A stretch of DNA of 64,000 nt, taken from positions 40,975,949 to 41,039,948 of the forward strand of contig OX387182.1 of the NCBI GenBank assembly GCA_947561395.2, read 5' to 3'. The notes below the pieces were generated by a model that had not been told where the DNA came from, searched no databases, and saw only the letters and a list, made by a program, of their open reading frames with translations. The stretch is from Buxus sempervirens (taxonomy: Eukaryota; Streptophyta; Magnoliopsida; Buxales; Buxaceae). Below are positions 1 to 64,000 of the stretch, one piece after another (positions within the stretch are counted from its first letter, which is position 1; each line of letters begins with the position of its first letter). A program made the position numbers and the translations under genes.

Positions 1-190
1 AGAACCAAAGAGAGAAATAAAAAAAGAAATATAATTAACATTTGGGATTAATTAATGTTGCCAGAAAATTAAGAAACAAAAAAGTGGTCTCTGTAGAGTT
101 TCCTGAACCTTCAAGTATTCAGCTGTATCATCGATTCTAGACGAACTTTTTGCAGAAAATTATTGGCTTTTAGCAATGCATATAAAGCAA
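1..190. repeat. Segmental duplicate of 9478-9660
   Basis: The first 190 bases match 9478-9660 almost base for base, with small indels. Both begin with agaaccaaagag and both include the block tcgattctagacgaac. No coding content is seen. It is one of several blocks showing that the 0-10 kb and 35-43 kb parts of the window share duplicated sequence. Confidence 0.85.
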
Positions 191-226
191 CGTTTCTTGT
201 TTTCTAAAGAGGGAAAAAGAAAAAAA

Positions 227-532
227 GTTACAGACCCCACCTTGTATTGTCTGATTTGTTTACTTTCGATGTTTATCTTGACTTTTTGAGGTCATCCACT
301 AAGTACGATCTGTTTTGTAGGGAAATTAACGATAGACTTAACTTGGAGGGATTTTGATGCTGAACTTGGTGTGATGTCCCCATCTCAATTGTTATCAACG
401 AAAACTTGAAAAAGTAGCTGAAAATTGGTCATGTTTTTTTTCTTTTTCCCTCTTTTTCTTTATAAATTTGGGGGACCCAAAATAATGCACCAAAAGGTCA
501 CAGAGCCCACCTTGTATTGTCGGATTTATTTG
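227..532. repeat. Two copies of the MULE empty-site sequence
   Basis: Two related blocks, about 227-266 and 481-532, carry the order cacagagcccacc, ttgtattgtc, gatttatttg. The same order results when the flanks of the 18.7-kb MULE are joined (left flank ending at 16189, right flank starting at 34946). These are therefore paralogous sites without the element. The wider sequence (aataatgcacc upstream) also recurs near 35070 and 40900. No gene is seen here. Confidence 0.75.
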
Positions 533-653
533 TTTGCTTTCAATGATTCTCTTGACTTGGATGCACACTAAAACAGTCTTTTTATAGCAGCATTTCAAAA
601 ATGCCCTTATAATATGAGAAAAATGACGCTATCCTATCCTACTACTTAGGATT

Positions 654-823
654 GCCTTTTTCTTGGTCGTCCCTAAATAAGTTAATATCTATTTAAAATT
701 TAACTTTAAAAACACGTCACTCGCTGATGTGTTATAACGCCTTTTTCTTGGTCGTCCCTAAATAAGTCGATTTCAATTTAAAATTTAACTTTAAAAACAC
801 GTCACTTCACTCGTGTTCTAACG
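654..823. repeat. 85-bp tandem duplication
   Basis: Two adjacent copies (654-738 and 739-823) each start with gcctttttcttggtcgtccc and contain the run aaatttaactttaaaaacac followed by gtcac. They differ at a few positions. This is a simple local tandem duplication; no function is evident. Confidence 0.85.
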
Positions 824-839
824 CTTAAACAACGGATTC

Positions 840-1480
840 AAATCACCTGCTGGACTGCTAGGTGCTCAGCAGCCAATGGGAAGTGCTGGGCGCCCAGCAG
901 CCAATGGGAAGTGCTGGGCGCCCAGCAGCCAATGGGAATCCCCCAAGGATGGGCCCCATTTAAAAAATGTGGCTTTTGTGTTGGGGCTGCCCTGACACAA
1001 AAGCCCCTTGGGAGATTCCCATTGGCTGCTGGGCCACATCCCGCCCAACCAAGTCTCACACGAAACAAACCCTATCTCGCTTGCCCTTCTTTGCAACGCT
1101 GAAACATGCGAATGCTGGGTGCCCAGCAGGTGATGTGAATCCTAAACGAAACAAAACCCCATCCGGCCCAACCAAGTCTCGCACGAAACAAACCCTATCT
1201 CACTTGCCCTTCTTTGCAACACTGAAACGGCTTTGCATAGCCAAGCCTCGCACGAACAAAACCCATTCTCCTTCTTCAGTCATTCTTCTTCTTCTTCAAT
1301 ATTCATGTTATGTCTTCCGCCTTCCGTTATGAACGAATCGATTGCAGTTTACCTTGTTCAGAATTCACGGTGTGATTTTTTCCCTTCTCCATTCGATACG
1401 AATACATTTCTTAAGTCGAATTGTTGCATTTGTTCCCGTTCTTGGTTTGCGTTGTGCCAGTTGAGGAGATCGACTTCTAG
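840..1480 (+). promoter_or_regulatory. CCAAT-rich promoter-like block with leader exon
   Basis: At 866-943 the word cagccaatggga repeats three times, alternating with the palindrome ctgggcgcccag. The same CCAAT word appears inverted at 1018-1030, so the block is partly palindromic. A TATA-like stretch (catttaaaaaatg) lies near 960. Downstream, a unit beginning gcccaaccaagtct is repeated at 1043 and 1166 (offset 123 bp). A good splice donor (ctag then gtaagg) stands near 1480. Together this looks like a promoter plus untranslated first exon, possibly from a transposon end. No coding region that it would drive was recognised. Confidence 0.4.
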
Positions 1481-3650
1481 GTAAGGATTATTTTCCATTT
1501 CTTAGAATGTAGAAATAGAGAGAGTGGTATGGATTCCGTTCTTTCTAAATACTCAGAAATTTGGATAGTATGCAATGCATTTTGTGATTTTCCTCCATGC
1601 AGAAGAACAAAAACAGCTATAAATTTTCTTGATGCCTTTTCCCCCCTTGCATAGGCCATTTAAAAAGTTTGGGTGTTCACCTTAAAGTAGAGATGCTTGA
1701 TTCCTATTTTATATTTTAGTGTTCTGAAGATGCTGATCTGCCATGCTCTAAGGTTGCAATTGCTTCTTTGATTTCTTTTCACGGTTTGAATGCTTAGATA
1801 AGCTTCTGGGTTGATGTGATGTGTCATGCGCATAAATTTTTACCCTTTTTGTATATGCAATTTAAATTTGATGTGGTTATGTTGGTTTACCTCTGATGTA
1901 GGTGTTAATCATGCACATTATATTCATGGTTTCAAACAACTGATTAACAGCTGGTTTGATGGTAATTGCCACCAGATGTCCTGTGATCGTAAGGATTGCT
2001 ATTCTAATTCTGGTTTTCCTCTAAAATGCAAAATAAAAACAATGAATCATCTCTTCAATGTAATTGTAAAATACCAATACTTAATAACAAAAACTGAAAG
2101 TTAAACTAAGTACTTACTCAGTTAATTCTAGAGTTGGAAAACTTAGAGATATGAAAATACTTAACAATGTCTTGGAATTAGTGTGTTGTACTGTTTTTTC
2201 TTGTTATTTGGATAGAAATTTTTATTGTATGACTGTATGTACCTTTCTCTTTTTCTCCCTTACTTTATTTGTTCTTGTTCAAAATGAAAAGGATATCAAA
2301 TCCTATTGACCCATTCAAGCCTTTTTCTTTAGTTCCTGCTGCAGGGTACCGTGTGTTGTTGGGAGAACATTTCATTCTTAAATACAATTTTTGATATTTC
2401 ATTCTAAAATACAATTTTTGATAGAATCAAATAACTATGTTGTCCTTTTCTTTTGGATGAAAACACTGTACACGGATTCCTTGTCATTAATTGATTTATT
2501 TGCATAAACATGGAAAGGAATTACAAGGGTCCTGAAGGAAGTTTGGTGGAACTGACTGTTCTTAGTGGTCCTGAAATAAAGCTCATTCCACCCAAGAAAG
2601 GAATTTTCATGATGTAAATTTATTTTAGAAGAGACATTTAGAAAGGTTGGATATATGTGTATTTTAGTGTTTTGAAGATGCTGATCTGCCATGCTCTAAG
2701 GTTGATTAATTGAAATAAATTAATTATAAAAACTGACATTTTGTTCGAATTAATATTAATGGTGAGGACTAAGGAAAATAAATTAATTGAAAGTTCAAGG
2801 TATCTTGCTTTTTTTTCCTCATTTTTACATGTTTCTGAACTTTTTAAAGCTAAAATGGGTTACTCCATTTCGAATTTCTGTGCTTGCGTGTTCTGTTTTC
2901 CTTTCTTGAGACATCTTCCCATCTTCAATCAAAGTTCTATGTTGGTATTAAAGCTTTTTCTTGGCATTAAAGCTTATCCTCTATTTTTTGTTATTCAAAA
3001 TTTTTTTTTTGTTTTTTTTTTTTCGTTTTTCCTTTCTTATTGTTTGATTTTGTTTTCCTTGTTCCCTTTTTTCTTTTATTGTTTGGTTTTGGCATTGGAG
3101 ACGGCGTTAATGGTGCTTTTGACTGGTAAACATGTATTTGCTCTATGTTTCACAATTCTACTGTTGTCCTTTTCGTGCTCTTTTCTTGGTACAAATTTTT
3201 ATTTTCCTTTTTTCCCCTTTTGTGTTTCTGTTTGTTTTTCTTCACTTAGATCTATTTTTCTAACATAGTTTTTGGTTGAAAAAGAGTACGTTCCCTCTTC
3301 TTATTGAAGAGTTATATTTTTTTTGTTATTTGTACTTATTTCAAATTATGGGATTCACTTGAGTCATATTTTGTTTTACTAGCAATTGTGAACATGTGTG
3401 TTGCATGTTAAGATTGATTTTATTGCTTTTTATTTTTGAGTAACGGACTTTGGTCATTAAATGAAAATGGTAATTTTTTTACTAATTTATTATGGTTATT
3501 CCCAAAAGATATTTTATTTTTTTCTAAAATTTCATTGGATATATATTTCTTATTTTATTTTTTTATTTTTTTAATTAGCAAATTGAAATTATTGTATTCA
3601 ATTATTTTATTACAATTAATTTTTCAAATGTCAAAAGATTTTTGTATGTT
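1481..3650. other. No gene recognised; AT/T-rich intron-like sequence
   Basis: The sequence is T-rich with many short frames, none showing a known motif. Phe/Leu-rich frames near 2.8-3.6 kb come from poly-T composition. A 38-base segment at about 1718-1757 (gaagatgctgatctgcc and flanks) is repeated at 2668-2704, with one mismatch. If the leader exon ending near 1480 is real, this would be its intron. Confidence 0.4.
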
Positions 3651-3844
3651 ATAGAATTTAAATCTATACTACTATTAACTACCTAAAGTGTGAGTTTTTT
3701 TTACATACCAAAATATCATTTTCTAGAATATTTGATTTCGAAAGCACATGAGATCTTGAAATAATAATAAAATTAATGAAATAGAATATAATTCAACTAT
3801 TAATATATAGTAATAATTATAAAAGTACTTATTTTAATTATATA

Positions 3845-4210
3845 ATCAAGTTTTATCTAATTTAGTAGAATTTTAAAAAGAAAATGTTACTTTTGAAATT
3901 AAATAAAGTTTTTAGAGGAAAATATTTTAGGCATGCCAAAATGAAAAACACTTACGGTAGAACTTTATTAGGATTTTATTAATTAATATTTAATCCTAGA
4001 TATTCATGCCAAAATAAAGTTTACCTTTAATAGGATTTTATTAATTAAAATTTAATCCTAGATATTTATATAATCAAGGTTTATCTAATTTAGTAGAACT
4101 TTATTAGATTCACGGGAATAAAAAAAATGAAAATGTTACTTTTGAAATTAAATAAAGATTTTAGAGGAAAGTACTTTAGGTATGCAAAAATGAAAAGTAC
4201 TTAACGTAGT
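3845..4210. repeat. Degenerate tandem duplication, about 235-bp offset
   Basis: The block tttatctaatttagtagaa followed by aaaatgttacttttgaaatt appears at 3849-3955 and again at 4077-4205. A related pair (ttaattaatatttaatccta) lies between them. This is AT-rich noncoding sequence with no gene; it could be a decayed MITE or LTR. Confidence 0.6.
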
Positions 4211-4788
4211 TCGTGCTTTCAATAACATTATAGATTTTTTTTTTCTATTGGGTTTTCCAAAGATGTACAAGAGGCCATCTGAAGGTTTTGGACCTTCAAC
4301 CTGTTCAATTTACTTTATTTCTGAAACAATTTTATTATTTTGGTGTTCTTTGAAAGTGATATCAGTTTGTTTTGATAGTAAATTGGTTGCTTACTGAATT
4401 CACAATGAAAGTTGCAATCTAGAATAGAAACCTGTCGCATTAAGCCACACCCTTGGTGTTTGAAGGTACAAATTTTGATTTATATTCCGTTAACATGTAA
4501 ATCAGAGTTGGGTCTTCTTCTAGGAAATTGATGTAGTGCAGGATTTGATAGTATGAGGATGATTCAAGTATAGGGACACCTTGCTCTTTCTGTAGTGGTT
4601 TGAAGGTTTTAAATTTTATTTTCTATCATTCTCTGATCAAATATCTTGACATATAATGATATCAAGTTTTCGAATGTTTAATTATCTTTCTTTGTATAAG
4701 ATATCCAGATTTGTTTGAAGTATCTTGATATTCAATTTTTTTCTTTATGGTGATATATAGTGGTTCTTTCCATTTTATGGAAAGAAAT

Positions 4789-5220
4789 TTTTTTTTATTT
4801 TTTTATGAGTAATAAGAAATTTTATTAAAAATAACATAAAAGGTTAGTAAAAGCATATATAAGTCCATGAGACAATGGACTAGAGAAACCACAAAGATGG
4901 GCCTACAAAGAGAACCCCATTCCTATAGAGAAACCAAAAGGATGGACCTACAAAGAGAACCCCATTCCTATACACCCATGCTCATGCTTCACTGCCTTAT
5001 TTGAATTTAAGAGCCCTCCAATGAATTGAAATTTCGGCTGCTAACATTTCTTGACTTACCTTCCACACTCTAACCCAAGATGAGGCTAGGACAATTACCT
5101 CCTCAAACACTACCTTGGGAGAAACATAGATATCTTCAAAAAGCTTCTTATTCCTCGCCTTCAACATAGACCACAATATAGAAAAAAAATACTGCCTTAT
5201 ACGTTTCCCACCCAAATTTT
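4789..5220 (-). mobile_element. 5'-truncated LINE remnant (minus strand)
   Basis: A minus-strand reading frame at 4997-5215 encodes 72 residues, including WSMLKARNKKLFED and a following VFEEVIVLASSWVRVW. This has the W-x-x-x-KARN-x-x-F pattern typical of the C-terminal end of plant LINE reverse-transcriptase ORFs. On the plus strand the block begins with a poly-T-rich run (4789-4805), which reads as an A-rich 3' tail on the minus strand, as expected for a LINE that inserted with its 5' part missing. No RT core remains. Confidence 0.6.
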
Positions 5221-8090
5221 GTGAGAGATGGAAAGCGTCACTGGTAAGCTAATTGGCAAATGTCACCTGGTGCTACCCAACTCACTCTTGCCATTATGAG
5301 AAAACTTAGTGAGAGATGGAAAGAAGTTTCTTGATGGACTGTTTTTATATATACCGGCCAAAAGTGACCATTTTCATAATTTTTTTCATTTTGTTTAAAA
5401 GTAATTTTCTAAGACATTTGAATGTTAATGTAGTTGAATTTATTTTACCTTATTGTTTGCCCCTCTTGAGTTAATTTTCTGGCTCCGGCCCTGCTCTGTC
5501 TCATGTATGATTAAAAATGTATTATTTTATTTTCATGAGTATATAAGATAGACATATTTCTCCAATGAATTTTGTTTTATTTTCTTCGTATCTTCTATAT
5601 ATTATGGATGTGTACCCTGATCCCTGTTGTTGGGATTCTGTACTTGAACTTAGACTTCCTAATACATGCATGTATGGAAAGAAAGAAAAAACACAAATAT
5701 GTATAGATTGATTAGTAAAATATGTATTTATATTAATAAAATCAAAAGAATGGTGTAGCTCTTTTTGTACACGAAATAGATACACCAACACAAATGATGG
5801 AAGTTCGCTCAAATAAATATAATTACCCATCATGTATACTTCCTCTGTTATATGCATTTTGAGTATGAAACACCTTTAAATTCCAAAAGAAAGAAAACCC
5901 AATACAATAAAAAGGCACTAACCAGTAGGATATTTTTCCTATATTTACCCTTCATTTGTCAATACGCCAGTACTTCTTTAACTTTGTCAATGCATCATTA
6001 CATCTTTAACCAACTTAAGCTATACCCTGTACATATCGAACTTTCTTAATTGAAACGTCCAGAAGGATAATCCACTTTTCAATGGATAATTAGCTTACTT
6101 CTAACTTATACATCATATGCTGCGCCTATTTTACAAAGCATAATCTGAATTAACAATTTTCTTACTCTAAATTAAATTAAAATTATATAATCTGAATTTA
6201 GTTGTAATATGATTTTTTTCAACTGGTATGTGGCTTGTAAACCTTGTTAATTATACAATATATGACATGTTTTTATGAAATGTTTTATTATTAATAGTTA
6301 TTATTGAAACAATTAGTAGAACTCTCTCTCTTTTACTAGAAAATTTTCAGAAAAATCTTTCATCTTTTTTGCAACAAGATTTTAGTTTTCACTTTTCATA
6401 AATTACTTGTAATCTAAACATTTATTCTTTTCAAGATTTGATTTACTGCACGTGTGAATCTTGTAGCTAGATTTTGAATTCTCTTTATACGGTAGATTTT
6501 ATATTAGATGTAAAGCAGATAAAGTTGAATCCTTAGAGTTGTATTTTCTCTCCTTCGAGACATCCCACTTTAAATCAAGTTCATTTTATCAACCTCAAAA
6601 TTTTCTTTAGATTATGTTATGGAGCTGAACTTAGTTTGCATTAACATGATGTTACAGTTTGAACGTACAAGACAAAGACACAACATTGAAACCTGATATG
6701 CATGCAAAATACAGATAATTTCATTTTTATTTTATATGTTTATTTTATGATTCCTTTTCTATTTGTTTGAATTTGATACCACTTGAATCTTTCTTCCCAC
6801 TCTTTGCTGAGTATAATATGGGCTCCTTTCCCTTTGGCTCTTTGCAAAGTATAAGAGTCACCCTCCATGCTCTTTACCAAATCTGCTACCTAAACTTTGC
6901 TAGCAGAGGGTTCTGGGGCGTTGGGATCATTTCAATACACAAAATATTATAATGGATAAAATCATGCAATCTGTTTGTACTTTTTCATGAGACCAATATG
7001 GAAACTATGTTGCTTAGATATACAATTTTCTTACACAACTCTTTCCCTTGTTGTTGTAACTCATATATGACTGCTATTTTGCTATTCTTTTATGATGAAA
7101 GCAATAATTATGTTAAAAAAAGTGCAGAAAGTCCTTTTAGCTATGAATTTCATAAAGGCTTTTGTAGTTAGTTAGATTGTTGCCATGTAACTTCTAATTT
7201 TAATTTTTGCAGTAGTAATCAAGCGTTTTGATAGTCTGGATATGTATAGAGGCAACTAAAAAAATTGTTCGAAACAACCGTTGGAACATTTCTTGAATAA
7301 CACTGTTACAATTACAAGAAATATATAAATGAAAGAACTATTACACTTATTAGCAATTTCTTTGGAAAAGTTCTGCAGATTGAGATGTTTTCTCCCAAAT
7401 CAATATATTAATAGGATAGGTTTTTTAATTCCTTTTAATAACTCTGTATATTTTAAAATTTTATCTCCGAATCAGTTGTGTAGAAAATACCATAAATCCA
7501 TGTTATTAACACACTATATGAGATCAATAAAGGGACCATCTGCAGATCAAGATGATATGGTCCTTTATCTTTATATGCAGTGGACTTTTCATATCCTTAG
7601 TAGTCAATACTACTAATGAAGATAGCTCGACCTTCTATGAATATTATTATGTTAATTAGAGATACGTTCTTTATGTTTGTGCAACCATCAAAGACTATTA
7701 AAGTGCCAAATATTAGCCGTTCATTGGGAAGGAATGTACTGACTTCTGGGCTAAGATTGCAAGTGCAGCTAATGCAATCTTCTAAGTAATTGCCGGTCCA
7801 ACTGCAAGAGTTGAATGTTGATCTTGTTTTTCTTACTTGAAAATTTGATTTGTTTAGGAAATTATTTCAAATAGACTAGCAAAGAAATAAATTTTGTTCA
7901 AAATATTATTATTTTGAAGTTCTTAATTCTATTAGTTTTAATGTTATTTATTCATACAATTATTTCATTAATTTAATGTTCGATACCAACATATAAATTT
8001 GATTTTGATATCAACGTATTTTATGCCAAGCTTTTTACGTTTTTGTACTTCTTGTTACATTTCTTTTGCTCATTATTCATGCGCAACGTG
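5221..8090. other. No gene recognised
   Basis: About 2.9 kb of AT-rich sequence. The longest frames (111 aa at 5522-5857 minus, 95 aa at 7329-7616 plus) have no recognisable motif, and I saw no convincing splice-linked exons. Treat as intergenic or intronic. Confidence 0.4.
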
Positions 8091-8099
8091 CGTGCTCAT

Positions 8100-9420
8100 T
8101 ACTAGTAACATATAATGGCATTTTGACAAAATGTTGTTTCAAGTGGTGTTGCATTATGTTATAGCGACAACTTATAACAACACTTTGGAATATGCCGCTA
8201 TAAGGAGACTTTCGTGGCATTTAAAAATGTCATTATAATATGAGCTATTACGGCAGTTTTTTAAAGTGCTGTTATAAAGTTTCTTAAAGTGCCGTTATAA
8301 AGTTTTCGACAGTTATTGTATAAAATATGAGCACTTGAAGGCTTTAGCGATTGTCACCAAGTGCCGATAAAAGTATATTAATTTCAAATAAATAAGATAA
8401 ACCCCAAAAACAATGTCTAAACATGCACGCATGTTCAAGGACCTCGGGCAGTCGGTTTCCCACAAATACTTTGGATGCATGTGAGAAATCTAGTCATCCT
8501 CATAATGAAGTTACATTTTTACAAGAATTCACGGGAACCAAATGCTCTCTTCATATAGACTAGAAAGGCTGCATAGACCCCCAACCTGAGATAATGCAAA
8601 TTTCTTGCAAAAAAACAGTAAGGAAAAACATGCGGTTTCATACTAACTTCAATAATGGTGCATCTGTAAAGATAAAAGACTGATGCTTTGGATTTGTTAT
8701 ATATATCTGGAACTAGATGTCCCCATGCTATATATAGCTGTAACCAACACAAGGAGCAACCAGTGAGACCATAGAAATAATCAAGAAAACGTCTTTGACT
8801 GGCCAGAACAGAGCAAACTCTCACAAAGTTTAAAATTTACATAAAAGGATCGATGCATGCTGTTCGTCAAATGGGAGAGACCGAAAGATCATTTCCTAAC
8901 GACGAACATAAAACGAAAGAACCAGTAACCGACCAATTAAGTATAATGAAACAAAACCTAGATTGAGAATCAAAAACAAGAAAAGATCATGACTGTTTAC
9001 CTGTGTAATCTCTGCATATGTAACCCAGATGAACACATAGATACCAATTAAGTTTAACCCAGCCTTGTACTTGGAACCCATGATTGGACAACACATGTAA
9101 CCCACACAAAATCCTGTTTAGGAAAATTGTCTGTGTTCTCACTATCCTCTGTTTTTCCAAGAACAAAGTTAGATCTATTTATCACAAAGGGGCTCTGTCT
9201 CTTCTTTTTTTTCCGCTACATATCCATCACGATGAAGAACTTCAAAATTTAAGCATTCGCCTGATCCCCAAAAATTCTGAAAGCGTTTGGGTGGTGCATG
9301 GCTATTACATGGTCTGAGCCTCCAGAACTCTGCCATGTCAATCTGAAATCATAGCCAAACCATTTCTAGTCTAAGACAACCCAGAGAAATGATGCACACA
9401 GAAGGACACGTGAATATAAG
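8100..9420. repeat. Segmental duplicate of about 40920-42060
   Basis: Matching landmarks occur in the same order in both places: acactttggaatatgccgct (8177 and 40950), aaccaaatgctctcttcata (8537 and 41388), atgcatgctgttcgt (8853 and 41724) and cacaaaatcctgttta (9104 and 41825). The part at 8100-8400 also carries repeated aaagtgc-gttataaag words, which look like subterminal repeats of a small DNA transposon. Minus-strand frames at 8519-8824 and 8896-9105 have no known domain. Confidence 0.75.
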
Positions 9421-9477
9421 GGTTGCTATCCTTTAAATGAAAGGCCCAAACTGATTAGGCAGAGCATAGTTGGGTAA

Positions 9478-9660
9478 GAACCAAAGAGGGAAATAAAAGA
9501 AGAAATATAATTAACATAAGGGATTAATTAATGTTGCCAGAAAATTACGAAATAACAAAGGGGTCTCTGTAGAGTTTCCTAATGCTTCCAGTATCCAGCT
9601 GGATCATCGATTCTAGACGAACTTTTTGCAGAAAATTATTGGCTTTCAGCAATGCATCTA
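9478..9660. repeat. Segmental duplicate of 1-190
   Basis: This is the second copy of the block at the window start, with shared landmarks agaaccaaagag, ttaattaatgttgccagaaa and tcgattctagacgaac. The two copies lie in the same orientation about 9.5 kb apart. Confidence 0.85.
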
Positions 9661-10459
9661 CGATCATAATCTCTACTCCCTGAAAATAATGACACAGAGA
9701 GATGAATACTTTGAGGTTTAATATATAAAAATGAGTTCAAGAAGAAGAGATGGGTCTCACTTTAAAGATTACATTGAGGAATTTCACATAAAATCAAAAT
9801 GAAGGAGCAATTCCGTATCGTCACTTTTGCATGAGTATATACTGTTTACACAGCTCAACATGAGCAACAAAAAATTTGCGGATGGTAAGCTTTAGCCAAA
9901 TTGTTGAACTCTCAGAAAAGCGCTAACAATCCTTAGCACGATAGCATATCTCAACACCCATAACCCGCATTGATTCCATTTTACAGTTTGACAAAGAAAA
10001 TATTATTCTAGAGGAGTTGGATTGCAGAGAGTGCTCAAAACTATGACCATAATCAAGATTAAACCACAACCACCTGAAATATATTCAACACAAACCTTTG
10101 AAACTGTAAACTGCATCATATACCACATGGTCGGAGTCATAAACAATGTAATCAAACCTATAAATCAATGAAATGTCATGAAAACATGAATCCAAGAACC
10201 CATTGCTAAATCTGGTGATAAGTGTGTACAGATTGTTTGTAACACAGAAATATAGTCCACAGAGGATCACTTACGTGTCAACATCTATGAATGTGAAAAT
10301 TGAACTCTTAAGACTCCTATGTTTTAAGTCTTGTTCTTTAAGTAGGTCGGTAACCAGTAGCGAAGAGCTCAGCAAGGGCAGTAGGACGAGAAACAAAAAC
10401 TTAAACCAAAATTCTGAGGAGAGAACGAAAAAAAGAGGGAGAAAATTCAGATTCTTTAC
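9661..10459. other. No gene recognised
   Basis: Noncoding-looking sequence adjoining the HD-ZIP III exon relic. If the relic was once part of a longer minus-strand gene, this stretch would hold its downstream introns and exons. I found no further HD-ZIP III or START-domain coding segment in it. Confidence 0.35.
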
Positions 10460-10606
10460 ATTCTGAGTTTGTTGGCGAAAGTAACCATTCTCATACACGA
10501 GCTGTGACACCTGCTTCTGCAATCTATCATTCTCCTCCATTCAAAGCTCGTCCATGGCCGTTTGGTTCCAATTGACAGTGTGTAGGTGTGACAGCTCTTT
10601 CTGTTG
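10460..10606 (-). pseudogene. HD-ZIP III leucine-zipper exon relic
   Basis: Read on the minus strand, one exon-sized segment encodes a stretch closely matching the leucine-zipper region of class III homeodomain-leucine zipper transcription factors (the REVOLUTA/PHABULOSA/ATHB-15 family). Visible pieces are LHTVN, then TAMDEL, a stop, MEENDRLQKQVSQLVYENG and YFRQQTQN, ending at a GT splice donor (gtaaag) at 10459-10458. An in-frame TGA at 10541-10543 replaces a zipper leucine, and NRKLTAM-like residues have drifted. The homeodomain and the START and MEKHLA regions are not visible nearby, so this is a single-exon fragment, not a working regulator. Confidence 0.75.
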
Positions 10607-11589
10607 GTTATATCAGCATCTGATGAATAACATGAACCAACTCTAATAGAATCAAAACTACAAAATGAGAAACATAAGTATTAAAATCTCAATTTCACAA
10701 GATGGTCATCTTGTGAAAGAGAATAGATATGGAGATTAACTTACGAATTCATTTAGTCTTCAGATCAATATCGATTGCCTCGAAATTGAAATATTCGGAC
10801 AAACTTAAACATAAGCAACGATGTGACAGGAGTCCGAAAACTGATCATACACATTTTTCATCTCTACATCCATGCCTATATGTAAACGAAGAAGCCAAAA
10901 TTGTCAAGCAATTCCATGGGTTAAAAAAAAATAATTATTATCCAAATGCAAAAATAATGTAATGTTGAAATGGAATAGCCACCCCAGAGCAGTAAGATAA
11001 TTCTTATTACTTTTAGGTAAAAAGCAAATATATATTAATTGAGTCATGAAAAGAAGTAAAAAATGGATAAAAAGTCTATAGTAATAACAGTAAAACACGC
11101 ACCTTGTTACTTGACGATTTGTTGCTACTTCCACCGCTAAACAATCAATGTGGAAAAGGCCAAAAGCGAGATCATCCAACATGGGTGCACATGCTCTCAA
11201 GCTTTTTTTTAAATCCCAAATTAGTTAGAGGCGGTAGTGCTCCCAACCCCTTTCTCTAAAAAATGTAATATGTACATTTGGGATTTGAGAAACTTTCGAA
11301 TGATCTTCACCTTCATCTGGATCTAGCCTTGCTAGAAATTCATCCGGCATGTCATAAAACCAAAGCACGTTGAGATTGAGAAGTTGTTCAATGCCAAATG
11401 GCAGCTTCTCTAGCAACTCACAACGTCCGATGGTTAATTCTTCAAGGACAGGCATTGTTCCCTTTTCCATTGTTACCGACTTTAATCCATTTAATTTGTC
11501 AAGACCTAACGACTTAAGTCTTTGAAACCCTCTTGTCTTAAAACACAATGACTCTGCAACGTAAGCCCCTTGTAGTCCAAGATCTACTA

Positions 11590-12800
11590 TGAAAAACACA
11601 GTTTAGACTCTAAATTACCTAGAGGGGGGTGAATAGGTGAAGCCGATTGCGGAATAAAAAATCAATCAATTAAAAACAAGTTCTTAATTAATTGGCATGC
11701 ACAAGTCTGAATAAATATCAATTCATCACACACAATTGCAAAATAAAGAAGAGACAACACAAGCAATTTGGTAACGAAAGGAAAACTCTAAGAGAACTCT
11801 CAAAGAGAAAAACCCTCCGGGCTACAAGGTGCCACCTCTGGAAATCACTATAAGAAGAAGACTTACAATAGTGGTTCAGACGACCCAACAATGACTCTGA
11901 CTCACAATGTAAATATCTGAAGAACTCTTCAGATTTGCATCCTTGCAACGATTCAGAATTCTAAATATCTCCTTAGTGATGTGCCGAACGAACTCGGTCA
12001 GCAACCGTAGGAACTCCCACGAGCAAACTCTTCAACCCGGAACTCCAAGGTAGAAAAGAAAGAAGAAGACTGGTTTTGATGGCTCAAAGAAGAAGAGGAA
12101 AGAGGAAGAAGATCTCTCTCTCTTGCACACGTTTTTAGGGTTCTCAAAAATGTATTGGGTAACCCTCACAAAAGGCTAGACAGTCCTTAAATAGGTTAGG
12201 AGAAGGAAGGGAACGAAAAGGAAACAAATCAGAAAAGATCGGATTTCTATAAAAGAAATTTGTTTACGAACGTTCGAACGTTTAGCGAACGTGGCTCGAA
12301 CGTTCGATATAAAACTCACTTTTCTTCTTCTCGTTCGAACGGACAGAAAACGAGAGGCGAACGCTGCTCTCGGGTTTCTTTGTGGAACTTCATCGGTCGA
12401 ACGGACATCAAACGCTCAGCGAACGCTGCTCTCCAGATTCTCTGAGAAACACCACCGGTCGAACATTCAGCTCACGCTGCTCTCGGGTTTCTCTGTGTGT
12501 CGTCACCGGTCGAACGTTCAGCGAACGCTCAGCTCACGCTGCTTTCGGGTTTCTCTGTGTGTCGTCACCGGTCGAACGTTAAGCGAACGCTCAGCTCACG
12601 CTGCTCTCGGGTTTCTCTGTATGTCGTCACCGGTCGAACGTTCGGCGAACGTTCAGTGAACGTTGGTCGTAACAATTTCAATTTGACTCCGATCAAAACC
12701 CCGTTTGAACCGCAATACCTCTAACCTATCCCAAATACATTGACAATATTTTTAAGACCTTTTTGACTCGGAATACAGCCAAAACAAAATAAACCTTACA
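11590..12800 (-). mobile_element. Solo LTR inserted in the NLR LRR region
   Basis: The 1211-bp insert begins TGAAAAACAC and ends CCTTACA on the plus strand (TG...CA), and is bounded by the 5-bp direct repeat TACTA at 11585-11589 and 12801-12805. Removing it joins the LRR codons found on either side, as comparison with the second NLR copy near 56590 shows. There is no internal coding region or second LTR, so it is best read as a solo LTR. A weak TATA-like cctatttaagg on the minus strand (12185-12195) and the repeat array at 12280-12670 above it suggest minus-strand transcription polarity. Confidence 0.85.
12280..12670. repeat. CGAACGTTC word array with 62-bp period, in solo-LTR U3
   Basis: The words gaacgttc, gcgaacg and accggtcgaacgtt recur throughout. 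From about 12488 onward a 62-bp unit (gtttctctgtgtgtcgtcac plus gtcgaacgttcagcgaacg) is repeated three times with few changes. CGAACGTTCG is self-complementary. The overlapping open frames here arise from the repeat and are not genes. Confidence 0.85.
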
Positions 12801-13145
12801 TACTAGATTAGGCAAAGTTCCAAGGACTTCAAGTGGATCGTTTCTCAAGTTACTCGACCTTAGTCTTAGCCTGACCAGGTTATAGAGTAAGGGAATCCAA
12901 CACGGTAACTTCTCTAAATGCCCTTTTAGGTATAACCTCTGAAGAAAAAGTGGAGGTGAACAGCCAAAACAAAATAAACCTTACATACTAGATTAGGCAA
13001 AGTTCCAAGGACTTCAAGTGGATCGTTTCTCAAGTTACTCGACCTTAGTCTTAGCCTGACCAGGTTATAGAGTAAGGGAATCCAACACGGTAACTTCTCT
13101 AAATGCCCTTTTAGGTATAACCTCTGAAGAAAAAGTGGAGGTGAA
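12776..13145. repeat. 185-bp tandem duplication spanning the LTR-gene junction
   Basis: The units 12776-12960 and 12961-13145 are essentially identical. Each begins cagccaaaacaaaataaacc, the last bases of the solo LTR, runs through the TACTA target repeat and continues into LRR-coding sequence ending ggaggtgaa. Because the unit includes the LTR end, the duplication happened after the LTR inserted. Confidence 0.95.
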
Positions 13146-14147
13146 CAGAGAGACTGTAGATCAAGAGCCTCCTCCACTTCTATTGAAGCTACACTGAGCG
13201 AACGAAGCTTGGTCATCTTCTCAATAGAACAGCACAGATCCCTTCCATATTCTCTTCTCAACTTTTGAATGCCCAATCTTTTTAATTGGCTTAACCTTCC
13301 TAGCTCTTTTATCATGACACCACCATCATTGCATTGTTCATTTGGTTCTATAATACAAAGCTTTTGTAAGCTTGCCAAATTTCCTATTTCCCTCCCTACC
13401 TTCACTCCTTGTGTGGTTTCCGAAGTTGCGTAAGACTTTGTCTTGTAAGAATAAACGAGAAGATGACGTAACTTTTGGAGCTTAAAAATCCCCATAGGCA
13501 ACTCAGATATGCAGGCATGTTTAATATCTAAAGTTTCTAGGTTCTGGAGCCTCTCGATAGAGTTGGGAAGCATTGTTATCTTGCTTCTCCTCAAACACAG
13601 ATACCTTAAATGGAATAAATTTGTGAATTCGGTGGGGAACACTTCCAAAGGCACACTTCTTAAATCTAGTACTTTCAATAGCTTTAAACCACCAATGAAT
13701 TTAGTGTTGAAGAGTTTATGTACCTTCATGAACATCAAAGAGCGAAGGCTAGACAAGCACTTGGTTGGTGGTATGTTGTCACAACTCTTAAGGACTGATA
13801 AACGTCGGATTCTTTCCGGGTGACCCGTCTTCCAATCGTTTGTTTCTGTTCCAAAGTCCTGGTCCTTGGCCGTCGAAAGAATGATTTCATGAATGAGATC
13901 ATGGACACGGCACCTTTTGATCCTTCCAACAATATCTATTTTAGCAACTTGGATTAGGCTTCTACTGATGAGCTCATCGAGGTAGCTTTCTCCAACCTCT
14001 TCCAAGGTCATGCTTTCTTGTTCTTCTATGAACCCTTCAGCAATCCAAAAGCGAATCAGTCTCATGGGCTTAAACATGTAGTCCTCAGGAAAAAGGCTCA
14101 GGTAAAGGAAACAATGTTTGAGGTGGTGTGGCAAATGATAGTAACTA

Positions 14148-14179
14148 AGTGACAATATCTTCATGTGACAATATCTTCA
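14148..14179. repeat. 16-bp tandem duplication causing a frameshift
   Basis: The unit gtgacaatatcttcat occurs twice in a row here but once at the matching place in the second NLR copy (near 57750). The extra 16 bases shift the reading frame between the GLPL and RNBS-D motifs. Confidence 0.9.
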
Positions 14180-15413
14180 TCATGCTTTTCAGCTTGTCAT
14201 TTTTGTTCAATTCAGCTCCAAGGCTTTGATTGACGATGTCCCAATCATCTATTCTGGTACTTCCTTTTGCCAACAGGCCTCCAACTGCCACAATTGCAAG
14301 TGGCAATCCCTGGCATCTCTCCAAAATACTGTCTGAAAGTTGCTTCAAGTGCGGAGGACAAGTGTTTCCTCCGAACACCTTCTTGCAAAATAAAGTCCAA
14401 GACTTTTCTGAATCTAAGGATTCCAGATTATAAACATGACCAACACCAGAGGATAATTTGCAAGAGGAAGCTATATCATGAGAACGTGTAGTAACCAAGG
14501 CTCGACTACAGCAATTACTGTCGGGAAGAACAAATTCAAAAGCTTCCCATGCGTCTATGCTCCAAATATCATCGAAAACTATGACGTACATCTTTTGCTG
14601 CAAAAATTGTTTGATCATCTCCTTCAGCCCGACATTTGACATGGTGTCTAGATCTTGAGGAATTGATTGCTTACTTTCATTGAAGAGTTGTTATACCAAG
14701 TCCTTCAGGAGCTTCTTGATTTTGAATGATTGTGAAAAATTGATCCAAGCATGGCTCTGAAATTGCCCCTTCACTCGTTGATGATCGTAGATTTTTTTCA
14801 CGAGGGTGGTTTTGCCTAACCCACCCATACCCGCTACCGAAATTACTCCACACTGGGATTCACCATCCAAGAGCAATCCAATCAGAGTTTCTATGGGTTT
14901 TTCAAAGCCCACGAGTTCAGATTCGTCCATTAGAAGAGCGTCCTCTCGACGATCATGCCAGGTTGGCCTTGCTGTAATGGAACGTGTTAAGCCTTGTTCA
15001 AGGCTGCTGAAATGGTATCTTTGGCTTCCCTCAGAAATTTCTTGGATCCTCCTCTTTATATCCTTTATGCTTGATGCTATGTGATGGCGTGCTCTTAGTT
15101 TTGCGGCCCAACCAATCATCTTACAAACACGACCCAAGCACCCATCCCTGTGATCATCTTGTGCAAGATGAAGGATGAATTCTTCAAGAACATCTTCAGT
15201 GTCATAAGCAACGTCCCTGACTTGCTTAGCACAGATCTGAACTCTTTCTTCGATCTCATCTCTTGCATCGGCCGCTCGTAAGAAGGCTTGCATGTGCTCC
15301 AGTTCACTTCTAATGTATCGAACTTCCGTGCCAACTCCGCTCAAAGTTTTCAATTCTTCTTCACGCAAAGGAAAAATCCTCTCGAGGACAGCAGTTATAG
15401 CTCCCTCTGCCAT

Positions 15414-16180
15414 TGTTACACACTTCTGTTCTTCAAATTGGAGCTAAGGATGATTTTTACTCTCAATCTCTTTAAGCAGCTCTTCAACTGTTTATATACA
15501 AGACTCTCAACTATGATAGTTGACGGAGTCGGTCATTGGTTTGTCTGAGTGATTAAAGAATTCCTAATAATATTTAGTATCCAAAACCAACTTTTTGAAA
15601 GTGGACTAATTTAAGTCTCCCAGCCCCACAGTACTTGATTATAGCTAATAAGTAGAAAAAACAAAGGGATTGCCAATTGTTGTTATACAGATTATATCAA
15701 ATCTCTCAACGCCACTTGATTATATTATAACTAATGAAGCTTAAGTAATGTGATTAGACTTTTATTACCTTGTTATTTTAACTAAAGTTCATGTTCTCTC
15801 ACTCCGACTACCAAGAAAAATAAAAACATGTGAACAGAAGAATTCTAGGTTCACACTTGAGCAAGACAAAGTCTACAGTAACGCATGGCCCCCAACCTTG
15901 TACAAGTTGATTACAACTGATGAAGCTTCATTAAAATGATTAATATTTTAGTAAAACGAGAAAATAAATTGCATAATTAATAAGCTTATTGTCGTTTGCT
16001 TATTATTTTAACTGGAATTAACATGCTGAGGTGATTAAATTTAATCAGCTAAGGAAACGTAATGAACTTGAAAAGAGCCCACGTGTGTTTGTTACTACCA
16101 ATTTGCTTATACTTATTATTATTATTTTTAATCTGGTTGCTTATATTTAATAATGCACTGTCCAAAAGGTCACAGATCGC
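15414..16180. other. Intergenic sequence; NLR upstream and MULE left flank
   Basis: This is the upstream region of the minus-strand NLR, followed by AT-rich sequence. No gene is seen. Its right edge (taatgcactgtccaaaaggt, then cacagatcgc) is the left flank of the MULE target site and resembles the blocks at 227-266 and 481-532. Confidence 0.55.
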
Positions 16181-16189
16181 ACCTTCGTA

Positions 16190-16440
16190 CGAAAGATTTC
16201 CTCTACGGCATATTCTCTACGGCCGTTTTACGGCCTCAATCCCGTTAGGATGCGTGGATAAGAAGGTCTCGTGAGGCGCACGAGACCTTCTTATCGTTTT
16301 TCACCTAGTCAATTGGTCGATCAATCCGAACCGCTTTCGGCCCAAGACCACCAAACCACCAACCGGTTCGTCCAATTTCTCTATTCATCCGACCAATCCC
16401 CAAATCCTCTTCCAACGAGCGTGAGAGCGAGGATTTTCAA
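16190..16440 (+). repeat. MULE left terminal inverted repeat / promoter
   Basis: This segment matches the reverse complement of about 34700-34936. Shared blocks, in order, are gatttcctctacgg, cggccgttttacg, gcgtggataagaaggtctc, cgagaccttcttatcg and, more weakly, gaaccg and ggattttcaa. A near-perfect hairpin lies at 16257-16295 (arms GATAAGAAGGTCTCGTG and CACGAGACCTTCTTATC, 5-base loop). After it comes leader-like sequence with a possible splice donor near 16570 (ccaa then gtaagag), fitting an untranslated first exon for the gene starting at 19298. Confidence 0.8.
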
Positions 16441-19297
16441 AAACCTTCAACGTTTGGCACTGTCACAACCTCTCTCGCACCATATCGCTGTTGCGGCTTC
16501 CATCTAGTCGGCTTCTTTCAATCTCTTATCAGTCTCTTTGTCGCAACACCGTCTCACTCGTCTGTCCAAGTAAGAGAAGAAGATGCTTTAATTCTTTGCA
16601 TATCTGAAACGTGAATGGAAGAGAAGTAGTTCCCGTTTTTTGTTTTGATTAAATTTGCACGACTTTTTGCACTGTAGTTTCGAATGAATGTATGCAAACA
16701 ATATGAATACATGGGCTTTGAAATCGATTGTCATCTTCTGAAATGATGCTTTTGGGGTGATTGATTTTATGGATTGTTTTAGTCTCAGTGCGTATTTAAG
16801 CAGAAATAAAACCAAAGGGGTAACATGGATGATTCTGCTGCCTTTTGAAGCTAGGAACAAGAAGAAATTATTCTTTTCTTCTTCTGATTTTGGTGCATGG
16901 ATGCATAATCGCTTAATGAGTGTTAGCTCTTGTAAACACACGAGCCTAGCCATATATTATAACTTAAGTGAAGATAAAGGAAAGAATTGAAATACCTTCA
17001 TGAAATAAAAATTTAATTGCTTTGTGTATTACTAGAAGAGTATTTTGAAGGGCTGGAGTGGACTTCCCTCCAATGAGAATAATTGGGCATGCCAATCATA
17101 TATTTTTGGATCAATTTGTTGCTACTCTTCTTTTAAAATCTTAGTTTTTTTAATGAGATTTATGAAGCCACTTGATTAGAACTCTTCAGAATTGGTTATC
17201 TTGTTGAGAATGTGCTTCCTTTATGTCTAATACTTTTCAATTTTCTCCCTTGGATGTTTAAAGATATGACGAATGTGAAGATCATCAGTTAGCTCTACCA
17301 TATAGACATTGGAACTCACCTATTTTAGAAACATCAGATTGATTATTTACATGCACCCATCCATTTGAGATGAACTTGTATTTGTTTATTTTATTTATTT
17401 ATTTTTCGGTCTTGGTGATATGCTAGCATTCAGAAAATATAAATAAGTCAATAAAAAAACAAAAACAATATATATATTTTTTGTGTCTCGGTGATATGTT
17501 AGCATTCAGTACTTATTTTATATTTTGTATTAATACATGTCATCACTTATCAAAAAAATATTTTAGCATTCAGTAGGTTGTCTGGTTTGTTAAGGCAGCC
17601 TTTGGAGAATACAGGATCTTGGATTTCAAGAACTTATCTTCACAGGTATTATCTAACTTGTAAAAAATCGTTTTCTATTGTATGTTTCCAACAAAGAGTT
17701 TTTTGAAATTAGTCATTTCATTGTTCATTATTTGATGTTGCTTGGGATGAGTAAATTATTGTTATATAGTAATTATATCTGTGTTTGTGTGTCATGTATT
17801 TGGCAATATATGTGTATGTATCCATGTATATATGCATCTATATATGTCGAATATTATCCATTTTGGTTTATATATTTGACTCTCTGAATGTGACCATTTT
17901 TGAGAATTAGGTGATGGCTTGGGTTTCCTTTTGTCAGTGACTTTTAGTTCTATTCCTGGTGTATATTTGGACGGTTTTGTTATACAAGCATAGAAATTGT
18001 AAGCATAATTTCTTTTTGTACAAAATTTTTTTTAAATTGTTTTGGATTTCTGAATACACTTGCTCAAATATTTGGAACACCTTTATTTTATTTTTTGAAT
18101 TGTAAGCATCATTGCACAGGGATGATTAGAAATGGAAGAACTGTCAACACACCTCCATTCTGGGACTCATATTGTAACTTTTAGTTGGAGTGTGTAAAGT
18201 ATTTCAAACCACAAACGGCATAGAGAAGTACAATAATATGCCATCATTCTTTAAAAATTGCCTTCATAAAATTGTAAACGTATGAATGAAGTATTGTTTT
18301 AAATCCAACATAAATTAAAATAAAACAAATTTAAATATTAATACTCGAAAAAGCTGAGACAGAGAGCTCGCAAAGAATTAAAAATCCTTCATGCACAAAC
18401 AAAATACCCAAAAAGAGAACATTACATGAGGATTCATGATTTATTACTACTTTGAGATAGACACAGATAGGTCGGAACTAACGACTAAGGCTTCTTCGCC
18501 AGCAAGGGGCTCTCCACCTCTTCATTGTGGGTATCATACAAGGACCTTTAATGCCAAAGGTTACCTTGAGATGAACACACATTGGTTGAAATTAATTACG
18601 TGGATGAATTAAATATTTGATGGGAGATTTCGGAACTTAAGAACCATGTTCTTCCACTCCACATGAGAAATGCTGTGTATGCTTCCACATGAAAAGCTGA
18701 TGCTAATATTTTTTTTTTCCCTATTATTGGTGTAATAGCAATAAATAATTGTAATTTTTTTGGCTTTGATGCTAAGTTTGACGTAGAGAGGATCTCTTAA
18801 ATCAACAAGGATCCAATCTGATTTTGGGTAGAGCTGAAAAAGAAAATGAAAGATCAATTAAGAATTTCTGCTTTCTTCAATATTTAAACTAGAACATATA
18901 GGAAAACTGGTTACATTTTCTAAAGGAGTGATGCATCTTATCCTCCCAGAAACGAAGAACCTCGGTCCTTGAACACACCTAATCTGACGTATACACTATT
19001 ATTTCAGTAAGGATGAATGAAAAATCCAATAATCCTCATAAATTACAGTTTGATGTATTATGAACAGTATGGCTATAATCCCAACTAGGATAATCGGGTG
19101 CTTTTGAAACTGAATGTGCTATGATCAGGATTCCTAGAGGGTTGTAAATACAAAAGCTTTTAATGAGAGTTGTCTTTATTTGAAAATTCCTCTGTTACGT
19201 GATGTTCTTGGCTTTAATGAGAATTTTTTGCTCGAAGCTGGAAATTGGAATTGTGACATTGGCTCTGATAATGTGCAGGAAAATTTTGACTACTACA
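16441..19297 (+). other. Probable 5' leader and long first intron
   Basis: I see no protein-coding gene here. C/T-rich leader sequence to about 16569 is followed by AT-rich intron-like sequence. A candidate acceptor (atgtgcag) lies at about 19278, just before the exon holding the proposed start codon at 19298. A minus-strand frame at 18609-18857 (82 aa) has no recognisable domain. Confidence 0.4.
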
Positions 19298-22200
19298 ATG
19301 GAAACTGTTGGATCATCGTCAACAAAAAGAAAACAGCTGCGCAACAGTTGGCTACATTTCAGGTAAAGTTTCCTTCACTTATTTATTTGTTTTGTTCTAC
19401 AAGCAAGCATGAAAGCAATCCAATATTTTGGTTTAACTCTTTGTATAAGTTTGAGTATGGTTGTCAACATGCCGGTTATTTTAATTCCTTTTGCATCCTT
19501 GTAATTATTAATTTATTATTGGCCATGATTTTCCTATTGTTTTTTCAGGGACTACTATGTAAATGAAAGAACAAAGAGACTTATTGAAGGTGAACAAATC
19601 CGCACGAAGCAACAGGTAGGAATTATCAATGGTAACGGTTAAGGAAATCATTTATTTTATTTATTTTGCACTTCGTCGATCTTATTCAAATGAATTTATC
19701 TATTTAGTTATTGCATTTCAGCTATTCGCGGATGCTGCTGAATCATGGAGGGCAATGAATGAGGCTGAGAAAGAAGAATTTAAGAGAGCGTCACGGCTTG
19801 AGTGGGATGAATACAGGAGGGCTGTCCCACAACCAGGGCCGCGAAAAACACAACAGGTTCGTGAAATGGCATATCTATAATTGGAATTATTGAGGATAAT
19901 TAGTTGAGACTGATATATTCTTTCGTTTCACCTTTGTTTTGTGTAGGCTGAGCTACAGACGCGTTGTTCACTGTGAGACATGGATTTGTCATCTCGGATG
20001 ACTTCCGATATCATCACGCGGGGATCAATAAAAGCTAAGAGTCGCCACCATCCATTTTAGGGTGTGAATGGACACCAAAGGGTTCATAGAAGCCAAATAG
20101 AGCTAAAGTAGCTCTAAGATGAGGAAAAATCCAGAGATTGGGTAAGGGGAATTATTTATGAGCAGGGGAAGGTGTTAGGCACCCCCAATCATCCGTTTAG
20201 GACGGTTGCCACATGCTTGCTTATGCTAGAAATTGTTTGCTAAGGAAATGAACAAAAAGGGTGCTTATAACAAGCACAATGTGTGTGATCATCCCACATG
20301 AGAAATCTAATGAGCTTAGACTCTCTTTGTGGATCCATCACCTCTAAAACTTTATGAATGAAGGGAAATCCAAGTGAAAATGAAGAAAATCAAGCTAAGG
20401 CAAATCTGTAGAAATTAGGTCAAAAGAGCTTGAAAGCTCCGATTAACCATAACTCACTCAATTTAAATCCAAATCCAATGAAACCAAAGTCATTTGAAAA
20501 CTGGTATATAGTAGAGTATAGAGTAAAAATTTCAACTCAATCCGATTCAAAATAAGAGAGAAATCCATATCTGAAATTTGCTGTTATAGTTTATTAAAAG
20601 TGATGAGTAGGCATTTTCAAAGTCCTATTCGTGGAGTTTGGCTCAATAAAAATTCGTGAAAATTGGTATGGGGGAAGCATGTAGTGCTATCTTTCCAAAG
20701 AAAAAAACCTCACACCAAACTCTATCCGGATGTGACTTGTGTGCTTTCTTGAACAGGCCTAGAAGACCATAGATTAGCTCTGGACTATGCCAGCGAGCAC
20801 CTCTGAGTCAACTGAGCACCCAAGGCACAAAACAGATCAAAATCTGCTGAAACCAATTGGAAATGAAAATAGACTTCTCAAGGAAAACTCAGGAATTAGA
20901 ATCACTCAAAACGGATTAAAATTGAATAAACGGTGCACCATCAAAGCGGCAAGTTCAGCAATCTGGGCGGAACTGACTTATAGACTTTGAACAGATGGTG
21001 TCAAAAATTGGCTACATAAAAGTGGATGAAATTTTTTAGATATGAAATAGGCACATCTATCTATCACATGTCTTTGGAATCACTCAAAAATTCATCCGGA
21101 GGATGAAGTTATAAGCATTCCAAGACAGGCCACAGATCTGCCTTGTTTTGAAGGTTTTTGGGATAAAACATGGAAACCAGTGCATGTAGATTCGACCAAA
21201 ACCTTAAAAATCAACAAAAAGCCATCTCATGAAGTTCTAAGATTCATTTTGAAGCTAATGGATTCAGATTTCCCATATTGAACATGGAAATCCAAGATCT
21301 AGCTTCTTTGATAAAAAATGGTGGAAAGTGTGTGAATATGTGAAAATTCACTCCCTAGGAGAAGGATGGAATCCTTTGCTACTGAGGGCAAGGATTCACA
21401 TATTTCTCCATGAGCAAGTGCAAAACATCAGAAAATAAACATCCATAGGTTTAAAAAAACCACATAGCATGCTCTTCATCACTTGTGGGTTTTAAGCCTA
21501 GAGGATCCATTCCACCTTCCTTTTCCCAAGGCTCTCTCTTCACGTTTTACGGCTAGAGAGGATTCCCAGGTACTTTAGAAGGGGTTTGGGGCTTGCAAAC
21601 AATCAAAAATTGGCTTTACACTACAGAAAGGTAGAAGTTGGGAGTGAAATGTAAAGAGAGTGCTGGAAATGTAAAGAGCCTTACCTTGGTAGCTTGAACA
21701 CTTGACTAGACAATCCAGCAGAGCTTCTCCTTCTTCTTGCAGAGCTTCTAAGCCTCAAATTGTCAGCCATTTGCAAGAGGAGGACCCCTCTATTTATAGG
21801 CCAAGCCAAGGGTAGAAGAGTCCCAAGGGTAGGCCTAAAAGGCCTTCTAGATTATTCCAATTCTCCTCTAAGGCTTGAATTGGTGTAATACTAGAAGTTT
21901 CGGAGGGTGAAATAGGGAGTTCAAGTCCCTGAGAGAGAGGTAATATGCGTAAATAAGGCTCAGAAATCGAGCCATTTCGCAAATCCTCGAAACAGCCAAA
22001 CCGCATACACAGTACGGTTTCAACACAACCGTCACTATAAGTGCGGTTTCTATGCAAATTTAACCAAACCGCACATACAGGACGGTTCAATTCAGTTACG
22101 CTCGTCATGATTGCTGTCGACGTGGCTCAACGGCCGAAGCTTTGCGAAGCCACGTGGCAGCTCACGCAACAAGCATGGATATCAACCGTGCTATGTGTGC

Positions 22201-25200
22201 GGTTGCAACCGCACATACAGAGCGGTTGAGACCAAAATTACAAAAACCGTATACTCAGTACGGTTGGCACCGATTTTGAGAGTTTTTTGAGTGTTTGACA
22301 TATGTCAAGGCTCAAATAAGACCTCTAAAATTCTTTCGAAGGTTTTCTTCTATGGAAGTGCAATTTGGGGTGTCTACATTCACCTGGACGTTTCATTGCG
22401 TTCATGCACGCTATTTCGTTCAGCGCTTCTCAGGAGCAATGCCTTAGAGAGAGTGGCTTTCAGTGCCTACTGAATTTACACGCGACAAAGCTTAATCGAC
22501 GACTCTGTCATTGGATTGTTCCGAAAGTTGATTCTAAGAAGAGATGTATTAGAGTTGGGGAACTGAATATTTTCTTCGACACGCACGACATGGAGAGGAT
22601 AATTGGGTTACCCGTACAGGGGATAGATGTTGATACATCTAAATTAGAAATCCCCGATATGACAGAGTTGTATAGCTTTTACGGGGTACAAAATGGAAGC
22701 ATCCCTATTCAGAATGTTGAGGATAGCCTGAAGAGTCCAAAGAACAATCATGAGTGGATCCGTTCTTTTGTATTATATTCGTTGACGACTTTAATAAATC
22801 CATCTTCAAAGATTGACGTGAGTGCATCCTATCTTCCCTTGCTGGTCGATGTAGAGAGGATAGGAAGTTAAAACTGGGGAAAGTATCTTTTAGACACATT
22901 GATGCATCACGTAGCCGAGTTTCAAATGGGCAAACGGAAATGCGTCAATGGGTGCTTATTATTTTTACAGGTACGTATAGTATTTAATAGATGCATTGGC
23001 TTGTTAACTCTAGCTTATGATTCTGTTTGTGCGTCTACTGATAATTAGATTGTTGCTTAGTTTTTGTATTACGATCAGCTGATCGTTGGTCAACCAACAC
23101 CTTCCACTACTCCACGTATGGCAGCGTGGACGGATACATTGATTTTCCAAAGGGAGAAAGATGAAATGGCGCTCGGTGGGTATGGAAAGGGGAAGGTATA
23201 CATATATAAATTTGAGTTGAACTGCTTCGTCACTTGTAGGTTTTGTTGTCAATTTTTCAAATAACGCAACATTTGTATGTACTCACTAATATTGTAGGTG
23301 GTTGAGCACCATGCCAAGAGCCGGGTGCAAGATGAGGCATCAGGCAATGCAGATGAACTAAATATCATTGATCTTAGGCAATTTTGTGGAGATCCAGATC
23401 CTGTAAAATTGGTTTATTTATTTTATTTTATTTTTGTCTTATACTTCACGTTTTCTTATTAAGAACACATCCGCAGGTTTTATGATTGGGTGTTGTGTAT
23501 TCCAGGTTATTCAGGGTCATCTCACAAAGATATTGGACACGTATAGGGAGATGCTAAATCACGTGAAGTCAAGGGAAACCGTCGACCCCTCCGATATCCA
23601 CGTGCCACGTGAGAGCCCTGATCATATGGATGCTCCCGATTCTCCCATGCCCGATGTTCCTGACGAAGCAAGGATGTCACCCTCCCATCATAGCACCCAC
23701 GAGAGTGGTGATCATACCGATGCTCTCGACACGGTGGTGTTTGCGGAGGTATAGAAAGATAAAATTCAAGTGGATGAGGTGGCGATAGTTCCGGCTCAAA
23801 GCGGCACCGGGACCGAGGTAACCAAACCTCGAAGAGGGTCATGCAAGAAGTCACGTGGGAGACATTGTCGCACTCCATATATTGGCCATCGGTTCTGTCC
23901 TCGATTGGGCCCAGAAGAAAACTCAATCCTACAATACGTTCGCCAAAAACAGAAATCTGAGTAAGATAATATTTCTAAACTAGTAAATGTTATTTATGTA
24001 TTATAATTCGTAGTGAATAATTCCTCATCGTTTTTTTCAGTGAAATTATATTCAAATTTGATTCCATCTTCGCGTCGGCATTTGAATTGGCATGTTTGTT
24101 AGACAACAAACATGTTAATAGTGTGGTATGCAAAGCCTATCTTGTGAATAATATATTGGTTGTTCAATTGTACATGCCATTGCTCACGGTATTTTTTGTT
24201 AGGCTATCAATGCTTTTGGAGCATGTCTTATAAAGAACCAACAATTGTCGACTAGCCGCAAAGTCAGCCGACATTATTGCCCCATATATGTTTGTGTAAG
24301 GACTTTTTTGTATTTTCTTTGTTTGTTGTTCAAGGCCAAAGGCCAAAGTAATGAATAAAATTTCCTTCCGTATATTATGCAGGAGTGGATAATGAATATT
24401 GAGCGTGGTTCCACCGAATCCTTGCGTCCTTACTTCGATCCAGGGCGACTAGGGTATTCTGTGGTTGCATGCAATCTTGTAAGTTTCTTGGGATGCAATG
24501 TGCCACCTTCACAAGTGATTTGTTCCAGATTTTGTATGCTTTTATCCTTATTTAGCAGTCTGTAATCAGTTTTTTACTTATAAGGTTGTCTTACTGGTAT
24601 GTAGATTTTTGTTCCCTTGTATCTGCGCAATCATTGGTTTCTTTTAGTTTTAAACCTAAAAGAGCGGAGAGTGGATGTGCTTGACTCAATGGATGGGGGG
24701 CGTCGTGCGCGACATCAATCCATAATTGAAACGCAGGTAATTTTTATATTAATGAAATTTTCTCATACCATTTACAACACTTATCATATTGACACTCGCT
24801 TCATCACTTGTAGATCCAGATGTTGGATAAGATCTTATGTGACTTCGGAGGTGGTGATCAATTTCCACTTCTACTGTGGGAGTTGCGGCGGGTTAACGTC
24901 CCACACCAAACCAACGGGTAAGCCGTTAATTTTGTTTTGCTTCATACATATGTTAGCTTCTTACAAGTGATGTAATTATATACCGTTAGGTATGATTGTG
25001 GTGTCTTCATGATGAAATTCATGGAGGTATGGGATGGCAGCACCTTGTCTCCAGGATTTGATCAGGTGCGTATATAACTTAAATGTTTTTTTATAATTAT
25101 AGTTATCAAGTACGTCGCTAGTAATACACAAGTACGTCTTCTATGAATTCAGAGTAATATCGCACACTTTAGGGATAAGTTCCTTGTTGACTTCGTTAAG

Positions 25201-25290
25201 CACCCTTCAAACCAAGTGCGGGACATCGTTATTTCTAAGGCAGCAAACACAAAGGAACCGGAGGAGACTAGTGAAAGTGAAGAAGCCTAA
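19298..25290 (+). pseudogene. HMG-box-like / Ulp1 (C48) SUMO-protease-like gene, interrupted
   Basis: Fourteen exons can be joined by GT-AG introns: 19298-19362, 19549-19615, 19722-19856, 19947-19971 plus 22384-22970 (split by a solo LTR), 23061-23195, 23298-23402, 23506-23960, 24041-24125, 24203-24295, 24383-24478, 24605-24736, 24814-24917, 24990-25065 and 25153-25290. They total 2298 bases, exactly 766 codons, with all phases agreeing. The N-terminus (KRKQLRNSWLHF, YYVNERTKRL, SWRAMNEAEKEEFKRAS) looks like an HMG box, a DNA-bending fold. The C-terminus has a Ulp1 cysteine-protease layout: His in LRNHWFLLVL, Asp in VDVLDSMDG, Gln in VPHQTNG and Cys in YDCGVFMMKF. The middle resembles plant transposon-linked Ulp1 proteins (CHWIVPKVDS, MERIIGLPV). 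Lesions are the solo LTR, TAA at 22869-22871 and TAG at 23752-23754. The function is inferred only: deSUMOylation linked to MULE biology. Confidence 0.75.
19972..22378 (-). mobile_element. Solo gypsy-type LTR in an exon of the HMG/Ulp1 gene
   Basis: The 2407-bp insert starts TGTGAGACATGG and ends GGGGTGTCTACA (TG...CA), with a 5-bp direct repeat TTCAC at 19967-19971 and 22379-22383. Removal restores an open reading frame across the exon (codons ...CGT TGT TCA CCT GGA CGT...). The same family forms the LTR at 60627-62897, which has a polypurine tract on its minus-strand upstream side, so this copy is also minus-oriented. On that strand a TATA box (ctataaatag) lies at 21799-21790, with repeats of AACCGCAC/GCGGTT words at 22000-22265 upstream of it. 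Confidence 0.9.
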
Positions 25291-25973
25291 GGAGTAAGAC
25301 CTATCTGTTACATGTTCAATAATAAGGTTATTTTAAACTAATAACTTTCAGGTGCGTACATAAATTTATGATTACATTGTTTATAGGTATGACAACTCCA
25401 GCATTCTTGGCTTGATAGCAAGGTGAAGAAACTGAAGGCCATCTTAAACATCAACGTACAACTTACGATTGTACATTAACTTGTTTGTACATTAAAATTG
25501 TACATACATCAAATTGTACTTGTATGTAGAGGGTTGTACAATTAAATTGTAGATGAAATTGTTTGTGAGAGGAAGACAATTGTAAATTTGCAATATTATC
25601 AATCTCTTTTTTCAGTTATTGTACTATGATGACAGGTCTTTTCTGATGGAAAAGATGCTTCATTTTGTTAAGTTCTCACATCGTAGTAAATATTGCAAGC
25701 TTCATATCGCAAAGGATGTGAATTCGGAAATTTGTTAACTTAATTGATTTAAATCCATATATTATAACAAACCAAACAAACACATGCAAGGTATTAATAT
25801 CTTGTAAAGGCATTTGATAACAAAGGTTTGGTTTATGTTTATAACTCAAGATTTTCAAGCCTTAACTACCTTAAATATCTTGCAAGGTATTTTTTTTCTT
25901 ACTCTTCTTTTTTAAATAAAATTTAGGAATCAAGAATAATCCATGTAAGCTATCAGGAAATTATAAATCAAAA
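25291..25973. other. 3' flank of the Ulp1-like gene
   Basis: No coding exon is seen. A/T-rich sequence with repeated ttgtacattaa-type words near 25470-25550 looks like a 3' untranslated or terminator region for the gene ending at 25290. Confidence 0.4.
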
Positions 25974-26084
25974 CATGCCTGGTTACAAGTCAAACCATCC
26001 CTGGTTACAAGTCAAACCATCCCTGGTTACAAGTCAAACCATGCCTGGTTACAAGTCCAACCATCCCTGGTTACAAGTCAAACC

Positions 26085-28599
26085 TGTAACGCCCCGGATC
26101 CGTGTTGTTCAATAAAGATATAACACGTCTCACGGAGGTTAGGCAAGGATCGTTAATCAATTTATGATCGCTGGATAATCATATAGCTATAACCTGACAG
26201 AGTGCACATTTCCATTTATGCAAAATTGTAACATTTAAACTGAACTAGAATCGTATGGTTCAACCCCAATTAAACTTTAATACATCTAAATTAATTCAAA
26301 GATCTCAAATTCAGAACAGATAACCTACTAGTCTAAGGAAGGTAATAGTAATCCTCCTCCCTATAAGCCTCAGCAGGATCTACCCCAGAAATCGCCTCAC
26401 CACGAGTATCTGAAAAACAAACAAGACAAACAACGGAGTGAGATACGAATATCTCAGCGAGTAGCACATGCATGCAGAAATAGTTGATCACAATTTAAAC
26501 TATGCATCGACAAACACCGAATACGGTTAAACGACCAACATCAATTCTCAAATCGAAATCAAGGCTTGTTCTAATCAAACAAATCACATCTCAGTTAAGT
26601 ACGGCAACACATCGATTGGTCAATGTCATGACTATCGTTTAGTTGATAAATTAAGCATGCCAAGTAGACACTCCACACCTCCATGTACACAGTTCTGACC
26701 TACTCAAGGTTTCGGATACTCTGAAATGACGGCCTACTCAGGGTTTCGTCATCCAATGCAGGCCTACTCCCCGGGTTTCTGCATTGACAACCAGGCCTAC
26801 TCAGGGTTTCTGGCTGCTCTACACCGGTCGTGGCAACACACAAGGCCATGCAATTCCAACAACCAACAATAACATCACATTACTAAGCTTAAACATCTGG
26901 ATCCAGGACAAGCTAGACCAAAACAGTAAAACGTCGTATAATCTCAATACCAATATCAAAGAAAAACCATTCATTTCATATCATGTAAAACTCATCACCA
27001 TTCATCACCTGTCCCTCTGGACCAAGCAGTACCACAAGTACTTTCAGTATTTTCTCATTTCCGTAACACATGTCATTTGAAAGTAAAACTCAATTCATTC
27101 ATACCAAGGAAATCTTTACAATACATTTAAAGTTTCCAAACAAGTGAAACCAGAATAGAATAACTCCTCAATCGAAACAGTGTATAAAACAGAGGAAATG
27201 TAACTAGTAACTCTTAGTGGTTTGGTATCCGGCACAACACTCATAAATAACCTAAACTCAACTTGAAAGCTTTTAAGTAGTTCACTAAATTTTCCTCTAA
27301 TAGTTTCCTAGGCAAAATAGATTCCCAGGGCTCCCAAACAAGTGAATAGTGAAGTGGTTTAATCCTCAAGTAACCCAAATACTCATAGTTAAATCAAATC
27401 TCCAATTCAGTAAGCAAAATAGGGTCTGCCGCTCACTTCCTGAGGTGGGCGCGAGGTGAGCGCCGTTCGGCGGTAAGGAAATGGGGTAAAATCGACCTAC
27501 CGCTCACTCGACGCTAGGTGAGCGCGAGCTGAGCGCCAGACGGGCGTGAGGTGGGCGCGAGATTCGCGCGAGATGAGCGCCAGGTTTTCTGCTAAGCGCG
27601 AGCTGAGCGCCAGACGGGCGTGAGCTCGGCGGTGGGTGGTATTTAACGGGGCGCCTACCTCTTAGGTGAGCGCCGGTGAGCGCGAGGTGGGCGGATACCC
27701 CCTGTGATTTTCATTTCTCTGTTCTTCCAAGATCTAAATGACTGGCCAGTTTGTTTATCTCTGTAATTGTTCCACTACACTCCCAATACTCCCAGAAGAC
27801 TTCCCAACCATATTTGGATTTAATCTAAACACTTTTAAATAAACAATAAAATTCAATCTCCGAACTCTGTTCATGTCATTTCCAGAAAACCAGAAACTCA
27901 TACATCATTTGAGATACAAAACATGCATCGAAATAAGCTCACGAAAACCTTAAACACAAAACCCAGTTGTAAATCAGTGCTACTCACCTGAATGCCGAAT
28001 GCGCTTATTCCCGACTATATCAAAACCTCGGCCGATCACCACTACGGCCACGCACGCGAATGAAGAATCTCTCCAAACAAAACTTCTTGAGCACAGAGAG
28101 ATAACCCACTGAAGTTAAACTCCAAAATCCTTCCCTTAGGCTTTGCGATGCTTGTTCTACAGGAGCAGAGCCCTAATCGCCACTCCAGCCGAAATCGCTC
28201 AACTCTCCTGATACTCAGACTAGCGAAAAATGTTTCCGTAAGTATACGCGTATTTCGTTTAAAACCAAAAACCCTACTTTCCCTTATTTGCACATTTAAC
28301 ATTTACCTTGCGAGATGTATACGCCGGTCGATCAACCCTTTTAACCCCTTGATCCTATGCATGCTCGCCCACCGGAAACACTACATGTTCCACATCCATT
28401 TACGTTAATAAGCACATAACTATACTTTAATAATAATAATGATAATAATACGATTTTTCAGAAAAATGGCTATATAACGCCTATACATACGAGTATGGGC
28501 TAAGCCCTCAAACCACAAAATCACCTGATAAACATAGTTATATATATATGAATAATAAATACACAAACAATAAAACTTACCAAAAATCAGGGTCTTACA
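26085..28599 (-). mobile_element. Solo LTR (gypsy-type) inside the minisatellite
   Basis: The 2515-bp insert begins TGTAACGCCCCGG and ends GGGTCTTACA on the plus strand, with the 5-bp direct repeat AAACC at 26080-26084 and 28600-28604. Read on the minus strand it starts TGTAAGACCCTG and ends CGGGGCGTTACA, ends typical of plant gypsy LTRs of the Tekay/Del type. No reverse transcriptase, primer-binding site or second LTR is present, so it is a solo LTR. A GC-rich word array (ggtgagcgc, gcgcgag, gagctgagcgcc) occupies 27425-27690. Confidence 0.85.
27425..27690. repeat. GC-rich GGTGAGCGC word array within the LTR
   Basis: Variants of gaggtgggcgcgag, ggtgagcgc and gctgagcgccagacgggcg recur about ten times in an otherwise AT-rich LTR. 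The local base composition is sharply different from its surroundings. Confidence 0.8.
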
Positions 28600-28879
28600 A
28601 AACCATCCCTGGTTACAAGTCAAACCATGCCTGGTTACAAGTCAAACCATCCCTGGTTACAAGTCAAACCATGCCTGGTTACAAGTCCAACCATGCCTGG
28701 TTACAAGTCAAACCATGCCTGGTTACAAGTCCAACCATCCCTGGTTACAAGTCAAACCATCCCTGGTTACAAGTCAAACCATCCCTGGTTACAAGTCAAA
28801 CCATGCATGCCTGGTTACAAGTCAAACCATGCCTAGTTACAAGTCCATCCATGGCAGGGACAAGGTATGAGGTTAAAAA

Positions 28880-29240
28880 ATTCGCTAAGTATGGCGCTTT
28901 GGGCGCGATTTCGCACCGCTCGAGCGGGAGGGTCCCAAATGGCCGAGGTTTTTAAAAATTTCTTCATGTTTTGCACCGCTCGAGCGTCAAACGTGCCATG
29001 CGCAAACCCAGAAAAGTCCAAGTATGGCGCTTTCGGGGAGATTTCGGGCCGCTCGAGCGTCAAGACTAAATTAAAAAACTCAGAGAACCCGAGAGTGACG
29101 CTCTCTGCGCGACTTGGGACCGCTCGAGCGACAAGGCAAAATTGAAAAAAACCACAGAGAACCCGAGAGTGACGCTCTGCGCGCGACTTGGAGCCGCTCG
29201 AGTGTCAAGCCGTAATTTGTAAAAAAATATAAATCGAGCT
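28880..29240 (+). promoter_or_regulatory. CGCTCGAGCG repeat promoter upstream of a TATA box
   Basis: The palindrome ccgctcgagcg occurs at about 28916, 28977, 29051 and 29121, with a one-base variant at 29194. Two neighbouring segments (gagaacccgagagtgacgct) also repeat. A TATA-like atataaat lies at 29227-29234 and a C/T-rich leader follows, then the transposon-protein start codon at 29701. This looks like an LTR U3 or a transposon promoter acting on the plus strand. Confidence 0.55.
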
Positions 29241-29594
29241 TAAAAACCCTGCGATCCCTTCTTCTTGGTATTTTCTCCTTGTTGCGACCATCACCACCCC
29301 TTCCACTACTCCAGGTCGATTCGCCAGGCATTTGCAACGTTGTGCTTCAGATTGGATCCAGGGCAATATTTCGTTCGCCAAGGTACGTGGGGACAATATT
29401 TCACATTTCTCTTGAAAAAATATTTCGTTCACATTTCCATGTTTTAGGATTTCATTTAGGATGGTTTATACATTGAAGAAAATGACTCTTGTCGTTGTTT
29501 CATCACACTTCTTAACCGATTTCATCTTATTTAACCAATGACTCTTGTCGTTCATGCATTGGGTGTATCTTTTCGTTCGTTTTTAAACGATTTC

Positions 29595-29618
29595 ATATAT
29601 ATATATATATATATATAT
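29595..29618. repeat. (AT)n microsatellite
   Basis: About twelve AT dinucleotides in a row, in the leader or intron upstream of the transposon-protein ORF. Confidence 0.95.
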
Positions 29619-29700
29619 TTGTTATATTTCCTTTCTCCTTCTTCCATTGCTTGAATATGTGCCTCTCAACCTTTATTTTCATCGAGATCTAATACTATAC

Positions 29701-30851
29701 TGTTAATGCAGATGCCTAAACGACGCAAGACCACCCGAGGTCTCCGTCTAACGTACAACCTCATGAGGTTGATACCGAATATTTTGTTGACCGCCATGCG
29801 CAAATGAGGTTTCGTCAATACCTGAACAACCGGAGTCTCCTGTTAGAGCGGGAGGTAATAATCCGCGAGCTTGATCCCGAGATTACTTCAGTTTTTACTT
29901 CTAGGGGTTGGGAGCCTTTGCTAAAAAATCTTCTTGCACCCCAAGCCATCCTTGTTCGGGAGTTCTATGCAAACATGCATGATTGGTCCCTTAGCCCTCC
30001 CAGATTCAAAATGTATTTTCGCGGTCAAACAATTTCCGTCACCCCTGATGTCATCTCTCAGATATTAGGGATACCAAGAGTGCCTGAGCCTCGATATCCT
30101 TACCGTGAGACAGACCCCCCTTCACCTACTGTTATGGCATCTTTTGTGTGCAACTGTACTACCCCTTTCTATGGAACACATCTAGTGATTGATAATATTC
30201 CAACTCATCGGTCGGTTGTTCTTCGGATTATGAGCACCAACATATGCCCAGTGGGTCATTTACATACCCTCCCACTCCAGAGACTTAGCTTCTTTTATGC
30301 ATTACTCCAAGGTCATTCAATAGACCTTCCTTCCCAAATGATTCGCTCCATGCTACACATTATAATTCACGTCAAACGGAAGCGAAAACTTATATTTCCT
30401 TGCCTCATTACCCGACTCATGCAAGGACTTGACGTACATCCCAGAAATTGAGCGACCTCTAGTGCTTCCACCGCCTATTGGGCCTACCACCGTAGCACAA
30501 AGTGTTGCGCATGCGAATACTGCTACTCGGGCTGGTGCTCTTCGTCCACGTCGTCAAGCATCTTCCCAAGCTGGAACCTCTCATTCTGGTTCATCTTCGG
30601 CTGGTCCTTCATTTGATCCACCTGCCGTTATGGATTATTTGCCAAGGATTTATGAAGTCCAGCAACAATCGCGCGCAGAAGTGGCGCTGATCCGGTCGAC
30701 CCAAGAGACGCAAAGCCGGCAGCTTGCAGAGATACAGGGAGCAGTGTCGCAACTTCAACTGCACTTTAACCAGGAGCAAGAGGACGAAGAGGGGGAGGAA
30801 GACGAGGATGACGACGAGGATGATGACGATGAAGAACGTGAGGCAGACTGA
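29701..30851 (+). pseudogene. Plant transposon-protein-domain gene, frameshifted
   Basis: A start at 29701 (MPKRRKTT) is followed in another frame by PHEVDTEYFVDRHAQ and then the frame at 29804-30451, which shows SRGWEPLLKNLL, AILVREFYANMHDW, FRGQTISVTPDVISQILGIP and RSMLHIIIHVKRKR. That order is characteristic of the plant-specific putative transposon protein domain, which occurs in retroelement and transposon ORFs. A further frame change near 30425 leads to a Ser/Gln-rich tail, a coiled-coil-like segment (QQQSRAEVALIRSTQETQSR) and an acidic Glu/Asp run ending at 30851. Two frameshifts make this copy non-functional. Lying inside the MULE, it may be a third MULE gene or a separate later insertion. 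Confidence 0.65.
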
Positions 30852-31255
30852 AGCAAGGAGGGGAGCTGAAATTTTAGTATTTTGTCGTAGCCTTGAACTA
30901 TATTTTGTGTACAAACGTTGTACTTGTTTTATATGTATTTAAGGTTGTACCCATTAGTGGCTTGCACTCTTCAAAATTTAGCACACTAATTGTGCTCCTT
31001 ATTCCAATGTTTTGGAGTTACGATTTTTATTTTGCTTACTTTCTTCGAAATGCATATGGTGTTTCATTTAACATACGTTGACTTAGGGAAATTAGCGTTT
31101 CTTCTTGGCAAGACATTGATTCGTAATATTCAGGAGTATTAATCAATTGCTATAACTGTTCACTTCGAATTTTAAGTGAATCACAACCTATTTTAAAAAA
31201 AAGATTCAATACATAATTCCACAAATTTGAAGTAAAGAATTAAGTATCCCAACAA
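30852..31255. other. Intergenic sequence between convergent genes
   Basis: About 400 bases between the 3' end of the plus-strand transposon-protein gene and the stop codon of the minus-strand FAR1-type gene. AT-rich; presumably both 3' ends. No further gene is seen. Confidence 0.5.
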
Positions 31256-34200
31256 TCAAGGGGCCTTGTTTGCAGCTTCTGCTGCTGCTTTCTCTGCTTC
31301 GAGCTTAGTAACAGTTGCATCAATTTCCGCCTCATCAAGCTGTTGCAGTCCCTTATCTTTTGTCATCACAGCAATTTCTATGTGTTTTCCCCCACTCTCA
31401 ACAACCTAAATGCAATATACCAAAATCATGTTCAAAATATAGATTAGACACCGTGCATTGGGAACAAATCATGTTTTCTGGATGAATAAGTTAGCAAGCA
31501 TTCCTTTAGTTTAAAATATAGATTAAACAATTTGCACGTGAAATAATTTCTAATAAAACAATTCAATTACCTGTTTGCGACCTTCAAACGTTTCTATATG
31601 GTTGAGATCCAACAGGAGATAAATACGTCTGAAGAAAAAAGTGTTGCGTTAAATACATGTGATATTATGAAAAAAACTCAACAACTTACAGTATTCGCAC
31701 CTGCAACAATTGAGTAAAAGGTTGATCACATTGGCGAAGGGAATCCCGGCTGCATTGAGATGAGTCATACGTGCTTGGTGTCGAGCCATTAGTGTGTTCA
31801 TCCACACTGCTTTCTACCCCACGCGTATATCGTAACGGTTGCTGTACAACGCACAAACTATTCAACATAAATAATCCGCCACAATTGTAGAAAGTGAATC
31901 AAAAATTAAAGACAGGAAATACCTGAATGCAAAGAGTATATGGATTCAAATGGACATCGGATGGGATAATCAATAGCTCATTTCCAAATGGAGCCGATGG
32001 AACAGTATGATTGACAATAGGAGTTGCATTGGAACAGGTACCAACTTCAAAGTTCGAACGTTTACCCTTTGTTCCGCTTTTATGGTTCTGTTTGATAGCA
32101 TCTATATGCAACGGGCTCCCAGAATATTCTGATTTTTTGGATCTCTTCCTGATGGCTTTATTGAGTGCTCCTGGAATTCGACGCACACTTGTTCCTGCAC
32201 GACCACCCTTATCCTTCTTCCAAATACCTTTCACTTTAGAAAGTACATCTTCTATCAAAGCTGCGTCATTAGAAGTATGATTGTCAGTAGTACCGCCCGT
32301 GCTTACTCCCTTAGTGCCGCCTACAACGTAGTCAGCCGCTGTATTTTGGGAGCCGGCTGTACTATATGTTGTGGTGGGATGGTTTTGAGATTGATTTTCC
32401 AATGTTTTGCCAATTGCAATTGTACGGACTCCGTCTTTTAACTTATTTGCCAATTCCACAGCATGCTCATACGACTCCCGGTATTGTGCAGCTTGCTTTA
32501 TAATCTGCATATACATATAACATAGATCTTTATATCTTTTGGTTGTTTCAACTTTAGGATCATTCTCCTCCATTGATCCCTCGGTTCGTGGCAAAAAATC
32601 CAAGTTCTTTGCATCCCTTGTCCATCGCTTCATGATGTAATGCTTTGGGATATGTGTGATTCCATTTACTAGCAACACAATAAGGACATGGCAACACAGT
32701 ATTCCCGCGTACTCATATTTCTTGCAACTACACTTGACGGTGACAGTCGAAGATTCAAATGTAACTGTGTGCTCTCTACGCCGACGCTCAAGATTATTAA
32801 CCTTATACTCTGAAAGTGTACCAATCGCACCACATTTGCAGGGGACACAGTTCATGACATTGTATGCCTCTTTCTTAACCTTCTCAAAAATTGACATTGT
32901 GTATATCATCTTGACACCATCTAACATTATACTTGGAGCCTCAATAATTGGAACACTAGTAAGCATTTTGCAATCTGCTTTCAACTCCTCATACCTTCTA
33001 TCCTCTAGTAGTCTGTCAAAATGCCACAGGAACCGTATAAATTCTTTCTGACTTTGCAAATGCTTCTTCAAGTTTGCATTCATGCTTTCAGACCTTTGTG
33101 TGGTGCTCATCTCAGCAGAAAACGTATTCCTACCGTATGCCAATGACCATTTCTCTCTCTCATCAAATCTTGCCTGCAACCAACTATTGTCAGACAGATT
33201 ATATTTGGTAATCATCGCATTCCACGCATCCACAAACTCATCTTCATTCTCATACTCGTACACACATCGTGAAAATTCATTTGCAAAAGATTTCTCACGA
33301 TTAAACACATCACTTAGATGTTTTGCCACGTTCTGAAACATGTGCCACACACAAAAACGATGATACGTTCTTGGTAATACACAAGCAATTGCACTTGTCA
33401 TTGCTTGATCATGATCAGTGAGAAGTGTTCTTGGTTCTTTCCCAGACATAGCTGTAACAAATGTTTTGAAGAGCCAACAAAACGTCGGTATTGTTTTATC
33501 ATAAAGTAAGGCTGCTCCAAAGACAATACTTTGTCTATGATGATTTACCCCAACAAATAATCCAAAAATACGGCCCTCCTTATTCGTCTTATACGTTGTA
33601 TCGAAACATACAACGTCACCGAAAGCCTTATAATCCTCTATCATTCCTCCATCCGCCCAAAAAAGACTTGTTATCAGATCTTCGGTGTCGAGCTCAATAG
33701 AATAGAAAAATGATTGATCCTCTACCTGCCTCTTAACAAAATATTGAATCAAGGCCCGTGCCTGCCTAGCTTCTATGGCAGTCGTGCGTTTCGAACGCAA
33801 ATAGTTTTGACAATCCGCATGCATAAATCCAAGAGTATCAACACCCCCAGCTTCTCTTTGCATAAGTTCTACAATTGCTTTCGGAGCAATTCCTGTTTTA
33901 TCTGCTAAATCGATTTCCGTAGCCTGGATCTCACTTACTTACCTATGAGATCTTAACATATGAGCCATCTTAGGCAAAAGTAACTGATGATTATGCTTTG
34001 GTTCAAATTGCGACACCACAAATTTTCCCTCGCCATTCATCAAAATCCTCAATCGTGCCATACAACCAATCCTGGTCTCAGCACGGTGCTTTTGAACTTC
34101 CGTATCTCTTTTATCATGTCGCCGATGACCTTCTCTTGAATAGCAAAAAATTCTATCAAAAATGATCCCTGTATCTTTTCTTCTGTGAACCGTATCTCTT

Positions 34201-34400
34201 CTAATACCAAACCCAGTGCTTCTGGCATATTCCTTATAAAATCTAAAACTGTCCTCTTCAGTGGCAAAAACCATGCCAACCATCGGTATCAACTCACTTT
34301 CACTGCTCAATTCTATAACGTCACATTGGTCAACCAAATGAGCGTTGATGTCTGTAATGCCATTTATTGGCTCAGACATCATTTGACTCCCATTTTCCAT
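31256..34400 (-). pseudogene. FAR1/MULE transposase gene with one nonsense codon
   Basis: Four exons fit: 34400-31923, 31841-31690, 31628-31571 and 31405-31256, total 2838 bases (946 codons including stop) with agreeing phases. The N-terminus is a FAR1-type zinc finger (FYKEYARSTGFGIRRD, FCYSREG, RIGCMARLRI, PKHNHQL). The centre is a MULE transposase with DDE-type residues in VVCFDTTYKTN, TLLTDHDQAMT and TTQRSESMNANL. A SWIM zinc finger (VKCSCKKYEYAGILCCHVL) follows, then a Ser/Thr-rich part and a C-terminal helix (ATVTKLEAEKAAAEAANK). The only break seen is TAA at 33939-33941, after MLRSHR; the next 25 codons stay in frame and resemble family members. It reads inward from the right terminal repeat, as expected of the MULE's own transposase. 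A domesticated FRS-type host gene is less likely given the terminal repeats and target duplication. Confidence 0.85.
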
Positions 34401-34699
34401 ATTTGAACAAAATTGGTTTCGATGTGAAACGTGGGTTCAAGAATAAAATAAAACAAAATGAACAAGGGAAAACGAGTAGCAGAGGATGAACTTACCACGA
34501 TTTGCAAAAGACGCAGAGGTAGAAGAAGGCTTAGAAATCGTCATCCCGATTGAAATTAGATGTGCATCAACAGACACGACTTCAAATCTCCTACCAATCC
34601 ACAATGAAGTGGCAACGAAAGAGTAGAGGAAATGGGTTGCTCCACTGTTTCGTTGCATCCAACAAAAGGTGTAAACGAAATGATTGGCGGCAAATATTT
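34401..34699 (-). other. 5' leader of the FAR1-type gene
   Basis: Read on the minus strand, a splice donor (cgtg then gtaagt) lies at about 34499-34494. This suggests an untranslated first exon above it and a short intron before the start codon at 34400. No other coding sequence is seen. Confidence 0.45.
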
Positions 34700-34936
34700 T
34701 TTGGCAAAAGTTGAAAATCCCCACGAGCTCTCAGTCGCCATCGTCCTCTCCTCATTTTCCTTTGGACCAACCAGATGGTCGGTTGGAGATTTGGGTCATG
34801 AAAACCGGTTCGTCTAGGTCGACCCATTGAACCAGGTAAAAAACGATAAGAAGGTCTTGTGAGGCGCACGAGACCTTCTTATCCACGCGTCCTAAACGGA
34901 TTGACGTCGTAAAACGGCCGTAGAGGAAATCGGTCG
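34700..34936 (-). repeat. MULE right terminal inverted repeat / promoter
   Basis: Inverted counterpart of 16190-16440. It keeps the outer cgatttcctctacgg block, the cggccgttttacg block and the hairpin (34853-34891) with one arm mismatch (ggtcttgtg instead of ggtctcgtg). Its inward side leads into the leader of the minus-strand transposase gene. Confidence 0.8.
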
Positions 34937-34957
34937 ACCTTCGTATTGTCTGATTTA

Positions 34958-35077
34958 TTTGCAGGTAGCCCATGTGAAGGCATCCCCACATAGCAGAAGC
35001 ATCCAAAGCGAATATACGGAGCATATGCTTTGGCGAGGATCACGAGGGTGGGGAGGGACCTAAAATAATGCACCATG
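34958..35077. repeat. Duplicate of 40800-40912
   Basis: Shared landmarks are tttgcaggtagcccatgtga, agcatatgctttggcgagg and gggacctaaaataatgcacc. The copy here lies directly beside the MULE target repeat, so the MULE went into a member of this duplicated family. Confidence 0.85.
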
Positions 35078-35142
35078 AAAAAGCCATGAACCCCACCTGG
35101 TATCAGCCCGCATCCTCTCTTCTGGATGGTCGTTCGAATGGT

Positions 35143-35300
35143 CATTCGAACGACCAACACGCGACACGTGTCCCACCCTTCCTCTCTCCTCTTTAGAACG
35201 GCAACGGCCGTTGTTAACGGACCATTCGAACGACCAACACGCGACACGCGTCCCACCCTTCCTCTCTCCTCTTTAGAACGGAAACGGCCGTTGTTGTCGG
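35143..35300. promoter_or_regulatory. 80-bp tandem repeat with a G-box, upstream of phytocyanin gene
   Basis: Two 80-bp copies (35143-35222 and 35223-35300) carry cattcgaacgaccaacacgc, tcccacccttcctctctcct and acggccgttgtt. The first copy contains a perfect G-box palindrome (gacacgtgtc); in the second it is gacacgcgtc. The position, 270-430 bp upstream of the start codon, makes a role in promoter strength plausible but unproven. Confidence 0.6.
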
Positions 35301-35330
35301 GTCCGTTAGTTTTTCATCCGTCTCGGTTAT

Positions 35331-36466
35331 CAAGGGAATAGCGTCGTTTGAACGAGAATCCGAAATTTCTGAAAATTTTAAAACTCCCTCTTCGTCATTT
35401 CAAAACTCCCTCCTTGTCATTGTCTAAACTGGCGTCGACTTCGACGATGGAGACAGCAAGAGATTTTTCTCTATTGATGTAGAGATTGGAAGGCGAAGAC
35501 GATCCGCAACCCTAACTTTTTGTTCTTCCACCCTTCTTCTAAGGCGTCTTCGTCAACAGTCGAAGCTATGAAGCCCAAGTGCATTAGCTTCTTGATCATC
35601 CTCTTAATCAATTCTTTCTCGTCTGTATATCGTGTTGAATCGAAAGTTTTTACGGTAGGTGACGAGGATCAGTGGAACATGGGGATGAACTACCTTACGT
35701 GGTCGGAGAAACACAACTTCACCGTCGGAGATGTTCTTCGTTTGAATCCATCATATAATATAATCCTCCAAATTGATCCATTTTTCTTTTCTTATTAGTT
35801 CCAACTAATTGGGTTTTGATTCCTAAACGGTGTTTCTTAAATTGAAATCCGTTTCAGTGGCTTTGTTTTGACGAGTGGTGTTGTGCAGCTTTTGTGTACG
35901 TGAAGGGGCAACACAACGTTTATGAAGTGATCGAAAGCACGTACAAATCGTGCGACGCGAGCAGAGGAGTATTAGCGACGTATGAGACGGGGAAGGATGA
36001 GGTGAAGCTCATGGAAGCAAAGAAGCACTGGTTTATTTGCAACGTGGATCGGCATTGCCTTGGAGGAATGAGGTTCGGCGTTGATGTAAAAGACAGCAGC
36101 GCCATCCCCATCAATCCACCTCCGGCGGACGGCTATGAAAACTCCGGTGCTTTCCGTGGAAGGGGAAGGGGTTGGGATAGCCTTGTTGCATTTCTGATTT
36201 TTTTTTATTAATGAGATGTTTTATTGACAACTCGGGTCGATTATTATTATTATTTATGTTTTTGATTAGATGATTTATTTCGAAGGCCTTGGACGTTGAC
36301 TTCGGCGGGGTGTGTGTTCACCGGTTCTTGAAGCCTGTTATAATTTGAAGTTTTGAATTGCTGGTAGACCCGATTGAACCTCGCAGCGGTTCAAGGGAAT
36401 AGCGTCGTTCGAACGAGAATCCGAAATTTCTGAAAATTTTAAAACTCCCTCTTCGTCATTTCAAAA
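35331..36466. repeat. Direct repeat flanking the phytocyanin gene
   Basis: A segment of about 75 bases (caagggaatagcgtcgtt, gaacgagaatccgaaatttc, aaaactccctcttcgtcatt) occurs at 35331-35405 and again at 36391-36466, nearly identical. The pair bounds the phytocyanin gene. It could reflect a past duplication of the promoter and first exon or an insertion-linked event; no TG...CA ends were seen. Confidence 0.8.
35568..36211 (+). CDS. Phytocyanin (uclacyanin/plantacyanin-like blue copper protein)
   Basis: Two exons: 35568-35739 and 35889-36211, joined by a GT-AG intron placed where phytocyanin genes usually have one. An N-terminal signal peptide (MKPKCISFLIILLINSF) is followed by FTVGDEDQW, YLTWSEKHNFTVGD and, in exon 2, VYVKGQHNVYEV. 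The expected type 1 copper ligands are all visible: His in GQHNV, Cys in WFICN, His in DRHC and Met in GGMRF. The paired disulfide cysteines (YKSCD and RHC) are also present. The Met ligand points to the uclacyanin/plantacyanin side of the family. A Pro-rich linker and a hydrophobic end (WDSLVAFLIFFY) could be a short GPI-anchor signal. The product would be a small secreted or wall-side electron-transfer-type protein of about 165 residues. The exact donor site is the least certain point. This is the best candidate for a working host gene here. Confidence 0.8.
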
Positions 36467-37124
36467 TGACTTGTTTGTTCTTGGATTGTGGCTTGATATG
36501 TGAATGTGAGGACCATAATGAAGAGTGGGGTTCAACAGCTCAGTTACAATGTGAGAAATCCATGTCAAAGGAGGATTCTTACTCTAGTGTGTATCACCTG
36601 TCTACTTGACCTTGATGATAATCTTATAATGCTTTGATTATTGGTGCTTCCGAAGTTACTAGTTTTCCTTTGTCTTTAATTTCAAGTTTGAAATGCAAAT
36701 ATGATTTTGGGCAATGCGATATGAATGTAAATAAGTAGTACGCAACAATTGATACATATATGTGGAGAGAAAGAGGGAGTGAGAGAAGTGCAAGACCATT
36801 CAAAGATCATGCTGATTGATTCAAGAAAATAATTCCCCATGAGTCAGTTCACCAACGTCGTGATATTTGTACGTAATTTTAGGCTATAAAGTTAGTTTCA
36901 GATATGTTTCACACGAAGATTGTCTACGCCTTATGAGCACGTGGTTACATCAATTTTCATCCTATTCCCATTTTTAGGCTGTAAAATTTTCTCATATCAA
37001 AATCATAATTATGGAGCAAAACCACCATTGTAGGGAATTAAGTCACAAGAAAATTTTATATAGGTTCAAATTAATCATTTAGGCTTCTTAACTATGGCAA
37101 AGGATACACTTACTGATAGTAATA
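36467..37124. other. No gene recognised
   Basis: Intergenic AT-rich sequence downstream of the phytocyanin gene; short frames only, with no motifs. Confidence 0.5.
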
Positions 37125-37275
37125 ATGCCTGGTTACAAGTCCCACCATGCCCGGCTACAAGTCCCACCATGGCCCGTTACAAGTCCCACCATGCCTGTTA
37201 CAAATCCTACCATGCATGGTTACAAGTCCCACCATGTCCAGTTACAAGTCCCACCATGCCCAATTACTTGGAGGC
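37125..37275. repeat. Minisatellite related to the one inside the MULE
   Basis: About seven units of ggttacaagtcccaccatgcc with variants (cccggctac, ggcccgtta, tgtccagtta). It shares the gttacaagtc core with the array at 25974-28853. It lies 2.2 kb outside the MULE's right end. Confidence 0.9.
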
Positions 37276-37429
37276 TAAGTCTTGAAACAATCATTGCTTA
37301 TGTTTAAAAAAGGGCATGAATGAGAAAGGGGTAAGGTTTTGGTGATGAAGTGCAAGAATAATTCTTTTTTGGTCATGCCTTATGAAAAGAAACCCTAACT
37401 CCAACCAAAGGATCGGCTGATATTTTTGG

Positions 37430-39855
37430 GGATCTCTCCCATCTCTCCCACAAGCTCCATTCTCTCTCCACTCTCCTCCATCTCTTCTTGCCCCCCTTTG
37501 GCTCCCCAAAACCCTTAAACATCACCTCAAGGCTCTCCTACCCTCTCTTCTCTTCTTCCTCTCCACTTTCACTCAAGCAAAGGGGGAAGGCTTGCTATTG
37601 GTGGTGCCAAGAGAGGCTCCAGCCTTGGTCCTAGCTCCAAGGAGGCTCCACATAGCTTCAACCTAGGTTTCAAGCCCAAGGTGAGCTCCCTTAGGCCATT
37701 TTCCTTTACATATGTGAATATTGATCCATTTGAAGCAATAGGATTTTAATCATGTGATATGATTTTTGTTATGGGTAGTATTTGTATCCGAATCAAAGAT
37801 GTGTGCATGATCTTGAGTGTCTTAAAAATCATTGTTTGTTTGATTTTAATATTGTTATTCTTTATTTACAAGGGAGCATGTCTCCCCTTATTCTAATCCA
37901 ATGTATCCCTCTATGTAATCCCCCTTCTTTATCCTTTCTTTAGACATTTTTTTAGGCTAAATGAATATGTTACATGGATGTGATCATGTTATGGATTGCA
38001 TAGGATGCATGTTGAGTTCTCTTTTCTTTTCTTGTTTGTATAGGGTTTCATCATTATTTTTGGTGTTCATGAGAACATCTATCCTTTAAAACATGCATGC
38101 CATCATCTTGAGATTATGCGAATAGTTTTTTATCGTTTTCTTTATGTTTCATCATGTTTTTTTTTTAAGTCCAAGCTGTTGTTTTCGACCATAAGAAATC
38201 ATTCTCTTTTGGTTTTGAACATATCACACAAGTATGTTTATACTTTCACACATTAGAAGCATATCTAGGTGCCTTATATATGTTATTATTTAGTGTAGTT
38301 TGCATGCATATAAAACCTGTTTTTCAACTCTTAATTGGTGTCTTATTATCAAGTTTGGTTTTGACTTAAAGCATGCTTATTGAAGCCCTATGTTGTTTGA
38401 TTTTCTTCTATGTATGTTAATGATTGGTTTTCAATAAAAAGGAACCAAAATAGTGATGTTTGAGTCCCTGTTTATTCATTGAATTGGCTAAGAAAAAGGA
38501 GAAGGTAATCCCTAACCTTCCCCCTTCTTGTTGATTTTCAAAACCTCAAAGAAGAAGCAAGGTGGCTCTTCTCCGAACCACTGTGGGCTCACACAGGAGC
38601 CCACACAATCCCTGGAACACCCCAAGAGGCCTAAGAATCCAACCCCAAGGCAAAAATCCGAAAAATTGGCTTTTGTAGGTTGATCCGGCAACTCAGGTCC
38701 GATCAACAGAGGCCCACTTGTAGCCGGCAAAAGATGCCGGATACATTAAGACTTATGTGTAATTGGCATCTCAGGCCAGCTACACAGCCAGATTGTTATT
38801 TTTGCTGTTTTGTGATCTTGTGCTGTTTTTTTTTTGGTTCATTTGATCAAACCAGTCGAACCAGAAGGGTTTCCGGGTCACCCGGAAACCCAAGATGGGC
38901 CTTGGACATCCGGTCCAAATTGATTCCCGGTGGGCCTTCCAACGGGGCACACCAAGCCCGACAAACTCCTTTTGTTAAATAAAGATAAAATCAATCCATT
39001 TGAGTGGGCCACACCATTGGAGGCCCACCCAAGCCCAATTTTGAAGCATGTTGATCTAGACCTAGGCATGGTTTGGCCGAGACCATGGGCAGGGCCTGTC
39101 GGGCCCACTAAGCCCATTAAACCAAACAAGTGTAGGGTTTCCAAACCCTATCTCAGAAAGTCTTGGGCTTTCAAGCTCGAGCCCAGGTAAAGGGCCCCAA
39201 GCCCAATGCTTGGCCCATTTTGGCACAGATAAGAAAGATAATCAAAACTACTTGGTAACCAACTGTGTGGCCCGCTCAAGGGCCCACAAACAGTCCCGGC
39301 GCACTAGTGCATAGAAATCACTTAAATAACCAAACTGAACTTCAAAGTAAAATCAATTCACTTGAACCAAAGCCCAAAGGGTCTCTCAGGATTAGACCGA
39401 GGCCCACCAAGGGACACGTGGGCTCAACCAAGCCCACCAAGGAATCCGCGGGCCTTCCAACGGGGCCCGCCCATGCAGACTCATCTCACTTTAAGCTAAA
39501 GAAGATAAAATCAAGTAAAGGGACCCACACCACTTTGGCGGTCCCTCCAGACTTAACTAAATTGAATGCTGGATTAGGTATCGGGTGAGTGAGAGACCAA
39601 CTGAGTTGACTCAAAAACCAGGGAAACTTATGGGACCCGTCACTTGACGGGGTGGACTGGGGTGTCTACGGACTTCCCCAGACCGCAACCGAGAACCTAC
39701 TTAGAATCTCAAGCCGCAGACCAAGCCTTAGTAAAGGAACTTAGGCACCCAGGTGTCTGCCTGCACCCCATCAGGCAATGGCGACTCCAAACAAATCCCG
39801 AAGCACGCATCGTTTTGCGTGCGCCTCGTTGTGCGACCGAAATCGGGTGCGCACA
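37430..39855 (+). mobile_element. LTR-like region with GGCCCACC/AAGCCC words
   Basis: C/T-rich leader-like sequence (37430-37680) is followed by about 800 bases of T-rich sequence. At 38880-39520 there are dense repeats of aagccca, gggcccac and ccttccaacggggc. At 39770-39855 stands caatggcgactcc and an end gggtgcgcaca. The tggcgactc word is shared with the gypsy-type LTRs at 19972-22378 and 60627-62897, near their 3' ends. This suggests a related LTR in plus orientation ending about 39855. I could not define a left end or target repeat. The short frames at 38.9-39.9 kb are not genes. Confidence 0.4.
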
Positions 39856-39960
39856 CTCTTGAAAGCAAATAAATGTGTCGTTACATTACCAAAAAAAAAT
39901 AAAAATAAATGTGTCGTTACTGTAGCACCCTCATTTCTTTTTTTCCATCTCTGCAGATAG

Positions 39961-40082
39961 CATTATTTGTGTCTTCAAGTGATGCCATACAACTGGGCTG
40001 GCTTCAAGAATTTCTGAAGAGCATCCGTCCAGGGCAAATCATTGAAATGTGTGCAAACCTTGGAAAGGTTTTTGACCACTGA
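39961..40082 (+). pseudogene. Last-exon fragment of an unidentified gene
   Basis: After a strong acceptor (catctctgcag) comes an open segment reading ALFVSSSDAIQLGWLQEF then LKSIRPGQIIEMCANLGKVF and DH before a TGA. The composition and clean acceptor make it look like a real coding exon, but I do not recognise the family and no upstream exon is next to it. An LTR-like region lies directly upstream, so the rest of the gene may have been displaced. Confidence 0.4.
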
Positions 40083-40799
40083 ACAGAAACTATGCTCTTG
40101 GCTATGGTTTGATTAATTTTTTGGGTGCTATTGTTCTTCATTTCGTGTATTTTTAAACGATGTATAGTGCATTTACTAAAGTTGAGAAATATACACCATA
40201 AAGGTATGCAGTTATTGCCGGTGCCCTGAGCTGAAAACTATTGGTTTGGAGAAGCCATTTCATTGTTATTGTGGTTAACTTTGAAACCTTTTTTCCCGGA
40301 AAAAGGAAATGTTGGATTACAATTAGTGAAGTAAGAAAAGGTTCTTACCATGAGGGTCAGTAGCACTATTTTTATAGAGCTATTAATCTGTTGTGGCATC
40401 ACTGAACTGTTCATCTGGTATTTAATTCTCCATTTAACCATTTGCCTTTTTAGATCCTAATGAGTTACTATCGGAATTTTTGTTGAGGCTGTTAATGGTA
40501 TGTTTTGCTTATTGATAACTTCTTTCTTTGTGTGGACTAATTGAATTGGTTTTTCAAATTTTCAGTACTCAAGGTCCTTCCTATATTCCACTCCAGCTCA
40601 ACCTCTGGGCCCGGAGGACTTCGATCACTTGGAGAATGGTTAGTGATTCTCTTTGCTTTAGTAAAATATCCTTGGATATATTTTAATCAGTTGCATAGTT
40701 TGTGAAACTGTTTATGGAACTCCTGGTGTGCATGAGTGCTGCCCTGTAATACCAATGAGCGGTTGTTATTCATTTTTTGCCAATTGTTGTTATTCATTA

Positions 40800-40912
40800 T
40801 TTGCAGGTAGCCCATGTGAAGGCATCCCTAGATAGCAGAAGCATATAGGGAGCATATGCTTTGGCGAGGATCACGAGGGTGGGGAGGGACCTAAAATAAT
40901 GCACCATGAAAA
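40800..40912. repeat. Duplicate of 34958-35077
   Basis: This is the second copy of the block beside the MULE's right target repeat, with the same landmarks and a deletion of about 15 bases around agcatatagggagc. Confidence 0.85.
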
Positions 40913-40919
40913 AAAAACT

Positions 40920-42060
40920 TAAGAATATTTCGCTATAACAAGTCAACACTTTGGAATATGCCGCTATAAAGAGATTTTTCGCGGCATTTAAAAATGCCAT
41001 TATAATGTTTTCCACATACACCGCATTTTAGAGCATTTCAATGTGTTTGTTAGAACATCACTATTAATTACGACAGCTACTTTATAAAATACGATCACTT
41101 GAAGGCTTTAGTGATGGTCACCAAGTGCCGCTAAAAGAATATTAATTTAAAATAAATAATATACACCCCCAAAACAATGTATAAACATGCATGCATGTTC
41201 AAGGACGTTGGACAGTCGGGTAAATGAAGCTTCTGAATACAATTTCATGTTTTGTGTACATGGCTGAACATGCGGTTTCACACTAATACTTTGGATGCAT
41301 ATTGGAAATCTAGTCATCCTCATAATGAAGCTAACATTAATCTAGTCCTCCTCATAATGAATTTAACTTTATACAAGAATTCAGAGGAACCAAATGCTCT
41401 CTTCATATAGACTAGAAAACCTGCATGGAACCCAAAGTATGATTCGGATGAGAAATGATAAGAACAGAAGTATAAGTTCTTGATATATCTGCAATGTGTG
41501 GGACAGAGATACTTGTCTATTTGCAATCTTGTCCATGGAAATTAATTTGGAGTCGACAAGAACATCTTTTTCTTTTGTGGGAAAAGAAGGGGAGAGGAGA
41601 CCCATCTAATGATGCTATTACCACCTCACGTCTCATGTGATCTCACTAAACAACTTTTAGATTAATATTATATTACTTATTAAAAAAATAGGAAATCTCA
41701 ATGTCTTACCACATAAAGGAACGATGCATGCTGTTCGTACAAGACAGATGAACACATAGATGCCAATTAAGTATAACCCAGCCTTGTACTAGCAACCATG
41801 ATCGAACAACACAAGAAACCCACACAAAATCCTGTTTACGAAAATTGTCTGTGGTCTCACTATCCTCTCTTTTTCCAAGAACAAAATTAGATATATTTTT
41901 CACAAAGGGGCTCTGTCTCTTCCTTTTTTCCACTATATATCCATCACGATCGAAGAACTTCAAAATTTAAGCATTCGCCTGATCCCGAAAAATTCTGAAA
42001 GCGTTTGGGTGGTGCATGGGTATTACATGGTCTCAGCCTCCAGAACTCTGCCAATACGTT
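40920..42060. repeat. Segmental duplicate of 8100-9420
   Basis: See the shared landmarks listed for 8100-9420. The copies are in the same orientation about 32.8 kb apart and differ by several indels. No coding domain is recognised in either. Confidence 0.75.
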
Positions 42061-42832
42061 GATTGCCTCAGAAACTTCTGCAAGTCAATCTGAAATCATA
42101 CTAAGGTTTGATTAATTTTTTGGGAGCTGTTGTTCTTAATTTAATGTATTTTTAAATGTTGTATGATGCATTTACTAAAGTTAAGAAATATATACCATAA
42201 AGTTAATCAGTTATTGCCTGTGCCCTGAGCTGAAAACTATTGGTTTGGAGAACCCATTTCATTGCTATTGTGGTTAACAGTAGCTTGAAACCTTTTTTCC
42301 TGGAAACAGGAAATGATGGATTACAATTAGTGAAGTAAGAAAAAGTTCTTACTGTGAGGGTCAATAGCACTAATTATATAGAACTATTAATCTGTTGTGG
42401 CATCACGGAACTGTTCATTTGGTTATTTAATTCTCCCTTACCATTTGCCTTTTTGGATCCTACTGAGTTATTGTCCGAATTTTGTTGAGGCTGTTGATGG
42501 TATGTTTTGCTTATTGATAACTTATTTCTTTGTGCGGACTAATTAAATTGGTTTTTCAAATTTTTAGTACTCAAGGCACTTCCTATATTCCAGTCCAGCT
42601 CAACCTCTGGGCCCGGAGGACCTCACTTGGAGAATGGTTAGTGATCCTCTTATTTTTAGTAAAAATATCCTTGGATATATTTTAATCAGTTGCATAATTT
42701 GTGAAACTGTTTATGGAACTCCTGGTGTGCATAAGTTCTGCCCTGTAATACCAAAGAGCAGTTGTTATTATTCGTGTTTCCCCTTGTATTATATTCCGAA
42801 GGTGACACCAAACAGAATAGAAATTATTTTGT

Positions 42833-43460
42833 AGGCTAGTTCGAACAGATGATAAACAGGGAAGAACACAAGCAGCTTGCCCAAAACACAGAGAAAAACG
42901 TCTCTGAGGTTCAATTCAATATCAATTAATCAAGTAATACCAAAATCAGTCTACAAACTAGACTTTATAGCCAAAAATCGTCTATACTGGAAAGTTACTA
43001 AAAACGGCAAAAGCCCCTAAAGCATGCCTAATTGAAATATAGAATAAAATAAGCAACCTATGAAAAATCTAGCCCAAATCGGGTTTAAAATCACTTCCTA
43101 ATTGACAAACGAAGTATTAACAAAAATAGCAATAAATAACTAAGAATAGCGATTCGGAGGGGAAAACAGTGGAATTAGAGGTCGAGAAAGGTGAACATTG
43201 ACTTCAGTCATGTATCAAGGCGTGCGCGCCGGAAATATCTTTCCGAATTAGGGTCATATGTGCGATTCCGATAACCGTCGCCAAAGTTATGGCCAAAATA
43301 CTAAAATGCACTCAAAACTGCCCTAATTAGAAATAAATCACCATCACTTCCTGCCTTTGCGATGCTCTGCCAACTCATAGTATTCCAGCGCCATCAATAT
43401 GCAATCTGACAGCTCCGCATCATCTGTCTCGGATCCCCCTGCATCAGAAGGGGTATAATT
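42833..43460 (-). other. Possible transposon 3' fragment, minus strand
   Basis: On the minus strand a short coding-like tail (TDDAELSDCILMALEYYELA then EHRKGRK and stop, 43425-43344) is followed by about 500 bases of A/T-rich 3'-untranslated-like sequence ending near 42833. The duplicated host sequence (see 40085-42780) stops where this starts, so it is probably an insertion. I do not recognise the family. Confidence 0.3.
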
Positions 43461-44070
43461 TTGATACAATAGTAGTGGCCTTGGTTTCCAATATGAAAAT
43501 AATGGTCTTGAGATGCATCTCATGGGTAGTTTTTTTAGGCTTGTTCTATTTGACTTGCATATTTACCTACTGCGAAAAAAGCTAAGATATCCTTTTGTTA
43601 AGTCAAAGTAATTGTGATTTGAATACAGATTTTATTTTAGTGGTAGGTTTTTATGTCTTGCATTTATCCACTTCATTTCCTTTCAAATGACTCAACCTGC
43701 AGCTATGAAGGAGCCAAATCAGTCTATGCCGTCCTCATCTCTGCATGAGCTCGTAAACCATGAGTGAGGTGCAGACTCAGGCTCCCTTAGGATTAGGCTT
43801 GTTGGATATTTTTGTCCTTAGGCTTGCGCAGGATTGAAAACCTTTTCAAGGCTTGGTTTGGCTCATTCCATGAATGTTATTTGGCAACACGAGTCTAAAG
43901 TCAATTAAATACAATTATATGAGAGTTCATGTATTTATGTATGTATGTTTTATATAAAAGTAATTTATCTGAGCTTTAATTGTCTTAGCACACCCAATTT
44001 ATCCTCCAAGTTCAGGCTGTTGGCTTGGGAGATTAGTTATTGTGCTTTAAGGCCTAATTATTGAGAACAA
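43461..44070. other. No gene recognised
   Basis: AT-rich sequence with no coherent frame. A few short exon-like pieces (for example near 43703-43768) have no identifiable domain. Confidence 0.4.
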
Positions 44071-44285
44071 GTGCAGCTTATGTGAGCCAAGTCTCAGTCT
44101 CAGCCCTCATTTTTTTGACAGCCGTGTCAAAAATTCAAAATCCAATGCCCTAGAGTGTTTCTCTCAGTTGACTCCTTCGTGCAGCTTATGTGAGCCAAGT
44201 CTCAGTCTCAGCCCTCATTTTTTTGACAGCCCTGTCAAAATCCAATGCCCTAGCGTGTTTCTCTCAGTTGACTCCTTCGTGCTTC
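44071..44285. repeat. 108-bp tandem duplication
   Basis: Copies at 44071-44178 and 44179-44280 both start gtgcagcttatgtgagccaa and contain tttttttgacagcc and ttctctcagttgactccttc. The second has a 9-base deletion (aaaattcaa). Noncoding. Confidence 0.9.
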
Positions 44286-44559
44286 CCGTTTGCATGGAAA
44301 TTATCATAATCATGGAGTAAACTCTTCCAACTTTTGTATCTTTTTCTCAATTTAATCTCAATTTATTTGTTGTATATGTTTGCAACAGATTGCGAGTAAG
44401 TTGGTCAACATCAAGCTGCAAATACGACGATCACAGCGCATTGTAAAAGAGTCGAGAAGCCTGTGCACCTGTGAGTGCAAGCGTGCAAACATCACGCCAC
44501 ACACCATGATTGATGGCTGACAGCTTGTGTATGCATTCCTGTTTGTAAAGTTGCTTTGC

Positions 44560-44641
44560 TCTTATGAATCTCTACAGATATGTGAAACTTGAACATCTTC
44601 AAAAATAGAGAGAATCAACTCTATGTGATGGACCATGTTTG
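44560..44641 (-). mobile_element. LINE RNase H remnant, downstream piece
   Basis: On the minus strand this continues the RNase H-like reading from 49925-49688 on the other side of the copia element, with LILSIFEDVQVSHICRDS followed by a stop. The pattern (I-x-x-IF-x-x-V-x-x-SHI-x-R) fits the end of plant LINE RNase H domains. It is degenerate. Confidence 0.45.
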
Positions 44642-44908
44642 TGACAAAATCGTGAGAAAACTCTTCTGTTATTTCATCTTTTTCACTTATCTATACAAAG
44701 AATGAGTATGTACATATATAATCTGTGAATCCTACCTATATTTGGTTATACTGATTTTATGGCTAAACTCAAGGTAGATCCATATAATCAGGGATTGACA
44801 ATCAATCAATATAATTAGGGATTGACAGTCAATCCATATATGGGAAGATTTAACGCTCAAGAATCTTCCCATAATCTCTCTTGGGACAACTCACGCCAAC
44901 ACTCCCCC

Positions 44909-47900
44909 TCAAGTTGGTGCATACAAGTCTCTGATGCCCAACTTGTCAAGTGAGTTGTAGAAAATCTTGCTGCATACCGCTTTGGTAAGTACATCTGCCA
45001 GCTGGTCCTCGGACTTGATGAAGGGAAACCGAATTATCTTAGTCTCAAGATTCTGTTTGATGAAATGTCGATCCACCTCAACATGTTTGGTTCGGTCATG
45101 TTGAACAGGGTTGTGTGAGATGTCAATTGCAGCCTTGTTGTCATAGAATAGGTCCATCTCACAGTTTGGGGCAAAACCAATTTCTGTTAATAGTCTTTTT
45201 AGCCAAAGAAGCTCACAAAGACCCTTAGCCATCCCTCGGAATTCAGCTTCAGCGCTTGATAGAGCTACCACATTCTGCTTCTTACTTCTCCATGTAACAA
45301 GATTCCCACCAACAAACATAAAGTACCCTAAGGTGGACTTTCTATCTGTCATATTTCCTGCCCAATCTGCATCCGTATAGCCCACAACTCTGAGATGATC
45401 ATTTTTTGAGAACATGAGTCCTTTTCCCAGAGATGACTTTAAGTATCGAAGAATTCTGATCACTGCATCCATTTGATCCTCGCTTGGGCAATGCATGAAT
45501 TGGCTTACTATGCTCACAGCATAAGCAATATCCGGGCGAGTATGTGAGAGATAAATGAGCTTTCCAGCTAATCTTTGGTATCTCTCTTTGTTTGTTGGCA
45601 CCTGGTCTGGATATTCTCCAAGTTTATGATTTTGGACAATTGGTGTCTCGGCAGGCTTACACTCTAGTAATCCCACCTCTGATAATAGATCTAGGATATA
45701 TTTTCGTTGAGAAAGAAATATACCCTACTTTGATCTTGCCACTTCGATTCCCAGAAAATATTTAAGGCCTCCCAGATTTTTCATTTCGAACTCAGTCGCC
45801 AAATGCTTTTGGAGTCTTGATATTTCTTCTGGATCATCTCCTGTAATAATCATGTCATCTACATAGATTATCAAGGCCGTGACCTTGCCCAGTTGATTCT
45901 TCAAGAATAATGTATGGTCTGAGTTGCTCTGTTTGTAACCATATTTCTTCATTGCCAAACTAAATCTCCCGAACCATGCTCTAGGTGATTGTTTCAATCC
46001 ATACAGTGCTCGTTGTAACTTACACACCACCTCAACCTCGGACTTCACTGTGTAGCCTGGTGGAACATTCATGTAGACTTCCTCCTCAAGATCCCCATGA
46101 AGGAAGGCATTCTTTACATCATATTGATGCAGTGGCCGGTCGAGGTTCGCTGCAAGAGATAATAATACTCTTACCGTGTTCAATTTGGCCACTGGTGAGA
46201 AGGTTTCCTGGTTGTCTACTCCATACGTCTGTGTGTAGCCTTTTGCTACTAGCCTTGCTTTGTATCGGTCAATTGACCCATCTGCTTTGTGTTTAATGGA
46301 GAACACCCATTTACACCCCACCGTCTTCTTTCCTTTGGGTAGAGGAACAAGAGTCCATGTGTCATTTTTCAGTAGATCGAGTCTCCATTTCCTCTTTTAC
46401 AGCTTGCATCCATTTAGGATCTATTAGGGCTTCATGAACATCTGTAGGGACACGGCATGAAGAAAGTTCTTGCACAAATGTGTTGAGTGGTTTTGACAGC
46501 CTTTCTGTGGAAACATAGTTGGCAATCGGATACTTAGAGCTTCGTTCTCCAATATCTGGAGAATATCTATTTGGTGGCTTGCCACGATTGTGCCTGAAAG
46601 GTAAAGTATAGCCAACAGGGATATCTATATCATCAGAATTTGAAGGTGTAGTAGGGGAGTTTACCTCAGGGATATTCTCAGGAGATGGGTCTTCAGGTAC
46701 TGCAGAGTGGGGGGTTTCTATTTCAGCTTTTGAACATGTAGATGCTTCCCTGGGAACTATCTCAGCTTCTGAAGGCACACCTAGTTCTGTATGTAGTGCT
46801 TCCTCATTGACTTGAATTTCAGTGTCGTTAAATCTCGACCAGTCAAATCTTAACCAATTCGGCTCTTCACCATTGATCTCCCCCTGATGAGGTGAATTTG
46901 TTACCGAAGAAGGGAAGAACGTGTCAGACTCCAAGAAAGTGACATCCATGGTCACATAGGTACGTTTGTTGACCGGGTCATAGCATCGGTATCCCTTTTG
47001 ATGTAAGACGTATCCCAAGAAGAGACATCGGATGGCACATGGATCCAGTTTCGTGCGCTGGTTCTTATGGAGATGAACAAATGCAACACACCCAAAAATC
47101 CGAGGGGGAATCATTAACATTGATGGCAAGGGAACATAGGTCGAGAGAGTCTGTAGTGGAGTCTTGAAGTCCAATCCTTTGGAGGGCATCCGATTGAGGA
47201 GATGCACAGCTTAGGCAACAGCATCAGCCCAATATCTACTAGGCACATGAGCTCCAAGTAATAGAGCCCGAGCAGTTTCAAGAATATGCCGGTTTTTTTT
47301 CTCTCAGCCACACCATTCTGCTGAGGAGTCTGTGGGCAAGAGGTTTCATGAACCATGCCATGATTTTTGAAGTATTCAAGAAACTGATTATTCACATATT
47401 CCCCACCATTATCTGATCTAAGGACCTGAATCTTAGCAGAAAATTGGGTCTGAACCATAGTGTGGAAAGACTGAAACACACTTAGAACTTCATCTTTGTG
47501 TTTCAGCAAATACAACCAAGTCATGCGAGTGCAATCATCTATAAATATCACAAACCATCGAATACCAGAAATTGTAGAAATCGGGGCCGGACCCCATACA
47601 TCAGAGTGGATTAAAGCAAACGGAACATTACTTTTATTCATATTCAAAGGGTAGGTAGCTCTCTGACTTTTAGCAAGAATACAGGTTTCACATTTGAGAT
47701 CCAATATCGACATATTAGAAAACAAATCAGGAAATAGATGCTTCATATAACCAAAGGAGGGATGTCCTAACCGACGATGCCAAAGCCAAATCTGTCACTC
47801 TTTAATATCCATCGGATGATGCATGTGGTGTGCACGGCCCATGCTGAAATCATCCATGCCCCCCCCCCCCCTCTTAGTACCACGCCCAATGATCTCCTTG

Positions 47901-49326
47901 GTAAGAATATCCTGGAGTAAACAAAAAGTAGAATACATAAGTACTACACAATTTAAGGCTGTGGTAACTTGGCTAACCGATAGCAGTTTATGGGAAAGAG
48001 AGGGAACAAGCAAGGTATGAGTTAGTGATAAAGTAGGTGACAGAGTTACAGTGCCAGCCCTTGTGACCGGAGAGAGAACCCCATTGGTGTTGGCAATACA
48101 AGTGCGCCGTGGTGGGGAGGTTTGTGTAAAGTCTTTGGCTTCAAAAGTCATGTGGTCAGATGCTCCAGAATCAACGATCCAAGAACTAGAACTGTTATCA
48201 CCATCGTGAGAGGAGCTGCAAAGAGCAATACTGCATTTACCTGGATCTGTGGTGGATGTATCTCCTTGAGAAGTCTCGATTTGGGGTGAAAGAGATAGAT
48301 GTGGCTCGACTGTAACCACAGCAGCTTGACCAGTACCTCCAATCGAACCATTACCATCATGGCGTTTTCGAGCTTGAAGTTCATTCCACCAGTCGGGGTA
48401 TCCATGAAGTTTGAAGCAGTTCTCTCGAATGTGTTTCCCATTTCCACAGTGAGAACACTTGGTTCCCCCGGAAGAAGAGGTTCGTGGCTTGAAAGGTGTG
48501 TCATTCTTCCTGCTGTCCAGAGAGAGAGAGATGGAAATGATCGTCCAGTTTTAAAGCCTTTTGAGGCCAGAACTGCTCCTGGAGTAGTATTGGAGCCCTC
48601 GGTGATCATCACAGCTTGTCGGACAGCCTCCCGGCGAGCATGAGCATAAGCTTGTTCGATTGTGGGGAATGGCCGCATCTGTAATATGTCGCTGCGAATT
48701 TTGTCAAGCCTATCATCCAGGCCATCTAAGAAAGCATACACTCGATCTTCTTGTAGAAAGTCATTGTAATGTTGAATATCAACACTACATTCCATTGGGT
48801 TTGGGCGACGAAAATCAATCTCACGCCATAACCCTTGTAGATCAGTAAAATATTTCTCAAGAGAACCACCTGCTTGTTTTAGACAGGACACACGCCGCCG
48901 AAGATCATACACCTGAGATGTATCACTTCCATCAAAAAATGTAGTAGCAATGGAATCCCATACCTGTTTTGCAGTTGGGAACCTGATGAAGTTGCCGATC
49001 AGTGATGGATCCAAGGAATTAATCAGCCATCCCTTGACAATGGCATTGTCTGTGCGCCACTTTCAGAAGAATGGGTCTGTTTGTGAAGGTTGGACAGTGT
49101 CACCATTAATGAATCCCAACTTGTCTTTGCCATAGATGTACATCTCCACAACTTGGGACCAAAGAGAATAATTAAAACCATCTAGCTTGATGCCAATTGG
49201 AGCAGCAGAACTGTCAATGGTCTGGGTAGGAGCTGGAGTTTTATTCAAAACTTCAGTCATTCTTGTGGTTAATTCCGTGATGATGGTGTTGGGGTCAGAG
49301 TCACTGGTTTGGCCGAGTTTTGCCAT
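44909..49326 (-). pseudogene. Copia gag-pol polyprotein, multiply broken
   Basis: Reading from 49326 (MAKLGQTSDSD), the parts are: gag (LDGFNYSLWSQVVEMY), zinc knuckle (CSHCGNGKHIRENC, about 48460-48420), protease (WIVDSGASDHM), integrase ([40 protein letters not shown]), RT (KWVFSIKHKADG, YVDDMIITGD) and RNase H (VGYTDADWAGN, DNKAAIDISHNPVQHDRTKH) to a stop at 44909. In-frame stops lie at 49063-49065 (TGA), 47792-47794 (TGA), about 47213 (TAA) and 45722-45724 (TAG); the first, second and last fit C-to-T changes. Frameshifts lie at a GA dinucleotide run (about 48525), an eight-A run (about 47293) and near 46380. It cannot encode its own proteins. Confidence 0.9.
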
Positions 49327-49412
49327 AGGTGCAGCAAGATGGGTAGTGTGATAGGTTTAGAAAATGACCATAGGATGAAAAGAAAGAAGAGAAAGTTGAC
49401 ATAGGATCGGAA

Positions 49413-49427
49413 CCTGCTTTGATACCA
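49413..49427 (-). other. tRNA(iMet)-type primer-binding site
   Basis: On the minus strand TGGTATCAAAGCAGG follows directly after the 5' LTR. It differs by one base from the standard initiator-Met PBS TGGTATCAGAGC used by many copia elements. Confidence 0.85.
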
Positions 49428-49687
49428 TGACAAAATCGTGAGAAAACTCTTCTGTTATTTCATCTTTTTCACTTATCTATACAAAGAATGAGTATGTACA
49501 TATATAATCTGTGAATCCTACGTATATTTGGTTATACTGATTTTATGGCTAAACTCAAGGTAGATCCATATAATCAGGGATTGACAATCAATCAATATAA
49601 TCAGGGATTGACAGTCAATCCATATATGGGAAGATTTAACGCTCAAGAATCTTCCCATAATCTCTCTTGGGACAACTCACGCCAACA

Positions 49688-49925
49688 GTTTGAGATTCCT
49701 ATGGAGGTTTATCATGTGCATTAATGATCTGTATCATAGCTTTTGAGTCTCCTTCAAGCTAGATTCTTCTATATCCCATCTTGTGTGCAAGTTGAAGTCC
49801 TTCCAATGCTGCATATGTTTCTGCTTCTAGTGCTGTGGTTGTTCCCATTTGTGCTACAAATCACTCCAGCAACTGCCATTCCTGGACATCCTTTGGCTTC
49901 GCCATCAACATTTATCTTTTTATAT
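49688..49925 (-). mobile_element. LINE RNase H remnant, upstream piece
   Basis: On the minus strand the segment reads NVDGEAKGCPGMAVAGVICS then TTTALEAETYAALEGLQLA, HKMGYRRI, stop, LEGDSKAMIQIINAHD. This is the D-G-x-x-x-G-x-x-G start and E-x-x-A-x-x-x-G-L centre of RVT_3-type RNase H in plant LINEs. It has at least two stops and one frame change. The copia element at 44642-49687 inserted into it. Confidence 0.7.
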
Positions 49926-51433
49926 ACTGTATCGGTGGGCCTAAATACAATATCTCATCACATGGATTCCTCAAGAAGCTACTTACACAAGAAAAACTCA
50001 TTCAGCTGAAGGTTATCAATCAATCCAAGTGAATTTTTTGATTGAAGTAACTATTATTGTTCTACTTTCATTATTAGCTAGGCTCCCCAATTATGACGCA
50101 CGAGATAGTGCGTCAACTTCAAAAACTCCTAATTCAAATATAACTCAAAATATAATTGAACCAATCATACTTTTAACACAAACCAAACCTACTTTAAGCA
50201 TAAAATTAAGCGAACAGAATTACCTAAGACCTAACAAATTAATTTGATTCTCTACTTATATAAACCCTTACTATCTATTGTTCTTACCTCTTGCTACTAT
50301 ATTTCAAAGGTTTGATTGCTTGTGAGAAGCTTTGAACTCTCCCAAGGACGACTCTGGTCATGGTGTTGACGAATCACATGGAGCTTAATGCAATTTGACA
50401 GATACAATATTTAACAAACATGAGGACCACAAAGCAACTCTGTTTCTTTCCATTTTTTTTTTCATTGGGTGAATAAAAAGGCAAATGAAATTAAACAGAA
50501 CTTAAACAGATACAATAAGAGTTGTTGCACAGCCATAGAGTTTACCAAAAAGTAGAGTCTTTAAGAACTGGGGAGGAACCCAATGTCAATAACATAAAAA
50601 GCTGCTAAGAGCAGAGCTTGCCAAATGAACTGTACCTGGTTTGCCTCACAATTGACAATTGACAATTGACATCTTGACTATGAATCCTCTTCAATACCAG
50701 CTCATGTTGTTGTTGCTTCAACAATGATATCTGATGAGATTCCAATTGTCGAGCACAAAGCAGCAATGAAATGTCCACTTGAATTCCTGCCATCAACCAG
50801 TAGCAGCTTCTCACCTAGATTTGGCCGCACCAAAAATGCATCCAAAGTAATTAGAAAAATTAAGCTCCACTAGGAGGCAATTAATTAATAGATTGGATGC
50901 AAACACAAATTTTCATCCTATAACGAAGCATTTAATTACTTTCGAGAACATTGTCTCTCATTTTGTTAAGACAATGCTCCCTCCTAATTTGGTAAAACGG
51001 TTCTTAGATGAATTTTGATTACTATCAAAATTAATCAAAATTCATGAGTTACAATGTCTATAACACAGGCAACGGTCAAAGATGTCACGGGAGTCCAAAA
51101 ACTGATCATACACGTTTTTCATCTAGAAATGAAGAAGCCAAAAATATGGAGCAATCCAAAAAAAAAAAAATCCAAATGCCAAAATAATGAAATATTAAAA
51201 TGAAATAATCGCCCTAGAGCAGTAAGATAATTGTTACCAGTTTTAGGTAAAAAAGGAAGTTTATATTAATTAATTGCTACATGAAAAGAAGTAGAAAATG
51301 GATAAAAAACTCTTTATCCAAAAAAAAAAAAAAAAAAAAGGATAAAAAATCTATTGCAATACCAGTAAGACACGCACCTGGTTTCTTGACGATTTCTTGC
51401 TTCTTCCACCGCTTTTTTTAAATCCCAAACCGG
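49926..51433. other. No gene recognised; right part duplicates the 3' flank of the first NLR
   Basis: From about 51070 to 51420 the sequence matches 10815-11210 (landmarks gagtccaaaaactgatcata, agtaagataatt and ttttaggtaaaaa), so the NLR duplication includes the 3' flank. A minus-strand segment at 50605-50820 has an open exon-like stretch (EKLLLVDGRNSSGHFIAALC) ending in a stop; its family is unknown. Confidence 0.5.
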
Positions 51434-51739
51434 TTAGAGGTGGTAGTTCTCCCAATTCCCGTTTCTCCAAAATTTAGAACGAACATGTGGGATGTGAGAA
51501 ATTTTCGAGTGATCTTCGCCTTCATCTGGATATAGCCTTGCTAGAAATTCATCCGGCATGTCGTAAAACCAAAGCACGTTGAGATTGAGTTCTTCAATTC
51601 CAAATGGCAGCTTCTCTAGCAACTCGCAACGTGAAATGGTTAATTCTTCAAGGACAGGCATTGTTCTCTTTTCCATTGTTACCGACTTTAATCCATTTAA
51701 TTTGTCAAGACGTAACCACTTGAGTCTTTGAAACCCTCT

Positions 51740-52133
51740 TGTTGTGATTAAACCCTAGATCTGGATCTGATAATAACCAAGAAGCAAGAAACAAATAGAG
51801 AAAAGAAAACAGAGATCACAAGCACACAACGATTTACGTGGTTCGGCACGAAGCCTACGTCCACGGGCGAAGATCGGAACAAGCTTTCACTATGAGAAGG
51901 AAAAATGAAGAGATTACAGAATGAGCTCTCTGGCTCTCAAAACCCCTAATATCAAAAGACCCATAACATACACGAACCGGGTTGGGTCAGAACCCACCAT
52001 GAATCGGGTCGGGTCGGCCGGGGGCTCCGCCCCCGGACCCCCGTGGGTGAAGGTGAGGAAAACCTCACCATTCACCAAATAAACGAGTCAGCGGGTCGTC
52101 CATCGGGTTTGAATTCGAGACACCCACATTACA
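51740..52133 (-). repeat. 3' LTR of the 51.7-56.5 kb copia element
   Basis: 394 bp. It matches 56205-56538 with few base changes and 60 additional bases (about 52017-52076). It is rich in the word gggtcgggtc and carries ctctggctctcaaaacccct. Confidence 0.95.
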
Positions 52134-52223
52134 AATCTCCACCTTGGCTCGAATACAGCCAACAATACCTCACCATAAGCAAAAAACTTTCCTCCCATCT
52201 TCTCCACAAAACCCCGAAGGGTT

Positions 52224-55200
52224 TCACATACTATAAACACCAATCAAGTCCAAGCAGTGCTTGAACTTGGCAGCAGGAATCGGCTTAGTCAACATGTCTG
52301 CTGGATTATCTGCTGTGCCAATCTTCTTCACTTCTATATGTCCTTCAGATATAATATCTCGGATGAAGTGATATCTAACATCAATATGCTTGGTCCTCTC
52401 ATGATACATCTGATTTTTAGTCAGATGTATAGCACTCTGACTGTCACAGTGAATAACAGTCAAACCTTGTTGTAAACCCAACTCACCAAGCAAACCTCTC
52501 ATCCAAACACTCTCCTTTACTGCTTCAGTCACAGCCATGTACTCTGCTTCCGTAGTGGATAAGGCAACTGTAGCCTGTAATGTTGCCTTCCAGCTAACAG
52601 CACAACCTGAGAGAGTGAAGACATAACCTGTCAAAGATCTCCTCCTATCATGGTCACCAGCAAAATCTGAATCTACAAATCCAACAACATTAATTTTAAC
52701 TCTACTATCAAATGCCAAGCCAACATCTGTAGTACCCTTTAAATACCGAAGTATCCATTTCACTGCCTGCCAATGTGTCTTCCCTGGATGTCCCATGTAC
52801 CTACTGACAACACTAACAGCATGTGAGATATCTGGGCGCGTGCAAACCATGGCATACATTAAACTACCAACTGCACTAGCATATGGAACATGAGACATGT
52901 GCTCCTTCTCCTCCTCTGTCTGTGGTGACAATTCTGCTGAAAGTCTAAAGTGAGCAGCAAGTGGAGTACTTACAGGCTTAGAACTCTGCATCCCGAAGCG
53001 CTCAAGTACTTTCTCAATGTATCTCTTCTGAGACAAGTACAACTTCCCAGCCTTTCTATCCCTGTGAATTTCCATACCCAAAATCTTCTTTGCTGCACCT
53101 AGGTCTTTCATCTCAAACTCATCACCAAGCTGCATCTTCAACTTGTCAATCTCAGACATGCTTTTAGCAACAATAAGCATGTCATCTACATACAGTAACA
53201 AGTACATAAAGGAGCCATCTGAGAGCCTTCTGAAATAAACACAACTATCATGCTCACTTCTAGAGTAGCTATGTCCAATCATAAATGTGTCAAAACGCTT
53301 ATACCACTGTCTAGGTGATTGTTTCAAGCCGTACAATGACTTTTTTAATAAGCAAACATGATCTTCCATACCTGAAACTGCGAACCCCTCTGGCTGATGC
53401 ATGTAAATTTGCTCCTCAAGCTCACCATGCAGAAAAGCTGTCTTAACGTCAAGCTGCTCCAACTCTAAGTCAAAAGCAACAACCATAGCAAGCAGTATGC
53501 GGATAGAGCTATGCTTCACAACTGGTGAGAATACTTCATTGAAGTCCACACCCTCTTTCTGACTATAGCCCTTTGCCACTAAACGAGCCTTGTACCTTAC
53601 ATCTTCTATCCCTGGAGTTCCTTCCTTCTTCTTGAAGACCCATTTACAGCCAACAATCCTTTTACCCTTTTGTGGTCTCACCAGCTTCCAAGTCTGATTC
53701 TTTTGGAGAGACTCCATCTCCTCAGTCATGGCAACAGTCCACTGTGCAGACTCACTACTCATGACAGCCTCACGGTATGTGGAAGGCTCCTGAAACTCAA
53801 CTGTATCTGCCACAGTTAATGCATAAGCAACAAAGTCTGCATAGCTGTATCTTTGAGGTGGCCTAATGACTCTCCTTTCTCTCCCAGTAGCAATGCTATA
53901 TTGCCTTTGTTGTGGTGCATCTTCCTCACTAGGATATTGCACCTCTTCTTCAATAGGCTGACTAGTAGTGTCAATCTGCTCTTTTTCAGAACACTCTAAC
54001 TCCACCTGCTCACTGACACCACGGTCCCTACTTGCATCAACACACTCCTCCTTTTGACGAAGCATGACAGATTCATCAAAGGTAACATCCCTGCTGATAA
54101 GGAACTTGGATGACTTAGGGTCAGGGCACCACAACCTATATCCCTTTACCCCAGATGCATAACCCAGAAATATGCACTTCTTAGCTCGAGGTTCTAGTTT
54201 CCCTTCGTTAACATGAGCATAAGCAGGACAACCAAAAATCCTCAAACTAGAATAATCAGCATGAGTACCAGACCATACCTCTTCAGGAGTCTTACATTCA
54301 ATCGCAGTCGATGGAGACCGATTTACCAAGTAACAAGCAGTGGAAATTGCTTCAGCCCAAAATTCTTTTCCTAAACCAGCATTAGAGAGCATACAACGAG
54401 CTCTCTCTAAAAGAGTCCTGTTCATGCGTTCTGCTACACCATTTTGCTGAGGAGTTTTCCTTACTGTACGGTGCCTTACAATCCCCTCATTCTTGCAGAA
54501 CTCATTAAACTCGCCATGACAAAACTCCAAACCATTATCAGTTCTCAAACGCTTGATCTTCTTACCAGTCTGTTTCTCAATCATAGTCTTCCACTGCTTA
54601 AAGTTGAGAAACACCTCATCTTTGTGTTTCAAAGTAAACACCCAAACCTTTCTTGAAAAGTCGTCGATGAAGGTTAGAAGATACCGAGAACCGCCCTTAG
54701 AAGGAACACGAGAGGGACCCCAAAGATCAGAATGAATATAGTCCACAGTGCCCTTAGTTCTATGAACTGCAGTGCTGAACTTTACCCTGCATTGTTTCCC
54801 AAATATGCAATGTTCACAAAAGTCCAACTTTCCAATTTTCTGACCACCAAGCAAGCCTTGCTTGCTCAACACTGTCAATCCTCTCTCACTCATATGCCCT
54901 AAGCGCATATGCCATAGTTGAGTATTATCAGAATCTGGATTTGTAGATGATGAAACTGCTGCAGTACCTATAATTGTATTACCTTCAAGTACATAAAGGC
55001 CATTGACCTTATTTCCTTTCATTACTACCAAAGCACCCTTTGTCACCCTTATAACTCCACCTTCAGCCGTGTACCTACACCCATTGGAGTCAAGTGTGCC
55101 CAAAGAAATAAGGTTTCTCTTCAGATCTGGTACATGTCGAACATCAGTCAAAGTCCTAACAGTACCATCATGCATCTTGATCCGAACTGTTCCAACCCCA

Positions 55201-56174
55201 ACAATTTTACAAGCTATGTTATTTCCCATCAAAGCTGTACCACCATTCACTGATTGATATGTTGTGAACCAATCTTTGTTGAGACACATATGGTGGGAAC
55301 AACCCGAATCAAGAATCCATTCTCCATCCGAGCGTACACTGTTGACAATAACTGTGAGAACATTTTCAGAACCATCTGAATTTTCTTCAACATTACCAGC
55401 AACTTCCTTAGCCTTCCTCTCTTTAAGCTTTGGGCAGTCTCTCTTAAAGTGTCCAGGCTTGTGACAGAAATGACATTTATATCTTCTAGACTTAGAATTT
55501 GATCTAGATTTATCTCTGTCACCATTAAAACCTTTCTCTTTCGTTCTACCTCTCACCATCAAACCCTCAGCCTGATCCTCACTCCCATTCCCAGATACCT
55601 TTTTTCTTAATTCTCGAGAATGCAAGGATCCCTTAACATCCTCCATAGAAATCGTATCCTTTCCATAGAGTAAGGTAGTGACAAAATGTTCATAAGATGG
55701 AGGTAACGAACACAACACTATAAGAGCCTGATCCTCATCATCAATTTTTACATCAATATTTCTCAGATCCATAATAATCTTATTAAATTCATCAAGGTGA
55801 TCTGTAATAGACATACCTTCTCGCATCCGAAGAGTATAGAGGCGTTGTTTCAAATACAACCTGTTCGTGAGAGATTTGGTCATATACAGGCTCTCCAGCT
55901 TGAGCCACAACTCAGGCGCACTCTCTTCGTCTGCAACCTCCCGTAACACCTCATCGCTCAAGCACAACAGAATCGCACTGTGAGCCTTTTCCATCAGATC
56001 ATCCTTCTCACCATCCGACATCGTTGCAGGTAGAGAATCTCTACCTTTAAGAGCTTTACCTAACCCCTGTTGAACCAATAGAGCACGCATCTTCAATCGC
56101 CATAAACTGAAGCTATTCTGCCCATTAAATTTCTCCACTTCATACTTCGTAGCTGCCATATCAGAAACCCCCAA
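52224..56174 (-). CDS. Copia gag-pol polyprotein (1316 aa, intact)
   Basis: One open frame. The likely start is the Met at residue 6 ([13 protein letters not shown]), as in Tnt1-like gag; the Met at 56174 is also possible. Rough order: gag residues 6-225; CCHC zinc knuckle [14 protein letters not shown] about 234-247; aspartic protease [11 protein letters not shown] about 286-296; integrase with [24 protein letters not shown] and [15 protein letters not shown] with [26 protein letters not shown] and [10 protein letters not shown]; RNase H with [11 protein letters not shown] and [12 protein letters not shown]; end [11 protein letters not shown]. Length and order are normal for Ty1/copia. It directs reverse transcription and integration of the element. 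With matching LTRs, PBS and purine tract, this copy could still be active. Confidence 0.95.
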
Positions 56175-56189
56175 ATCTGAGCAACCTTA

Positions 56190-56201
56190 GCTCTGATACC
56201 A
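56190..56201 (-). other. tRNA(iMet) primer-binding site of the copia element
   Basis: On the minus strand TGGTATCAGAGC, the classical complement of the 3' end of initiator Met tRNA, lies three bases after the 5' LTR (56205-56538). Confidence 0.95.
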
Positions 56202-56204
56202 GTT

Positions 56205-56538
56205 TGTTGTGATTAAACCCTAGATCTGGATTTGATAATAACCAAGAAGCAAGAAACAAATAGAGAAAAGAAAACAGAGATCACAAGCACACAACGATTT
56301 ACGTGGTTCGGCACGAAGCCTACGTCCACGGGCGAAGATCGGAACAAGCTTTCACTATGAGAAGGAAAAACGAAGAGATTACAGAATGAGCTCTCTGGCT
56401 CTCAAAACCCCTAATATCAAAAAAGACCCATAACAAACACGAACCGGGTCGGGTCAGAACCCACCATGAAACGGGTCGGGTCAATAAACGGGTCAGCGGG
56501 TCATCCATCGGGTCTGAATTCGAGACACCCACATTACA
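56205..56538 (-). repeat. 5' LTR of the 51.7-56.5 kb copia element
   Basis: 334 bp. It is the same as 51740-52133 apart from a few substitutions, small indels and the missing 60 bases. The promoter is expected here, reading toward lower coordinates. Confidence 0.95.
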
Positions 56539-57895
56539 CCTCTTGTCTTAAAACACAATGACTCTGCATCGCCAGCTAGTCCAAGAGTTACCAGATTAGG
56601 CAAAGTTCCAAGGACTTCAAGTGGATCATTTCTCAAGTTACTCCACCTTAGTTTTAGCCTGGACAAGTTCTCGAGTAAGGGAATCCAATGCGGTAGCTTC
56701 TCTAAACGCCCTTTTAGGTATAACCTCTGAAGAAAAGGTGGAGGTGAACAGAGAGACTCCAAATCAAGAGCCTCCTCGTCTATTGAAGTTAGAGTGAGCG
56801 AACGAAGTTTGGTCATCTTCTCAACAGAACAGCACAGATCCCTTCCATCTTCTCTTCTCAACTTTCGAATGCCCTATCTGTTTAATTGGCTTAACCTTCC
56901 TAACTGCTTTATCATGTCACCACCATCATTGCATTGTTCTTTTGGTTCTATAATACAAAGCTTTTGTAGGCATGTCAAATTTCCTATTTCCCTTCCTACC
57001 TTCACTCCTTGGGTGGCTCCAAAAGTTGGGTAAGGCTGTTTATTGTAAGAATAAACGAGAAGATGGCGCAACTTTTGAAGCTTAAAGATCCCCATAGGCA
57101 ACTCAGATATGCAGGCATGTTTAATATCTAAAGTTTATAGGTTGTGAAGCCTCTCGATCGAGTTGGGAAGCATTGTTATCTTGCTTCTCCTCAAACATAG
57201 ATACCTTAAATGGAATAAATTTGTGAATTCGGTGGGGAACACCTCCAAAGGCACACTTCTTAAATCTAACACTTTCAATAGCTTTAAACCACCAATAAAT
57301 TTAGTTTTGAAGATTTTATGTACCTTCATGAACATCAAAGAGCGAAGGCCAGACAAGCACTTGGTTGGTGGTATGTCGTCCTCCCAACTCTTAAGGACTG
57401 ATAAGCGTCGGATTCTTTCCGGGTGACCCGTCTTCCATTCGTTTGTTTCTGTTCCAAAGTTCTGGTCGTTGGACTTCGAAAGAATGATTTCACAAATGAG
57501 ATCATGGCACCTTTTGATCCTTCCATCAATATCTATTTTTGCAACTTGGATTAGGCTTCTACTGATGAGCTCATTGAGGTAGTTTTCTCCAACCTCTTCC
57601 AAGGTCCTTCCTGCTTGTTCTTCTATGAACCCTTCAGCGATCCAAAAGCGAATCAGTCTCATGGGCTTAAACATGTAGTCCTCAGGAAAAAGGCCCAAAT
57701 AAAGGAAACAATGTTTGAGGTGGTACGACAAATGATAGTAACTAAGTGACAATATCTTCATCATGCTTTTTAGCTTGTCATTTTTGTTCAATTCAGCTCC
57801 AAGGCTTCGATTGATGATGTCCCAATCATCTATTCTGGTACTCCCTTTTGCCAACAGGCCTCCAACTGCCACAATTGCAAGTGGCAATCCCTGGC

Positions 57896-58260
57896 ACACT
57901 ACAAAAAGACTGGGTTTTAGTGGCGGGCCAAGACCGTTGCTAAAATCCATAAGCCCGCTGCTAAAGCCAATCACGGACGACGGCTGTCCGCCCGTGATTG
58001 TCCCGTCGCTGATTCCTTTAGCAGCGGGCCCCGAATTCATTTAGAAGCGGTCAGCCCGCCAGTAAAGGTTACCTTTTTTCAAAAAAAATTTAATAATTTT
58101 ACTACCGATTTTACATCCCCTACCCTGCCCATTGCCCTGCTGCCCCCTGCCCTGCCTGCCCTTCCCTGCCTGCCCTGTTGCCCCCTGCCCAACCTGCCCT
58201 GCCCGTTGCCCCCTGCCCCGCCTGCCAATTTTATTTAAGAAATGCAGAACCGCAAGTTCC
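57896..58260. mobile_element. CACTA (En/Spm) transposon end in the second NLR
   Basis: CACTACAAAAAGACTGGG begins abruptly at 57896 within the NLR GLPL-region coding sequence. Subterminal words typical of CACTA elements follow: ttttagtggcggg, gttgctaaaatcc, gctgctaaagcc and cctttagcagcgggc, in both orientations. A GC-rich run of repeated ccctgcc words (58120-58225) lies just inside. I did not find the other end (gtagtg with a matching 3-bp repeat) or a transposase, so the right boundary shown is only where the recognisable sequence stops. Confidence 0.75.
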
Positions 58261-60626
58261 AAGCTGAGTCTTCAATTTCCCGCCATCACCATTACATAAA
58301 CAACAACCACAAATAAAGCCCCGGATCCGGCAAGACTAATAATCAAGCCAAAAAAAAACTGTTTCATGACATTTGATGGTTCAAAATTCATTTACAAACC
58401 TATAAAAAAAACAGAAAAAAAAATTGTTTACAACCATGATTTGATGCTTCAAAATCCATCTCCAAACCTTCAAGCTCCACTGCGAAAACAGTCATCTTCA
58501 TCTAAACCTTCCAACACAGAGATTAAATTAAGAACAATAATTAAAACAAGGAAACCATTTTCAACTAAGAGAATCAAGCAAAATAACACCAATATATATA
58601 ACATGTTGTATCTACTACACTTACATTCAATATAAAAACATTCTAAAATCATATCAAAATAGAATTCCCAAAACTCAGCAGTGGCCTTTGGCCTATGGTA
58701 TTCTTATATCCCAAAACTCTGCCAGGCCACACTAATTGCCCCTCATGGTAGATTCACAGCCTAAGCCATATTTTAGTAAGCTATCAATCGTTTGAGAGGA
58801 TAACAACCATGAGTCTAAAAGCACCCAAACTCAAGCATGAGTCTAAAAACAACCAACAGAGAAATTTCTTTAGTTAAAAGAACAATTCCACTACAAATGA
58901 TATACTAAAAATATAACTACCAATTTCAAAGGCCTAATCCAAGAGTCCACCTGAGGAATTTCTTGAACAGAAAAAGTATGAACTTCAATGAAGTTATAAA
59001 TGAACAAGACACATGTGGAAATAGGAGGTTATTCCCAATGTTGTACTACAAACCCAAACCTGTACTCTCAGATTAAGAGCCTGAGGATGTTCTTGACAAA
59101 GATGTTAAAGCATATAACCCCATCACTCCTGTCACTACAAAAAAAAAGAGCAAGGAGGTGGAAACAGGAGGTTATTCTGGACTAAGTATAAAAAGACAGC
59201 TCCAGTAACAACAACAAAGATGACTACTCAAAAAAAAAAAAAAAGCAAGAAAAGGAAACCGCGGGGAGGCCTAAGGGTCTGAACACAATCCAGCCACTTG
59301 TGGTATCTCCCCTTAAACCATGATTCTTTGTTAATAAGGAACTGGTTTAATTCCAAAATTTCTGTTTTTGATATTATAAAAAAGAATTAAAAAAAAAAAA
59401 AGTCTATTCTCTTGTTCTCTATGTAGAATTGAGGAGGAGGAAAAGGAAGAAAAAGATAGAAAGATTCAAAAATATTGAAAGAAGAAGATGATTGAGTTTG
59501 GTTCTTTCCTTGAACTAGTAACTAGACATATGTGTGCCTGTACTTCTTTCTTTATTGTCGATAGGGAACAATTTTCACCATTATTGACTGTAAAGGTTTC
59601 CCAATTTGAGTTTACCACGTTCAAATTCTGCATCTATATATTATTTCCATGTCTAACTATTGTTATTATCACATACACATAAATTTTACGCCTCATTTTC
59701 ATTCTGTAGAGATTTCTTTCTATCTACTTCCTTCCCTATATTTCTTGCCTGCAAAAGTTATTTTGTGTGGAATGGTAATCAAGAAACAACAGTTTTTATG
59801 TAAGTGCCTAAAGTGAGGAATGCCACAGAAGAGCCTCTGCAATGGCAAGGAATCTTAAATCATAAACTCTGAATTGATAACAAACAAGACCAATAAAGAT
59901 ACACTAGTAAGATCTGAATAGGAAAAATATGAATTTAAGAGAAGGAAACCAAATAAAAAAAAATATTGATGGTTGTTCAAGGCATAACCAACGCCAAAAT
60001 GACACCAAGGCAATAAAATTATAATGGGGAAGGATATGCACAAACAATGAAATAAAAAAGAGGTTTAAAGAGAGAGAGAGGGAGAGAGAATGGCATATCC
60101 GAAAATATGTTACCGACCAATCAATATCGTCAACAAGTCTCTGTCTTGTACTAATAATGTAGATAGTATTATTATCACCCAAAAGAAACAACATGAGAAC
60201 TAGGGAAAATCAGTTACTTGATGAAGATAATTATAATGAAAAATTATTTTGAAAGCTTTGTCTCTTTACTTACCACTCTGTGTTGCATTTCGGTTTGGTA
60301 ACACGCCGGCTCCAAGTTGGAAAACATGAGCCTAACAAAGGATTTAAGTCACATACACATTTCCTGCAAAGAGATGGAGTTATACCCAAAAAGAAAATGG
60401 ATCCCACAAGAAATACGAGAGAAAGAGAAAAAAGCAAAAAAGTACAACAAAAGGATGGGTTAGATGATATTCCTCACCTTGATAGGAGACATGATTGGAA
60501 GTTGTATGTTAGGATCCACCAGTATCAACTACCAAGACCTTGGTTCATGAGCTGCAAAGATGTACATATCCAAAGCTCTCATGACCAAAATTGGTAGCTT
60601 GCCAAAGGAGATTGAGGGGTGGGGCC
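58261..60626. other. No gene recognised; possibly CACTA interior
   Basis: A/T-rich sequence with short frames only (for example 89 aa at 58366-58635 and 105 aa at 60280-60597), none with a known domain. Several poly-A runs occur (59108-59152, 59231-59245, 59390-59402). It may be the body of the CACTA element or old intergenic sequence. Confidence 0.35.
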
Positions 60627-62664
60627 TGTGAGACATGGGAAAAAATCACCGGAGTGATCGTCCCTCCGTCAACACACGGGCTCAACGCAAAAGTGGGAGA
60701 GTCGCCACCATTCATGATTTTGGGGTGAGAATGGACACCAAAGATTCAAAAGTAGGCAAAAATAGCCAAAAGACAAATTCTAGGGTAAAAATAACCCTAC
60801 TTGAAAATAAAATCCAGAGATGGGTAAGGGGATTAGATTATGAACGGGGGAAGGTGTTAGGCACCCCCATTCATCCACACGAAGTGGTTGCCAAGTGTAT
60901 ATTCATGCTAAAAAGAAAATAAGGAGCTTGCTAAAAATCATGAAAAAGCCTTGAAAAAGGAACAATGTATGATCTTTTCACATGAAGATCTAAATGGATT
61001 TTAGATCCTCTCTTATGTCAATATCACTTCTGGAGTATTTCAAAAGATGGAAATCAAAGTAAAAGTGGCCAAAACCAAGTTGAGGCAAATCCGGGAATTT
61101 TGGTAAAAAGTACGCCATTTGCCTTAAAATCATTCAAATCCAATTCTGATTGATTCAAACCAATTCTATTTGAAAGATTATGATAAATAAGGAACTCATG
61201 CAAAATCTCAAGTTAATCCGATAAAAATCCTAGGAGTTATGCTCCTTTGAAGTTGCTGCTGGGGATTTTTAAAAGTGGTAAGTGGGCAACTTTGAAAAAT
61301 TGTCTAGCAAAATCCACTACACAAAAGTCCACGAAATTTGGTGTGATTGACGTTTGTATGGCCATCTTTCCATAGAAACTAGCCTCATACAAAAATCCCT
61401 TCGGATGTGCCTTGGGTGGTCTCCCGAACAGGCCCCGAAGATCACAGATTTACCCAGAAAAATGCAAATGAGCAGTTCTGAGTAAATCGGCTACCAATAA
61501 TTCAAATGGAATCAAAAAATTATGAAACTAACTGGATTTGAAAATAGACTCAAAAAGGAGTACTCAGAAACAAAAATCACTCGAATCGGACTTAAAACGA
61601 ACACATGGCGGTCCGTCGAAGTGACAAGTTCTGTACTTGGACCTGAACTGTCCACTTAACTTCGACAGAGAAGTGTCAAAAATCGGCTTGATAGAAATTC
61701 ATGAAATTTGGAGGACATAAACTAGACAGCCTCACCTTTCCCATGGTTCTGGAATCGCCCCAAAATTCATCCGGATGATGAAGTTACGGACGTCCGAAGT
61801 AAGGGTACAGGTGCTGTCAAGCTAAGCCATTTTTGAGTAAAAACCAAATCCGAAAATTGATAAAAAATGAAATTCGTGTAAGATGAACACAAATACTTCA
61901 AAATCATCCGAAAGGCATTCCAGAATTGATTGAGGCCATTTATTTGAGATTTATCACAATAAATGCAATAAACCCCAAATATGAGCCTATCCCGCCAAAA
62001 TAGTGATATGTGTGCAAAAGTGAAAACCCAAGCAAGATCAATACAACATGCATATAGATTCAACAAAATAGGTTCTAGCATAGCCTAGGGTTCCGTTCCA
62101 TTATCGTTTCCCTCTGTTCTCTTTAAGATAATCAAGGGTACTTTGAATATGGAACGGTTTACAATCAATCAAAAGGGCCTTATGCTACATAGGTTCTAGC
62201 ACTAGGGTCAATCCCTAGTCTCGTTTCTCCTAGATCCGCCTTCACGTTTTACGGCTAGGGGAGTCTTGAGATACTTTGAGCCAGGGAAGGATTTCCACAC
62301 ATACAAGCAAGGCTTTACACTACAGAAAGGTAGAAGAAGAGATCTAGATCTAGGAATGTAAAGACAGAAAATAAAAAGAAAAGTTGAGGCTTACCTGAGT
62401 GCTGGAGGCGATTCCACAGCGGTTTTCTTCTTCTCTTGGAGTTCTTCTTTGCGAGAATTCAAAACAAGAGTTGTGTGCCATTTGCTCAAGGAGGAGGCTC
62501 CTATTTATAGGCAAGGGCTAAGGTCATTGGTAGACACAAATTAATGTCTAGAACCCCTCCAACCTAAACCCTAAGGTCATTTCCGCGATTTCCCCTCATT
62601 TAATGAGGGACATGATGGTAAAAGTGAAAAGCTCTCGGAAAACCCTAATTTTGAGCAAACTTAA

Positions 62665-62815
62665 GGTATCCGGTATATCAGACCGGATAACAAAGGGCCT
62701 TAAGGTATCCGGTACATGGTACCGGATACGCTAAGGCCCACACGTATCCGGAATGAGTATCCGGATACGGGGAGGAGCACTTGTATCCGGATTGAGTATC
62801 CGGATACTGGCAAAA
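62665..62815. repeat. TATCCGG/CCGGATA word array in LTR U3
   Basis: Seven or more copies of tatccgg or its complement ccggata, several in facing pairs (for example gtatccggattgagtatccg). A second cluster lies at 63505-63570, outside the LTR. Confidence 0.85.
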
Positions 62816-63300
62816 ATTTATTTTCTTCAAATTCTGTGCTGGCTTTCCAGGAGATAATGATTTTTTATGATTGTTTGTGCAATTTGGGGTGTCTACAACT
62901 GCCCCTCTTTGCGGGAGCTGCGAAGCAGTGAGCTGCAAAGAGTAGACAAGCCCAAATTGCATTCCCTTGAGCATGATTTGCTCGGTTCAATTCAATTTCT
63001 GTAGAAAAACATTTTTGAGTGGAGATTTGCCAAAAAGCCCTCACTTTAAGGGGGCATCTCTCCAAGAGTTCTTAAATTCCACTGAGCCCTTTGTGGCTAT
63101 GAAGTGGATTTTAAGCCCAAAAATAGGATTTTTGAAAAACTGATTTTTTATCAAACCAAGTTGAAAATTGAGTGGATATCATCCTTTTGACCAGGCACAT
63201 TTCCCAAAGTTGTCTCGAATTCCACAGAGCTCTCGTGGCTGTGAGGTGGATTTCAAGACAAAAATAGGATTTTTGAGAAAATAGAAATTGTAGCACAATT

Positions 63301-63510
63301 TTGCTCTTTCCTTTTCCTTCTCTTTTCTTTTTTTCTTTTCTCTTTTTTTCTTTTTCTTTTCTTTTTTCTTTTCTTTTTTCTTTTCTTTTTTCTTTTCTTT
63401 TTTCTTTTTTCTTTTTTTTTTCTTTTTTCTTTCTTTTTTCCTGTTTTTTTCTCTATTTTTTCTATTTTTTTCTGCTTTTTTCTATTTTTTTCTTTTTTTC
63501 TTTAGTATCC
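63301..63510. repeat. Long polypyrimidine tract
   Basis: About 200 bases of almost pure T and C (ttttctttt repeats). The Phe/Ser-rich open frame across it is an artefact of composition. It lies in the interior of the gypsy-type element, so it is a purine run on the element's coding strand. Confidence 0.9.
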
Positions 63511-64000
63511 GGTAAGTGTATCCGGATAATACAGGGTATGCGGGTATCCGGCCTGAGTATCCGGATCCCGCATGTTTACTTAAGTCGCGCGCGACCGCGA
63601 CTTTTCATTTCTTTTCTTCATTCTCCGACAACTCCGACCGGCCACAGACCTTCGTCCCCGACTGTCACGATTCGCCCTGCTTCTCCGGCGATCTCCAGCT
63701 ACTCCGGCGACTCCTATTGCTGCCGGCGACGACCTGCAACTCCGGCGACTTCAGTGATCGGCCATTGATAGCTGCAGTCGAGCCCTAGCTCGATTTCCTC
63801 CCATTTTCGGGGGTTCTCTCAACTCAATATCATTGTCTTTGCTCCGGTGATCTTCTTTGAACTCCGGGAATCCAATTTCACTTTCTCTATTGCCCATCAA
63901 GCAGTAAGTGTGTCTTGGCAATTTTCAATTGAACCAATTTCTTATCCATACCGAATTGCAAATTCCACATAACATTTTGCTTTGATTGTTGGTTGAATTT
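63511..64000. other. Window edge; no gene recognised
   Basis: A second cluster of tatccgg words, then C-rich sequence with ccggcgact words (ctccggcgactcc and variants, 63640-63750). Short frames are not convincing. The sequence is cut by the window end. Confidence 0.4.

Follow-up and report, generated by a model that had tools for sequence, protein, structure and literature searches.

An interrupted Mutator-like element with a perfect target duplication

At 16190-34936 the window, by which we mean the whole 64-kb stretch of DNA analysed, holds a Mutator-like element (MULE). It has inverted ends and is flanked by a perfect 9-bp target duplication, and the insertion lies upstream of an NLR gene. 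Its borders, target sites and nested insertions are as follows.

16190..34936, no strand assigned: MULE copy, 18,747 bp now, ~13,815 bp minus two nested insertions
16181..16189, + strand: left copy of the target-site duplication, ACCTTCGTA, exact repeat of 34937-34945
34937..34945, + strand: right copy of the target-site duplication, ACCTTCGTA, exact repeat of 16181-16189
16190..16375, + strand: left terminal inverted repeat (TIR), with variable hexamer CGAAAG, then conserved core ATTTCCTCTACGGC
34762..34936, - strand: right TIR, with hexamer CGACCG, then the core
16257..16295, no strand assigned: 39-bp palindrome with 17-bp arms in the left TIR (window repeat analysis)
34845..34883, no strand assigned: 39-bp palindrome in the right TIR (window repeat analysis)
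19972..22378, no strand assigned: nested LTR-like insertion in Ulp1 exon 4, 2,407 bp, TG...CA, 5-bp duplication TTCAC
26085..28599, no strand assigned: nested LTR-like insertion in the 22-bp array, 2,515 bp, TG...CA, 5-bp duplication AAACC
481..532, + strand: related unoccupied target sequence, BLAST match to the flank join (57 bp, 86%, E 5e-12)
222..261, + strand: second related unoccupied target sequence, match to the flank join (41 bp, 85%, E 1e-6)

The original prediction of inverted ends about 18.5 kb apart was confirmed: 16210-16316 and 34824-34930 form a 107-nt inverted pair, 85% complementary, with 18,507 nt between. BLAST matched the left and right ends over 165 bp at 81%, and their local alignment score of 173 compares with a maximum of 26 among 200 two-base-block shuffles. 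Long terminal inverted repeats are present in many MULEs, though not all. The palindrome of the left TIR is retained with changes in many other family ends, including one paired change (GATAAG/CTTATC to GATGAG/CTCATC); the search pattern did not detect it in 5 of the scanned left ends. We rejected the variable terminal hexamer as a 'coupling sequence', its GC fraction being 0.66 against 0.38 in the 9-bp flanks.

The expected flanking repeat, ACCTTCGTA, has only two occurrences in the window, at 16181 and 34937, both on the + strand and abutting both ends; on the opposite strand of the 64-kb window there were none. As anticipated, joining the flanks recreates sequence present unoccupied elsewhere, since the matches at 481-532 and 222-261 both extend across the insertion junction. 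These empty paralogues carry ACCTTGTA, one base shorter, where the window has the 9-mer, and their agreement with the right flank stops ~16 bp past the 9-mer, where the flank enters another repeat. Judged by these alignments, they are related sites and not the orthologous empty site.

The 18.7 kb at first taken as the element length did not hold, because two later LTR-like insertions add 4.9 kb to an element of ~13.8 kb.

Three genes, all broken in the window copy

Between the ends lie three genes, of which the original prediction had recognized two and overlooked the Transposase_32 gene.

19298..25290, + strand: HMG-box/plant-mobile-domain (PMD)/Ulp1 (Peptidase_C48) gene, broken in the window, 14 exons in the family
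19298-19362, 19549-19615, 19722-19856, 19947-19971 continued at 22384-22970, + strand: Ulp1 exons 1-4
23061-23195, 23298-23402, 23506-23960, 24041-24143, 24203-24295, + strand: Ulp1 exons 5-9
24383-24478, 24605-24736, 24820-24917, 24990-25065, 25153-25290, + strand: Ulp1 exons 10-14
22869..22871, + strand: in-frame TAA in Ulp1 exon 4, found in 0/10 other copies
23752..23754, + strand: in-frame TAG in Ulp1 exon 7, found in 0/10 other copies
24605..25065, + strand: exons with the Ulp1 catalytic residues H, D, Q and C (window frames; a relative's product aligned to SENP2)
29703..30851, + strand: Transposase_32 (PF20167) gene, frame broken in the window (domain profile)
31899..34400, - strand: transposase gene with FAR1 domain, MULE catalytic domain and SWIM finger (domain profiles)
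33939..33941, - strand: in-frame TAA between the FAR1 and MULE domains, found in 0/9 comparable copies

The transposase matched the MULE-type DDE profile PF10551 (8.5e-26), SWIM (9.6e-6) and FAR1 (2.5e-24). These domains, the TIRs and the 9-bp duplication (9/9 bases) bear out the identification as a MULE, and the FAR1-type transposase does face the HMG-box/Ulp1 gene, as had been proposed. The Jittery group (MULE group 36) has been described as carrying FAR1 at the N-terminus and SWIM or CCHC at the C-terminus (PMC6446971); by domain layout alone, the window transposase, with FAR1 N-terminal and SWIM C-terminal, agrees with this description.

The Ulp1 exon model is predicted from splice sites and projection onto 10 copies. 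The 772-aa product of one of them, C3_60540, gave matches to C48 (1.9e-18), PMD (9.5e-13) and HMG (2.8e-5, scanned alone), the HMG match lying below the Pfam cut-off of 25.4 bits (20.7 in the whole protein, 24.9 alone). The same product aligns to SENP2 with H, D, Q and C kept, as expected of a putative C48 peptidase.

The window copy is dead: the Ulp1 gene carries an insert and two stops, the transposase one stop, and the Transposase_32 frame is broken. Thus, the self-contained working system that had been envisaged is not found here. The accompanying ideas that each gene is driven by its own terminus and that the element carries a SUMO-modifying factor stay at the level of inference. With its stop at 33939-33941, the window copy lacks the intact transposase of an autonomous element. 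A short intron spanning this stop was rejected, as the possible splice sites lie only 19 bp apart and nine of nine other copies encode an amino acid at that position. Ulp1 exon 4 is uninterrupted in 10/10 other copies.

A multi-copy family in the host genome

The search for other copies with the same ends and 9-bp repeats, suggested with the original prediction, was productive. The same two ends recur as a pair across the 676.5-Mb host genome, around the same genes and with duplications of their own. Family counts include the window copy and refer to best-scoring candidates only. For the left end, the best 40 places of 202 candidates were scored; for the right end, 17 places were nearly whole at 90-100% among the best candidates scored; and the Ulp1 exon was represented by the best 40 of 181 candidates, at 93-100%. 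The terminal core has 208 genome sites, compared with three for the reversed control. Both ends were read for 21 full-length copies, the window copy included. In these, the target duplication agreed at 9/9 bases in 14, at 8/9 in three and at 7/9 in one, and the remaining three had none directly at the end.

These copies bear on the alternative that the two ends come from different elements and that the 9-mer is a chance repeat. The two ends match each other at only 81-85%, and the left one has additional bases close to its terminus. However, other copies pair these end types about the same genes, each with its own 9-bp repeats, nine exact bases stand at both predicted borders, and an empty paralogue exists. 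We regard this alternative as already refuted by the genome copies and give it practically no weight; the two ends delimit one element.

Eight of nine measured copies are 12.5-14.1 kb long. The family gene set comprises HMG-box/PMD/Ulp1, Transposase_32 and the FAR1/MULE/SWIM transposase, and all three genes are open in three of ten fetched relatives, so that copies that look intact do exist. Thirty other near-complete matches to the transposase part, at 93-97%, included 13 that were stop-free, and the Transposase_32 gene was open from ATG for 376-380 aa in 6/10 other copies. Judged from its sequence, the family is FAR1-type (Jittery-like), multi-copy and young.

Pooled pN/pS was 0.47 for Ulp1, 0.39 for the transposase and 0.58 for the Transposase_32 gene, values that rest on few differences and on recent, non-independent copy pairs. 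Amino-acid-changing differences were thus rarer than silent ones in the Ulp1 gene and the transposase; for the Transposase_32 gene, comparison with copy C11_12242 gave 0.80-1.07.

The Ulp1 gene might be a captured passenger useless to the element, as are most transduplicated fragments. MULEs and CACTAs often take up Ulp1, in a patchy pattern (PMC2528002), and the gene is broken in three of ten copies and in the window. Yet it is stop-free in the other seven (one with an odd acceptor), its pooled pN/pS is as given above, and the catalytic residues are retained. We therefore consider a useless passenger unlikely.

The 22-bp array is kept in gene-less offshoots

Between the genes lies a single tandem array of a 22-bp unit, split in the window by the second LTR-like insertion. 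The array had not been part of the original finding.

25961..26084, + strand: 22-bp tandem array, first part (tandem-repeat analysis)
28600..28853, + strand: 22-bp tandem array, second part (tandem-repeat analysis)

It is present in all ten other copies fetched, spanning <1 kb in each, and has 999 exact sites in the genome, against none for the reversed control. A dyad in the unit, striking in the window, was dropped as a feature because the unit that is commonest in most other copies does not preserve it.

Among the first 100 of the 208 core sites, 16 inverted pairs were listed and ten were opened; nine of these ten small derivatives keep the array. All nine gene-less offshoots with interiors fetched have both ends and the array; their sole gene match covers the first 24 codons of the transposase, in a single offshoot. 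The array lies in either or both orientations, next to differing cargo and in several builds, and one 1.3-kb offshoot is mostly ends and array. Three offshoots carry the same PPR-type frame; a 60-residue stretch of the captured gene had no match in a Pfam scan, while the longer frame led to PPR. Since some offshoots share descent (L109, L110 and L111 have one structure), the nine represent fewer independent events. The tenth derivative, a 4.1-kb transposase-only offshoot with an 8/9 duplication, lacks the array, which may therefore be dispensable unless it was lost after insertion. Retention in gene-less offshoots hints that the motif may help the element to spread, and makes the array a candidate cis-acting target.

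Minisatellites vary freely in repeat number, and the array, with 17-66 units among array-bearing elements, could be a passive, functionless one, grown once in an ancestor and inherited by descent. The structure shared by several offshoots and the array-less copy fit this reading. Persistence through several builds and orientations while genes were lost, and the makeup of the 1.3-kb offshoot, speak against it; we hold a passive array to be possible, not probable. In another reading, the array would serve the transposase as a cis signal, or act as an enhancer of transcription, and would not be targeted by an anti-silencing factor of Ulp1 type. FAR1 domains are DNA-binding, as known for FHY3/FAR1, enhancers function in both orientations, and in C3_60540, 954 bp separate the end of the array from the start of Transposase_32. 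In full-length copies, however, the array lies kilobases from the ends, unlike usual transposase sites, and the small transposase-bearing copy does without it. We rate this reading, too, as a real possibility that falls well short of being likely.

Comparison with known elements

Ulp1 regions have been described in some Jittery-like MULE families of grapevine, with melon cited there (PMC2528002). The transposase/Ulp1 pairing alone is therefore not little-described, contrary to what had been supposed. As in the window family, the ULP region of the grapevine elements lies downstream of the transposase, there in either orientation, and duplications, where found, are 9 nt long. The multi-copy, Jittery-like Jitvine-1 and -2 measure 11.9 and 14.4 kb; unlike for the window family, no TIR or duplication is given for them in the accessible part of that account, which also contains no mention of an HMG-PMD-Ulp1 fusion, a Transposase_32 gene or a 22-bp array (PMC2528002).

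Kaonashi (KI/KIU) MULEs of Arabidopsis likewise carry an Ulp-type protease reverse to the transposase (PMC2528002, PMC13317346), but are described as non-TIR and mudrA-type, whereas the window family has long TIRs and a FAR1-type transposase. A review reports hypomethylation by KIU-carrying Vandals and calls the function of the Ulp1-type domain in plant transposons unknown (PMC13317346). VANDAL elements with VANC share with the window family an element-borne extra gene and tandem repeats in noncoding element DNA. Such repeats are the VANC targets, and in both cases the arrays diverge rapidly from copy to copy, in sequence as well as in number of units (PMC5735166, PMC10398659). VANC binding and demethylation were measured in VANDAL, whereas the window family is known from sequence alone, and the transposase type differs. 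The barley MULE Abermu resembles the window family in having three open frames, of which one runs opposite to the transposase, in its Ka/Ks <1 and in its recent activity, but is MuDR-like with an opposed frame of unknown function (PMC9168764); the text of that paper has no occurrence of Ulp1, PMD or HMG.

No description of an HMG-PMD-Ulp1 MULE was found in the literature searched, which was mostly judged by titles and abstracts, with most subscription papers outside it. The combination of HMG-PMD-Ulp1, Transposase_32 and a 22-bp array appears to be new.

Proposed mechanism

The locus holds a dead copy of a Jittery-like MULE. We think the overall account probable, in which the family is mobilized by its transposase, with ends and array as cis parts and possibly an Ulp1-based activity against silencing. 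Most likely, the transposase would bind the ends and drive DDE-type transposition, gene-less copies would be mobilized in trans, and the ends and the 22-bp array would serve as cis parts. With less certainty, the HMG-PMD-Ulp1 protein may work in trans, either on the array itself or on chromatin proteins that collect at it, and may remove SUMO or a similar modifier, countering silencing of the family as VANC does for VANDAL.

A bolder version, which we put forward tentatively and consider rather doubtful, is that FAR1-type MULEs independently evolved VANC-like anti-silencing. The HMG-PMD-Ulp1 protein would bind DNA, recognize the family's own phased 22-bp array and strip SUMO from silencing factors, and mobile derivatives would have to keep the array. 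If so, the array would act as a passport by which captured-gene (Pack-MULE-like) offshoots gain access to the trans factors. Should the protein indeed target the array, transposon Ulp1 domains would be tools against silencing, and this young family offers a testable pair in its short array and its Ulp1 protein with several domains.

Terminal structure and surroundings of the window copy

The segments 16210-16316 and 34824-34930 form an inverted pairing of 107 nt with 85% complementarity, and BLAST extended the match to 165 bp at 81%. The local score was 173, compared to a maximum of 26 among 200 shuffles, which confirmed that the predicted inverted ends are real. The perfect 9-bp flanking repeat was also verified: across both strands of the window, the only occurrences of ACCTTCGTA are at 16181-16189 and 34937-34945. 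Thus, the element comprises positions 16190-34936, that is, 18,747 bp. Each terminal inverted repeat (TIR) contains a 39-bp palindrome with 17-bp arms (16257-16295 and 34845-34883). Among copies, its 5-bp loop was found in either orientation, and one arm pair was altered on both sides.

The two flanks were joined with a single 9-mer and compared with the rest of the window. The join matched 481-532 (57 bp, 86%, E 5e-12) and 222-261 (41 bp, 85%, E 1e-6), both matches crossing the junction. The unoccupied sites of the original prediction were thereby recovered, but the 9-mer is one base short in both paralogues, and on the right side the match stops ~16 bp past the 9-mer, beyond which the flank is a repeat with another occurrence at 40797. 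This identifies both as related unoccupied sites and not as the orthologous empty site.

The MULE lies 738 bp upstream of an NLR-like frame. NLR-like frames occupy 12926-15443 on the minus strand, with Rx_N and NB-ARC in 14691-15443 and the remainder assigned by eye; 56589-57906 is 91% like 12986-14326. A 1,320-codon open frame at 52224-56186 (minus), Ty1/copia polyprotein-like by eye, is flanked by direct repeats of 96% identity (51726-52015 and 56191-56482). A second copia-like set at 44909-49062 lies between 260-bp repeats at 99%.

Gene content and decay of the window copy

The following features were assigned:

31899-34400, minus strand: transposase gene with FAR1, MULE and SWIM domains
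Plus strand: Ulp1 gene, 14 exons as judged by splice sites
19972-22378: LTR-like insert (2,407 bp, 5-bp duplication), inside an Ulp1-gene exon
26085-28599: LTR-like insert of 2,515 bp, inside the 22-bp array

The predicted FAR1-type transposase and HMG-box/Ulp1 genes were both found, but the element is not a two-gene element, as a further gene between them encodes Transposase_32 (PF20167; E 3.2e-24 for the frame of the window copy). For the 772-residue Ulp1-gene product of the family copy C3_60540, an HMG box, a plant mobile domain (PMD; 9.5e-13) and a Peptidase_C48 domain (1.9e-18) were predicted; the HMG box scored 2.8e-5 with the N-terminus alone and 5.8e-4 with the whole protein, both under the Pfam cut-off. 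Upon alignment of the Ulp1-gene product to SENP2, the catalytic-site His, Asp, Gln and Cys all line up; we take these to be the catalytic residues.

The window copy is dead and does not represent the self-contained system proposed originally. The Ulp1 exon hit by the 2,407-bp insert is contiguous in all ten other copies, none of which has the window's Ulp1-gene stops at 22869 and 23752. Likewise, the transposase stop at 33939 is absent from the nine comparable copies, and the Transposase_32 frame is broken. Neither insert, compared with itself, contained a long direct repeat, so that "LTR-like" refers to the TG...CA ends and 5-bp duplications only. The length of 18.7 kb holds for the element as found, but includes these two later inserts; without them, it would measure ~13,815 bp, similar to its relatives. 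A 66% match to 20038-21111, part of the 2,407-bp insert, lies at 60698-61786.

Copies in the host genome

We searched the host genome (676.5 Mb, containing the window). Since only the best candidates were scored, each family count is a minimum, with the window counted in. The left end was scored at 40 places, the best of 202 candidates (80-100%), and the right end at the best 40 of 169, 17 of which had near-whole query coverage at 90-100%, window included. For the Ulp1 exon, the best 40 of 181 (93-100%) were scored, and for the transposase the best 65 of 1131. The 14-bp terminal core ATTTCCTCTACGGC occurred 208 times versus three times for the reversed control.

Ten other copies were examined as 20-kb stretches, to which single ends of further copies were added. 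Both ends were found in nine of the ten, eight spanning 12.5-14.1 kb and one 17.4 kb; the right end of C11_2729 was not found in its 20-kb stretch. Twenty stretches were taken where a right end was computed to lie, and 11 contained one. Target duplications were scored by eye on flanking sequence in 21 full-length copies with both ends readable, including the window, C14_9362 and C11_30007. The duplication matched at 9/9 bases in 14 copies, at 8/9 in three and at 7/9 in one. Three had none directly at the end, among them C11_30007, whose 9-mer lies five bases further out. Thus, further copies with the same ends and 9-bp repeats do exist.

Copies whose genes look intact, which the original prediction proposed to seek, were also present: all three genes are open in C3_60540, C12_10510 and C1_58209. 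The Ulp1 gene is free of internal stops in seven of ten copies (one with an odd acceptor), the transposase is stop-free from ATG in three of nine other copies spanning the gene, and the Transposase_32 gene is open over 376-380 residues in six of ten. When the 679 residues that follow the transposase stop of the window copy were used as a genome query, the matches scored included 30 other near-complete ones (93-97%), 13 of them without stops. Pooled pN/pS values were 0.47 for Ulp1 (seven copies), 0.39 for the transposase (six) and 0.58 for Transposase_32 (six); the sums omit visibly broken copies but do include three transposase copies that have one or two stops, with the stop codons themselves passed over. 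In pairs with C11_12242, the Transposase_32 value was 0.80-1.07. The Ulp1-gene dS of 0.2-0.6% in two close pairs of copies points to recent movement. Transposase_32 open frames ~90% like that of the window occur at places including C1:41385643, C15:24209715 and C6:25751300, with no transposase among the matches listed there.

Terminal hexamer

Where the duplication is clear, it is separated from the core by exactly six bases, which differ widely among copies. Among 32 left ends with distinct flanks, 21 kinds of hexamer were counted, and the following 14 positions were almost fixed. In each of 60 ends, position 3 was a purine (A or G), and G did not occur at position 4; L041, a left end outside this set, has C as its third base. 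In 18 full-length copies, both ends carried the same hexamer in five (1.2 expected by shuffling), with agreement at 73/108 positions (48.2 expected); for all 21, the values were five (1.3) and 76/126 (55.6). In 13 short copies, leaving out three composite pairs, four had the same hexamer at both ends (1.4 expected), and positional agreement was not above shuffled (52/78 versus 49.6). Common descent may explain part of the left/right agreement. The window hexamers lie at 16190-16195 and 34931-34936, and the same place was read in the fetched ends L029-L108. The hexamer is hypervariable among copies yet constrained in composition, with a tendency in full-length copies for the left one to agree with the right.

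The 22-bp array and short offshoots

Between the Ulp1 and Transposase_32 genes, a 22-bp unit is repeated, one searched form being TACAAGTCMAACCATGCCTRG plus one base. The array is present in all ten other copies with 20-42 units; that of the window has 16 or 17, by the definition used, and is divided by an insertion. The spacing was exactly 22 in 241 of the 270 cases measured in nine copies. The searched form gave 999 exact genome matches versus none for the reversed control, and the 100 matches listed, from one contig, were mostly within family copies. Unit sequence and number vary from copy to copy. In the nine elements measured, the unit's 7-mer ACAAGTC showed no enrichment outside the array. 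Beyond the element, the window also contains five to seven diverged 22-bp units in a short array (37125-37267); apart from this array, the two family copies compared have no match outside the element.

Among the first 100 of the 208 core sites, we took 16 inverted pairs 1.2-10 kb apart. By eye, nine have perfect 9-bp duplications and three 8/9; one lies in a simple repeat; three, as paired, have none and are composite sites. Interiors were opened for ten. Nine of these gave no match to the three family genes at E 1e-3, except that in L115 only the first 24 transposase codons match. All nine gene-less offshoots contain the array (24-66 units), oriented one way in five, oppositely in two and both ways in two; L116 and L117 each have a single stray unit on the opposite strand. 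L109 was picked after its array was known; the other eight were not. Builds vary: L109, L110 and L111 have a common frame, with PPR in L110; a frame in L117 encodes a C2 domain; and L112 (1.3 kb) is mostly ends and array. Pieces of L109, L110, L111 and L117 resemble captured host genes (PPR, C2) and are Pack-MULE-like. The tenth offshoot (4.1 kb, 8/9 duplication) carries a transposase with one stop; the array is absent from both fetched stretches, L118 and L119, and the 2 kb between them is transposase according to the genome transposase search. It is the single case against array retention.

Discussion

Passages of PMC2528002 describe ULP regions in grapevine MuDR-like and some Jittery-like MULEs, in both orientations and with and without TIRs, and point to melon, rice and Arabidopsis as well; PMD genes, often antisense, are described for several MULE groups in part of PMC6446971. 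The kind of element is therefore known. Our literature search found no combination of an HMG-PMD-Ulp1 protein with Transposase_32 and a retained array, and this combination is the part for which we found no published description.

Ends, duplication, genes, array and offshoots can be read directly from the DNA. From what is known of MULEs, the transposase would act on the ends and would also move gene-less copies. The array may be a cis part, because it is retained. According to passages of PMC5735166 and PMC10398659, the VANC proteins encoded by VANDAL elements have noncoding tandem repeats as their binding sites, and these repeats expand, contract and diverge among copies. A review states that Vandals carrying KIU, with its Ulp1 domain, likewise induce hypomethylation (PMC13317346). 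By analogy, we infer that the HMG-PMD-Ulp1 protein may serve the family as a trans factor that would oppose silencing.
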